Assembly (NCBI GenBank): GCA_009746045.1
Contig: RPFO01000240.1
Location: forward strand, 381,501-445,500
DNA length: 64,000 bases
Direction of reading: 5' to 3'
From: Mesostigma viride
Taxonomy: Eukaryota; Streptophyta; Mesostigmatophyceae; Mesostigmatales; Mesostigmataceae
A program made the translations under genes and the position numbers. The notes below the pieces were generated by a model. That model was not told where the DNA came from. It made no database searches and saw only the letters and a list, made by a program, of their open reading frames with translations. Shown here piece after piece: positions 1 to 64,000 of the stretch; within the stretch, counting starts at the first letter, position 1; each line of letters starts with the position of its first letter.

Positions 1-2362
1 GCAACGAAACCATTGCCAGCAACCGACTATCAGAGAACAACTCAAATGCTCAGACATGTGCTGCCCCTCCCAAAGCTCTGCAACCTGGCGTGTCCCTGAC
101 AGATGGGTCAGCACCGCCGTCAGCGGTCACGGCGTTAAGCCGGGCATTAGACGATATGAACCAGGAGTCGAACTGCGTTGAAGAATCTTCCCCATTGCAG
201 TGTGGGGGACAGTTGGCACACGGGCCACGGCATGCTTTTGCAGTGGGGCATGGTAGGGATGGATCATGCCGTGTCCCACCATCGGAGTCTTGCGAACTCG
301 AGGATGACCAGACCATTGCAGACAACAAGGCGACAGCCTCCACCCAACGGCCAGCAGGTACGGGCGCCAACAGCATTGATGGCCCTGGCTTGCTGATGCA
401 TTCAGTCTCCTTGCCCAACGGGGCGAGATCTGGTAAAACATGGGTGCCTGGATCTGGTAAGATAAGGGCCTGGACTTAACATGACATGAGGGAGCTTGGA
501 TCTTGTAACATAAGGGGATGTACCTGGGCGTGGTGGGATCATCCTTAAAAGGTGTGTGGGTCTGGATAGACCAGGAGGCGTGCATCTGGTAAGATCAGGA
601 GACCTAGATCTGGTAACTAAGATATAATGAGGGGATCTCTGGTAGGATATGAAGACCTCGGGCTAGAAATTATATGATCCTATCTATGGGGTCTGGATCG
701 TGTGAGATATATAGGGATCTGAACATTGTAAAATGAGGAGTTCGGATATGGACGTATGTGGTGTGGTTGTGAGATGGATGCCAGAATAAAAAGGAAGAGA
801 AGACTATAGAGGGTTGCATTAAGTGTGCACTGTACGAACAGCTCGGATGTAGTCGGAGCCATAGCCTGATAGCCATGGCCAACTTGTAGGTCACTGCGTC
901 ACCAGTTAAACTGCCACCTGTGCCATTACATATAATTGACAATATCACTAACCAGTAATAGTGGATTCATCAGTTATAGGCTAGCGACATGAATGGCAGC
1001 TAAAGTGTATCTGAGATTAATTAATTAATTAATTAATTAAATAGACACGTGATCTGAGGTTTAAAGTGCTAAATGCATACTTGTAAGGTTGGTCCTCTGC
1101 CAATATCAGCAAAATTTTGTTGAATAGTCATTCTGACTTTTCACACACAACCTGCCATGCAGTGCTTTTCTATCCCGGAGACTTCCGGCTTCTCATGCAT
1201 GCTTTCACGGGATGCCATCCTTGTGCCTGGTGCTGACTGAGCACCCTGGACTACTAGCCATTCTGAGTTTGTGCTGTTTGGCTGCGCAGTTTGGCTGCGC
1301 AGTTTGGCTGCGCAGTTTGGCTGCGCAGTTTGGCTGCGCGTAATAACTTATTGTGCAAGACTTGTTGCGCCCAACACTTCATATTAATTACTAAGGACTG
1401 AGCAGCAGCCTGGTGACACTGGAAAATTTTGTGTCTTCAGTACACGTAATGTAGACTCTAAGGCCTGTGCGATGCTGTGTATTGTGCAATATTATGCAAC
1501 ATCATGCGTGCATTTTTCCTCAGATGCCAGCCCCGGGAGCGCAGCTTCAACAAGTCGCCCTGTAAAGCTTGGGATTCACCTCCAAATTTCCGACACAGAT
1601 TTTCAAACGCGCATGCCCCAGCTCCTAGATGCAATAGCAAGCCAGTTGGCCATTGATAAGTCCTGCCTTAGGGTAAAAAATGCATCAGTCGCTAGTGACA
1701 TCAGTTTGACAACCACACCTCGCTCTGGCGGGATAACCGTGGGAACTGGCTACACACTCCCACCCACAGCTGTGCCAGGATCCAGAAACTCGGCAGAGGC
1801 AGGCACTAGCAATATATCGAAGATGATCCTACCAAAACAAGGTGCCTCACAGACTGGGCAAGATGCCTCAAAGATGACCGGCACTGTGGCAGCTAGGGGC
1901 CAGACAATGCTAACCTCAGGAGCCGCTGCTCGCCGCTCCTCACTAGTCCACGGCATGCAAAAAAGGCGCACTGCCCCCATGAGATACCGGCCAGGCTTTG
2001 CATACCCAAGAGAAAGGGCTCCAGTGACTCATAATAACGTGCTCCTCGGTTCACCTGCACGAGGACCACCGAGTTCGGCAGTTGGTGGAAACCCCGAGCA
2101 GCAGGCCGGTCAAAAAGCTGGGAGGGAAAAACAGGAACAACGTTTATTTGAAGCTAGACCAGACGTAGTAGTTCCAGCCACCACTGAGGCAATGACACTA
2201 ACTGCACCACAAAGCAACGGGCATACAGTTCCTTCAGGCCCTGTGCGGGCTTCGAGCACCTTGCTTGAACCCTGTGCAGAAATAGACGTCACTGCAGAGC
2301 TGGCTACTTCAAGTCTGTCCGTTGGTGACGCTGCAGGTGACAACGGGGTGTTGCCTTCATAA
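1..2362 (+). CDS. 3' part of a probable spliced host gene (two exons, unknown function)
   Basis: The frame is open from the left window edge (codons from base 3) to a candidate donor after base 456 (CTG then GTAAGA). A second open block follows an acceptor (tttttcctcag, AG at 1522-1523) and runs from 1524 to the stop at 2362. Both joints are phase 1, so splicing keeps the frame; an alternative donor after base 432 is also in frame. The second exon has a segment of about 40 residues (LGIHLQISDTDFQTRMPQ and on) resembling the short alternating helix/strand repeats of algal extracellular proteins, followed by a Ser/Thr/Ala-rich, low-complexity tail. No catalytic motif is visible and the family is not recognised. 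The intron of about 1.07 kb carries two repeats (1017-1055 and 1276-1340). The gene start lies outside the window. The splice join is inferred; the open frames and splice signals are seen. Confidence 0.45.
427..650 (+). repeat. Degenerate minisatellite based on GATCTGGTAAGAT
   Basis: The words gatctggtaaaa, gatctggtaagat, gatcttgtaacat, catctggtaagat and gatctggtaacta recur every 20-60 bases, with much decay between them. Every copy contains a GGTAAG-like donor sequence, so several alternative 5' splice sites are available at the start of the inferred intron of the edge gene. Confidence 0.4.
1017..1055 (+). repeat. (TTAA)n plus ACACGTG short repeat, copy 1
   Basis: Seven TTAA units are followed by atagacacgtgatctgagg. 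This is a shortened member of the dispersed group seen again at 2671-2971, where TTAATTAA is followed by a G-box-containing inverted repeat. It lies in the inferred intron. Confidence 0.5.
1276..1340 (+). repeat. 13-bp tandem repeat, five copies
   Basis: The unit GTTTGGCTGCGCA is repeated five times without a gap; only the last base of the last copy changes. It is intronic in the gene model. No other function is visible. Confidence 0.9.
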
Positions 2363-2670
2363 CAAACGCGTTCCAGCGACAAGACATCTATGCACAGATG
2401 CCAAATGTGCCATGATGTTTGCGCTGGGAGATTACTGCACCTGCTATACTCCATGAAGTTTAGGGCGTGACAATCAGTTGTCCAATTACATGTCTGGCAT
2501 TTGAAAGTGGATCGTGATGTATTTTCTGATTTTTTGGAGTATTTGTGTGCTCTCGTGTAATTAAGCCTCCGTTTTTATCGAGTTGTTTATTTATCGAAAC
2601 ATTGTTAGACATTTTATAGTCTTGATGGACCCTTGGGTGAAACGGACTCATTTGGGTATCATTCAATAAT

Positions 2671-2971
2671 GAATTAAATAATTAATTTACACGTAACAGC
2701 GTCACGTGAGCATAAGTCCTCAGGGAAATGAATACATGGGATGGGATGGATTAATAGGCTTATTAAGTAATTAATAGATACGTGGCTGCGGCACGTGAGC
2801 ATAAGTCCTCAGTGGGATGGTCCGCCGATGCCATCCAAATGGATGGTACCCAACGTAACTGTAACGCGTAACTCCGTGACCTCCAACGTACATAAGTGAC
2901 GTAACGTAAATGTTGCCGATTAATTAATTAATAGACACGTGACTGCGTCACGTGAGCATAAGTCCTCAGTG
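2671..2971 (+). repeat. Three clustered (TTAA)n/CACGTG inverted-repeat elements
   Basis: Copies lie at about 2671-2722, 2762-2812 and 2920-2971. Each has AT-rich TTAATTAA-like sequence, then an ACACGTGACTGCGTCACGT core (inverted repeat ACGTGA/TCACGT with a 5-base loop), then GAGCATAAGTCCTCAG. The first and third are followed by short GGATGG runs. They resemble small non-autonomous elements. The CACGTG G-box could bind bZIP/bHLH factors, but that is inference. Apart from these, 2363-3155 holds no convincing gene. Confidence 0.6.
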
Positions 2972-3155
2972 GGAGGGGAACATGGGATGGAATGGATGGT
3001 GTAAGCTATCTAGGTCCTAGTTACAGGGGTGTAGGCACCGCGGCCCAAATCGCTATGAATGCCATACTTGGTCACACGCGGAGCCCCCACAGACTTGGGG
3101 GTGTTCTCCTTCATCACTACTTGCCATCTATCCTTGCGCACCATCTGCCTCCATA

Positions 3156-5085
3156 TTACAGACAAACCAGGAGGCTGCCCGGGGGTGTGAGCCCGTCACG
3201 TCTAGTGTAGCACATGTCCATGCCAAGTCTATCACGAAAAGTCCACGGGTGGCGGCCCTGCCGCGCGCGGCCGGGGGCACGCCAGGTGAGGACATATCGC
3301 CCAGGCTGGGCGGGCTTGGTGCCAGCTAGTCTATCTGATGTATCTACCTGATCTGTGCGGGCCAGGTGCCCGGCTAGGCCCAGGCGCCTGTGCCTAATAA
3401 TGTGGGTTCCAAACATAGGGCAAATCAGCGTACAAATCCTCATTACTAATGTGCAAACCAAAGGGGATGTTAAGGGCCTTGCGCAGCATCTGGTTGACGG
3501 CGCCGTCGAGTCGTTGCTCCAGCTCCTGCGTCAGTGTCCACCTCTCGGCGCCGTAGGTCAGAATCGTCAGAATGACGACCTTGAAGAGGTCACGCTTGAC
3601 GATCCGGGGTAGGGCGGGGTTGCTCCACCAGCAGCGGTGGTCATGGAGGTGCGCCCACGCCATGCCGATCCGTGTCGTCATGTCGTCCTCGCAGTCGGGA
3701 AGCCAACTGCCGAGCAGCTTGAAGCTGCCTGAAGGAGGGTAGTTGACCTCGGCATCGTCTAAGAGGCGGAGTGTGGGTGGGGGCCCTGCCATGCCGAGGG
3801 CCAGGGCCTCCGTTTTGGGGCTGATTTCCAGACCAACCGCCCGAGCCTCGAGCGCCAGGCAGTCCAGCCAAAGTTGGGCAGACTCCGGCTTCTCGATGAG
3901 CGTGATGTCGTCGGCAAGAAGGTCAGGGAACGCTTCCCCGACGGCCTCAAAGATGCTAGCCTTGGTGACAGCATTGAACGCATTGTGGCAATCCACCTTC
4001 AGCGCCACATGGGTCGGATGCGTCTCTAGGTAGGCCTGAACTGTGTGCACGATGATGTCGCTGCCCCCTTTGGTGGCGACGCCAAGCTGGGCCGTGACGG
4101 ACTCCTCAGTATCACTCCGGTTGGGGCAGAAGTAGGCGCGAAACTCGGGGGCCTTTTGGCGACAAATGACCTTACTCTCCAGCTTGCGTAGGACCTCGAG
4201 GCCGCAAGCAATGGGACGAACGCGGCCAGCAGGCGGGGGGACGTCCTCTTTCAGGAGGGCAATGAGGCGTGCCCCAGCCAGCCAAGCAAGGGCGCGCCGC
4301 GGGGGCCAGGGACCCCGCGGCCAAGTCGGCGACAGCCTCAAAGAGTGCGGTCGCCCCGCCATGGCCCGCCATCACGGAGAGGTGCTCGTAGCGCCAGCCT
4401 GAGGGGCCGGTGGAGGAGGCGTTCGGCAGATCCTTCAGCACAGCCGTGAAGATGTCCAGGTCCAGGGCAATAGGCGGGGGCGGGGGGTGGCCGGGGCGGG
4501 CACCGCAAAGGCAGGTTCGTCGGGGTGAAGGTCGCGCAAAGCCTGCAGGGTCGGGGGAGTGGAGGGAGCCAACGCGGTCAGTTCAAGCTCTTGCATGGCC
4601 CGGCTCAATTCACCTACCTTCACCAACCGCATGACGTCAGCTTCCACCCGGGCAAAGGAGGCGGCCCCCGACACCCGGGTGGAGGCCGGAGGCTGCAGCG
4701 CCCACAGCCCTTCCCAATCCCCGAGGAGGAACCGCCGGCAGCGAGCGATGACCGCACCCTGTACGCCACGCACGCCCCGCTCCAACGGCGCTAAGAGGAG
4801 CCGGGGGGTGACGAGAAACAGCTTGTGGCCGAGTTCGTCGAGGGGGTGACTGTGCATCCGGGCCAGGGAAAGCAAGGCGCAGCGCGTAAACAAGCTCCGG
4901 ACGCGGTGAGGGACGTCCGGGAGCGTCATGCAAGGGTTGCGCGCACAGGCGGCAAAAGGGAGCGTGGCCAGGAATGCCCAGCCTGCCGAGAGGTCCCCCG
5001 GATCGCTCGTACCCTGCGATGCCGGAGGAGGGGCGGGGGCCGACCGAGGGGCCGCCCCTGACCGGGAGGCCATTACAATTCGTTC
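3156..5085 (-). pseudogene. Degenerate chimeric LINE reverse transcriptase (minus copy)
   Basis: Read on the minus strand, the element has three parts: an N-terminal region (about 5085-4440) matching the R2-like LINE at 31-34 kb (VRSLFTRC, ARCRRFLLGDWEGLW); an RT fingers part (SSTGPSGWRYEHL, VRPIACGLEVLRKLESK, motif A ALKVDCHNAFNAV); and, after a deletion that removes motif B, a motif C of another type (LLADDITLI) with a LINE tail (FKLLGSWLPDCEDD, LTYGAERW). The last part (3461-3156) changes frame and has the usual LINE ending (RHRRLGLAGHLAR, about 50 residues, then FRDRLGMDM). There are at least three frame breaks, near 4440, 4330 and 3400. The palm domain is incomplete, so the copy cannot be active. 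Its upstream end is 5'-truncated relative to the 34-kb element. Confidence 0.85.
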
Positions 5086-6536
5086 AAGTGGCCCGCCGGA
5101 GCGGCTGTACAATTTTTCCCAGTGAGCGCGCTGCCAAGTGTACTTGTGGGCAAAATTTTAGGTGCTCCGTCACTTCGAGGTACTAAACATTAGGCTACGG
5201 TACGAATTCAGCGAATTTCAGCGAATTTTCAGTCGAACCAAAGGAAGTGACGCCAACTACCAAAACGTTTCCGTTACGAATTTTCAGCCCAACACTCGCG
5301 CAAAATGAGGTGACGGCAACTACCAAAACGTTTCCGTTACGAATTTTCACTCCCACACGTTTGCACAAGAGGAAGTGACGGCAACTACCAAAAAGTTTCC
5401 GTTACGAATTTTCAGTCCCACACTCCGCGAAAATTTTAGTAGGGCTGCACGCAAGCTACCTTTCAAAATTTTGCGCTACTAGTATGGAACCTGCCTTTGC
5501 GGTGCCCGCCCCGGCCACCCCTCCGCCCCCGCCTATTGTCCTGGACCTGGACATCTTCACGGCTGTGCTGAAGGATCTGCCGAACGCCTCCTCCACCGGC
5601 CCCTCAGGCTGGCGCTACGAGCACCTCTCCGTGATGGCGGGCCATGGCGGGGCGACCGCACTCTTTGAGGCTGTCGCCGACTTGGCCGCGGGGTCCCTGG
5701 CCCCCGCGGCGCGCCCTTGCTTGGCTGGCTGGGGCACGCCTCATTGCCCTCCTGAAAGAGGACGTCCCCCCGCCTGCTGGCCGCGTTCGTCCCATCGCTT
5801 GCGGCCTCGAGGTCCTACGCAAGCTGGAGAGTAAGGTCATTTGTCGCCAAAAGGCCCCCGAGTTTCGCGCCTACTTCTGCCCCAACCGGAGTGATACTGA
5901 GGAGTCCGTCACGGCCCAGCTTGGCGTCGCCACCAAAGGGGGCAGCGACATCATCGTGCACACAGTTCAGGCCTACCTAGAGACGCATCCGACCCATGTG
6001 GCGCTGAAGGTGGATTGCCACAATGCGTTCAATGCTGTCACCAAGGCTAGCATCTTTGAGGCCGTCGGGGAAGCGTTCCCTGACCTTCTTGCCGACGACA
6101 TCACGCTCATCGAGAAGCCGGAGTCTGCCCAACTTTGGCTGGACTGCCTGGCGCTCGAGGCTCGGGCGGTTGGTCTAAAAATCAGCCCCAAAACGGAGGC
6201 CCTGGCCCTCGGCATGGCAGGGCCCCCACCCACACTCCGCCTCTTAGACGATGCCGAGGTCAACTACCCTCCTTCAGGCAGCTTCAAGCTGCTCGGCAGT
6301 TGGCTTCCCGACTGCGAGGACGACATGACGACACGGATCGGCATGGCGTGGGCGCACCTCCATGACCACCGCTGCTGGTGGAGCAACCCCGCCCTACCCC
6401 GGATCGTCAAGCGTGACCTCTTCAAGGTCGTCATTCTGACGATCCTGACCTACGGCGCCGAGAGGTGGACACTGACGCAGGAGCTGGAGCAACGACTCGA
6501 CGGCGCCGTCACCCAGATGCTGCGCAAGGCCCTTAA
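3470..6536. repeat. Large inverted repeat: arms 3470-4517 and 5488-6536
   Basis: The two arms (1048 and 1049 bp) are almost identical reverse complements. Their translated RT fragments differ at only a few residues, for example LEISPK against LKISPK and AVNQM against AVTQM. The spacer of about 970 bp holds the extra N-terminal LINE part on the minus strand and a 63-bp tandem repeat. The near-identity, shared frame breaks included, indicates a recent inverted duplication or gene conversion rather than two old insertions. Confidence 0.9.
5226..5437. repeat. Tandem repeat of 55-65 bp, three and a half copies
   Basis: Units start TTTTCAG.CCCACAC and end GGCAACTACCAAAACGTTT followed by CCGTTACGAA. 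Unit lengths are 55, 63 and 65, plus a partial fourth. They lie in the loop of the inverted repeat. Flanking words gggcaaaattttag (about 5150) and caaaattttgcgc (about 5465) are roughly inverted, so the 5115-5483 segment may be an old small transposon, but no clean terminal repeat is seen. Confidence 0.8.
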
Positions 6537-6603
6537 AAGAAATGTATATTTGTACATACTTCTCACAATGGTCTGGGAACCTTCATACTGGGGTTTATTA
6601 TAG
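5484..6603 (+). pseudogene. Degenerate chimeric LINE reverse transcriptase (plus copy)
   Basis: This is the mirror copy of the minus-strand fragment. It starts at the PAFAVPAPATP segment, carries fingers motifs (VRPIACGLEVLRKLESK), motif A (KVDCHNAFNAV) and motif C (LLADDITLI), lacks motif B, and stops after MLRKALKRN where homology ends at 6536. A frame break near 5730 separates the SSTGPSGWRYEHL part from the LAGARLIALLKE part, as in the minus copy. It is not functional. The in-frame tail 6537-6603 is unrelated read-through. Confidence 0.85.
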
Positions 6604-7926
6604 GGCGGGGTTCGATTCCCTGGTATTATGTTTCTACAAGCTGGCCTGTTCAGGTGTTTGCCTGTTCAGACTTCCCTAGTTCCCCAGGGCAGGATTTAAT
6701 TGTTGCCTATGTGTTTCATTTTGTCATTTGTTTGCTGTGGCAGTTTACCATCTGGCAAGTAGACGGGCGCCGTAAGACGGGCGCCAATAGACCCCTGTTG
6801 AGAGAATGACAGGCAAACTATTGTAATACGCCTTACTTTGTCAAGTGGCATTTTAATTGTCATGGATTTATTGTACTTATATTGAATATGTACTGGGTTT
6901 TATGGGATTAGTATCTGGGATTAATGTAACTCACCGCCAGAAGGTCATTGTAGTGGAGGCTCTACCGAGGTGATGGGATTAATTCCTGGAGAAGACCTCA
7001 TAGAATTAACCTGTATGTATTTAATTTTGTGTGTTTCTAATATCTGGTGGTACTCTGTAATGCCACTTCCATAGGTTTTTCTCCATTTCTCATGGAATGG
7101 TTTTCCCTGTGGCAGATCTGTTTCTTTTCCAGTTCCTTAAAAGAAAGGGCTGGGGGAAATTATGGCATTGGCCATTAAAGACATCTGTTCAAGCTTCTGG
7201 AGTGAAGGACATTTCAAGCTACCTCAAGGGTCCCTGGCAGGGGATGTGATCCCTAAAGAAAAGAAGGGATTGGAGTTAACGTAAAGGATTTACGTTAGAT
7301 GGATAGAGATTGTTACGCTCTTTCCAACGGCACCTTGAACGCCTCATTTGGTTAAGGAACGTAAAAGTTATGACGTTTCCTAGGCTGTGCCGACAGTACC
7401 CGGCGCGCCACTGTGGGCGCGTACGGACACAGGATGTACAAGTGTCACTATGATAGTCCGCAGGACGTTGACAGGACTTGTACAGGACTTGATGGTCAAG
7501 TGATAGGTAGGCGTGCTGTAGCGCGCCAGGACCTATGAGACAATTGATGCTGAGTAGTGTACGGATAGGTCCACAGGACTAGCCGTATGGACAATTGATA
7601 GATCTGCGCGCCAAAAGCGTGCCAGAGTCTGTGTAATCAATTGATTGACAGTTCAGCTGTGACAGTGCAGCTGAATACTTGGACGCGTCCCTAGCAAGCT
7701 ATATGTGGGACTTGGTAGCACCGGACGCTAGTTCTTGCGTGCACGTTCTCTTGGCACTGCGACCCTGTCGCCTGTGCTGCGTGCAGTCTTGGAAGTGACG
7801 TGACAGTGACTTTCGTCTGTGTTTCCCTTATTCATAATAAAGGCAACATTCCTGCAAGAACCATGGCGGAATTCAGCACAACTCTCTCTCAACTGTGTCC
7901 ACTGCAACCACGAATGGGCTATTATC
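6603..7926 (+). mobile_element. Element VI: 3' UTR, polypurine tract and 3' LTR (plus orientation)
   Basis: The 3' UTR shares blocks with elements II and V in reverse orientation: GGGCGGGGTTCGATTCCC near 6602 and paired GGGCGCC blocks near 6765-6785. A polypurine tract AAAGAAAAGAAGGGATTGG (7255-7273) matches AAAACAAGAAAGGGTTGG of element II, and the LTR follows as AGTTAACG from 7274. Its first 130 bases align with the element II LTR (ctctttccaacggcacc against CCTTTCCAACGCCGTG). If it ends at 7926 it is 653 bp, against 654 for element II. The coding part is missing. The LTR end is inferred from the start of the next repeat. Confidence 0.6.
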
Positions 7927-8532
7927 ATTATGACACTTGAGCTCCCAAGAAAACCAGCATTTGATTGAAAACAATGAGTAGAGCCCCTGCCAAAGGCAGG
8001 TTTAAGTAGTCATCTCGTCTCCCTCGCATGCAGGAGCAAGAGCCCCCCAAGGGTGGGATGGGTGGGAAGAAACAATTACGGGTCACAACCCGCCGACCAT
8101 GCTTATCAAGCCTACCGTCAAAATGGAAAACGGCAAAACCAGAAATATCCTAACGCTGACAATTTAATAATTCAGCCAGCCAGCTCATCTGTCACACGTC
8201 TGAGCTGTCAGGCCATGTGTACTCTTCGAATGCAACCCTGAACACACTACCCAACCAAGCAGCACACCAATCAATTGGTGAGTGCTGGTTACATCAGATT
8301 TTATTACAGCTTTTTGACGCAACTTCCGTCAGCATTCAACACATGGCCGGCCGTTCAAACAAACGGCGCCTGACTTACAAAAGGCAAAGCTAGTTGCCAG
8401 TAGGATTCCCCGGTAAACAACAAGCCGTCCCCATTCGTCTAACAAGCCTTTCTGCATGTACAGCCACAAGGTTGTGGCGGCCCTTTCTTTCCCGCATGCT
8501 GTTTAATAAACTATTTTCAGAGAAATCCGATT
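7927..8532. repeat. Short version (A-B) of a structured non-coding repeat
   Basis: Block A (7927-8048) matches 8530-8651, and block B (8067-8532) matches 9603-10068 at equal length (466 bp). Between A and B are 18 bases (aagggtgggatgggtggg) in place of the 951-bp central part of the long copy, so this is an internally deleted derivative. Block B contains self-complementary pairs such as CAGCTCA/TGAGCTG near 8180 and GCCGTT/AACGGC near 8350. No credible ORF is present. Confidence 0.75.
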
Positions 8533-10068
8533 ATGACACTTGAGCTCCCAAGAAAACCAGCATTTGATTGAAAACAATGAGTAGAGCCCCTGCCAAAGGC
8601 AGGTTTAAGTAGTCATCTCGTCTCCCTCGCATGCAGGAGCAAGAGCCCCCCGATCCACCCCAGTCCCTGGCGCCATTACCCTCCTCCCCCGCACTGTCGC
8701 CGCTCAGGAAACAAAACTTGATAGGATCACTGTTGCCCCAATAACAGTGAACAAAGAAAAGGAGAAGACCCCCCCCCCTCTTCCGAGCAGCCTCGAGGGT
8801 AGCCGCTTCCATAAAAGACCACAAAGTGGGGCGTGTCGCAACATCTCCTTCATGGCGACTCAGCCCGCACAAGGCTATAATAACCCCCTAAGGGGCCCGA
8901 CAATAAAAGGTTAGCGAATCCGCGGAGCCGCCTCAGCAAAATATTATTCCGGATAAAAACCCAGAAAATTCGCATTCCGACGCCACCAGGGTTTGAACCG
9001 CTACCTGCCGGGTGCTGAGCAGGGAGAGACGACAAGGCCAAACACTGCCACTGTCAGCCGAGACGCCTTTCCGATACTCGGTTCCTTTTGTGGGAATTTT
9101 GCAAATATATTTTCTTCCGGAACGCAAGAAATTAGCCGGCCGCGCGTCACCCTTATATCCCTCGCTGGCCCATAACAAAAAAGGGCCGCGCACCAAGCCG
9201 AAGGCAGCGCCATGCAGCGCCCTAGGCGGTGGGCCGCTGACTGACTACCAGCGCAGTCTCATGGAATCCAAATTAATCTATTGACCTTCGCACAGTTTCC
9301 GCATCAGCTGCGGACTTCTTAGTCGACATGATTGGCTCCGCTGCTGGAATTACCAGCAGCCGGGGCGGGGCGCCCAGCCCACTTTCTATGACCACCGAGA
9401 CGCTGCCCAGCAAGGTGCCAACCAGAACCACTTGGCACATTGGTAACGCGAAATTTCCGTTCCGTTCAAACCGCCCCTACCTGCCGTGAAGTCGCAAAGC
9501 CCGCGACTTCATAGCAGGCAAGGACGGGGTCTTTGCCTAATTTTCTTTAGCCCCGCCGCCATAGCAGCGAGGCCGCGCATACTGCTTCAGTGAGCACATT
9601 CAAAGAAACAATTACGGGTCACAACCCGCCGACCATGCTTATCAAGCCTACCGTCAAAATGGAAAACGGCAAAACCAGAAATATCCTAACGCTGACAATT
9701 TAATAATTCAGCCAGCCAGCTCATCTGTCACACGTCTGAGCTGTCAGGCCATGTGTACTCTTCGAATGCAACCCTGAACACACTACCCAACCAAGCAGCA
9801 CACCAATCAATTGGTGAGTGCTGGTTACATCAGATTTTATTACAGCTTTTTGACGCAACTTCCGTCAGCATTCAACACATGGCCGGCCGTTCAAACAAAC
9901 GGCGCCTGACTTACAAAAGGCAAAGCTAGTTGCCAGTAGGATTCCCCGGTAAACAACAAGCCGTCCCCATTCGTCTAACAAGCCTTTCTGCATGTACAGC
10001 CACAAGGTTGTGGCGGCCCTTTCTTTCCCGCATGCTGTTTAATAAACTATTTTCAGAGAAATCCGATT
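8530..10068. repeat. Long version (A'-C-B') of the structured non-coding repeat
   Basis: The copy consists of A' (8530-8651), a unique C part (8652-9602) and B' (9603-10068). C contains strong stem-loops: GCTGCTGG-aatta-CCAGCAGC near 9341, and CCTGC...GAAGTCGC-aaagccc-GCGACTTC...GCAGG at 9480-9518. On the minus strand it also has a Pol III B-box-like word GGTTCAAACCC near 8990. ORFs here are short and look random. B' joins directly onto the broken integrase of element III at about 10068, so the pair inserted into or replaced the rest of that element. Class unknown; a non-autonomous DNA or RNA-structured element is possible. Confidence 0.6.
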
Positions 10069-11394
10069 CTGCCCAACCTTACCCACCTTAGCTGATCCTG
10101 CAGCAGTTTGAGCTTTAGCTCTATGAGCTGATTGTAAAATGCGAACAGCTTCTGCTAGACTGCGTTTGGAAGGAGCAGCTAGGGGCTGAGCTATGTCCAC
10201 AAGTGAAGAGGTGATAGGTTGCTGATCACCTGTTTTGCCAATTTGACCCTCTGCTGCAGGGGGCCAAGCCTGCAGTGACTGCCTGCAATCATCAAGGGTG
10301 ACCTGGGTGTCACAGTGGTTGTGGCTATCACACTCACCAGTGGGTGTTCCAAACAACCACTCACTGGGCAACGCTGGGATGCCAGGCAATTGTACAGGGC
10401 TGTCGGCCAACAGCTCTTCCTCCTCTGCCACGTCTGACACAGTTGGAAAATACAATTTCATCCTGTGAGTTGAACACCTGTGAATCTTCCCCGTGTCATT
10501 GTGTTTAACCAGCACTGTCCTGCCAGTGGTGTTAAACTTTAGGATGGTGGCTGGCCCATGCCAGGTACCCACCTTGCCTAGTCCCGACTCCTTGTAGAAT
10601 AGGACCTGATCCCCTTCTCTGAAGGTGGGACGTGGATGCTTTGCATCCTTGACAGCCAACCTGCTAGCTGTATGTGCTCGCTGTGCGTTGTATAGGGCTA
10701 GTACCTCAGGTGGATAGATACCTGCATGCAATCCATCTGGTGTAATGACCACCCCTTGTGGGGTTTTCATGAGTGGCCTCCTGTTGAGGACTTGGCACAA
10801 CCTGGTGGACCACAGAGCTCTGTCAGCATATGACCCACTGTCAGCCAGCAGATTACCATCTTCCTTGGCTACAAGGGTTTAATGGACCTGATGGCCCTTT
10901 CAATGATGCCTTGCCTCTCATGATCTTCTAGCCCTGCCAGATCAATAGCCTCACACCCTGGTTCATTGGCAAGACACGTGAACTGTTGATCCAGTAACAA
11001 TGCCTCCACAGGGTAGTACCTGGCCTGAGCAATCAAGAGAGCCCTGAGCAACTGTGTCTTGTCCATTCCAGGTAATGGTTCAATGGTTGTGTACCTTGAC
11101 CATGCATCTTTAAGTGCCAAGTAAGATTGTCCTTTTATATGAAAGACATCTCCTACCACCCTGCCCTTGCACTGAGGTGGGGTAGCGACATGCCACTTAG
11201 GGGGTTTAGGTGCATTGAACTGGCAATGCTGGCAGTGGGATCTGACCACCTGGCAGGCACGTCTGAGTGCTGCCCCCCCTATTGCTGCTGCCACCACCTC
11301 TGCACTCACTTCATGCCCATAAAGGAAGTGCAACTGTAAAGCAAGCTCCTGAATACTGATATGAGCATCCTCTGAGGGGGATACTCTACATACC
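10069..11394 (-). pseudogene. Element III pol fragment: integrase (left piece)
   Basis: On the minus strand the H2C2 zinc region (LHFLYGHEVSAEVV and CQVVRSHCQHCQ) is followed by the integrase core with GDVFHIKG, LLLDQQF and GIIERAIRSIK supplying the D, D and E residues, then the integrase C-terminal part (FREGDQVLFYKESGLGKVG). One frame break lies near 10830. The frame ends at GSAKVGKVGQ where repeat B' begins, just before the point at which element IV has its protease; protease, RT and RNase H are lost. The upstream part of the same protein lies at 26227-27960, on the other side of the copia insertion. Confidence 0.85.
11390..11394. other. Target-site duplication ATACC (left) of the copia element
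   Basis: ATACC here equals ATACC at 26227-26231, immediately outside the two LTR ends. Confidence 0.9.
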
Positions 11395-12088
11395 TGTTTT
11401 GTTTTATGATCCTTCCTTGCAGATCACAGGTCAAGATCAAGGCTGAGGAAGTGAGAGACTGAGAGACAAAATGTTCACGCAGAAAACTGGCAGCTTGAGA
11501 TGCCCTTGCTGCCTTTGTTCATTTCATTATATAGGCAATTAGGTGGCAAAGGTAGAACTGCCACATGTCAAGCAAGGGTTGCAACACTTCTAGATTCCTA
11601 GAATATTTGTTGTGTGATTGCCAGATGGCATTTGCTGAAATACAACATAAGGAATGATTGCCATCTGTCAACATGCAAATAACCATCATATGGAACTGCC
11701 ATCTGTCAATAAACTAAGCAATGTGTTCTAGGCATTCGCCACATGTCCATGGAATAAAGTATCTAGAATCCTTGTCAGGAATCAAGAAACACTGACGTAA
11801 GATCTGACATGACAGTAGTCACTGTACCATGAATCTACCTCATGAACTAGCAACATGTTCAGGCCAGTTGGCATGCCAGTTGTCAGCACAATCGTCACGT
11901 CATATGCTGACACACTAGTCTACTTGGCAAGACCATAGTGCATATAACTTTGGAAGGCCGTGTCTCAGCCATTCGTAGTCCAAATCGAGTAGGAAAAAGT
12001 GCTACAAGTCCAGCTATCTATCTCTATCAAGCTGACTATATACAAGCACAATGTGGGCAGGGCAGGTGGATACAATAATATCCAGACA
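11395..12088 (-). repeat. 3' LTR of the copia element
   Basis: This 694-bp LTR reads TGTCTGGATA...AAACAAAACA on the minus strand, the canonical TG...CA ends. It matches the right LTR at 24432-26226 once the hAT insertion is removed. The minus-strand polypurine tract AAGGGGGG lies directly upstream (12089-12096). Confidence 0.95.
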
Positions 12089-12127
12089 CCCCCCTTAGTC
12101 CAATGACGTGCCCACTAGCAGCTCAAG

Positions 12128-12645
12128 TCACACAGGAATGCAGGAGCCGTCCTCGAAGCAGCTCGAAGCGTGGTCGCGGAAGTGCCTCCCGCCAGTGAAG
12201 CGGAGACCGAGGCCGTGGGTTGCCAGCAGGTAGCGGATGACCCGCTTGGCAGCCTGCATATCACCCAGCGTGGGTGATTGCATCTGTTGCGCTAGGCAGT
12301 TGACACCGAATGCCACGTCTGGCCGCGTCCATGTGGTGACGTAGATGAGCGCCCCCACTATTTGCTGGAACACCTCCCGTTGCGATTGGTCACACTGTCC
12401 CCCCTCGCTCAACACGGCACCCGGGACAACCGGGGTGGGAACACCACGACTCTCACCTTAGTAGCCCAAAGCGGGCAGCAATTTCTATGATGTAGGGAGA
12501 CTGGTGCAGGGCAAGGGAACGGGTGACGCTGTCAATAGAAAGACACACACCTAGAAACAACTGGAAGGGTGGTCCGAATCGGACAGCTGAAAACGTGTAC
12601 CAAGGCGAGAAACCCAGGCGGCTACCCAAGGGGCAGAGGGGCTGG
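12128..12645 (-). pseudogene. Copia element: C-terminal part of RT after the nested insertion
   Basis: The minus strand continues from 21028, past the TSD, with SPSAPWVAAWVSRLGTRFQL, then in another frame PPFQLFLGVCLSID, LHQSPYIIEIAARFGL and IVGALIYVTTWTRPDVAFGV, a standard copia thumb and connection. It ends after YLLATHGLGLRFTGG, 40 bp before the 3' LTR. The RNase H domain that should follow is therefore deleted. At least two frame breaks are present. Confidence 0.85.
12641..12645. other. Target-site duplication GCTGG (left) of element II
   Basis: GCTGG here equals GCTGG at 21028-21032. The copia RT frame is continuous across the site when element II and one copy are removed. Confidence 0.9.
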
Positions 12646-13299
12646 ATTTGCACAGCAACTCGTCAGCAGAGCTTGTGAGCTCCTGGTCCTTGCCGGCTGG
12701 AATGACCCAAGGCTGCTGGCTAGCAACCTTTATCCTCACACCAGGCCTACGACCCTCGATAGGCTCGCCACTCGTCGTGACGACCAAGGTTCGTGTGTGA
12801 AGACGCTCGTTGCCTCGTTGAGCCTCGAGCTATATGCAACCTCGTTCCATCCTTGTTCCTCGGTCATGAGCAACGCTGGGCAACGCTACATTGCCAGAGC
12901 CTCGTATCGCTGCCTTGCATCCTCGTTGCAGGCAGCATACAGGAATCTCTGGCTATCCTGTGTCTAGGACAGCACAGGACCTGCCACAGTCCTGCAAGGA
13001 CTTACATCCTTGCAGACCTGCTGGCTGGTTACTGGCTTCTACTAGCCACAGTACCGTTGAGCCCTCAGTACACTGTGTCCCAGTCACGTGAGAGTCCAGG
13101 CTAAGCCTGTGCAGGCACGGCCTGCCACGTGTCCTGTCCACTATGCCCTGAGTGTGCACCGCCCTCGCCCACCGGTCGGCAGTACTTCGGGACTTGATAA
13201 CTTTCTAGTCCCTTGTCTGTTCTAGGCGGTTGACACGGCGTTGGAAAGGTCTCCTCAACCTGCATCCATCTAGCACATTGGTGCCCCAATATGCTAACT
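12646..13299 (-). repeat. 3' LTR of element II
   Basis: It matches 20374-21027 base for base over nearly all of its 654 bp. The minus-strand start is AGTTAGC. Confidence 0.95.
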
Positions 13300-14232
13300 C
13301 CAACCCTTTCTTGTTTTGGAGCTTGGACCAGCCTGAGAACCTATCAGCCACTGTCCCCACAAGCCTTGAACATCTGATCCCTCCCAGAGACCAGACCTGC
13401 CTTTTCTTTTGGAACCTGAGGTGCCTCCAAATATTAGCTAGGCCTGCTCATTGGTTCAAAGGTTGCCCTCTGACCCACATGACATCCCAACCCTTTCTTT
13501 GGGAACCTGGTGTAGATTAAAGTTAGGTCTTCACTTAGTCAGAGGAGTTTGGATAGAGGAGTCCATGAACGTACTATTGTGAGTTCCTGGTCATCCAGTT
13601 ATCACAGGCGCCCGTTCATATGGCGCCCGCCACGGAGCCTCCTTTATCTTTTAAATCCTTCCAAAGACTGAGAGAGCCCTGACAAATGTTAGCCAACACA
13701 TGGGGAGCCCATGTCCTCACTGAGTCTCACTCAGGATTCATACATGCCAGGCTGAGGTCAGCTGGGGAATCGAACCCCACCCCATATCCTCCAGGTTTGG
13801 ATCAGCTCCTGGAACTGAGCATCACAAACAACAAGACATGACAATAACAAGATTATGTTTTATTATAAAGAGTATAACCCATAGTGAGGCCCCTGGCAAC
13901 CACGTCCAACATGGTCACACAACCAGGGATTTTATTAGCATGCAACAGGTTGGTTACAGAGAATATATACAAATGTACAGCAACCTGTTAGAGCCAACAC
14001 TTGGGCTGCCCTTGCAGGGTCCATTCCATGAAGACCCAAGGCCCATTACAAAGTCCTTAAGACTCTTCTGCAGCTCCATGACAGAGCCAGGCGAAATTCT
14101 CAGCCAGGGGAGTGACTCCACCCTGACCCCTGTCCAGCAGAGTGTGTCTGAACTCTGAAGGACCTGCTGTCAGCCACCACGTGGCTGCCCAGCCCACTGG
14201 GATGCCTCCCACCTAGAGCAAGGCTGTTTGGT
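13300..14232 (-). other. Element II 3' UTR with polypurine tract
   Basis: No ORF of note is present. The minus strand ends in AAAACAAGAAAGGGTTGG (13300-13322) next to the LTR. Blocks recur in element V (42475-43490) and element VI: paired GGCGCC words near 13610-13630, the CGAACCCC word near 13771, and caagattatgttttattat near 13850. A second purine/CCTTTC block is found near 13490. The strong conservation of this non-coding stretch suggests a packaging or priming role (inference). Confidence 0.7.
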
Positions 14233-17200
14233 CTACTCTGGCCCTCCCCCCTTGGAGGCCATGAGCCCACGAAGCAAAGGGTATTGCAGCTCAGCCTTCT
14301 CCTCCAGCTTGGTGAGAGCATCTGCAGGGTTGTCCACGCCAGCCACATGTTCAATGTTAGCTAAGCAAGACATTTCCTTGAGCAACAAATAATCAAGGTC
14401 CCTGCTCCTGGCCAGCTGCCTGTGCACAAACTGCACCATGCCCATGCTGTCAGTTCTTACCAGTGTGTGCATCTGCAACCGACAGGAAGCCACTTGACAT
14501 AGCTGGTAAAATAGCTCCCTCAAGTAAAGAGCAGTATGAAGCCCTTCACAGATTGCCCTGCACTCAGCAATGTCACTGCTGGGAGTTACCCTGTTCTGCA
14601 ACCGACTGTACCAGCAGACCAGAGAGGACTGTTCCTGCACCAGGGATATTAATGCTGCTGCACGGCCCCTGACCTCTGTGACCTTCCTACTATCCATAGA
14701 ACTGTCCACATAGAGCATCATGTCAAAAGGCCTGTACAAATCCAAAGGACCCAGCATGAGAGGGGGAGACATGCGAACAGCCTCTACCACTCTCTCAGCA
14801 CCCACCTCAACCAGTTGGGAATCGGTCAACCGACTCAGTACCAACAGGTCAGGAGCACAAATGCTGGCCAGCCATGCCAACATACCTCGTATTGTTGCAC
14901 ATCTGGCCTGGGTGATGGGCTCCTGCAAGGCATCTATGATCTGCTGAGGATAATCCTTACCACCCTCCAGCTGGATGGACCATGTACCCTGCTGATGGAC
15001 CAAGGTCGCCTGCATTCCACAAAACACCATGGGCTCATTCTCAACCATGTACTGGATCTTACCCAGTTCAAACCGTTTCTGGATCCTGGCCAGAGTCAAC
15101 TCTTGCCAAGTGGGATGGCCCAGGAGATGCAGATCATCACCATGCAGGGAGGCAAACGCTGGCAGCCCCTCATAGCTACCCTGAAACAGACAAGGATCAA
15201 CTGGAGAGACTGAGAGACCACAGACAGACCTGAGGTACTTCTCCAAGCTCTTCCTCCAGATGATGGGACTCGATCTAAGGCCTTCACGCCTTTGAGAATC
15301 CTCAAATACCTCGTCTTCAGCTCTGCCCTCCACACTGCAGGCACCTTAACAAAGAAAGGGGGTATTGTGCGCCAAGTATCCTGTGCTTCCTGCTGATCAC
15401 CCTTAAGAAAAGCCCTCTTGAAATCTACCAACACAGAGCTATAGGGTATCCCCTTCTGCAGAAAAGACAAATAAATGCACAACAAAATCCTCCATGTATC
15501 ATGCAGCATCCCTGGTGTGTAAAGCTCCTCATCTGCTAACTGTCCAGTGCCATGGTACTCAGTCACAACTGGTCTAACATGTGGCACCTGCACGCCATCT
15601 ACTCCTTGAGCTTGAGGACAAACATCAATCTGAGCAGCTGGTGATCCTCAGGGAGGACATCCACAGGCTCTGCACAGTTGGCAACTATCCACTCATGCCC
15701 AGAAGCAACAAAGCCAAGAGTCCATGCCTTAGCCATCTTGGGGCTTTGCATCATCTCCACTAGCTTGCGCCAAGGTACAGGACTCGTTCCTGGGATCTGG
15801 TACCTCTGCACACCCAACTCACGTGGGTCAAACGTAGTAGGGAGGATCAGCAGGTCCCCAGCAATGGGCTCCTTTGTATCAGGACCCTCTGCCTCTAGAC
15901 CCCTCACAGCCCTTACAGCCACACTAAGACCCTGGGAGTAGCGATATCTCTGCAAGGGAAGGCGGCCCTGCCCTTCTAATGCTAGCTCCTCAGAGGATAT
16001 CCTCACCCCTGGTAAGCACAAGAAGTTCTGACCTAGAATGGCAGGCCCCTGATACCCTTCAACCACACTGAACGTGGTGGGCACCCCCAGGATAGGCACA
16101 CTCACTTCTCCCAAGATCTTCATGGACACATTCCCAGAGAAATCAGACACAGCTAGGCAGCTAGGGGATGACCACTGCAAGCCTGCAGCATCCTCTACCC
16201 TTAGAATGGACACCTGTGAGTTGGTATCCACTTCTAGTGCTGGTGCCCCACATGACCCCCATCCCGTGAGCTTAGATACCTTGGGATCACGCTTGCTGTT
16301 CTGCAGAGCTCGAATGATGTCCGCCATAAGCAGCCCCCTGGACTGTGGTGCAGCCCTGGCCACCTCTGGCCTTGTGACAGACGTCTCAGCAGACTCCTGC
16401 TCACCCTCATCCATCCAGGACAGACCATAATCCAAGCATGGTGGGTTAGCATCTGCTGCCTGGCTCTCATCCTGCTCATCTCCCTCCAAGGGAGGATCAG
16501 GGCCGTCTTCAGGCCAGATTGCAGTTGGCCTTCTCTCCTTGACGTGAGCCCAGGATAGCCTGTACACGTGCTTGGGATTACTCTCCAAAGCCACCAGACA
16601 AGAATGGTTAGCTTCCTCAACATGGGTTACCTGCCCATCTTGCCACTTGCCACGCTTGCCTGGTAATGACGGTTCCTTCCACATCCTGACCCTCAGTCCC
16701 ACCTGGGGCCTCAGCATTTTCCAACCCTTGTCCTTACGCCTCAATCTGGAAAACACCCTGTCTGCCTTCTTCAGGCAGGCTGCCACCACGTCCTGTGATA
16801 GCATACCAAACTGCAATGCCAGGGGAGAGACTGCCACACCATCATAGTAATAGGTTACCCTGTGGTTAAGCTGCTCCTCAATCCCCTTACACCAAGCTGC
16901 TTTCTCTAGAGCTGATGCCACAACAGGCACACTCCTAGCTGCTAGCACCACTGTTTTTACTTCACGTATAGATCTCTCTACAGCTCCCTGCTGCCCATGG
17001 GATTCCCTAGGGACCACTACCAACTTACAAGGAAGCTGGTCAGCCAGCTTGATCAAGCAGTCAAACTGCAAGTCAGCTTGCACCTTGGTGTACACCCCAA
17101 AGCCTGGCAACAAAGACTGGAGACCCATCAACAGCTGATGCTCCTGCATTCCAGGAAGAATGGTCAGCAACCTATATCTGCTAAACCTATCCACCCCCAC

Positions 17201-18568
17201 CAACAGATACATGCCCCTGATGTGTTGGATGTCCACCTGGATATCCCCCCGCTCTCTAGCAGGCTCTCTGGCATGGGACTGTGGGAGGCGAACAGCATTC
17301 TCCTGACAGACACAATTCTGAGCAGCTGCACTGCAGGCCTCTAGCAAAGGCTCCTTGCCAATCTTCCAAGCAAACATCTCTGCCTGCTTAGAGTGACCAA
17401 AGATATGGTGTAGAGTGTTTCCAGCCTGAGCATAGCTCAACCCCCTGTCAGCCTGGCTGCACAGAGAGGAACGTGACAAAGACTGTGTGCTTGGGATAGC
17501 ACGACCCACCTGCTGTTCTCTTGCTCCAGGGACCTCCTCCAAGGTAGCTCGGCTCCCAGAGCCAGCCCCGGTTCCCACAGAAGCTGCAGGTCCTTCCAGT
17601 CTGGCGGCTTGACTCCCAGAGTCAACCCCAACAACTGGAGACCCTGCACCTGCCACAGGCACAGGGAATTCCACTGCTGCAGCAGCGTTATTGCAATCAT
17701 TGAGTGGAAGCACCTCATCATTCCCAACCCCTTGCTGCTGCACAAGAGGGACACCCCCATTACTATGTACAACTGTTCGTCCCACTAGGGGTGATTGACT
17801 ATTTACAGGGGACAACATCAAGTCATGGCTTACCCCCTGGCCAGAGCCTGCTCCAGCAGACTTGGCCTGGTCTGGGCAGTCACGTCGCCAATGACCCGTC
17901 CTGCCACATCCAAAGCACTTGTCATCCTTCCCAGCAGCAGCCTTCTTCAGGCCACCCTGGTTCTGGCTGCTCTGACTGGCCTGGGTGCCCTGGCCCTGGC
18001 TCTTGCCTTGCCCTTGGCCACCCTTGTTCTGCTGACCACCCTGGTGACCACCAGCCTGCTGCTGACCCTTGCCTTTGGATCCCTGCTGCTGGCCCTTGCC
18101 ACCCTGGTTACCATTCTGCCTGCGCCTGTTAGCCCTCTGACGCCTACTAGGTCTGGTTTCTCCCTGAGCACCCTGCCCAGGGGCGTCACCATGGACCTGA
18201 TGAGCGGAGGCTGAAGGGGCACCAGTCACCTGGATTGCCTTGCAAGCAGCATTGTCAGATGGACGGATATTGAAAATAACCTTTTGCAAGGCTGGCCACG
18301 TCCCATCTGTCTGATCAGCAAACATCCTAGCTGCATTTCTCCCATCCACACTCAGCCCCATGCGATCCAGGAAGTAATCTGCCACTGCTCTGTCAGTCAG
18401 ATTGAAGCCATGCTTGGCCCCCTTCTCCCTGATGCGTGTGAGCCGCTGCAGCTCCTCAGCTATTGTGCCCTTGATCTCAAAGGTATCATAGCTGAGCTTA
18501 TAGTGATTAGTGAGGTTGAGTACCTTATCAGAAACTCCTGACGTAGGCCCTCTAGGAACTGAGACCAA
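14233..18568 (-). pseudogene. Element II pol: knuckle, integrase, protease, copia-type RT, RNase H
   Basis: Frame 18568-15599 (989 codons) has a Gln/Gly/Lys-rich tract, zinc knuckle CFGCGRTGHWRRDC (218-231), an integrase zinc region (LHHIFGH to NCVCQ, 386-421), integrase D446, D499 and E531 (HGQQGAVERSIREVK), and the integrase C-terminal part. Then comes a retropepsin-like domain (EVDTNSQVSIL with D781, and GPAILGQNF 841-849), followed by the RT start. After a frame break near 15598 the RT continues with LVDFKRAFLKG, and after another near 15300 with FASLHGDDLHLLG. RNase H follows (YVDSSMDSRK, SSDIAECRAI, RTDSMGMVQF, VAGVDNPADALTK). A second D-S-G word, VVGVDSGSQAA (312-322), lies before the integrase in low-complexity sequence without a matching ILG motif. 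Confidence 0.85.
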
Positions 18569-20350
18569 GTCAGCTTGTCCTTGACAGCTTGCCTAGCCTT
18601 GTCCCTCACACGCTCACTGAATCCCTATTAGTCGTGGATGTGTGGAATACCTGCACAAGGTTGACAGTGGGATCTACAGAGCATGAAACTAGCTCCATAT
18701 CCTCCAACCACTTGTCTAGCTCTTCCTGTCCCACAGGAGGCTTGAGAGGCTTCTGGCCATTCATCACAGCCACAGCACTCATATGAGGTCTAGTCCCAGG
18801 CAAAGCACGAGGGTCACTGCCAATGACAGCAGCTCCTACAGGTGCTAATGGCGCAGGAACACTAGCTGCAGGAACACCAGACGCAGGCACACATGGTCTC
18901 TTACCAGGTGCTTGACGTTCAGCATCATTCTGGCCCTCCCCCGTCAGCACCACGCCGTCGGTTGGCCACCCTGCACGCTCCTCCCCTTGTGCCACCTCTT
19001 TCCTCTTCCGGTTGGAAGCCCTCCTGCCATTGACGCCCTCTGCCGTTGGGATCGCCTGTCCCTCTGGCACGACGTTGGCGGGGCCTCCCGTGTCTGCCCT
19101 TGCCTCACCCCCGCCATCCCCCGCTCCTGCCCCGCTCCCGCTGCCGCCCCCGCGCGTGTTACGAAGCATTATAGAATACCACAGAAAACACACGCAGATA
19201 TGGCTGCTGGAACCCCTCAGGCTCACGCACTTACTCCAGACGAGGCCGCCTCCTGGCTTGCACTCGCCTGCCCCTCCTCACGGTCTGGTCGCTCCTCAAC
19301 ACCCTCAGCAACCGGTGTGGCTGCTGCTGCCGCTGCGACTATCTGGAGGCTTGGGTTAAACTCTCCTAGAACGCAGGTCACAGGTCGCCCGTCTCCTTGC
19401 GTTCGACTGGATGTTGAGTCTCACCTGGGTTGCGATGCCAAGCAAGGTCGCGCACCCACCGCTTACCGCCGCCGACCAGCTCGTTCTGCTCGCCTCGGCC
19501 GTAACGGTCGTACTCGTGAGTGACCTCACGAGGGAAATGCAGATCAGCTCGCTGCCTTCCTCGTAGGTCGCGGTAGTGCCGTCGCCCTGGTTTATCTCCT
19601 GGGCAGAGCGCTTTACGGAGCCCTCTGGCTTGTCAGTCCACTCGAAATGGACGTCTTCAGGCGTCTTCTCGACCCCCGTGACAATTCCACCTCCGGACCC
19701 CACGCACTGGTGGTTTCCGGCCTCGGTGTATCAAGCCTTGAGTATACCCCGAAAGGCTGTGTGGTGATAAAGAACCTGTCTGCGTACCCTCTCGACTCTT
19801 GCAAAAGGACAGCAACAAGATTCTCAATGTTTGGGCAAATACCTCGCCGTGCTCCAAGGATTTACCGTCTCCCGAGCACGCGCGTTCCGGATGATGTCGG
19901 CGTCTGGTACCCCCTCTCCTAGCACCGCTGTCGCCACCCAGTGGTTAAACAGCCGGGTGCTGCCGAGCGCTGTTGCCACAATCTGGCTAAGCGCCTCCCT
20001 GGCTAGGTCGAGACCGGCTAGAGTTATGGGCGCCCTGATAGCGACCTCCACACGATTAGCAGTTTCAGCTAGCGCGTCACGTAGCCGCACCAACTCTTCC
20101 ACCGCCACTCGCCCCGTCTCACCTGGAGAAATCACGACGCGAGCCCGTTGAAAATCGGGTCCGCCGCCGCTGGCCTGCTGCCTCCCCCACTCACCGCCAC
20201 CCACCCCTCTTCTGCCAAGTGCCTCGCTACGTAGGCCGCTTGCACGAATGTAGGAGCGTTTGCTTGGTTACGGTAGGGGAAAAACGCTTGCGCGTCTCTC
20301 TGCTCGTTCGCCTCACCAGCACCGTGGCTGCTTGACGATGAACCAGACAT
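18569..20350 (-). pseudogene. Element II gag and leader ORFs (broken)
   Basis: The likely gag start is the ATG at 20350 (MSGSSSSSHGAGEANEQRD), 23 bp after the 5' LTR. The frame shifts near 20150 into a helical segment (VEELVRLRDALAETANRVEV) ending at 19824. A second ORF, 19703-19356 (GGGIVTGVEKTPEDVHFEWT ... TYEEGSELICISLV), looks like a small beta-barrel of Tudor type (guess). A third, 19226-18606, has a basic, Ala/Gly-rich start and a part ahead of a gag-like domain (LDKWLEDMELVSCSVDPTVN), which continues at 18568 with KVLNLTNHYKLSYDTFEIKG. It is unclear whether the three were one gag. Confidence 0.55.
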
Positions 20351-20373
20351 GAAAGCGTGGAAGCAATAGTACG

Positions 20374-21027
20374 ATTTGCACAGCAACTCGTCAGCAGAGC
20401 TTGTGAGCTCCTGGTCCTTGCCGGCTGGAATGACCCAAGGCTGCTGGCTAGCAACCTTTATCCTCACACCAGGCCTACGACCCTCGATAGGCTCGCCACT
20501 CGTCGTGACGACCAAGGTTCGTGTGTGAAGACGCTCGTTGCCTCGTTGAGCCTCGAGCTATATGCAACCTCGTTCCATCCTTGTTCCTCGGTCATGAGCA
20601 ACGCTGGGCAACGCTACATTGCCAGAGCCTCGTATCGCTGCCTTGCATCCTCGTTGCAGGCAGCATACAGGAATCTCTGGCTATCCTGTGTCTAGGACAG
20701 CACAGGACCTGCCACAGTCCTGCAAGGACTTACATCCTTGCAGACCTGCTGGCTGGTTACTGGCTTCTACTAGCCACAGTACCGTTGAGCCCTCAGTACA
20801 CTGTGTCCCAGTCACGTGAGAGTCCAGGCTAAGCCTGTGCAGGCACGGCCTGCCACGTGTCCTGTCCACTATGTCCTGAGTGTGCACCGCCCTCGCCCAC
20901 CGGTCGGCAGTACTTCGGGACTTGATAACTTTCTAGTCCCTTGTCTGTTCTAGGCGGTTGACACGGCGTTGGAAAGGTCTCCTCAACCTGCATCCATCTA
21001 GCACATTGGTGCCCCAATATGCTAACT
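20374..21027 (-). repeat. 5' LTR of element II
   Basis: This is a 654-bp copy of the 3' LTR. The downstream 23 bases to the gag ATG contain no TGG-starting primer site. Confidence 0.95.
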
Positions 21028-24000
21028 GCTGGCAACGATCATGTCATCAACATGTACAAACACAAAGCCCCTGGCACTGGGATAAAGGTAAAGACATGTG
21101 TCTGTAGCGCTAGGCACTGCACCATCCGACACGAGATGAGAACGGAAGGTGCGATGCCAATTGCGCGGAGCCTGACGTGTGCCATACAGGCTGCGATGAA
21201 GCTTCCATACAAGAAGCTCGCCAGAGGCGTCATACTCCTCATAGCCCAGGGGTGGACGTACATAGACATCCTCCTCTAAAGGAGCATACAAGAACGCAGT
21301 GCGGACGTCTAATTGATGCAGAGTATAGCCATGCGTGACTGCAAAAGCAAGAGCCAAACGCACTGTGGAGGAACGAACAGTGGGGCTAAAGATGTCCTGA
21401 AAATCAACACCCTCACGCTGGGCATAGCCCTTGCATACAAAACGTGCTTTCTCACGTCCATCCGACTTACGTGCATACACCCAACGGGAAGGAAGGGCCG
21501 AAGTGCCACGAGGAAGAGATGACCTACTCACCAAAGAAAAAACCTTGTGAGAACGAATAGAAGCCATCTCGCTATCCATGGCGGACTGCCACGCAGGAAG
21601 AGAACGAGCTTGTTGCCAAGACTTAGGGACGTCCAGGTCGACACTAGTGGCATATACATCCTCGACCACATCACGAATAGCAGCGTAATTTGGGCAAAAA
21701 CGGGCCCACTTAGGAGAAGCAAGACGTTGAGAAGAGGAGGTCCAACCATAGGCGCCATATGTGTCACTAGAGGGACAGTAGCCATCGCCAACATTTTCCT
21801 CAATCGTTGCAGCAGCTATCACCGAATCCGCCCCTGCCTGGTTGCTGGGCGCTGAAGATGAAGGTCGCTGCAGTGCGTGGATGGCTTGCTGCAAAGCCGT
21901 TGCACTCGAAATTTGAGGCGCAGGCGCAGGCGAGGGCGCAGGAATTCCTTGCGCAACTTGGTTGCCGGCGTCTGGCACCGCATCAGAAATTTCAGAGTCA
22001 GGAGCAGCACCCGGACCAGGATGCTCAGCGTTGCCACTGCCGTCTGCACCGGTGACAGTGCCCAGCTGTTGGCGAGCCTTGGCCCTGGTGACCGGACCAT
22101 CAGGTACCGAGTCAGGCACAGCAGTGACAGGCGGCAGCACTGCATGCTCAGTGGGTGCAGGCAAAGGTACCAGCGCCACGCCAGATTCCGAGGCAGACTC
22201 AGGTGCCGGCAGCTGGAAGTTGACATCTGGACTCGCGACGTGCAGGGGAGCAGAATTTGCTCGCCAAGTCTCATCGAATGACACATGGAGCCTGCGAATA
22301 ACGTCACGTGAGCCTGGGCGGAGAATCAGGTAAGCAGGCGACTCCAAGTCATAGCCCACAAAGATTCCAGCCTGGGCTTTGTCCTCCAGCTTGCCACGTG
22401 GCCCTTCTACACGAAAGTAGGCAGGGCAGCCGAAAATGCGCAAGTGCGACAGGTCGGCATCAACGCCTTGAAAAAGGCGATGAGGGCTAGCAGAGTCTGC
22501 ATTGGCCTCGCATGGCAGCCGATTGAGCAGGTAGACAGCACACGCAAAAGCTAGGGCCCAGAAAGTCTTGGGCAGGGTAGCATAATGCAGCATGCACAGT
22601 GTCATTCCCATCGCCAAACCCCACATGCGTTCCGCAACTCCGTTTTGCTGCGGACAGTAGGGGCTGGAAAATTCTTGGTGAACTCGATGGCGAGCACAGA
22701 GGGAGCGGAAGTCCTCGAAAAGAAATACTGCGTCATTGTCGGTCCTTAGAAGCACAGAACCGTCGTAGTAGGGCCTGATATCCCTTGACAGCAGTCGGTC
22801 GAAGTGCAGTGGCACCTCACTCTTCTGGCGCATAGGAAAAGACCAACGCCACCTTGTAGCGTCGTCAGTGATGCCCAGAATGTACTGGGAACCGCCCAGT
22901 GATGGCTGCATCGGCCCCATGATGTCCCCATGCAGCTTGGCACGAGGCACGGTCGAGCGTGGTTGCCCAGCAGCGAAGGAGCGTCGCCTAATCATGCCAG
23001 CAGGGCACGACGGGCAGCCTGGCGCACCTGGAGCCCGCATGGTAATGTTCGATGCAGGTATGGCCGCCAGCTTGCGAATGCGCTCAGCACCTGCATGTCC
23101 AAGTCGCCAGTGCCACAATAGTGCAGCAGGGTTGTCTGTGGTGTGGTGGGCAGCAGGGGTTGTCACAGTCTGTGATTCTTGCAAACCGTCGACGTTGTTC
23201 TGCACCTTGATAGGTACCTTGCTGCCTGCAAAGCATGCCACGCCCTGCAGTAGGTTCACCTCGTGTCCCTGCTGTTGCAGCTGGGCCACGGAAAGAAGCC
23301 TTGCACCCAGAGAGGGCACGTGCAGAGCATGAGGCAGATGCACCACCTTGTTGGCGACTCGTAGCTTGAGCGTCCCCGTCCCCACAGCCTTCAGCCGGCC
23401 TCCGGAGCCCTGGATTGCCAGGTTGGTTGGCTGAACCTTGATAAAGTCAGCCTCCTCAGGGCTCATGTGGCTGGATGCAGCAGAGTCCAGAATCCAGAAA
23501 GGTACGCCCGGCACTAGGCGCGTAGTTGCAAACGCGTAGTCCACGGGAAGCTCAGGAGCCTCCACCGTGCTGTTCGCTGTCGCAGCCTGCTTCTTCTTCT
23601 GGTTCTTGCGCTTTGGCCTCTGCTGGCCCTTCTTCCTGCTGAGATGTGGGTACTTGGTATAGCACGTCTCCTCCACATGTCCTTCCTTTCCGCAGAATGT
23701 GCAAGTCGGCCTCCCCGGCTTGGTTGGTTGGCCTGTGCTGTATGCTTGGCCTTGGGCAGCTGCTGGCTCAGGCTTGACCGTGGTGGTGGAGCGCGTCCCC
23801 ACAAGCAGGTCATCTGCTTCAAGCATGGCCTTCTTCACCTCCAGCAGCGACATGTCCTCATCGAACCTGGTTGAAACGAGGGCAGGCCTGTACGCATCAG
23901 GTAAACCACCTTTCAGCGCAGCGGCAAAATCATTGTCTGCCAACACCCCCCCCACATCCCTGTGCTCACTCCGGAAGCAGTTCTGAAGCGGTAAGATAGT

Positions 24001-24418
24001 CCATCATGGACTGGTTGGGCTGCTTGGTCAGCCTCATTAGGGATGTCCTCAGGTCGTGCTTGTTGCTCTTGGTCAGTTTAGGCTGCTCAAACACCTCCAC
24101 CAACTTAGCAAAAAGCAAACTGCCCTTTCTCTCACCAATGGTCTTTGCAATCTGGGCTGCTCTGCCAGTGAGGCACGCCAGCAAGGCTGTGTAAACAACC
24201 TTCTCTTGCTTGGGTGTAGCCTCCTCAGGCTTGGTAATGACCCCCTCCAGATCATAGGCCTCCAGGTGGGCTTGGAAAAGCTCCTTGGTCTCTCCCCATT
24301 TTGGCAGGGAAGAACCATCAAATTTGGGAATTGCCTTGGAACATGCTGGAATAAAAGAGAGGTACTTGTTTTCCAAAGCAGCAGCAGCAGCAGCCATGTT
24401 GTCAAAGAGAAGCCTCAC
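21028..24418 (-). pseudogene. Copia element gag-pol, N-terminal part up to RT HVDD
   Basis: Gag (24418-23966) is of the UBN2/copia type (KFDGSSLPKWGETKELFQAH, LKQPNQSMMDYL-like end). A frame break near 23960, at a run of C, joins it to 977 codons (23955-21022): gag end, zinc knuckle CTFCGKEGHVEETC (85-98), protease FWILDSAASSHM with D157, gag-pre-integrase LLWHWRLGHAGAERI, integrase core (LHGDIMGPM, LLRTDNDAVF, PQQNGVAERMWG), the integrase C-terminal part, and RT (LHQLDVRTAFLYAPL, FVFVHVDDMIVAS). The order PR-IN-RT is canonical. The frame is cut by element II at 21027. The ORF on this side ends inside the LTR by read-through. Confidence 0.9.
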
Positions 24419-24419
24419 T

Positions 24420-24431
24420 CCTCCGATACCA
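24420..24431 (-). promoter_or_regulatory. Primer binding site of the copia element
   Basis: The minus strand reads TGGTATCGGAG directly after the 5' LTR end AAACAAAACA. It differs at one position from TGGTATCAGAG, the common plant copia site complementary to initiator tRNA-Met. Confidence 0.8.
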
Positions 24432-24725
24432 TGTTTTGTTTTATGATCCTTCCTTGCAGATCACAGGTCAAGATCAAGGCTGAGGAAGTGAGAGACTGAG
24501 AGACAAAATGTTCACGCAGAAAACTGGCAGCTTGAGATGCCCTTGCTGCCTTTGTTCATTTCATTATATAGGCAATTAGGTGGCAAAGGTAGAACTGCCA
24601 CATGTCAAGCAAGGGTTGCAACACTTCTAGATTCCTAGAATATTTGTTGTGTGATTGCCAGATGGCATTTGCTGAAATACAACATAAGGAATGATTGCCA
24701 TCTGTCAACATGCAAATAACCATCA

Positions 24726-25817
24726 CAGTGCTTCTAGTAACGGGACGTATACGTCAGCCGCTGACGCGTCAGTGTCTGACGCGTCCGACTTTTTCGTCCG
24801 CACGTCAGACAGCTGACGCGTAAATTTTGGCTCTGCGTCAGTCGACTGACGCATAAAATTTGTCTGCACGTCAGTCGTCTGACGCGTAAATTCAGGCAGC
24901 ACGTCACTGACGTCAGTACTTATGGGCACCGAGTCAGTATGCGTCTGGCAGGGTCAATATATAGTGGGTACCTACTAATGTACTGAAGTCCACTGAAGTG
25001 CTAACTTCGTACTGGATATCTACGAATTCAAGTTCACCAGTTCAGGTCTGTTCGTTGATATGCTTCAAGATTCTAGGCCGTTATCAATGTGCCCATGCCA
25101 GACCCGCCGGCCCTTAGCCTGCTTGGCGGCGAGAGTGACATGAGTTCTAGACGAATGTAAAGTTGTAACCCAGGACGACTGGCAATGGTCGATGTCTCGA
25201 TAATGGCAAAGGTTTTAGGAATATGATTGATGAGCTGATTGATGAAGCGTTGCGAGGTTGCCTGATTTACATATTGCTTTGAATCGAATTCCAGGTGTGT
25301 TTGTTAACGCTGTAGATTTGTTTGCATAAGAAAGAATTCTGTCCATTACTAGATGCGTAGGGAAATTTCGGGCCGGGCCAGTAATATTGTATAAACATTT
25401 AACAACGAGAATGGTTTAGTCCGATAGTCAACTAGCAAAGTTAGCGACCTGGGGGTTGGAAGTTTTTGGGTGAAGGGGTGGCGCCGGATGGAATACTGGG
25501 AAAAATTAAATCTGGGGGGATCGCAGCTTTTTTAAGGCCGAAACAGGCGGCCGACACGGCCAAAGCGCCTGCGCCTGGTCCGCGTGCCATTGTTGGCGTA
25601 GGCCAGGCAGCCGACGCGCTGAACCGCAGCAAGAGGAAAAGGGGGAATGATAGCAATGCAGCCAGCAGTGCAGCAGCAGCATCGGCTCAGTCCGGCAATT
25701 CTGAAGAGCCCCCAGGCTGACGCGCCGCCAACGGCGGCAAGTCAGCCGTCTGACGCGCCGCCAACGGCGGCAAGTCAGCCAGGCTGACGCGGACAAAAAC
25801 CCTTACTAGAAGCACTG
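24726..25817 (+). mobile_element. Non-autonomous hAT transposon (1092 bp)
   Basis: Terminal inverted repeats are CAGTGCTTCTAGTAA (15 bp, perfect), and the 8-bp target duplication AACCATCA stands at 24718-24725 and 25818-25825, the hAT signature. Both ends are packed with CTGACGCG/CGTCAG words (about ten in 24750-24930, several in 25715-25795), as expected for transposase binding sites. A TATA-like tatatagtggg lies at 24958. Only an 84-codon ORF is inside, so no functional transposase is encoded. Confidence 0.95.
25466..25720 (+). CDS. Short ORF inside the hAT element (possible transposase remnant)
   Basis: 84 codons: GKIKSGGIAAFLRPKQAAD, then an Ala-rich, basic stretch (NRSKRKRGNDSNAASS). 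It starts about 500 bp after a TATA-like box near the left end, where the first exon of a hAT transposase would be. No BED finger or catalytic motif is seen. It may be the retained N-terminus, including a nuclear-localisation-like RSKRKR, or chance. Confidence 0.3.
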   Translation: MGEGVAPDGILGKIKSGGIAAFLRPKQAADTAKAPAPGPRAIVGVGQAADALNRSKRKRGNDSNAASSAAAASAQSGNSEEPPG

Positions 25818-26226
25818 AACCATCATATGGAACTGCCATCTGTCAATAAACTAAGCAATGTGTTCTAGGCATTCGCCACATGTCCATGGAATAAAGTATC
25901 TAGAATCCTTGTCAGGAATCAAGAAACACTGACGTAAGATCTGACATGACAGTAGTCACTGTACCATGAATCTACCTCATGAACTAGCAACATGTTCAGG
26001 CCAGTTGGCATGCCAGTTGTCAGCACAATTGTCACGTGATATGCTGACACACTAGTCTACTTGGCAAGACCATAGTGCATATAACTTTGGAAGGCCGTAT
26101 CTCAGCCATTCGTAGTCCAAATCGAGTAGGAAAAAGTGCTACAAGTCCAGCTATTAAATCTCTATCAAGCTGACTATATACAAGCACAATGTGGGCAGGG
26201 CAGGTGGATACAATAATATCCAGACA

Positions 26227-26231
26227 ATACC
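26227..26231. other. Target-site duplication ATACC (right) of the copia element
   Basis: Partner of 11390-11394. Confidence 0.9.
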
Positions 26232-27960
<1,729 letters not shown>

Positions 27961-28580
27961 TAGATGAACGCGGATCAGTGAGTTTCTGGTCTTCCCAAGA
28001 TGTGATTAATGGAGCCATGGTCTCAACCAGCGGCTTTTAACCCTTACCACAGTTGCCTCACTACCCTGTGGTCACTAGCCTGAGGCGGCAGCACCCACGG
28101 ACGGTGTTGGGAAAAGACGCTTGGCCACTGCTATGTCCGAGCCTTTCTAGGTTTCACCATTGCTGCCAGGCCTTGCACGCCTTGGCAGGTCCGCCACTGT
28201 CAGTTTCCTTGGTTGCATCAATCCAGGACGCCTGTCCTTCCATGAATGACAGTAACGCTCTGGATTTATCCGTCATGACAAGTACCCGTCCATCCCAGGC
28301 CTGCAGGACTGCCAGTCCTGAAGTCCTGTGACATTCTTGGTAAGTTAGATATATATTAAAAAAATATAATTACTTACAGCAGAGTGAAATCACTCAAACC
28401 AAAGCAAACGCCCAGCTATAAACCTATGTACAGAGCCATGTCAAAGCTCTATACTACGATAAGACCAATGGAAACGCCTAACGGGAGGAACCTAATAGCC
28501 CTGCTGCACCGCAAAATCAGCCCGCGTACGGCGGAGCATGATGTCAGCCATGGCCCGAGTCAGCGCCACCGACAAGCGCT
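27961..28580. other. Unassigned stretch upstream of element III gag
   Basis: No convincing gene is present. The piece at 27975-28040 (gtgagtttctggtcttccca...ggagccatgg) resembles the 3' UTR of elements II and V (gtgagttcctggtcttccca near 42770), and ggtgttgggaaaagacgct near 28100 resembles the LTR word cggcgttggaaagg. It may be a decayed 3' UTR/LTR of a relative. 28340-28580 is unique. Confidence 0.35.
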
Positions 28581-29571
28581 TGTCGCGTCCGTGATCTATC
28601 ACGTCCGCAATTCAGATTTTCGCGTAATTCTGACGTCCGCAGCCTTGTGCGGGTTGCTATACCGCGGCTCGGTACTGACGCCGCAGATCTCAGTTGTACT
28701 CACGCGCCAAGCCCGCTGAATTTGCTGACGGAACTTTTGGGCGGACCTGAATTTCACTGACATTCGTCACAAGGGCAGTTTGCCGAATGCTGGTGCACAG
28801 CAAGCCGGCGAGGCACTGAGCAGATGTGCAATTTCAGGATTTCAACGTGGGACACCAGACACAAATGCAAGGAAGCCCCAGGCGGTGCCTGGCATAGCCG
28901 ATAGATTTGCCCTTGTATATTTGTGCTCGCTTGACAGATAAAGCTTGAAGTTTATGTAGCTTGTCGGAAATTAGACAATGTTATGATTGGCTGATGTCTA
29001 AAGTGGCGCTAGTGGCGCCAGCCGCCAGGCTTGAGCTTTGAGCAGTATAGAAGGATGAGCAACGAACCATGGTGGTCGTTGTTCGTCCGTTTCTCTCCCT
29101 CACAACTGGTTTGTTGTCTTCATGGGGTGAAATAGTTCGAGCAGCCCGGAGCAGCCCCCGTGAGTGGTTGCATGCAGTCAGTTGCCATGAGGATGGACTG
29201 ACGGATATGACAATGTATTGGTTTTGTTAAGAATGTGTGTAAGACTGAGAACGAGACAAGGGACAGGGCCTTCGGGCACCCTGGTCGTCGTTGGCAAGAA
29301 TGCCAGTAGGAACTAGGTCGGGAACACACGCGCATTGCCGCCACAAGGGGCCTGCAGTGGCGTCAACCAAGGGACCTCACAGCTGCTCTTATAACTACAA
29401 CATTACAACTCGACACTCTTTGTAATTCGTCATGTATCTCATTGGAATTGCAAGGTCTTTTGGTTGCTTTGATGATAAAGCATGGTCTCAAGAATCGGCT
29501 GGTTGGGCCGGATTGCCTGTCATGAAGGTGGCGGTGCCGTTAAAGGACCGCACCTTTCATTCTCATTTTAA
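28581..29571. repeat. 0.99-kb direct repeat, copy L1
   Basis: It matches 30084-31070 over its whole length, except four extra bases near 28956 (agtttatgtagcttg against agtttagcttg). The sequence has no long credible ORF. On the minus strand it lies at the 3' side of the LINE, so it may be the LINE 3' UTR, present twice because of a second, 5'-truncated copy. Confidence 0.9.
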
Positions 29572-29986
29572 ACGGACGAACAACGCTTGGTGGGTTCAGT
29601 CCGGCCAGCCTGGGGTTCCTTCTGCTTCACCCAGGGAAGCACAAGGAAGAGGTTATTGCTTAGCCTTCAAAAGCATCTGAAGAGGTTAGGCTTTTCCCTG
29701 TAAAAAGCCATTGAAGGGGTTATTGCTTAGCCTTCAAAAGCATCTGAAGAGGTTAGGCTTTTTCCTGTAAAAAGCCATTGAAGGGGTTATTGCTAAGCCT
29801 TTAAAAGCATGCATGTTAAGGTTGTTGCTGATCCTGGAAAAGCATCTTTGAGCAGCTGGATTTTTTTTATTTTTTTTTTTGCTGCTGCCTGGCATGACGC
29901 CCTCTTTGGGCTTCCTTCTTTTGTGTGAAATGCCTTTCTTTCACTTTTTGCTCTCACGTTGTTGTGAGCTAAATAGTGGGGGGGGA
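29572..29986 (-). other. LINE 3' tail segment with a 67-bp tandem repeat
   Basis: The minus frame continues the LINE C-terminus from the 95-bp duplicated piece (CEICHLPPHYLAHNNVRAKS...). The part at 29651-29810 is a 67-bp repeat (ggttattgcttagcc...gccattgaag) in two and a half copies. It is missing between the LINE and L2 in the other copy. Confidence 0.5.
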
Positions 29987-30081
29987 GGTGGCATATCTCA
30001 CACATGATTACTGCTGATAGTGGATGCATTCCAAGTAGCGGTAATGACCAGTCCAGGATGATATGGCACGCAAACGCGACA
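29987..30081. repeat. 95-bp duplicated LINE segment, copy 1
   Basis: It equals 31071-31165. It codes (minus) the LINE residues MHPLSAVIMCEICHL and upstream. Its end forms a 16-bp palindrome CGCGACAGCTGTCGCG with the start of L2. Confidence 0.9.
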
Positions 30082-30083
30082 GC

Positions 30084-31070
30084 TGTCGCGTCCGTGATCT
30101 ATCACGTCCGCAATTCAGATTTTCGCGTAATTCTGACGTCCGCAGCCTTGTGCGGGTTGCTATACCGCGGCTCGGTACTGACGCCGCAGATCTCAGTTGT
30201 ACTCACGCGCCAAGTCCGCTGAATTTGCTGACGGAACTTTTGGGCGGACCTGAATTTCACTGACATTCGTCACAAGGGCAGTTTGCCGAATGCTGGTGCA
30301 CAGCAAGCCGGCGAGGCACTGAGCAGATGTGCAATTTCAGGATTTCAACGTGGGACACCAGACACAAATGCAAGGAAGCCCCAGGCGGTGCCTGGCATAG
30401 CCGATAGATTTGCCCTTGTATATTTGTGCTCGCTTGACAGATAAAGCTTGAAGTTTAGCTTGTCGGAAATTAGACAGTGTTATGATTGGCTGATGTCTAA
30501 AGTGGCGCTAGTGGCGCCAGCCGCCAGGCTTGAGCTTTGAGCAGTATAGAAGGATGAGCAACGAACCATGGTGGTCGTTGTTCGTCCGTTTCTCTCCCTC
30601 ACAACTGGTTTGTTGTCTTCATGGGGTGAAATAGTTCGAGCAGCCCGGAGCAGCCCCCGTGAGTGGTTGCATGCAGTCAGTTGCCATGAGGATGGACTGA
30701 CGGATATGACAATGTATTGGTTTTGTTGAGAATGTGTGTAAGACTGAGAACGAGACAAGGGACAGGGCCTTCGGGCACCCTGGTCGTCGTTGGCAAGAAT
30801 GCCAGTAGGAACTAGGTCGGGAACACACGCGCATTGCCGCCACAAGGGGCCTGCAGTGGCGTCAACCAAGGGACCTCACAGCTGCTCTTATAACTACAAC
30901 ATTACAACTCGACACTCTTTGTAATTCGTCATGTATCTCATTGGAATTGCAAGGTCTTTTGGTTGCTTTGATGATAAAGCATGGTCTCAAGAATCGGCTG
31001 GTTGGGCCGGATTGCCTGTCATGAAGGTGGCGGTGCCGTTAAAGGACCGCACCTTTCATTCTCATTTTAA
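30084..31070. repeat. 0.99-kb direct repeat, copy L2
   Basis: Near-identical to L1. It interrupts or ends the LINE ORF at 31071, replacing the last residues with MRMKGAVL. Confidence 0.9.
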
Positions 31071-34000
31071 GGTGGCATATCTCACACATGATTACTGCTG
31101 ATAGTGGATGCATTCCAAGTAGCGGTAATGACCAGTCCAGGATGATATGGCACGCAAACGCGACACGCTGACGCCAATATGACGTCCAGGTCCGCGCCGA
31201 CCATGGGGCCCGCTGGCCCTCCAGGTCCAGCCGGTCCTCCCGGAGCCGGCAACACTCCTTGAAGAAGGCGGAGGTCAGGGGCCCCATGGCCCCAAACTCC
31301 TCCAGGACAAAGGGCACCACACGATGGTGCCCGACGTCGCCGTAGGCCAGGAGCTTGGCCCGCTCCGCCCGGTCCGCCGTGTAACCTGCCGTGAGGGAGG
31401 CCCCAGCCACGTGGCTAAGAGCCAAGGGCCGCGCCACCGAAACGGCAATAAGCAGATGCCGGCCACCCCCCTCAAAGTCCAGCACCACGATGTCAGGCCG
31501 GTGGTTGGGGGAATAGAAGGCAGCGCCATCCGCATCCTCGGACCGGATGTTCGCGTGGGGGAAAACCGACCGAATCATGGCGAGCACCACCGTCAGGAGG
31601 ACAGTGTGCAAATACAAATACCAATTCTGATTCTGTTGGCCCCCCATGCAGGCAAGGTAGTGAGTCCCCGTGGGATCCAGCGGCTGCCCACAGCTACCAC
31701 AAGGCCGCCCGGCCGGAACAAGAGGCTGCGGGGCAAATAGCTGGTGCCGGAGCGCCACCGAGTAGTGGCTGGGAGCCAAGGCGAATGGGGGGGCCATGGG
31801 AAGAGCACGAAGGTACGCCGAGCCCACACTCCGCAAGGAAAGCGAGAACAGCCACGCACGTCCCTGGGCGTTGAGGTCCGCGAAAAGAGCAATCCAATCA
31901 GCCGTGTGCAGAATACCCGCGTAGGTTTTCTGGTGTTTATCGATGACGCGAGCAGGGAATGCGGCGGGAGATTGAACGGAGGCGACCGAGGGAGTGCCGC
32001 GAGGGAGGTGGCGCTGTACCGCCTGAGCGGCACGGACGGGAGAACAGGCCTGCTGGATCTCAGCATAGGCCTCCTGGATGGCGGTGACGAAGGGCAAAGG
32101 GCTGCTGGGGTCCAGGAGGTCAGGCGCTGCCGTTGCCAAAAGGGGCAGGAGCCGGCAGCGTTCCGCCCACGACTGAGCGACGGAGCCCAAAAAGGCTGCT
32201 GGGGCCAGCCGGGCGGCACGAGTCAGACCGCAGCCACCCATCCGTGCAGGCAGGGAGGCAATGCGAATAGCATGTGGCGGGAGGTCGGGGCCCGGGACCA
32301 GCTGCGCCAAGGCCGACTGGATGCGTTCGTCGTGGCCCTCGGCGGCCAGCCGGACCTGAGACGGAAGAGCGCCCCGGAGCCAGTGAACGACGCGAGGGTG
32401 AGCGCAAAACCACAGAAGCAGACCCTTGGTCTGCGAATCATGAAGGCGCGCAATCAAGGGCAGTACCTCAGTGCGTGCCTCGAGGGCGGCCCGCAGAGCA
32501 TCGATGACAAACGCGGGGTCGCCAACCGGAACGCCGAGGACATCCAACCCATGGAGGCGCTCGTCCCGGCCCAAGAGCTGGGGCGGAAAGCCGGAGCAAT
32601 CACCTTGGGGCGAGTACACCGCGCACTTGGCAAGGGTCAACTGGAGGTTGATGTCGGCCACCGCGGTCTGCAGTGCCAGCAGAGCCGCGGTGGTGTCCAG
32701 CACAGGGCCCAGAAGGTAGATATCATCCAAGTAGGCCTGAATAGCGACCGCCGGGTGGGCAGCATGGACCGCTTGGAGGCAACCCTGGAGGGGGGCGGCA
32801 AAGTACAGGGGTCCCAGGGGGTCCCCTTGCTGGGTGCCCGACCGCGACAGCAGGCCGCCGCGAGTGCCGTCCTCCATGATGTGAACCAGTTGGCCGGGCT
32901 GGCCGTAGCACACGGCTGTCCAAGCGTACAAGTCCTCGAAGGACTCCATGACGGCCGCAAACATGCTGGCGCGGGACAGACTGTTGAACGCGTTGTGGCA
33001 GTCGACCTTGACGACAGCGTGGGTGGGGTGGGCCTCGAGGTAGGCCTGCACCGAATGGATGAGGATATCCGCCCCGCCTGGAGTCGTCACCCCCAGCTGG
33101 GCCGCCACCGAGGTCTCACCCGCTGCGAGGGGCGGGCAGAAAAAGGCACGGAGCTCGGGCGCCTTTTGGCGGCAGATCACTTTGCCCACGAGCTTGCGGA
33201 GCACCTCACCGCAGGCGATCGGGCGCACCTTGCCCTCGGGGGGGGCAAGACACCCTTGAGCAGAGCGAGGAGGCGAGCGCCCGCTAACCACTCGCGCGCA
33301 GCGGGAGGAACGCGACCAGCCGCCAGGTCAATGAGGGTGTCAAAGAGAATGTCCTCGCCCCCATGCCCCACCAGGACCTCCAAGTGCTCGTAGCGCCAGC
33401 CCGACGGCCCGGTAGAGGAAGCCCGCGGGACCGCACGCATCACCTCCAGGAAGCAGTCGCGGTCCAGCCGGAGGGGGGCCGGCAGGGGGTCCGGCACGGG
33501 CAGCTGGAATCCGGGCTCCGCAGGGTGAAGAGCCTCCAAGGCCGCCAGGGTAGCCGCATTGGCGGGGGCGAGCTTGGCCATTTCCAAGCGGGTCATGGCC
33601 CGGCTGAGCTGCCCCTCGCGGACGAGGCGGATGACGTCGGCGGCCACCCGCTCGAAGTTGACCTCCCCCGACAGCCGGGCCGTGCGCGGGGGCGGCACGC
33701 CAAACAGCCCCTCCCAGTCCCCCGGCAGAAAGCGTCGGCAACGGGCAATAACCGCACCCTGGAGGCTGCGCACACCACGCCCGAGAGGGGTGAGGAGCAG
33801 GCGGGGGGTCACCATGTGCAGTTTAAAGCCCAGCGGGTCGTCCGGAGCGGCGTGCATGCGCCGGAGAGAAACGATTGCACATTGCGCGAAAAGGCTACGC
33901 GCGCGGTGGGGGAGGTCGGTCAGGGTAGACGTCGGGTTGATGGCGCATGCATCCCAGGGAACCGTGTCAAGCCAACGCCAACTGGCCGAGTAGTCGGGCG

Positions 34001-34202
34001 GCGGGGGCTGGGAGCCGGTGGGAGCCGAGGCGGGAGGGGGGGAGGGGGCCGGGACTGCTGGCCGGTTGAGGGGCCGGTGAGCAACACAGGCGCGCGCGTG
34101 CTGAGCGCGCCCGTGAATGGAGTACACCCGCTGGCAGTGAGCTTCCGGGCACCGGTAACAGCTCATGGCCTGCAGATCCGCCGCGCCGAGATCGGGGTGC
34201 AC
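31039..34202 (-). pseudogene. R2-like non-LTR retrotransposon ORF: zinc finger, RT, RLE endonuclease (one frameshift)
   Basis: The 5' frame (34202-33177, 341 codons) has a C2H2-like finger (CPEAHCQRVYSIHGRAQHAR) and the N-terminal RT region (ARCRRFLPGDWEGLF, SSTGPSGWRYEHLEVL). A frameshift at a G/C run near 33240 leads to 750 codons (33291-31039): RPIACGEVLRKLVGK, motif A VKVDCHNAFNS (D97), motif B SGTQQGDPLGP (151-161), motif C YLDDIYLLG (187-195), thumb, a CCHC knuckle (CGSCGQPLDPTGTHYLAC) and a restriction-like endonuclease segment (HRPDIVVLDF, PD at 599-600, then ERAKLLAYGD). The order finger-RT-CCHC-RLE is that of R2/NeSL-type elements. The aspartate usually found about 13-15 residues after PD seems to be Ala (HLLIAVSVARP). 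The true C-terminus is displaced by repeat L2. It is probably inactive. Confidence 0.88.
31071..31165. repeat. 95-bp duplicated LINE segment, copy 2
   Basis: Partner of 29987-30081, in its original place at the C-terminal end of the LINE ORF. Confidence 0.9.
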
Positions 34203-34223
34203 AGCGCGAAGGTGCGGAGGGCG

Positions 34224-34628
34224 TAGATATATATATACGTCGGAGACGTTGGGGACTCAGTGTGACAATGTGAGGGATGCAGCAACGCCAGGGATCGGGC
34301 GTTCCTTGTCATTATTCACTCCATATGTGGGCACACATTATATGTCGTGGACACATCACTCACACGAGATCCCTAGGACAACTGGACTACGCTCAATTGT
34401 CCGCCACGTGTCCAGGTTCTAGAGGCTTCTAGACCTGGAGCAACGTTACTACGCACAACGTCCACTAGACTAGTTGCTAGCTACGTAACTTGCGTACACG
34501 TGTGTGCGTCGCGCCACAACCGGCGCTCGGCACCGTTATTCTGTCTCCGCCAGAATAACTCCGGTCACATTGTATGTTCCCCTGTGTGGCTCCGGCCACA
34601 AGTCAGCCTCGAGGTATCTCAGCTAACT
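34224..34628 (-). repeat. 3' LTR of element IV
   Basis: 405 bp, matching 41803-42207 at equal length. The minus strand begins AGTTAGCTGAG and ends TATATATATCTA. A TATA-like ACATATAATG lies in the middle. The LTR ends 22 bp before the first ATG of the LINE ORF at 34202. Confidence 0.9.
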
Positions 34629-35651
34629 CCCATTATGTTTTCTTTCAGATTGGAACATGCTCCAAGTCTGACCTACCAACCGTTGCAAGGCAACCAGAGC
34701 CCATACAGTCACAACTGGATTAGAAAAGGTACCCAGAAACGGACTATACTGATGCTGACTGCTGATTTAACCCTGCCAAGCACTACGGGGGTTCCTCCCC
34801 CTCAATAGTGGGGAAAACATAAATGAGGTACTGCGGCCATTCGTCACACAGGACGTCATATGAGTCACATGTCACATCATATAAGGAGTGCCCAGTTTCC
34901 ATCTTTGAAGGAGCGAATTGTCGTCATTTCCCTGGCATCTGTCACTGCAGATGGTAGAAAAAGGGGGGCTTGATTGCCACTTGTGGATGGAACCCCATGC
35001 AACATCCACTTCCCAAAAACCAATGGGATGACTCTAGTGAAACCAGAGGTCTTCCCCAGGTGCTTAGGACCTGATGTTTCGCCACTGCTGACCTGGGCCA
35101 GAGCAGCCAGATACCTGTGAGTGCCACATGGTGGTAAGCACAGGCAACTGACAAGTGGGAACTGGTTCTCCACTTGATTTGCACATGGCGAATGGGTGGA
35201 CTGCCCATCACCCTACCACAGGTCCTGGGACCAGATGGCAGCATAAGACACAACAGGCACGGTCACAGGACTAAGACTGTCACACGTTACATGCACATGC
35301 ACATGCACATGTACAAGGTAACCATGAACATGACCCAGCCACATAACAATGCCATGTACAAGTACTGTCACCATGACTGACACAATGACACACTTGTGAA
35401 GGATATGACAGCTCACCTCCCAAGAGATGAGCTAACGAAATTCCATGAGAGAGACAAAGTCAAAGAGACTCAATTTATTCACCATAAAACAGGGCTTACA
35501 AGGCATACAGGTTCAGCTCCTCCCCAGGAGCTAGTGCTGATGATAAGACACCCCGTGACCTGGGCCCGGGTCTGGGTACCCCTACCCCCTGACAGGGGTT
35601 GCCCCATAGTAGGGGTGGGGAGACTAGCCACCCTCCCTGGGGAGGGGTGGA
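34629..35651 (-). other. Element IV 3' UTR and polypurine tract
   Basis: The polypurine tract is at 34629-34646 (minus GAAAGAAAACATAATGGG). Other contents include G/C-rich inverted words near 35575-35650 (ccccctgacaggggttgcccc, split here only by spacing) and an acatgcacatgcacatg run near 35291. No gene is seen. Confidence 0.6.
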
Positions 35652-38600
35652 CTAGGTGTCTACCGGCGGGGGCAGGCTGGCCTGCTTGCCGTAGGGGTTC
35701 ATCATGTGATAGAGCAGTTGGTACTGCTCAGGTGCTAGCTGGGGCACCTTGGTCAACGCATCCGCGGCGTTGGCCTTGTCCGGCACATGATTGGTAGACT
35801 CCCAGTAGGTGCACTCCTGTTCAGGATCACCCAGTCCAAATCAGTATGCACAGCATAAGGGTTGTCAAGGAAACTGAGGAGAGATTGACTGTCGGTGTGC
35901 AAGTGAGCCACCACCCCAGCCTGACTGCCTGCTTGCTTCTGTAACCAAACCAGGACATGATTGAGATACCTGGCATGTAGCACAGCTGACACAACTGCCC
36001 TGCACTCAGCAGCATTGCTACTAACAGCTTTACGCCTATGTAGCCTGCTATACCATGAGATGAGTGACATGGGTTGGTCAGCATTTTGTACAAAAAATAA
36101 GCCAGCCTCCCTAGCCTGCAGTTGAGTAATCTGCCGTGATTCCATGGAACTGTCCATTATAGCCTGAATGTGAATGGGCTTAAAGAGTTCCAGGGAATGC
36201 AAGATAAGGGGTGGACCAGCCTGCAGGAGCTTGTTGATAGCCTTGTGGCCTACCTGCATAAGAACTGCATCATCAACCCTGCTGACTACAGCTAGGTGCG
36301 GTGCACAAGTAGAACACAACCACCCCAGCTTGCCCCTAATGGTGGGACAGTCACAAGGTTTGATTTTAGTCTGCAGTACCTCCTTACAACTGTGCATGTA
36401 ATCTGATGGAGAGTACATTGCACAGACCCACTGATCTGCTTGCTTCTGAAGCTGCAACATTGTGCCACAGAACTTAATAGCAATGGTGCCCAGCTCGAGC
36501 TGCTTGCCAATCTCAAAAGACTTAGACACGTTGGCAATAAAATCATCCACAGCCTGCCTAGGCCCAGCAATAAGCTGATCATCCCCATGCCACACAAACA
36601 TGATCATGCCATGAGGGTGAGGGACAACAAAGAAGCAAGGGTCTATGTCATCATACCGAGCACCTAGCTTCTCAAACACAGCTTGAGCTGACATTCTGAA
36701 AATTCTAGGAGCAGATTGCAGACCTTCCACTCCTATGTTGGCTTTCAGAAATGGTTGTGGGATATCCTTAGACCACACCTGAGGTGTGTTGACCACATAC
36801 ACCTTACCATGCCAAACTTGCTCAGCTATTTCAGGTGAACCTTTCAGAAAAGCACGTTTAATGTCAGTGGCTTTGCACACATAATCATCACCTTGATTGA
36901 TGTGCCCTAGAAAAACAGACAGCAAAATTTTAAGAGAAGTTTGCTGAATGCCAGGTGTATACAGGTCTGCCTCTGTCAAATCAGTGGATCCCTTAAACTC
37001 AGTCACACAAGGCCTAGCATGGAAAATGACAGAGCCATCTGCTGCTTGCTTGTGCTTGCACACGAACTTAAGTCGTAGGTGCTTGCTCCCGTTGGGCTTA
37101 CGCTCTAAGGGAGTGACTGGAGGTGTGTGGGTGGGACTACGTGGATCTGGAACCACCCATTCATCCATAGCCTTTCTAAAAGCTTCAACCCACTTAGTGA
37201 AACCTTCCTGAGTTTGACAGTCCTGGACAATCTGCTCATAGGAGAGGGGAGACATTTTTGCAACATCATATTTTCCCAATCCAAATGCTTTGGGGTGCAG
37301 TTTCTGACTGTGCACCAAATCTGCCACACGTGGCTCGTGCCCAGGTGCATACTTTGGTGCAACAAATTTGACAGTGGCTGGCTGTGTGTCAACCAAAGTC
37401 TGGAGTGGTACCTGAAAATGATCAAGTGACACCCCACCCAGGCCCTGTACCTCAAGCCTATCACAAGAGATGGTGACACCTGGGTAAGAAATAAATGGAT
37501 CACCCAACAAAGCATTTCCTGTGTATCCTTCCAGTACCTGAAAAGGTGTGGGGATACCAAGAATGTTTAAGGTAACCTGACCTTTAACAGTCAAGCTAGC
37601 CTGCCCAGAGAAATCAGCCACCCGTTGCCAAGGGGAAGGCTCTAACTCTAGGTGTGGTACAGCCAATGCACTGATGATGCTAACCTGAGCTTGGGTGTCA
37701 ACTGCGACTAGAGCTGGATTATTGTCGCTGTGACCTGCCCTACTCACTTTGGCTGACCCTGCAGCAGTGTGAGCTTTGGCTCTATGCGCTGCTTGCAGTA
37801 TGCGGACCGCTTCTGCTAGCCCATGTTTGGACACGGTAGGTATGGGTTGAGCTGGTACCGCTGAAGGTGTGCTGTCTTGCTGACCACCTTCTTGGTTAGT
37901 GCCCTCATTGACAGGTGGTCTAACCTGCTGTGGCTGGCTAGGCTCACTGAGGGTGACCTGGGGTGCACATGTGTTGTGGCTATCACACTCACCAGTGTGT
38001 GTTCCAAACAACCACTCACTGGGTACTCCAGATATACCAGGCAACTGTACTGAGCTGTCGACCATCAGCTCTTCCTCCTCTGCCACGTCTGACAGTGGAG
38101 TGTAATACAATTTAATCCTGTGAGGTGAGCACTTGTGCACATGTCCAGTGTCATTGTGTTTCACATGCACAGTCTTGCCTGTGCTGGAAAACTTGAGGAT
38201 AGTGGCTGGGCCTAACCATGTCCCAACCTTCCCTAGCCCTGACTCCTTATAGAAGAGAACTGTGTCCCCTTCCTTGAAGGAGGGGCGTGGATGCTTGGCA
38301 TCCTTGGCTGCCAATCTGCTGGCAGCGTGGGCACGCTGTGCATTGTACACAGCTAGTACCTCAGGTGGGTATATCCCAGCCTGTAACCCATCTGGTGTGA
38401 TAATACCATAGGGTGTCTGCAGGAGTGGTCGTCTATTGAGTATCTGGCATATCTTAGTAGCCCACAGTGCCCTATCAGCGTATGACCCACTGTCAGCTAA
38501 CAGGTTCTCACCTTCTTTGGCTACCAAGGTTTTGATAGACCTAATTGCCCTCTCAATGATACCTTGTCTCTCATGATCTTCTAGCCCAGCCAGGTCTATA

Positions 38601-39673
38601 GCTTCACAGCCCTCTGCTCCAGCAAGGCAACTAAATTGCTGATCTAACAGCAGTGCTTCTACTGGGTAGTACCTGGCTTGTGCTATTAATATAGCTCTGT
38701 GCAACTGAGACTTGTCCATACCAGGGAGAGGTTCTATTGCTGTGTACCTGGACCATGCGTCCTTTAAAGCCAGATAGGGCTGTCCCTTAATATGGAACAC
38801 ATCCCCGACCACTCTGCCCTTGCACTTAGGTGGTGTAGCTACATGCCACTTGGGTGGTTTAGGTGCATACATTTGGCAGTGCTGACAGTGTTTTCTGATC
38901 AGCTGACATGCCTTCCTGAGTGCCGTACCTCCCAATGCAGCTGCTACCACCTCTGCACATGTCTCATGACCATACAGTAAGTGCAGTTGCAATGCCAGCT
39001 CCTCATAACTGATGTTACTAAGAGCTTGGGTCATGACCCTGGACACCTTGGGTATCAAGGAGGTGAACCTGGGTTCACTGTCAGAGGTTTCTGTGTAATA
39101 CTTCAACACTTTGCCAACCTTGCTTACAGCCTTGACAGCTGAGCATGAAGGTGGAGAGTGAGAGGTAACAGAATTAACTTGACATCCTGTCAACATCCTC
39201 CCATCCTGTGTCCCTGCCTGGGCAGTGGAGCTGGATATTGGGTGGTGTAGGGGACACGACTCATCATGACACGTGTGAGGGTGTGAGGACTTACATTTAG
39301 GGGGCTGCCACGGATCCTTGGTGCACTTGGCGGGGTCCCCGTGAGGCGGTCCCAGGCACTTGTGGCAGAGCACCTCCAGGTCACCCAGGTGCTCCTTGTG
39401 TTTGTGGCACTTGTCCTTGCTGTGTCCACGACGCCCACAACGCACACATTTCACATCCTTCTTGGGGGTGGAGGACCCAGCCCCAGAAGACTTGTTAGTG
39501 TTCCCCCCTGGGGGGGATGACCTACCCTTCCCCTTCCCCTGCCCCTTGCCCTTGCCCTTGCCCTTGCCCTTGCCCTTGCCCTTGAGGCTCTTAACAAACT
39601 GACTCATAAGAGTCTTCACCTCCCCTAGCGTCACAGGACGCTGGTTTGGCCTTCCTGGCCTTACCCTCCTCAT
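35652..39673 (-). CDS. Element IV pol: knuckle, integrase, protease, copia-type RT, RNase H
   Basis: 1306 codons are open from 39673 to 35753. Domains in order: Lys-Gly tract (31-50); zinc knuckle C76-x2-C79-x4-H84-x4-C89; H2C2 zinc region (HLLYGH 231-236, CQHC 263-266); integrase D291, D344, E374 (HERQGIIERAIRSIK); integrase C-terminal part (FKEGDTVLFYKESGLGKVG); retropepsin-like domain 653-745 (LVAVDTQAQVSII with D659, flap region, ALLGDPF 721-727); RT motif A ATDIKRAFLKG (D937); RT box WHGDDQLIAG (1028-1037); RNase H D1174 (AIMDSSMES), E1223 (NAAECRAV) and D1261 (HTDSQSLL). A frame change near 35825 displaces the end; the other frame supplies HVPDKANAADALTK and stops near 35652. The protease after the integrase is the notable point. 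Spacing D344 to E374 (29 between) is shorter than the usual 35. Confidence 0.85.
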
Positions 39674-41789
39674 CTGACTCCTCCCCCCGGGCCCGCTTGA
39701 CAGCAGGGGGGGAAGAGGTAGAGGGGGGAGGGGCTGAGTCCTGACACAGTGGACCCAAGGCTAGCTTAACATAATCGAGAGCCTCTTTCATCGACTCCCA
39801 ATGGGTGGCCAAGCCTGTGGTGATCATGGCAAAGGTGTTACGATCAAGGTTAAGCTTCTCGAGCAGGGAATGTACAAGCCACTTGTGATCTAGCTTGCTA
39901 ACCTCGGGGTGGGCTTTCACTGCAAGTTCCCACTTCTTAATCTCTGCTACATAGTTCTGAGTTTCTACCTTATAGGTTTTCACCCAGTTAAACGCAGAGT
40001 ACATGTCAACAGTGGTGGGAGCAGACAGCAGGTCATGCAGATCACGCAGAAAATTCTCCCATGGCTCCCTACCCTGTGTGTCCTGCCACCTGGGATACCT
40101 TTGCTGATATATGGATACCAAGTGCTGGATGGAGGGATTGGATTGGTGGAAGAAATCACCCTGCATGAGTGCCCCAAACCAGTTCTTGATATTCAGCTCC
40201 TCCCTAGCGAGCTTGAGAGAGAGAAGAAGCAAGGTCTGCAGGGCGGGAAGGAGTGCCTCGCACATCCTCCTGGTCATCGGCTCGATCGAGGGTTGATCGA
40301 GTAGATGATAGATGACCGCACACAACAAGCTGGCGTGTTCAGCCAACCTGCCGTCCAGCCTGTCGCTGGCCACCCCTTGGATACCCTGGGCGCAGCGCTG
40401 GACTGCGCGCCAAAGGGTTGGCTCACTGAGTGAGACGACGTCATCCCCAGGGATGCGTGTCTCAGCTGTCTCCATGGCCACATCCTCCTCCCCTGGGGGA
40501 GATGGATGATCCCTTGCCACGGCCTGGGCCGTGGCAGGTCCCTTGCCGGCCCTGCCGGGGGCTTGGGACTGCGATGGGGGTGCCGAAGCACCCGCCTTCG
40601 CGGGTGGGTGGGTGGTGATGGCGTTGGTGTTGTCGGCTGATGCCGACGGTTCCGACGCAGCGGCGGGTGTGCCGTGGGGAGGCGGCTGGCGCTTGCCCTC
40701 CGCCCGCCTGGGGGTCGCTGCCGCTGTCGCTGTCGCTGCTGCTGTCGCTGTCGCTGTCGCTGCCACCACTGGAGAAGGCGGGGCGCCCACCGGTGCTGCA
40801 GTCTTGGATGCCGCGGCCGGCAGGGTCGCCGCCGACGCCGGGGGCGACACAGTTGCAGCCGCCTGCTGCGACGCAGTCGATGTCGCTGCCGAACCAGGGG
40901 ATGCCGTCGCAGGTCCCCAGCCGACTGGCACGACAGGTGGCGTCCTTGGCATCTCCTCGGCCGGCCGAGGTGGCTTGGCCACCACCGTGGCCGCTGCCAC
41001 CTGGCGAGCCTCCGAATACATGTCGAGAGCAGTTACACCTTGTCTCACGGCCAAGAAGTACAGCCGGATCAGAATCGCAACCTGGACATGCGAAAAACGG
41101 CAATGGACGTCCTCCGGGAGCTCGGCCGCCACCGCCTGAACCGCGAACTTGGTCAGGACGAAGCCGCCAGGGAGGGTACTCTGCTGGCGGAGTCGCCAGC
41201 CGTCGAAAGGCAAAAAGTTGGGTGCATTACGCACCGGGATCTTAAAGGGGAGCTGGCCCCAACCGTCAACATAAACCTCACCTGCGTCCTGGGACGCAGG
41301 GGTCGGGTTCGCGCCGAGGCTCATGCCTGCCAGCGCCCTCCCGACAGAGGTGTTGCCAGACGATGACCTCGTCTGGCCGGAGGTCACCTCTCTCCTAGGA
41401 GAGGGTGAAGCCTCCCCCTCCTCCATAGAGGAGGAATCCTCTTCCACCTGTCGCCCTGGGGCGGGTGGCATGAGGTGCGGGGCAACCTCGGACTCGTTGC
41501 GAGTCCCGGTGCCCCTGTTCCCCTGGGGGGCAGACTCCTCGGCATCGACAGCTTCACGCTGCCGGCGAGGGGTGTCCGCCACCACCATGCGGTAGGTGAC
41601 ATTTTCGTCACGCTCCCGCGGTGGGGAACTGCGAGGAGAAATTCTCCTCTGAGACGCCGTGAAAGGCAGTCTCGTGGTGATGGGGGGCTCCCGGTTAGCG
41701 GGAGGCCCGCCCCGACCGTTTCCTGCCCCTCCCCGCTGAAGGGTGGGGCGGACATTGTTGTTCTTAGCATCCGAGTTCTTCGGCGCCAT
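39591..41789 (-). CDS. Element IV gag
   Basis: 732 codons. The ATG (MAPKNSDAKNNN) lies 13 bp after the 5' LTR. A disordered, Arg/Pro-rich start is followed by a short folded part (YVDGWGQLPFKIPVRNAPNF, LPEDVHCRFSHVQVAILIRL), a long Ala/Thr/Pro linker, and the conserved capsid-like part (LAREELNIKNWFGALMQGDF, LDRNTFAMITTGLATHWES), then KRARGEESDEEG. It overlaps pol by 83 bp with pol in the +1 frame. In element III the same region is one frame, so the overlap may be either a simple indel or a +1 shift site. Confidence 0.85.
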   Translation of the reverse strand: MAPKNSDAKNNNVRPTLQRGGAGNGRGGPPANREPPITTRLPFTASQRRISPRSSPPRERDENVTYRMVVADTPRRQREAVDAEESAPQGNRGTGTRNESEVAPHLMPPAPGRQVEEDSSSMEEGEASPSPRREVTSGQTRSSSGNTSVGRALAGMSLGANPTPASQDAGEVYVDGWGQLPFKIPVRNAPNFLPFDGWRLRQQSTLPGGFVLTKFAVQAVAAELPEDVHCRFSHVQVAILIRLYFLAVRQGVTALDMYSEARQVAAATVVAKPPRPAEEMPRTPPVVPVGWGPATASPGSAATSTASQQAAATVSPPASAATLPAAASKTAAPVGAPPSPVVAATATATAAATATAAATPRRAEGKRQPPPHGTPAAASEPSASADNTNAITTHPPAKAGASAPPSQSQAPGRAGKGPATAQAVARDHPSPPGEEDVAMETAETRIPGDDVVSLSEPTLWRAVQRCAQGIQGVASDRLDGRLAEHASLLCAVIYHLLDQPSIEPMTRRMCEALLPALQTLLLLSLKLAREELNIKNWFGALMQGDFFHQSNPSIQHLVSIYQQRYPRWQDTQGREPWENFLRDLHDLLSAPTTVDMYSAFNWVKTYKVETQNYVAEIKKWELAVKAHPEVSKLDHKWLVHSLLEKLNLDRNTFAMITTGLATHWESMKEALDYVKLALGPLCQDSAPPPSTSSPPAVKRARGEESDEEGKARKAKPASCDARGGEDSYESVC

Positions 41790-41802
41790 GTCTAATCCAA
41801 GT

Positions 41803-42207
41803 TAGATATATATATACGTCGGAGACGTTGGGGACTCAGTGTGACAATGTGAGGGATGCAGCAACGCCAGGGATCGGGCGTTCCTTGTCATTATTCACTC
41901 CATATGTGGGCACACATTATATGTCGTGGACACATCACTCACACGAGATCCCTAGGACAACTGGACTACGCTCAATTGTCCGCCACGTGTCCAGGTTCTA
42001 GAGGCTTCTAGACCTGGAGCAACGTTACTACGCACAACGTCCACTAGACTAGTTGCTAGCTACGTAACTTGCGTACACGTGTGTGCGTCGCGCCACAACC
42101 GGCGCTCGGCACCGTTATTCTGTCTCCGCCAGAATAACTCCGGTCACATTGTATGTTCCCCTGTGTGGCTCCGGCCACAAGTCAGCCTCGAGGTATCTCA
42201 GCTAACT
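41803..42207 (-). repeat. 5' LTR of element IV
   Basis: 405 bp. Minus-strand start AGTTAGC at 42207. Only ACTTGGATTAGAC separates the LTR from the gag ATG. Confidence 0.9.
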
Positions 42208-43490
42208 TGGTACCATCAACCAATACTGACCACAGTGCCTCCTAGTGACAGTTGGTCCTGTGACACGTAACCTGTGATGATTCACCCAACACTGCCACGT
42301 GCCCTGTCCCTCACGTGTCCTTAGTAGTCCTGGTACTGCTGTAGCGTCCGGCGGCATTACTTCGGGACTTGATAACTCTCAAGTTCCTTGTCCAAATAAG
42401 GCGTTTAGCACGGCGTTGGAAAGGCCACTTCAAGTATGATATGCTTAGCATATTGCATCACCAATATGCTAACTCCAACCCTTTCTTGTTTTGGAGCTGC
42501 AAGCTTCACACCATGACCAACCCATTCCTTGCTGCCTTGTGAAATGGACAACTGGTTACCCTGGACTTATAATAGCCTCATGAGCACCCCTTTTGCCACC
42601 TTAATGGTATCCTTCTTAGGGATCTATGGTTCAACCCTGCAGGTCATCCCCAACCCTTTCTTTTGCAACTGTACCTTGGCTTGGGCTTAAAGGAGGATAT
42701 TGAATATTCCTTAGGCAACATATCCTGGATATCTGAATGAGAGGCCCTGACTACAGGAAACGTATTACAGTGAGTTCCTGGTCTTCCCAGTTATCACTGG
42801 CGCCCGTTTCATGGCGCCCGCCCCGAGTGTTCCAGGCATCATCCGTCCAAATGTTCACCAATGGAAGCCACTTCAACACCACTGTGCCACTGCTTGATGG
42901 GGAGCCCATGTCATCACTGGGTGTTAAAGCCCAGGAGTCATACATACCAGGCTGTGGCTCAACTAGGAAATCGAACCCTACCCCAGAATCCCCAGGTTAA
43001 ACTTAACCTGGTCACATGACAGACAACAAGAGAGATTGGCATACAACATGATTATGTTTTATTATAGAATATCCACCAAAACCAATGCTGAGTGTTCCCA
43101 GTGGACCAGCCTGCGCCAGCAAGGCCCAACTGTCAGGTTACAACACCATAATATCCAAGGTTGTCACTTATTCACAGCTAGAGAAAAACTAAACAAGAGA
43201 GATGTATACAAACAACCTGGAAGAACTCTCGACATGGCCTGCCCTGTCATGGCCTAACTGCCCGAGGCCAAAGGCATCCCACTGTGCTAATCCTTTACAG
43301 GAAGAGCTTGCTCCTGTTGAGCCTTCTACCTGCTTGGTGACAGGTAGGCTACCTGTTGCCCTCCCCCCTGGGGACAACAGCACTGGTCAGCCACCAACTG
43401 GCAAAGGCTGGACTTCATGTCCCACCAGAAAAGGGGTCCACGAGCCCTTTGAGCACAGGGTATAGTTATTCTAGGGCTTCAGGCCTAGAC
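42208..43490 (-). mobile_element. Element V: partial 3' LTR and 3' UTR remnant
   Basis: 42208-42474 aligns with the first part (minus sense) of the element II LTR: cattacttcgggacttgataa, cacggcgttggaaagg and caatatgctaact. It is cut at 42207 by element IV. From 42475 the shared polypurine tract (ccaaccctttcttgttttgg on the plus strand) and 3' UTR follow: ggcgcccgtttcatggcgcc near 42800, cgaaccctaccccagaa near 42974, and gattatgttttattata near 43050. No coding part remains. Confidence 0.75.
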
Positions 43491-43639
43491 TATCAGTACA
43501 CCACTATACTTTTCGTCCGAGGGTGGTAAAAAGCATCCGAGGCGTAAATTACGAGGAGGTAATTTACGGAGTCCGCTACTTTTACGTTATACATACGGGT
43601 CGAGATCTTTCTCGTAAGTTACGAATTAGATCCGAGGTA

Positions 43640-43800
43640 AGATCCAACGTCGTAATGTACGAGGTAGTAATTTACGAGGTAGTAATTTACGAGGTAGTAA
43701 TGTACGAGGTAGTAATGTACGAGGTAGTAATTTACGAGGTAGTAAGGTACGAGGTAGTAATTTGCGACGTCGTAATCTACGAGTTGGTAATTTACGATCC
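43640..43800 (+). repeat. 15-bp TTACGAGGTAGTAAT minisatellite
   Basis: About ten units of GTAATNTACGAGGTA, with single changes, sit in a wider TTACGA-rich region (43540-43830). As 15 is divisible by three it gives a spurious VVIYE/VVMYE peptide repeat. It may be the subterminal repeat of an unrecognised transposon. Confidence 0.85.
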
Positions 43801-43849
43801 CGGTACTCGGTCCCGTAGGTTACGACGTCGTATGCTTCTCGCGTACACT

Positions 43850-44530
43850 ACCGGTACTACAATCATGTCGCTACTAAGTACTAACTATGTCGTTCTGAAT
43901 TGCAGTACGCATGTCACTTATCAGAATTTCACTTCGATTTCACTTATCATTTCGGTCAACCTAACCCCTAACACCCATTTACCCGGGGGGGAAAAAATGA
44001 ATGGCATTTGCAGCAAGGCTCATGCAAGACAAGTTCCTGTTTCATAAAAAATTTCATTATTAAATGCAGGATTACATGTCATGCACAAAAATCCAACGCC
44101 TTCACAGAAAATAGCATATCAAGTCTTCTGAAGACAATATCAAGTCAATATCAAATTCGTGGCTTCACTTCGTGGCTTGAAATACTGTTTCCTTGCGGTG
44201 CTTAGGACAGCTCCGGGGATGTCGGCACCGCACAGAAGCTCCATCCGGGAGCAAGTGCGCCGGGGGAAGATGTTGTACATCCAGAGCTCGATATGTGCGG
44301 GAAGCCGTCGTGTTGGAAACCGAGGTGTCTGCACAGAATTCCGCGTGCAGGCAGCTTGTGCCTTTACGGGGGAAGACCTGCGACACAAAAACCGTGTCCG
44401 GACAATGCAATACGGAGAAATGGCAACGGCAGATGGAGTCGGCTAAGGCCGCTTGTAAGGAAAGTGATTTTTAATGCACGAATAAATGTATAATGCATGC
44501 TACATCGCCATCGCTTGGGCAGTGAAAAGA
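43850..44530. other. No confident feature
   Basis: Several overlapping ORFs of 60-95 codons are seen in 44159-44474 on both strands. None has a recognisable motif or codon pattern. The stretch 44160-44460 is G/C-richer than its surroundings and may hold an exon, but this cannot be supported further. Confidence 0.3.
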
Positions 44531-44766
44531 CAAGGACCAACCACATGCCCCCACCTCGATCCCTTCGTGCATCCCGCCCTTGACGAGGCACAACCATGTG
44601 CCCCCACCTACCCTTTGTGCGTCCCTCCCTTGACAAGAAACAAGCACGTGCACCTATCTAACCTTTGTGCATCCCTTCCTTGGCAAGGAACAAGCACACC
44701 CACCCACCTACTCCACATGCATCCCTCCCTTGACAAGGAACAAGCACGATCACCCAGCTACCCACT
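44530..44766 (+). repeat. Imperfect tandem repeat of about 55-60 bp, four copies
   Basis: Each unit has ttgacaaggaacaagcac, then cccacct, then ttgtgcatccctccc, with decay between copies. Confidence 0.7.
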
Positions 44767-45016
44767 AGCACGGCAGCAAGGCAGACCTTACAATGGCAAG
44801 TGATGTTTATCGGTAGAAACTGTTAGACAACTAGCAAACGAGCCAGCCGGTGAAGAGCAAGGCACGCATGCAAGGAATTTGTCGTTGCCTATGTCTACGC
44901 TTGTGTTTGTCACTGCAGTTGAAATCTGCATTTGCATCAGCAGGCCCGATCGAACCCCATGTCGCCACCCGCATTTCCACTTATACTTCACGGCCCCTTA
45001 TTCTTCTCTTGTGCCT

Positions 45017-45021
45017 GCCTT
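45017..45021. other. Target-site duplication GCCTT (left) of the LARD
   Basis: It equals 51599-51603. The two sides together restore a continuous cttgtgcctgcctttgccc stretch of the K/G-type minisatellite. Confidence 0.8.
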
Positions 45022-45717
45022 TTACATCCCGGCTGACTGCCGGCTGCGAAAGATCTACACCTGATTCATAATAGACCATTATGAACAGTGGTCGCTATAT
45101 TAATCTACGCAATCCACACCATGACTAGTATGGACGATAACTAATCTAACATAATTAACCTGGCGCAGTTGACCCTGGCCGGTTCAAGCCCGAGGTGTTA
45201 CAACCTCGTGGGAAGCTGGGCGAAATGCCTCCCGAGGTACATGTAGCATTTACGACAGGAATTCAGGACCATGCATTTCCTAAACCCGCGGGCGTGACCC
45301 AGCCGGAAAGAGAAAGAGATTAACTCAATTCATTTCATTCATTCCGGGGGTGACAATGGTGAACGTTCCCACACACTATTAACCTTGGCGGCTCACGGCG
45401 TTGCCAAGCAGTGCCAAGCAGCACTGCTTGGACGCATGGTCAACCGAGATCTCTAGGAGGCGCTACGGTTCACACGAATTGACCGTACGACCCAATACGA
45501 CTTACACTAGGTCCACGCACATTGACATGCTGCGCACCTACAGATAAACCAAAGTACCGAAAGTACTACAAAACCACTGAATAGCAAGTACAACGCCGTA
45601 TGAACCGGCTGTACGAATATGCCTAAATAGTCGAACAATGAGACTACGGCTATTAAACATTGTTGCGCCGAACTGTCCACTAAAGGAACCTAATTAAATA
45701 GGCTTGGACGCAACACT
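45022..45717 (-). repeat. 3' LTR of the LARD
   Basis: 696 bp, matching 50905-51598 (694 bp) with about five differences. On the minus strand it begins AGTGTTGCGTCC and ends GGGATGTAA. Confidence 0.95.
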
Positions 45718-46559
45718 CCTCCCCCCTCTCTGGGGAGAGGTCGGCTACCCGGCTAGCCCAACGACAACCACGCCCAGAACATGCTAGACTCCGTATACGC
45801 ATGGTGCAACCCATGAGTGACCTATGGTCCCGATGGGGCAGGGACCAGCTTGCACGACTAAGCTGGTCCATCGGGCAAGCCCAACTCAGATCCCGTCCAT
45901 TGGCCGCGCGGCACGCAGAAGAAGGATGCATGCCCAAAGGACAGAAGCGAGGGGCCAAGACACAGGGCAGTGAGCCAAGGTCTCCACGATCACCACAAGT
46001 TTAGCCACGGACATACGTGAATCGTAACACATCCAAAGTGAGGATAGTCAATACTGGCATCGACACGACCACCACTGTAACTGCACGAGGTGATACATCA
46101 CACGCAGGTGGCTCAACCTCCAAATTCTCATCACAAGAGCCAATAAAGGCCATGCTACAATAAAGTAGCCAAAAGTCGCCAAAGATCACCGAGTGTCGCC
46201 AAATGTCACCGAATGTCGCCAAATGTCACCAAATGTCACCAACTCAACAACGTCCCAAATAGAACAGTCTACCAATGGCAAGCAAGGTGCCAAAGGCTCC
46301 CACCCGATAAGACAATGTGGTGAAGAACACAATGTAAACTGTCATGTGACCATGACCAATCGCACGCCCGTACTATCGCCACACGCGGCAATAGGGAGGT
46401 CCACCCAGACCCCTGAGGGGGAACCTGGACGGGAGCCAAAGGTCGGTGGGAGGAGCTGGAAAGCCCCGCCACGTGGGGACCTAACGGCCCTGGTGCGACC
46501 CCTGAAGTACCACCCGCAACGGTCACAGTACCCACCGGTAACGTCGCGCTGGTGACTGC

Positions 46560-46830
46560 CCCGCCCGGCCCTTAAGGCGCGACCTGATTGGGTCCTGCAC
46601 TGGAATGTGTAGAAGCCCCAGGTCCCGCCGCCGCTTGGGGAGTCAACATCCGCTCCATCACCTTCTGGAGTACCGCTTCCATCGTGGTGGACAACCGCGC
46701 CTAAAAAAAAAAACTCTGCCTGTGCAACCATCTGTTTCTCCAAACCTAAACGCAACGCCTGCAGCTGGGAGAAAACCCGCTACTCGACCTCCACCGCGGA
46801 CTGCGAAGAGAGGTCGGACGCCTTGTTAAT
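46560..46830 (-). pseudogene. Gag-like coiled-coil scrap in the LARD
   Basis: On the minus strand a helical piece (RLGLEKQMVAQAEFFF) is followed, after a break at the A/T run 46704-46713, by MEAVLQKVMERMLTPQ and a stop near 46570. The heptad-like composition recalls the N-terminus of gag proteins. It is too short for a firm claim. Confidence 0.3.
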
Positions 46831-47354
46831 GCCGGAAACCATGTTGTCCAACAAATGACTCGCCGATGCGTCCATCGACTCGCCGATGTGGCCACTGTGT
46901 CTCCTTGTCCTTGTCGCCCGTCGCCACTATACCTGAGGGGCATAGCGCGGGCTCCATGTACGGTGGCTTACCACCGTTGCACAAATATACGGCTTGCGAC
47001 GGAAGTCGCGTGTGATACTTCGCCCGACGGCCGCCCTAGCGCTGACTGCCGCCACTGCGCCGACGTCGCGCAGATGTCGCAACTTGAGGCGCGATCATAG
47101 CTCGAACTGCGCGCACCGTATCCCGCGCTCTTTGTCGCCGCCGTAACCCTTATGAAATCGGTGTCCCTCGCCACCTCGTATGACTACAAGGGGGACTCCG
47201 CGCCGAATGAACTAACGCCGAGGTCCAACCCCTCCTGAAGAGCGGGGTCCTGAAGAGCAGATAGCTCCTCCTTGCGGACCTGCGGCTGGTATTGGTGTCG
47301 TGGGGAAGAGACAAGTGTGCATAACTGCGCACATCCATCGCACGAAAGAGATGA

Positions 47355-47795
47355 GATACCTCCCCCCCCTAAGGGGGAGCCCTGCGTGTGCCTTTGCATG
47401 GAGGAAACCACACAAAGTGAAAATTAAAAAAAATTGAAAGATTCCTCTGACACGCATACGCATCTTCCAATCCTTTATGCACACCCCATACACCTACATA
47501 CATCTTCTAAGCGCACACATCATAGTGCAGCTGGCCCTTGTCCCTGATGAACCAGGGACACCCAACCACGTATCTACTATACACATACCAACACATGCAC
47601 CTGATCTCACCACTAGTAATAACACTAGTAACCTCAGTGCTTTCTCACACAGACTCCTCCCCCCCCTAAGGGGGATGGGAGCCTCTCCCTTCAGTCCACT
47701 AACTGGGTAACACACAGATGCCTATATCTGTGACTCCTCCCCCCCTAAGGGGCTGTGAAGCCTCTTCCTTCTTCTCTCCTCCCCCCTCTATGGGA
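47355..47795 (-). repeat. Four polypurine-tract-like words inside the LARD
   Basis: At 47359, 47655, 47734 and 47777 the minus strand has (C)CTTAGGGGGGGGAGG or AGAGGGGGGAGG. Two are followed by AGTC, as the true tract at 45718 is followed by AGTG. Three include a CCCCTTAGGGG hairpin. Confidence 0.7.
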
Positions 47796-47819
47796 ATCGG
47801 AGCGCCCTCGCGACGGAAA

Positions 47820-49990
47820 GCACCCGGAGGGGGGGGGGGGGAAAGGGAAAAAAAATTCCAAACAAACCAAACAGATAGAATATCAAGCCAACATTGACGT
47901 GCCACAACTGAGGTACAAAGACATTGTACCAACAAGGGTATTCCCAGACTGGGGAGAAAGGGGTGTGAAGTTCTGGACAAGGCAGTGTCTACGAAACATG
48001 TGTCCGAATGGCAGTGAGAGTGGAGTGATCAGGTCCACAAGCAAGGCTGCCCCTACAAACACGTCGAGGAACTCCCCGGTACTGAGCTATCACGAGCCCC
48101 TGTCATCATGGTAGATGTGTCTAGCGGGCGATATCCAATAAACCATTGCCACGGTTACCAGCATGACCGCTAGTATTGAGTACAAAAAAAAATAGGTATG
48201 ACTACCTGCAACAGAAACGTGCCACACACCCACAACAATGGGTAGGAACACCCATTATCACCTGACATCAATCCCAGCAAACAGCATGTATGACCAACAG
48301 CAACCCCGATTAACAGCAAGGATTACTACTTGCTAGCTCCTGGCACGGTGGCTGTGCAAGGGAGGGGGGATGGCAACGGGCTGAATGCGACTGAGGATAG
48401 ATGATGTGGGGGTGGTGGTAAAACCCAATGCACCCCGCATGTGAAGAGTCCTAACTCCCCTTAGAACAGGGAAGAGAACAAAATGCTAATAGCGCCTTCA
48501 GACTGAAGGAGTACTGCTAACCCTATAGGATCCATAGATTGTTATGTCCAGCAACAAAAATCAACAACAATCCCAGGCCCGTCATGCAGCTAAGTGCTCC
48601 ATTGCCTAAAACCTGCAACTAAGAAGGTTGCACATTGTGGCGACGTAACCCTCCCTGACTGGAAGGAAAAAGTACGAGGAGACAAGTGTGCATGACAGGA
48701 GTACTGGGAACCCTGTAGGATCCACACGTGGGAAATGATGTCGATCATGAACGTCCACAACAGCATGCATTTCAGCAAAGTGAAATCTGCAACTAGGAAG
48801 GTTGCAAAGCATATGCTGATAGAACCCTCCATGACTGGAATGAAAAGTAAGGTACCCGAGCTACAACAACCAAGCGCATCATCCTGAAACAACCACGTCG
48901 CATAGATACGTCAAAGGCAAGAAAAATTAATTACCCTTGCCAAACAGGCCGACGCTTGAAGATGGACATGATGCACAAAGGAACAAGCCGGTGGAACGCC
49001 GGCGACAACCACTAAGGAAACAAAAGAGGTAAAGTGTTGATGCACTTCACATGGACGGCCGTGAGGGCCATAAACACAGGAACCAAAAGAAGCAAAAGGA
49101 CAAAATACTCATGATGGCACCAGCTATGACTAACTGTTGCAACAACTGTCACTCTAACTAATTAATCCCAACAAAGAGACAGCAATAGCCATGAGGGTAT
49201 CCCTAATTGCGATGTCTAGAAGCAAATAAGAGCAACCTAGACAACACAGCTATTACTAGCTGCTGTCACAGCTGATACAAATATTGCTAGAATATTGCAG
49301 TCACTAAAGACTGCAAGGGACGATGCTACTAAAGATAGCAATTGTCACTATAGCACCTATAAGGTGAGCACAGGCAGCCATCCTGGCCCCTGCAAAGGAG
49401 GTACATGGTACAGGCAGCTAACGGCTACAACCACGGGGACACAGTGTCAACATACTGGCAATTGACTAGCAGCATATGGAAATAACCAAACAACAAAAGA
49501 AAGAAGAAGGACAGGTGTGACCACCCGTGACAGCGCAGCAGCTAGCCAGACTGGCTACTACCTGCCTGTCTCCAAGATACTGGCATGACTACCAGCACCT
49601 AAAGAAAATAAAACAACCCAATGAAGTAAAAGAACAAGTGTGACCACCTGTAACAGTGCAGCAGCCAACCAAAGTAGCTACTACTGCGTGTCACCACTCG
49701 CGCATGCAACAGATATGACTACCTGTTGTCACAGCTACGTAGTGCATCCAACAATTGTTGCCCTCCCTGTACCCTCTACACTGATGACCCAGGTGAGAGG
49801 ATGGTTGGGGCAGAAGGCAAAGGTGGTGGTGAAGGTCATAGAGTGGTACAAGTGGCTCCTAGTGACCCAGGAGTGCCGTGTGCATAAGAATTAACTCTTC
49901 TGCCTGAACAAGAGTGGCAAGACCTGCCTCCCCCACCCGTACCCACGAATGACCTATTCAGCGTGCTCCGAAGATTAAGGAGCAAGCCAC
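47820..49990. other. LARD interior without genes
   Basis: Only short random ORFs are seen. A duplicated block of about 190 bp (around 48600-48850: aactaagaaggttgcac...ccctgactggaaggaaaaagt and its second copy) and scattered cacctgtaacag.gcagcag words are found. Confidence 0.5.
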
Positions 49991-49994
49991 AGTG

Positions 49995-50146
49995 TACACT
50001 ATTGCTGCTAGGGGCTACAGCCTATAAGGGCTGCCACTAAAAGAAACACTTGGGCTACAGCCTGGAAGGACTGCAACGCTAAATGGGCTACAGCCGGGAG
50101 AGGCTGCAACGCGAAAATGAGCTACAGCCGGGAATTAAGGGCTGAA

Positions 50147-50189
<43 letters not shown>

Positions 50190-50345
50190 GGGGGCTACAG
50201 CCTGTAAGGGCTGCAGCACCACAATGGGCTACGGCATGTAAGGGCTGCAGCACAAAAATGGGCTACAGCCTGGAAGGGCTGCAGCATGACAAAAAGAAAA
50301 GGGGGCTACAGCCTGGAAGGGCTGCAACCCAGCTAAAAGAAACAC
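49995..50345 (+). repeat. GGGCTACAGCC tandem hairpin repeat, about eight copies
   Basis: Units of 38-55 bp read ggGCTacAGCCtggaagGGCTgcAgC. Each unit holds two short inverted words (GGCTACAGCC and GGGCTGCAGC). An (AC)n run of about 18 units interrupts the array at 50150-50188. Confidence 0.85.
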
Positions 50346-50877
50346 TACTGGGTAGGGCTGCATATACTGATAGAAATTCAAGTATAGGAAAAACTAAAAT
50401 TTCAACAGCATTGGCCGAAGGAGCGTTCTATCATAATGAACAATCCTACTCCGGGCATACCTGTGTCTTCGACTCCCCCAGCTGACTGCCGGGTGTCGTG
50501 CCCATGGACGCTGCCGAAGTAAAAGAGGTCGCCGATTATGAGGATATTCCCTCGGACGCTCGCCAGCACCCCGCCCCACTAAAAAGTCGACTATAGGGGG
50601 ATTATGGACCCGATATAGGTTCTCGATGCCGATTGCCGGACTTATTCAATAACTACCGAACCCATAACCCCTCTTTGGCAGGGGCAATTGAAAATCGACC
50701 TACCGCCTAAAGAAAAAAAAATAAATTTGTGAAAAAAAATCCGTTCCTGACAGGAACCTGGGTCATGACCTCTAGAGTGTAGGTCACGACATACGCACAA
50801 TCGCAAGGTGGCCAGTCTGCGATGTGACATTACGATTGTTTTAGAAACTTATAAACAGCGCATATTTACCTCTGCGA

Positions 50878-50904
50878 CTCAGGTGGATTCCTCCGAGTCC
50901 AGTT
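50878..50904 (-). promoter_or_regulatory. Candidate primer binding site of the LARD
   Basis: Directly after the 5' LTR end (minus ...GGGATGTAA) comes AAC then TGGACTCGGAGGAATCC. The TGG start is right for pairing with a tRNA CCA end, but the tRNA cannot be named from memory. Confidence 0.45.
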
Positions 50905-51598
50905 TTACATCCCGGCTGACTGCCGGCTGCGAAAGATCTACACCTGATTCATAATAGACCATTATGAACAGTGGTCGCTATATTAATCTACGCAATCCAC
51001 ACCATGACTAGTATGGACGATAACTAATCTAACATAATTAACCTGGCGCAGTTGACCCTGGCCGGTTCAAGCCCGAGGTGTTGCAACCTCGTGGGAAGCT
51101 GGGCGAAATGCCTCCCGAGGTACATGTAGCATTTACGACAGGAATTCAGGACCATGCATTTCCTAAACCCGCGGGCGTGACCCAGCCGGAAAGAGAAAGA
51201 GATTAACTCAATTCATTTCATTCATTCCGGGGGTGACAATGGTGAACGTTCCCACACACTATTAACCTTGGCGGCTCACGGCGTTGCCAAGCAGTGCCAA
51301 GCAGCACTGCTTGGACGCATGGTCAACCGAGATCTCTAGGGCGCTACGGTTCACACGAATTGACCGTACGACCCAATACGACTTACACTAGGTCCACGCA
51401 CATTGACATGCTGCGCACCTACAGATAAACCAAAGTACCGAAAGTACTACAAAACCACTGAATAGCAAGTACAACGCCGTATGAACCGGCTGTACGAATA
51501 TGCCTAAATAGCCGAACAATGAGACTACGGCTATTAAACATTGTTGCGCCGAACTGTCCACTAAAGGAACCTTATTAAATAGGCTTGGACGCAACACT
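50905..51598 (-). repeat. 5' LTR of the LARD
   Basis: 694 bp. The plus strand contains ctggcgcagttgacc and ggttcaagcccg words near 51048-51080, like Pol III A and B boxes but only about 12 bases apart. Confidence 0.95.
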
Positions 51599-51603
51599 GC
51601 CTT

Positions 51604-51980
51604 TGCCCTAACTGTTACCCTAGCATCTGCCCTTGCCCCTATCCTTTGATCCCCAGTGTTTGCCGTTGCCCTCATCCTTCCCCTAGTGCCTGCCCTTGTC
51701 TTCATCTTTTCCCTTGTGCCTGCCCTTGCCCTTGTCCGTTCCCTCGTGCTTGACTTGTCCTAATCTCTTTCCCTTGCGCCTGCCCTTGCCCTTATCCGCT
51801 TCCCTTGTGCCTGCCCCTGCCCTTGTCATTTCCCTTGAGCCTGCCCTTTTGGCAAGCACAAGTGCCTTTGTCCTTTCCTTGGCCTTGTGCTTGCTCTTCC
51901 AGTTTCCCTTTCCTTTGCTCGAGCGGTTGCCTTTGCTCTTACCCGGGTGCTTGCCCTTGCCGTTTGCAAGCTGCATTATT
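51604..51980 (-). repeat. Lys/Gly-coding minisatellite
   Basis: Degenerate units of about 27-36 bp (plus: TGCCCTTGTCCTTTCCCTTG) give a minus frame of about 120 codons rich in GKGK, KGKG and RHKGK. It recalls the basic tract of gag in elements III and IV. The LARD is inserted at its 3' edge. A real protein cannot be excluded, but the repeat alone explains the frame. Confidence 0.6.
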
Positions 51981-52690
51981 GTCTTAGCAAGCTAGCAAGT
52001 GCAAACTGGCACTGAGCCAGAAATGCAAGCAGAGCAGCCAGTGTAAATAAGGATGGACGGGAACAGTAGAAAGCTAGAGGTGGCAACGGTGCTAGAGCTC
52101 ATGGCAACAAGGTGGTCCCATTCTTGCTGCATTGGGTGCGTTGCGTGGGTGGGATATTGCGATACATAGGGGGACATTCTTGCCTTGGTTGTGTTTTCAC
52201 ATGCACCCGGTGCTTGAATTTATGCGTGCAAGGGTGGCTGGTATCCCAACCAACAGCCCAAGAGGAAAAAGAGTGCTTAGAAAGCAAGAATGACTTCATG
52301 TTGGTAATAGCAGTGGTGGCGGCAGCAAAAACTGTTGTTGTAGATGCAAGCTACAACACTGCTGATGGTTTCTCACACTAATGTGGATAATGATAATGCA
52401 TGCCACTTAACGGGACCATATAAACCACAGCAAGAATAATCGTGAGAGCAAAAGAAAGAGGAGTACAAAACGCCCGGCTTACCTAGCTACAGCAAAAAAA
52501 TTGCATGAAAAACAAGATAACTCACCTTTGTCGCAGCAGTGACCATATCAGACAGCTCACAAAAACTTGTTGATCCTTGAAACTTCCTGCTTGAAGGCAG
52601 CCACCAACGGTCTGGATTTTTCACCCCAGTCCTTCTCAACAGCCAAGGGAAAGGGAAAGAGAGAGGAGGGGTGCGGGAGGGACAAGAGAG
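51981..52690. other. No gene seen
   Basis: Unique sequence with only short ORFs. It has no repeat or motif that can be named. Confidence 0.4.
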
Positions 52691-52705
52691 CGGGGGGTGG
52701 GAAGG

Positions 52706-52706
<1 letters not shown>

Positions 52707-52795
<89 letters not shown>

Positions 52796-52805
52796 GGAGG
52801 GAGAG

Positions 52806-52872
<67 letters not shown>

Positions 52873-53087
52873 AGAGAGAGGAGAGAGAGAGGGGAGAGAG
52901 GGGAGAGAGAGGGGGAGAGAGAGGGGGAAAGAGAGGGGGAGAGAGAGGGGAGAGAGAGGGGGAGAGAGAGGGGGAGAGAGAGGGGGGAAAGAGAGGGGGG
53001 AGAGAGGGGGAGAGAGAGGGGGGAAAGAGAGGGGGGAGAGAGGGGGGAAAGAGAGGGGGGAAAGAGAGGGGGAGAGAGAGGGGGGAG

Positions 53088-53182
<95 letters not shown>
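52707..53182 (+). repeat. (GA)n and GAGGGG-type microsatellite, about 475 bp
   Basis: Pure GA runs at 52709-52790, 52808-52866 and 53088-53181 flank a middle part of GAGAGAGGGGGA-type units. The purine/pyrimidine strand bias would allow triplex (H-DNA) structure. Confidence 0.98.
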
Positions 53183-53185
<3 letters not shown>

Positions 53186-53189
53186 GAGA

Positions 53190-54190
53190 AGTGCGGGTGG
53201 GGGTGGGAGAGGTGGGATGGAAGATTCACTACTACGTTAGCAGGCGACTAAACTGCTACAATGACACAAAACCACGGAGCTAGGCCCTTAACTCCATCAG
53301 ATCAGAGTGAAAACCCATGTTGAAACTGGGACAAATGCCATTAGAATGTTACTATGACCGTGGCTAGTAAACGTGAATTGACACCCAGGTTGTGACTTCA
53401 ACGATTGGAGGCAACCTTGCCAAGTCTCCCAAATGCAGTCGGCTAGACAAGCTTCACAAAAAACGCAGCAAACATGTTAACGTTGCTAATATTCCAACGA
53501 CGCGCATCCGCAGTCCGGCTGCCAATGAAGTCTTCTTGGTCGCCAGCTGTGCACAGAGGAGTAGCCGCTAGAGACGCCAATTTGCGAACAACTCATTACA
53601 ATTACAAAGCGCAGGAAGCAGATGGCTATGCATCAACAATTACTTCCGCTCGCCCTCGTATTTAGCCAGGTCTATCTGCCCAAACTGGGTAAATGTTTTG
53701 CGATCGGTGAAATTGGCACTCTAGTGACTTACTTTCCCAGAAAGTGTCCATTCACACGACAACCGACTCACGCTCACACGTCGTGAGGAGTTGCCGATAG
53801 GATAAAGAAGCCGAACGATGAATTGCTGTACATAAATGCCACGCTAACGGCGTCGTGAACTGACTTCTTGCAATCACGATTAAAGTGCCCGGCCCAACAA
53901 CAAATTGGCGACACACGACCCCGCAACTGGAAAAGAATTTTGGCCACATTGATATACATCGGTTTGATAAAGTAAAACCTCGCATTAGGTTCTGGCTAGC
54001 CTCAAACGCATGCGCCTTGAAACCTTTATCCTCCTGGCGACCACAGTTTCTCGGTTCTCTTGTTCCGTTGGTCGTGCCGCTAGCGTGCCAGCCGCTCCAG
54101 TCCCTAAAATTCAAATTCGTGTTGTTCGAGAAAACGTTGTCGGGTCGGCGACGGCACGATGCCGGGCCGGGCTGCATGGGCCATGGAGGG
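53190..54190. other. No confident gene
   Basis: Unique sequence. A minus-strand frame runs through 53752-54190 only because the minisatellite frame upstream continues into it. No motif seen. Confidence 0.4.
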
Positions 54191-54191
54191 T

Positions 54192-55135
54192 GGTGATACA
54201 CAACTACCGTACAGGTGATACACAACTGCCGCCAGTACAACAGCGGGTCGCTGCGTACCTGCCGTGGGAAGGAGGGGGGTGATACACAAATACCGTACAG
54301 CTGATACACAACTACCGTACAGGTGATACACAATTGCCGCCAGTACAACAGCGGGTCGCTGCGTACCTGCCGCGGGAAGGAGGGGGGTGATACACAAATA
54401 CCGTACAGGTGATACACAAATACCGTACATGTGATACACAATTGCCGCCAGTACAACAGCGGGTCGCTGCGTACCTGCCGCGGGAAGGAGGGGGGTGATA
54501 CACAAATACCGCACAGGTGATACACAAATACCATACAGGTGATACACAATTGCCGCCAGTACAACAGCGGGTCGCTGCGTACCTGCCGCGGAAAGGATCG
54601 AGGGGGGTGATACACAAATACCGTACAGGTGATACACAAATACCGTACAGGTGATACACAATTGCCGCCAGTACAACAGCGGATCGCTGCGTACCTGCCG
54701 CGGGAAGGAGGGGGGTGATACACAAATACCGTACAGGTGTTACACAAATACCGTACAGGTGATACACAATTGCCGCCAGTACAACAGCGGGTCGCTGCGT
54801 ACCTGCCGCGGGAAGGAGGGGGGTGATACACAAATACCGTACAGGTGATACACAAATACCGTACAGGGGATACACAATTGCCGCCAGTACAACAGCGGGT
54901 CGCTGCGTACCTGCCGCGGGAAGGAGGGGGGTGATACACAAATACCGTACAGGTGATACACAAATACCATACAGGGGATACACAATTGCCGCCAGTACAA
55001 CAGCGGGTCGCTGCGTACCTGCCGCGGGAAGGAGGGGGGTGATACACAAATACCGTACAGGTGATACACAACTGCCGCCAGTATAACAGCGGGTTGCTGC
55101 GTACCTGCAGTGGGAAGGAGGGGGGTGGTACACAA
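54192..55135 (+). repeat. 109-bp minisatellite, nine copies
   Basis: Each unit contains GATACACAAATACCGTACAG once or twice, ttgccgccagtacaacag, and cgggtcgctgcgtacctg with gggaaggaggggggt. Copies of the gcgggtcgctgcg word start near 54243, 54351, 54460, 54568, 54679, 54788, 54896, 55005 and 55087. The minus strand is open for 475 codons because the unit lacks stops; it is not a convincing protein. Confidence 0.95.
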
Positions 55136-55204
55136 CTAGACCGGCCTAGTACAGCCCGATGTAATTCCCGAGGGCCCACCTCTAAATCCCTACATGTAAA
55201 GACC

Positions 55205-55890
55205 GACGGGCATAATCAACGACCTATATTACCAATAGCCGCCGCATATCAAACAGGTCGTATTCATGACGCCCGTCGAGGGCGATGATGGTGACGCCGT
55301 CACCGTCATCGCCCTCGACGGGCCAACATCTAAACTCTTCTCTTAATCAACAATCTATATTACCAATAGCCGCCGCCTATCAAACAGATCCTATTCATCA
55401 CGCGCGTCAACGCCCCGTCATCGCCCCGTCATCGCCCCGTGATCGCCATGCCGAGGGCCAACCTCTTAACTCTTTATTCGGAGTTATAGTCAACGACCTA
55501 TATTACCAATAGCCGCCGCATATAAAAAAGGTCGTATTCATGACGCGCGTCGAGGGCGATGACGGTGACGCCGTCACCGTCATCGCCCTCGACGGGCCAA
55601 CATCTAAACTCTTCTCTTAATCAACAAACTATATTACCAATAGCCGCCGCCTATCATACAGATCCTATTCATCACGCGCGTCAACGCCCCGTCATCGCCC
55701 CGTCATCGCCCCGTCATCGCCCCGTGATCGCCATGCCGAGGGCCAACCTCATAACTCTTTATTGGGAGTAATAGTAAACGACCTATATTACCAATAGCTG
55801 CCGCCTATCAAACAGGTCCTTTCCATCACGCCCGTCGAGAGCGATGACGGTGACGGCCGTCACCGTCATCGCCCTGCCGGCATTGCCATA
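55205..55890 (+). repeat. About 280-bp tandem repeat carrying perfect palindromes
   Basis: Units begin caacgacctatattaccaa at about 55218, 55492 and 55777. Each contains a palindrome: 55274-55320 (one mismatch), 55548-55594 (23-bp arms, one-base centre, perfect) and 55841-55872 (16-bp arms, perfect, no spacer). GCCCCGTCATC runs (3-4 units) occur between them. Confidence 0.9.
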
Positions 55891-57000
55891 CAAGAAGAAG
55901 CTCTCGATCCAAGGTATAGACTACCTCGGGTATCATCATCGTAATTGCTAGCATCGAGATCATTCATACCTACCGACGATGGCCAGCTGCAAAAGAAAAA
56001 TGTCGACCAACAGACAGGACCTATCGCCGGGAACCCTCAAGGCAATAAGGGCGAGACAGGCTTTCACCGTTAAGTAAAGTTGTCCACATCGTGCTAAGGA
56101 ATTTGTGATAATCTATGAGTACCTATATGGACACTTTGTCGCATTTTTTACATGGCAAATAAGCGATGTATGTGTCATGTAGGCTGCCATTGGTGCATGC
56201 ATGCATGGGCCAGCAACGATGGTCAGAGGTACATTGTGCCTATGAGATAACCATCGATTTGTTGATCAGCAAGTGATTCATTACGTGAGACAACAATATG
56301 TTTGGGGGCTAAGCTTCTTACATTGGTCACATGGCCCACCATAACTGTTTTCTTATGTGTTTAAGGTTAGGGCTCTGTTCATGACTGAACGTCATGAACG
56401 CGCTCTATCCATGACATTGATTAATTGATTTTAATTAGTCTCATGTCCATGTTGGGGGACCGGGATCTCTGAATTCCCCAAAGAAGATATAGTGGAAGTC
56501 ACCCCAAGACGTCAATATCCGTCAAGACGTCAATAACTACATGTATGTCCATGCACAGCTCAGCTAGTAGTCTAAAATATGGGCCTCGAGCTAATCTTGC
56601 ACGCAAGCAATGCCTATCATCAAGGATTAATTAATGCCTATCAACAAGGAGACAATCATGCTTGTTAAATTTCCTAGGACCCACAACTGGGGGGTCGTAG
56701 TCTTTGACAATGTCCGCCTGGGCAACGCTACTAATCCTACATATCCGAGGTCCCATGTCTGAATAAGAGGGGTTGAGCGGATGACGCCAACAGTGTCTGT
56801 GCTCTGCATGTCAGCTAAAATCATATCGCGGAGACAAACATATGGCGGTATGTCCAATGTTGGCCACTGCGTTGCCTAACAGGTTCGTTCTTACATGGTC
56901 GGCAAGGGCCTGACCATGTAAGAAGATATCTCCCTGGCTGGCCAGTCCACAAGGAACCAGCAGGGACCTCATCTGAATCAACCTGATACTACTTAACTCA
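55891..57000. other. No gene seen
   Basis: Unique, AT-moderate sequence with short ORFs only. A local inverted pair cttacatggtcggcaagg/cctgaccatgtaag occurs at 56890-56923. Confidence 0.4.
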
Positions 57001-57004
57001 TTTA

Positions 57005-57115
57005 TTAAACTCATGCCCCCATTAGGGAGTCAAGGAGCATTAGTTAACCCCGATTAATTAATTAATTAATTAATTAAACACGTGCTCCCGTTGGGGAGTC
57101 ACGGAGCACCGAAGT
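57005..57115 (+). repeat. Two (TTAA)n/CTCCGTTGGGAG-type elements
   Basis: The first copy (57005-57037) has attaaactcatgcccccatt and agggagtcaaggagca. The second (57056-57115) has six TTAA units, then ACACGTGCTCCCGTTGGGGA, then GTCACGGAGCACCGAAGTGC. The core pairs CTCCC with GGGGAG, and GTGCTCC with GGAGCAC. Similar copies lie near 57925, 58290, 62325 and 62550. Confidence 0.6.
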
Positions 57116-57352
57116 GCTTTTAATCCCTGTGTGTGCACAACAGGAGAAAGGGCAGAGACCCCCAGTCTCCTTCATGCCTAAGGCATGCCACAGCTGCATT
57201 CGGGAACGCTAGCTAAACGGACACGCTAACGATCCGGCAATCTGTGGGTGCAATAAGACCCATGTGAGCATGGCATAACACTAGGAGCGTGGGCAAGTAA
57301 TCTCATCATAGCCAGGACATAGCATGGCTGTACTAGGACTATACCCCGATCA

Positions 57353-57567
57353 ATGGATGGATGGATGGATGGATGGATGGATGGATGGATGGATGGATGG
57401 ATGGATGGATGGATGGATGGATGGATGGATGGATGGATGGATGGATGGATGGATGGATGGATGGATGGATGGATGGATGGATGGATGGATGGATGGATGG
57501 ATGGATGGATGGATGGATGGATGGATGGATGGATGAATGGATGGATGGATGGATGGATGGATGGATG
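57353..57567 (+). repeat. (ATGG)n microsatellite, about 54 units
   Basis: One change (ATGA) near 57533. As four is not a multiple of three, all three plus frames stay open (MDGW repeats); none is a gene. Confidence 0.98.
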
Positions 57568-58055
57568 TCAGGCTTGTCTTACATGATGCAGTGGAACTTT
57601 GGTGCTGGAGGGTTAATTGTGGTCTGGTTTAGCTTCAGTGCTCTCATGTCGGCCTTCATTTGTAATTATTTGAATGCATGCCCATTGGGCCATGCATAGT
57701 GTATATTTTTTATGCATGCACGCCCATTATGTATCGCTGGGTCCATCCCATCAATGCTTGTTTATTGCCAGGTCTGGTGTAAGTAAGTTATAGTACTTGT
57801 GTGTCATGCGCATGGGCATGTTTAGAGTACTATTATGCTAATCTCTTAACCCAGTTAAGAAACATAATTACACGGAAGTTACAAATCTCATCTGCATCAT
57901 GCCCCAAGACACTACATCAAAGAATCAAATAAAATTATAACATGCCTCCGTTGGGAGATCATGCAGCACATGCATATTCCTTGCTGAATGGGTAGAGGTG
58001 GGTCAAGCCGCGACATCGAAATAAGCTAACTCTAAGCTATCTAGTCTACAAAATA

Positions 58056-58253
58056 CTAACTACACTTCTCCCCAAAGCGCCCCTTCCGCTTTGGGGGAGG
58101 CGGCTTACCCACATGGGCTGGCGTGTGAGCCGGGACACTGGTCTTCCACCTCTTCTTGTTCTGCATAGGAACAGAGAGCGAAGAAATGCGGTGTGGGGAC
58201 CCCTTCTCGTGGTAATGCGTTACATGTACTCCCCACCGGGCTTTGCTCTTCAT
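58056..58253 (-). CDS. Possible last exon, unknown
   Basis: 65 codons, KARWGVHVTHYHEKGSPHRI, ending PPPPKRKGRFGEKCS. Basic composition; no family recognised and no clear acceptor. It may be chance. Confidence 0.2.
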   Translation of the reverse strand: MKSKARWGVHVTHYHEKGSPHRISSLSVPMQNKKRWKTSVPAHTPAHVGKPPPPKRKGRFGEKCS

Positions 58254-58439
58254 GGGTTCATAAAGACAACAATTATTCAGTAAGAATTTAATAAATTAGG
58301 AACATATATCCGTTGGGAGTCACTGTTACACATATACCTGAAAAGGGGCATATGATTTTTAATACATTCTGAGCTACAACCTGCACGTGCATGGGTTTAG
58401 TTAACTGGCACCTATACTAGAGGCCTGACATGGGGTGGA

Positions 58440-58602
58440 GCTTCAGTGCTTCCCCGCCTTCTCCTTCTCCCACACTGGGTGCTCCGCGTCCTTCTTCTCC
58501 GGCCCTGCCCATGGGTGCACCGGCCCCGCCTCCTCCTTCTCCTCACGGGACGATTCGCGCTCCACGCATGGCTGCAGCATCAGTTAGCACGGGCAAGATA
58601 TA
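58440..58602 (+). CDS. Possible Pro-rich exon
   Basis: The plus frame reads SASPPSPSPTLGAP, then PSSPALPMGAPAPPPPSPHG, and stops at 58600-58602. Ser-Pro repeats are common in algal wall glycoproteins, but neither splice sites nor neighbours confirm a gene. Confidence 0.2.
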
Positions 58603-59181
58603 GCAGTAACCGCGCTATGGCTGTTCTAGCATCAGCCTAGCAGACTTCCATGATCACTCAGCAAACCCACGACAGCTAAACCCTTGGCTGTCACAACCAG
58701 TCCATGTATGGGTACAGGGAAAGCTTCCCGCATATCCATGGCCATATGGATGGCAGCAACACAACGACTTGCCCCCTAGCCCCCCGTGCACACACAAAAA
58801 CGTGGGTCGTGGCTTCCACGCCCCATCCGCCATGCATGACAGCGCGTACCTTACTCGCATTCACACCGGGCTGCATCCCAGCGCCGTTGCTGTCCCCATG
58901 TGACACGTCGGCTGATTAAGCAGATACACAGCAGAGTCTGATGTAAACCGCTAAACCCCAAACCCATGCAGACCACAGTCAAGGACGCGTGCATGTCAAG
59001 CCATGCCAATCGTGAACCGTACAGCAATTTACTTTTCAAGCCTGAAGAGGTGGATAGCAGATAGTAGCCTGGAAGAGGTTACAGGGGCACATGTCCATTA
59101 GCGAGCGGAACAACACAGCTCCCACACTACAAGCGTACCGCACAATGTCCTCCTGCAATTGTCTGCCGATCTCCCAATCCC

Positions 59182-59275
59182 GCAGACATCTCCACTGCTC
59201 TCATGGCGATTGCAAATGCTGCATGCCGCAGACATCTCCACTGCTCTCATGGCGATTGCAAATGCTTGATGCCGC
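59182..59275 (+). repeat. 47-bp tandem duplication
   Basis: cgcagacatctccactgctc and its continuation appear twice in a row, just downstream (minus sense) of the spliced locus. Confidence 0.9.
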
Positions 59276-59283
59276 ACCTCTGC

Positions 59284-60056
59284 TTACAGCAGAAAAGCTT
59301 CCTCCGGGCGAGGCACCTGACTGGAACCAACACCCATTCTTTGGCTTGACAACGTGGCCATGACAGCATCGTGAATCTGCTTCGCCAACGCCCACACATC
59401 AGGACCCGCGCCCTGCACCGCCATGGCCACAGGCTGCACCGCTGCAATCGATGCAGCATTCACTGCCTGCGCCGCACCATGTTCTGCATGCACGAAAGCC
59501 AATGCTGGCTCGGTTATCATGGTCTTGCCCGATTCCTGCTGCTTCTTCTTCTTCGATGCGGTCATGCGCACTTTATACCCCTTCCTCTCCAAGCACGCCT
59601 TCAGCACCTGGTTCGTGCGGTGCTGAATATGCTTCTGAAGGCGCGCCTTCTAAACACGAAATGTTGGCAATGTATGATTCCCAAACGGCATGATAGGCAC
59701 ATAATCAGTCCCATTAATTGCTTTGCGGCAGTCAATGCACCAGAACACCTGTTGAAAAAAGGAGGTTATGCACGCTAGCGATTACCCGCGGCAAGAAGCA
59801 ATCAACACACCTCGCTAACAACTGCAACCACAATGTAGTTCATGACGGGCCACTCACCGCTAGCCTGCTCTCCTGCTTCAATGTCTCCCCATTCTCAAGG
59901 CCTCCATCGTAAACCTCTCCGTCTTCACCATCGTCATCGTCTTCCTCTTCCTCCACTCCGACGTATCCGTGCTTCCTTTTCCTAAGATACCCAGGGTTGT
60001 TCAAGTCGTATGTGCGGCGTTGGCACACTTCCAACAAAATTTTGGCCGCCTCTACC
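59284..60056 (-). pseudogene. Spliced minus-strand locus with an in-frame stop
   Basis: The first visible exon (about 60056-59858) reads EAAKILLEVCQRRTYDLNN and then an acidic stretch (VGVEEEEDDDDGEDGE). A consensus donor GTGAGT starts at 59857, and an acceptor after CCTCCTTTTTTCAACAG ends at 59749; the 109-bp intron is phase 0. The next exon reads VFWCIDCRKAINGTDYVPIM, PFGNHTLPTFRV, then TAG (59652-59650). The same frame continues for over 120 codons (KARLQKHIQHRTNQVLKACL, MTASKKKKQQESGKT, ALAKQIHDAVMATLS) to 59284. The CIDC pair may bind zinc. The continuing frame suggests a nonsense mutation, or a second small intron ending at this TAG. The upstream exon is unknown and the family not recognised. 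Confidence 0.5.
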
Positions 60057-60702
60057 CATTACCATTTATTCGTACTATCATAACATATCCAGGCGTTTGA
60101 AAAATCATTCCCTCGTTCGAACTTCTACGCCTGGGCGTCCATGACAAGGCAGTCACGACGGGACGCAGATGCACAAAAATAAAACAAGGCGACATCCCTT
60201 CAATCATTGACCGGCAAAGAACAGAATATGCGCAGAACTTGGATTTCAACACCACTGTCTGAGGTTATGCCCACCTCTTGCCGTGTATTTATGCTAGGTA
60301 GTCTAGCCGTGTGCTATTCCAACTTATCGCATCACATTTTATATAGTGGCGAGTGAGATATTAGAGAGTTTTTGCAGAAGCTTTAGCTTTGACTTTAGCT
60401 TTGGCTTTGGAAGAGCGATTCCGCGTAAACCAAGACTTAAAGGTTACGTAACCGTTTGTAACCGTGACGGTCATGGACGGGCCATTTCAGACGTGGACGG
60501 CGGACCATTTCAGACCCGAAATCAAAGCTATTCTAATTTAGCCGGGCAGAAAAAATCCCGTTTTTCTGACCATTCTACTTTAGCTTAGCTTTGATAGAAA
60601 AAAATTTAATTCTGGCATCGACTGTCATGCACAAAAGAAGTCGGGCGCATGGCGGCTTGGCCCGAGATGGCGGCGTGGTGAACCTGGTGCGACTTTGCTC
60701 TT

Positions 60703-61851
60703 ATGGCGGCCACTGGCGATCATGATGCCGCGATGGATGCTGCCAGCAACGCTGGTGATGACGCGCGCATGTCTGACAGCGCCTCAAGTGACGACGGCGG
60801 CGCGCATGCCGCCATCAGGTGGTCGCAGCCAGCCAAGCATGCATTGTTGAAGCGCCTCAACTCTGGCCGGGTGGTGGTTTTCTCGCTGCCCACCCAGCGG
60901 GGCCGGGGGGCCAAAAAGACAGAAAAGACCCCCCGGCAGATTGGCTGGGACGAGGTGGGGGCCGACCTGGATGCAAGCATGGAATTCAAGGATCCCAAAG
61001 ACAGGCTGCCTAAGGGGTACGCCACAGGGGAGAAGTGCCAAAAACAGTACAAGGCGCTAAAGGCCGCTTTGAAACAAAAGAAGGCCTCCCCGGTGGACGT
61101 CGACGACCCAGACTCCAGTATCGAGCAGGAGATCCTGCATTTGACCAAGGTGGTTATGGGGTTGGAGGCGGCGGCCAAGTCGAAAAAGAAACAAGGGAAG
61201 GTGCCCCAGCAGGACGCCCGCCCTGCAGAAATTGGCGCACATGTTAGGGCGGCGGCGATGTCGTCGAGGGGCAGTAAGAGAGCAGCCCCTGATCTTGACC
61301 CCCCGGCAGGCGAGCACCCGGACGAATCACAGGAAGGGGGTCAGGCAGGAGAGGAGTATGCAGGGGAAGAGGAAGAGTGGGAGGAAGGAGACGAGATGGG
61401 TGGCCCGTCAATGTCGCACACGCGGCGGGCCAGACGGACGGCGACAGCTGACGTTGTGCAGGGTTTCGACGCGATGGGCTCTGCGATTAACAAACTGGTG
61501 GACCTGAGCGAGACACAAATAAACGCACAGGTGGCTGCGCAGGCAGCCGAGCAGGCGCACAGGGCCGAGATGGAAGCCATGCAGGCACGCAGGCAACAAG
61601 CAGATATTGATCTTCAACAACGGGAGCTCGAGTTCAGGATGGACACTAGGAAGGAAGACACCGAGCTGCGGCGCATGGAGCTGCAGCTGAGCAGAGACCA
61701 AATGATGGAAACCAACGCAAAGATCCAAAAGGCGCAGCTCGATGCCCAAAAAGCGCAGCTTGAGGCACTGGGGAAGCAAACTGATTTTCTTTTCAAGGTG
61801 ATGGCAAACAAGTTGGGGATGTCATTCGACGCGCCTGCTGGTTCTGGCTGA
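60703..61851 (+). CDS. Myb/SANT-like DNA-binding protein of a PIF/Harbinger element
   Basis: 382 codons from ATG to stop, without interruption. After an acidic start, residues about 39-125 form a trihelix/Myb-SANT-like domain (IRWSQPAKHALLKRL, IGWDEVGADLDASM, GEKCQKQYKALKAALKQ). An acidic linker (GEEYAGEEEEWEEGDEMGG) and a long coiled coil (about 280-365, RAEMEAMQARRQQADIDL, ELRRMELQLSRDQMME) follow. PIF/Harbinger transposons usually carry such a Myb-like protein next to the DDE nuclease and need it for nuclear import and DNA binding. The DDE partner stands 1.8 kb away in convergent orientation. It could also be a host trihelix factor. The frame is intact and GC-rich compared with its flanks. 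Confidence 0.7.
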   Translation: MAATGDHDAAMDAASNAGDDARMSDSASSDDGGAHAAIRWSQPAKHALLKRLNSGRVVVFSLPTQRGRGAKKTEKTPRQIGWDEVGADLDASMEFKDPKDRLPKGYATGEKCQKQYKALKAALKQKKASPVDVDDPDSSIEQEILHLTKVVMGLEAAAKSKKKQGKVPQQDARPAEIGAHVRAAAMSSRGSKRAAPDLDPPAGEHPDESQEGGQAGEEYAGEEEEWEEGDEMGGPSMSHTRRARRTATADVVQGFDAMGSAINKLVDLSETQINAQVAAQAAEQAHRAEMEAMQARRQQADIDLQQRELEFRMDTRKEDTELRRMELQLSRDQMMETNAKIQKAQLDAQKAQLEALGKQTDFLFKVMANKLGMSFDAPAGSG

Positions 61852-61859
61852 GAAACTGT

Positions 61860-62330
61860 AGGATTGTGCCTTGCAGTACCTTTACCACAGTTCTGCATTC
61901 CATGCTCTTCTTTTTATCCATAATGCATTTGTGAGCTCTTTTGTAGAGACAGGCATTGTTACGATGGTCTCATTGATACTTGAGGCGACCTTGTACGGTC
62001 GCATCCTAACCGTGGTCAGGTCTTGACTTGCGTCAAGAGGCCAGTGCCTTCTTCATGGCGGGGCCTGTTTAGCAATTGTGCCATTGTGATGAGACTACAA
62101 GCATGGCAACATTCAGCTACACCGGTTATTGGTTGTCTTGAGCACTAAGTATGCATTACATTAGTGAGACTCCTCACTGGTTGTCTCTATTAAGTGAGAC
62201 AACTATCAAGGAGACAAGTATGTTCTTAATTAATTAACTAATGTTCTTAACCAACTATGTTCTTAATTAATTAAGTTAATTAATTAATTAATTAATTGTC
62301 TAGTAGTCAATTAAACCTGTGCACTTGTAA
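61860..62330. other. 3' flank of the Myb-like gene, AT-rich
   Basis: No gene. TTAATTAA runs lie at 62226-62300. Short inverted words gagactcctcactggttgtc and gtgagacaactatc occur near 62165-62210. Confidence 0.5.
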
Positions 62331-62655
62331 TTAATTAATATCGTGCTAGCCCCCGTTGGGAAGTCACAGAGCCTTAACCGTGATGGATGGATGGATGGAT
62401 GGATGGATGGATGGATGGATGGATGGATGGATGGATGGATGGATGGATGGATGGATGGATGGATGGGTGGGTGGGTGGGTGGGTGGGTGGGTGGGTGGGT
62501 GGGTGGGTGGGTGGGTGGGTGGGTGGGTGGGTGGGTGGGTGGATTAATTAAGTTAATTAATTAGGAACATAACTCCGTTGGGAGTATATGTAGCACATAG
62601 CCCAGAGAAGGGGCATATGGCCTATCATACATTGATGGATGGATGGATGGGTGGG
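62325..62655 (+). repeat. (TTAA)n/hairpin elements with (GGAT)n-(GGGT)n microsatellite
   Basis: The first element (about 62328-62375, with CCCCCGTTGGGAAGTCACAG) is followed by 21 GGAT units and then about 19 GGGT units (62383-62543). A second element (62545-62600, with CTCCGTTGGGAG) is followed by GGATGGATGGATGGGTGGG at about 62635-62655. The same order of hairpin core then GGAT run occurs twice within 330 bp. Confidence 0.85.
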
Positions 62656-62659
62656 TACA

Positions 62660-63640
62660 CGCAATCCTACCGGTCTAATCTATATAGGTACAACAACAAG
62701 CCAACTCTTGCAATCGGGGAGTCACTTCATTGCAGCAGGCCTCGACTAATCAATTAATTATTGCATGAAGTGAGACAAATATGCCTACACATGGTTGTAC
62801 ATGACACAACGTTAAACCCTTGAATTGATCTCAGTTTAATGCCTACACCGTTGTAACCAATTCTAGTTTAGGGGCAGGCCGCGGGCCCTGATTTGCACAA
62901 TTAATGGTGGCCGTGGCATGCCAAGGTAGCATGCACATGCAGCAATGACGTATAGCACACATGGCAAGTCTAGCCATGTAGTGAGATAGTACATGCTTTG
63001 AAATCTCACATAACCAAGTTTCCCGAAGGATTGACTCGCGTGCTAACGAGAAGGGCAACATTCAAGTATCTATCGAGGTCTTGCAGCGGAGCCTTGAAAA
63101 ACTCCTGTGTTACGCCGCAAGCCTCGGCCGCCACCTCTACCTCTACTTGTCCTAATACTACCTAGACTAGTAAGGCCACTTCTATTTGCACCCTTAGCGA
63201 AAGACGACCGAGACGAACCAGATCTCAATGCATTTACATATGTACTACTGTAATATGCCATAGGCCATTTAGTCAAACCCGTTTACTCCAGGAAAAGAGG
63301 AAGGAAACACAACTACACTGCCGTGACCCAAGCTAATATGTGTTAATTCATTTAACACACGCCGAGTGACCACACAAGGAGTGGAACGTGCATAAATGGT
63401 CACCAACGGTCCAACAGGCTCGGGCCGACCTGGCCCTCGCCTGCGGAAACACAGAAACACAGGCAGGTGCGCAGACGCACGCCGGTCCACTACATTCTAC
63501 CGAAGGATAAGGACCACTAATAAAGTACGCGGCGCGGCGCCCAAAGGCACCCAATATACCACGGTACTGTTACGAGGACAATCAGGTCCCAACTAGAACT
63601 ACACGTAAACCTAGGATAAACGGAGGCCAAGGACCTAATT
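62660..63640. other. No confident gene
   Basis: Unique sequence downstream (minus sense) of the transposase. Short ORFs only. It may contain the untranslated part of the Harbinger element, but no terminal repeat was recognised. Confidence 0.4.
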
Positions 63641-63651
63641 TACGTCCGTAA

Positions 63652-64000
63652 CTACAACGAATTGTTACGCGACGTAACATCCTGCACCTCGTTGCCGTAC
63701 AAACAAGCACGGATGTTATTCAGGATGGTCGCCGTTATGTACATTTTCCCCAAGGGTTGCAAGTAAAGTTTAAGGTTTTTGGTCATGTTATTGAATGCCC
63801 ATGCGCTGGTGATGCCTCCGAATGCATGCTCAACTGAGATTCGGACTATGCTCATGCTTCGATTGAACCGTAGCTGTTGTGCGCTTGCACCCTGTGAAGG
63901 AAATCCCTTGACGATGAAAGCACCCAAAGGGAAGGACCAATCCCCATACAGGAAATAGCGAGTGCCCCAGTTTGGCATCATGTTGTACAAGGCAGTCTCC
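63652..64000 (-). CDS. PIF/Harbinger DDE transposase, C-terminal part (runs off the window)
   Basis: The minus frame enters from beyond base 64000 and stops at 63652. It has YFLYGDWSFPLGAFIV (with the aspartate in the GD.(A/S)(Y/F)PL motif), QLRFNRSMSIVRISVEHAFG with the catalytic glutamate in VEHAFG, and TATILNNIRACLYGN. These are the second D and the E regions of the Harbinger (DDE_Tnp_4) nuclease. The end is as expected for the family. The N-terminal part, with the first D, is outside the window. Confidence 0.85.
   Translation of the reverse strand, partial: ETALYNMMPNWGTRYFLYGDWSFPLGAFIVKGFPSQGASAQQLRFNRSMSIVRISVEHAFGGITSAWAFNNMTKNLKLYLQPLGKMYITATILNNIRACLYGNEVQDVTSRNNSL

Follow-up and report, generated by a model that had tools for sequence, protein, structure and literature searches.

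LTR retrotransposons of Mesostigma viride with a retropepsin-like domain between integrase and reverse transcriptase

The window, the whole stretch of 64,000 nucleotides of Mesostigma viride DNA analysed here, holds several LTR retrotransposons, some of them inserted into one another: element II lies within a canonical copia element, which in turn lies within element III. Element IV (34224-42207, minus strand) is bounded by identical 405-bp repeats at 34224-34628 and 41803-42207, although its full LTR, as seen in other copies, is 3 bp longer at the 3' end; in the window copy these final 3 bp are missing on one side, and there is no target duplication (Table 1). Its gag and pol open frames share 39594-39760, and pol encodes, in this order, an integrase (IN), a linker, a retropepsin-like domain (PR), a reverse transcriptase (RT) and an RNase H region (RH). 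The sequence-only reading had located DTQA at pol residue 659 and ALLGDPF at 721, between IN and a copia-type RT, and both positions were confirmed, the first being that of the Asp; the RT matches Pfam PF07727 above the cut-off (E 6.6e-10). Element II (12645-21027) has the same pol order, again with the motifs where they had been read (the Asp of DTNS at residue 781, AILG at 843). Its LTRs show one difference in 655 positions and the window copy is frameshifted in RT, while certain other copies of II are open throughout. Element III, said to break exactly before PR, does so: its match to IV pol residues 209-649 ends at 10066, immediately ahead of PR (653-750), and the break point is the start of an LTR-bounded element at 8067-10068. 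The canonical copia element has LTR ends TG..CA, a target duplication (ATACC) and a Pol_BBD match with ILDSAASSHM at pol residues 154-230, upstream of IN.

Table 1. Features of the nested LTR elements, with positions in the window.
Feature	Position	Strand	Description
Element IV 5' LTR	41800..42207	-	408 bp, AGTTAG..CTAACT; repeat 41803-42207 plus 3-bp extension from other copies
Element IV 3' LTR	34224..34628	-	Without its last 3 bp; no matching target duplication
Element IV gag ORF	39591..41789	-	732 aa; no Pfam match
Element IV pol ORF	35753..39673	-	1306 aa; frame +1 (or -2) relative to gag
IV CCHC zinc knuckle	39407..39448	-	pol residues 76-89, motif scan
IV integrase	38144..38992	-	pol ~228-510; zinc site (HHCC) followed by D, D and E; without a Pfam match
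IV retropepsin-like domain	37424..37717	-	pol 653-750; DTQA, flap-like DFSG, ALLG
IV reverse transcriptase	36374..37108	-	pol 856-1100; RVT_2; KRAFLKG, HGDD
IV RNase H region	35804..36286	-	DSSM, AECRA, TDS; motif only, no Pfam match
Element II 5' LTR	20373..21027	-	Repeat comparison
Element II 3' LTR	12645..13299	-	99.85% identity to 5' LTR; 4-5 bp target duplication
Element II pol ORF, first part	15599..18568	-	989 aa; CCHC 217-232, IN, PR
II integrase	16499..17440	-	pol about 377-690; weak Pfam rve match (E 0.012)
II retropepsin-like domain	15953..16246	-	pol 775-872; DTNS, DFSG, AILG; no Pfam match of its own
II RT and RNase H	14236..15647	-	Two further open segments, 15099-15647 and 14236-15345
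Element III integrase	10066..11423	-	Cut just before PR
Element III gag part with CCHC	26259..27920	-	ORF and match to IV
Canonical copia pol (control)	21022..23955	-	PR region 154-230, IN, RT 804-976

Copia elements have the order PR-IN-RT-RH, and gypsy and BEL elements PR-RT-RH-IN. The elements described here follow neither, with PR behind IN rather than ahead of it as in Ty1/copia, and with IN ahead of RT, unlike Ty3/gypsy and BEL/Pao. The order recurs throughout the 439.9-Mb M. viride genome that was searched (2243 contigs). With the PR of IV as query, the best 150 of 4496 candidates scored comprised 56 matches at 97-100% and 94 at 73-78%; with that of II, the best 150 of 4477 were all at 99-100% and distinct from the 150 of IV. 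A search with a related protein, P0009, gave at least 297 matches, the best 150 of 4919 candidates scored falling mainly into groups at 98-99% and 70-71%. These copy numbers are lower bounds, and the domain is present in hundreds of copies. IN preceded PR and PR preceded RT in 41 of 44 loci (the first 8 matches of IV, the first 30 of II and 6 hand-picked from those at 73-78%), and the other three (L001, L002, L023) had PR ahead of RT with no IN match. All three motifs stood in a single open frame in 15 of the first 38 loci and in 7 of 10 later ones (6 from the P0009 search, 4 hand-picked), the remaining three of which (L092, L093, L095) had PR and RT only in one frame. The whole order is contained in one open frame in L042 (1507 aa), L098 (1380), L100 (1528) and the protein P0002 (1214), and certain copies can be read from Gag through RNase H without interruption. 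Overall, six groups of sequences in the genome have IN-PR-RT-RH, and so, separately, does P0002, where Pfam rve, gag-asp_proteas and RVT_2 match in that order, all below the cut-off (RVT_2 E 0.014). Domain spacing is nearly constant across six polyproteins. The HHCC site and the D, D, E residues of integrase are present in 6/6 proteins; in an alignment with three copia integrases, both H, both C, the first D and the E are invariant, and the second D is spread over more than one column (Pfam rve matches II weakly and IV not at all).

Given a window full of nested elements, one could suspect that chimeras, nesting, assembly errors or a misread frame created the order, and a survey of plant elements did discard those whose domains stood in an unexpected order, treating them as probable mispredictions (Neumann et al., 2019; PMC6317226). 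Such an artefact is extremely improbable here considering the constant spacing over many loci and groups, the single open frames of 1380-1528 aa, the purifying selection and target duplications described below and the separate protein P0002. The canonical copia element of the window had been taken to argue against a reading artefact, and the argument extends to the genome, as 5/5 fetched copia loci read PR-IN-RT in one frame (hand-picked over five score levels for the length of their open frames; since L088 is a near-copy of L091, four families are represented). Additionally, loci of the genome matching PF13975 carry DTGA in 10/10 cases, and in the two read at full length, L062 and L070, the order is PR-RT. 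With copia and gypsy controls reading normally, the order and the DT[Q/N] motif cannot be put down to the genetic code or to the reading.

Retropepsins (clan AA, family A2) have the catalytic motif D-T/S-G. The middle domain departs from this rule in that Asp and Thr are retained and Gly is replaced by Q or N: the motif is DTQ or DTN, never DTG, in 7/7 representatives, and among 54 fetched loci holding it (third residue free, [AS]QVS required after it) DTNS occurs in 30, DTQA in 24 and DTG in 0. DFSG and LG, like Asp and Thr, are retained in 7/7 representatives, and in 6/6 polyproteins LLG/ILG lies 64 residues on from the beginning of the first motif, a spacing that fits retropepsins. Elements II and IV are 36-42% identical in PR, depending on the alignment, 33-35% in RT-RH and 26% over the whole of pol. 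In profile searches of the kind the sequence-only reading had proposed, gag-asp_proteas (PF13975) matched 6/8 PR copies, all below the cut-off (best E 0.036), and hhalign gave E 0.008 to gypsy PR vs. 0.23 to copia PR, both weak, with a gypsy set of five sequences of which L061 is possibly not gypsy. Structure prediction, also proposed, yielded a low-confidence model for which retropepsins made up 50/50 VIA-align entries and 50/50 Foldseek rows listed, the Asp (model residue 20) aligning to HIV residue 25 in many of the listed matches. AlphaFold of a two-sequence input reached pLDDT 34.5, and PDB sequence searches returned nothing relevant. Overall, the middle domain resembles a retropepsin, its fold being suggested by a weak model; the earlier reading of a retropepsin-like domain at this place is supported, with the refinement that the Gly of DTG has given way to Q or N in all copies read.

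The sequence-only reading had also allowed for a protease upstream of integrase in most copies, and none was recognised there by either Pfam or motif scans. Pfam scans at E<=10 gave no match in IV gag; IV pol 1-213 returned only a zinc knuckle and one TrAA12 match (E 0.087), and II pol 1-374 only zinc knuckles. D[S/T]G was found upstream of IN in one of eight stretches scanned and was absent before IN in IV gag, IV pol, P0002, L042, L096, L098 and L100. The single instance is a DSGS in II, at pol residue 316 and some 72 residues ahead of IN, which near-identical copies of II have too. It was rejected as a protease because the sequence around it is of low complexity. IV loci have a DSGS of their own (LLADSGSYADR), which lies behind the IN catalytic core, not upstream of IN.

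Purifying selection acts on IN, PR, RT and RH, and PR is constrained like RT. In pairwise comparisons of four copies from IV-related groups, dN/dS was 0.08-0.10 for PR and 0.08-0.09 for RT in 5/6 pairs, compared with 0.39-0.72 for the IN-PR linker in 5/6 pairs, with certain dS values saturated. The PR-RT connection gave 0.06-0.14 in 4/6 pairs and was not computable in the other two, and the near-identical pair L041-L042 gave 0.04 for PR, 0.02 for RT and 0.06 for the linker. These values bear on whether the middle domain has kept a retropepsin fold but lost protease activity, being used instead to help IN or RT dimerise or fold while a protease of the host or of another element processes the polyprotein. 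The replacement of the catalytic Gly in every representative and all 54 loci would fit such a module, and potential lenders of a protease, copia and gypsy elements, abound in the genome. We nevertheless consider it quite unlikely, as the remaining motifs are kept in 7/7 representatives, PR is as constrained as RT and no other protease was recognised in the element. Moreover, the genome's canonical copia has DSA in 4/5 loci and DTG in one; it departs from DTG too, so the third motif position tolerates certain change.

The lineage has recently been active, leaving insertions with 5-bp target duplications. Eight IV-type copies were sampled at their expected ends, and the four traced to both ends all have LTR ends AGTTAG..CTAACT and a 5-bp duplication (GGCTT, CATTG, CCGCT and GAACT).

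In RT trees all IN-PR-RT sequences form one clade (support 100/100), separated from the copia sequences by branches of 3.8-4.0, with a gypsy branch of 5.1-6.1. Two subclades, II with P0002 (89/81) and IV with III, V and VI (97/98), both have HGDD in RT, in place of the VHVDD seen in the genome's copia loci. The trees are unrooted, and their copia sequences come from this genome only and are not resolved as one group; kinship of the clade with copia is therefore suggested mainly by RVT_2, its placement beside copia being unfixed. Proteins P0003 and P0005, which carry dinoflagellate labels, were included in the first tree and left out of the second after a contamination check. Outside the genome search, a first protein-database search found no relatives and a second returned a single fused gene model of M. 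viride; a protein profile search found eight proteins, five with the labels Prorocentrum, Lingulodinium or Alexandrium. A wide dinoflagellate distribution was rejected: P0003 is 100% identical to M. viride locus L098 (291/291 residues), P0006 is 100% identical to L042 (124/124) and P0009 is 99% identical to M. viride copies over residues 72-200 (a second match covers residues 1-75 at 97%), near-identities read as contamination or mislabelling. P0005 and P0007 reach 76% and 72% identity to the best of the fetched M. viride loci. Overall, the dinoflagellate-labelled matches look mostly like contamination. Three matches are named Mesostigma viride (Mesvir1): P0004 (97% to L041 over 339 residues) and P0001 and P0008 (71-72% to L042). 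Scans of viral contigs and of genome contigs returned no further relatives. Excerpts of the genome report give an M. viride assembly of 441.8 Mb with LTR elements at 27.9% (PMC6947507).

We favour, at a probability of roughly 80%, a distinct copia-related lineage of LTR retrotransposons in M. viride with the order Gag-IN-PR-RT-RNaseH, in which PR is predicted to be active and to work from its place between IN and RT. Such an element would follow the usual cycle from Gag-Pol polyprotein through particle and reverse transcription to integration, and its retropepsin would dimerise and cut the polyprotein by means of the Asp of DT[Q/N]. The loose IN-PR linker, together with the joint constraint on PR, the connection and RT, makes a PR-RT(-RH) unit possible; the mature enzyme may perhaps be such a unit, with IN freed from its N-terminal side. 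Foamy viruses, with the order PR-RT-RH-IN, have IN last. According to PMC7828637, their Pol is cut only into PR-RT-RH and IN, and PR adjoins RT directly and stays fused to it; they differ in their retroviral RT, whereas IN comes first here and the PR-RT fusion is only presumed.

PR was probably placed between IN and RT once, before the two subclades split. Its source, the weakest step of this account, was perhaps a gypsy-type replacement. A broader version, in which the lineage stands at superfamily level, having lost the copia PR and gained a gypsy-type retropepsin, with a PR-RT fusion, a DT[Q/N] site and an IN handling AG..CT ends, is tentative and a good deal less probable than the copia-related lineage itself. 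Slightly less probable again, and on balance unlikely, is a PR that is the element's own copia protease shifted downstream by rearrangement inside pol. This would need no outside donor and accords with the RVT_2-type RT, but the Pfam match is to gag-asp_proteas, not Pol_BBD, and hhalign favours gypsy, both being weak signals.

Ty1/copia elements (Pseudoviridae) share with this lineage the RVT_2-type RT, an HHCC/DDE integrase before RT, RNase H in last place and a 5-bp duplication, but differ in the place of PR, the DT[Q/N] motif and the LTR ends, which are AG..CT here instead of TG..CA. The latter ends are usual for Ty1/copia but not strictly required. Ty3/gypsy elements of the same genome have a similar PR, of the gag-asp_proteas type, but with an intact DTGA and the order PR-RT, and their RT falls outside the clade. 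A pol order that departs from its own superfamily is also found in Gmr1, for which the primary paper is said to be that of Goodwin and Poulter from 2002. As a later paper describes it, Gmr1 is a gypsy lineage with a copia-like IN position (Llorens et al., 2009; PMC2774666), whereas in the present elements a copia-like RT goes with a PR placed behind IN. TARE1 of tomato is likewise copia-like, with non-TG..CA LTR ends and 5-bp target duplications, but its TA..CA ends arose by one mutation, and excerpts of its description name int, rt and rh and mention no moved protease (PMC3701649). We found no description of the order IN-PR-RT-RH in the open-licence literature (Repbase and subscription papers lie beyond this scope). 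The earlier suggestion of an undescribed system thus holds in that the order is real and a description was not found, but these elements appear to be a copia-related lineage and not an entirely new system.

An active DT[Q/N] protease would break a motif rule of retropepsins, and a dead one would raise the question of how the polyprotein gets cut. Annotation pipelines may hide elements of unexpected order. Domain order is used for sorting LTR retrotransposons into superfamilies, and a numerous and recently active IN-PR-RT-RH lineage in M. viride shows this order to be less fixed than such sorting presupposes.

The canonical copia of the window, an ordinary PR-IN-RT element at 11390-26231, is flanked by a 5-bp duplication (ATACC), and its LTRs end in TG..CA. 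Element II lies within it, one of its LTRs holds an insert of 1.1 kb, and the whole is itself inserted in element III, an arrangement that is the product of nested events. Element III is also cut by a small LTR-bounded element with a longest open frame of 118 codons, which is TRIM-like and at which no target duplication was seen. Between the two 0.7-kb direct repeats the longest open frame is 157 codons, and this unit is probably a non-autonomous LTR element.

Repeats and small LTR-bounded units in the window
Feature	Positions	Details
Inverted repeat	3470-6536	1050 bp, 99.3%; non-LTR reverse transcriptase fragment on each arm
Small LTR-bounded element	8067-10068	466-bp repeats, 100% identical, ~1.1 kb in between
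Direct repeat	28581-31174	991 bp, 99.3%; adjoins non-LTR retrotransposon
Two 0.7-kb direct repeats	45020-51602	99%; enclose 5.2 kb

Within the gag of element III, 163 copies of TTG (26575-27063) encode a long poly-Asn run. Among the genomic copies L039-L044 the run varies in length, and L040 has a GQGQ-rich stretch. Three EukProt proteins with dinoflagellate labels (P0003, P0006, and P0009, the last over residues 72-200) match M. viride elements at 99-100% identity and likely reflect cross-contamination of public transcriptomes.

In the family of element IV, a PBS-like TGGATTAGAC directly follows the 5' LTR, with the gag ATG immediately behind it. The gag and pol of element IV overlap at 39594-39760 in different frames, whereas in two related copies (L042 and L100) a single frame spans gag to RNase H. 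The LTRs of this family end in AGTTAG..CTAACT (window 42202-42207; copies L071-L074), and from these termini its integrase appears to use CT ends rather than CA.
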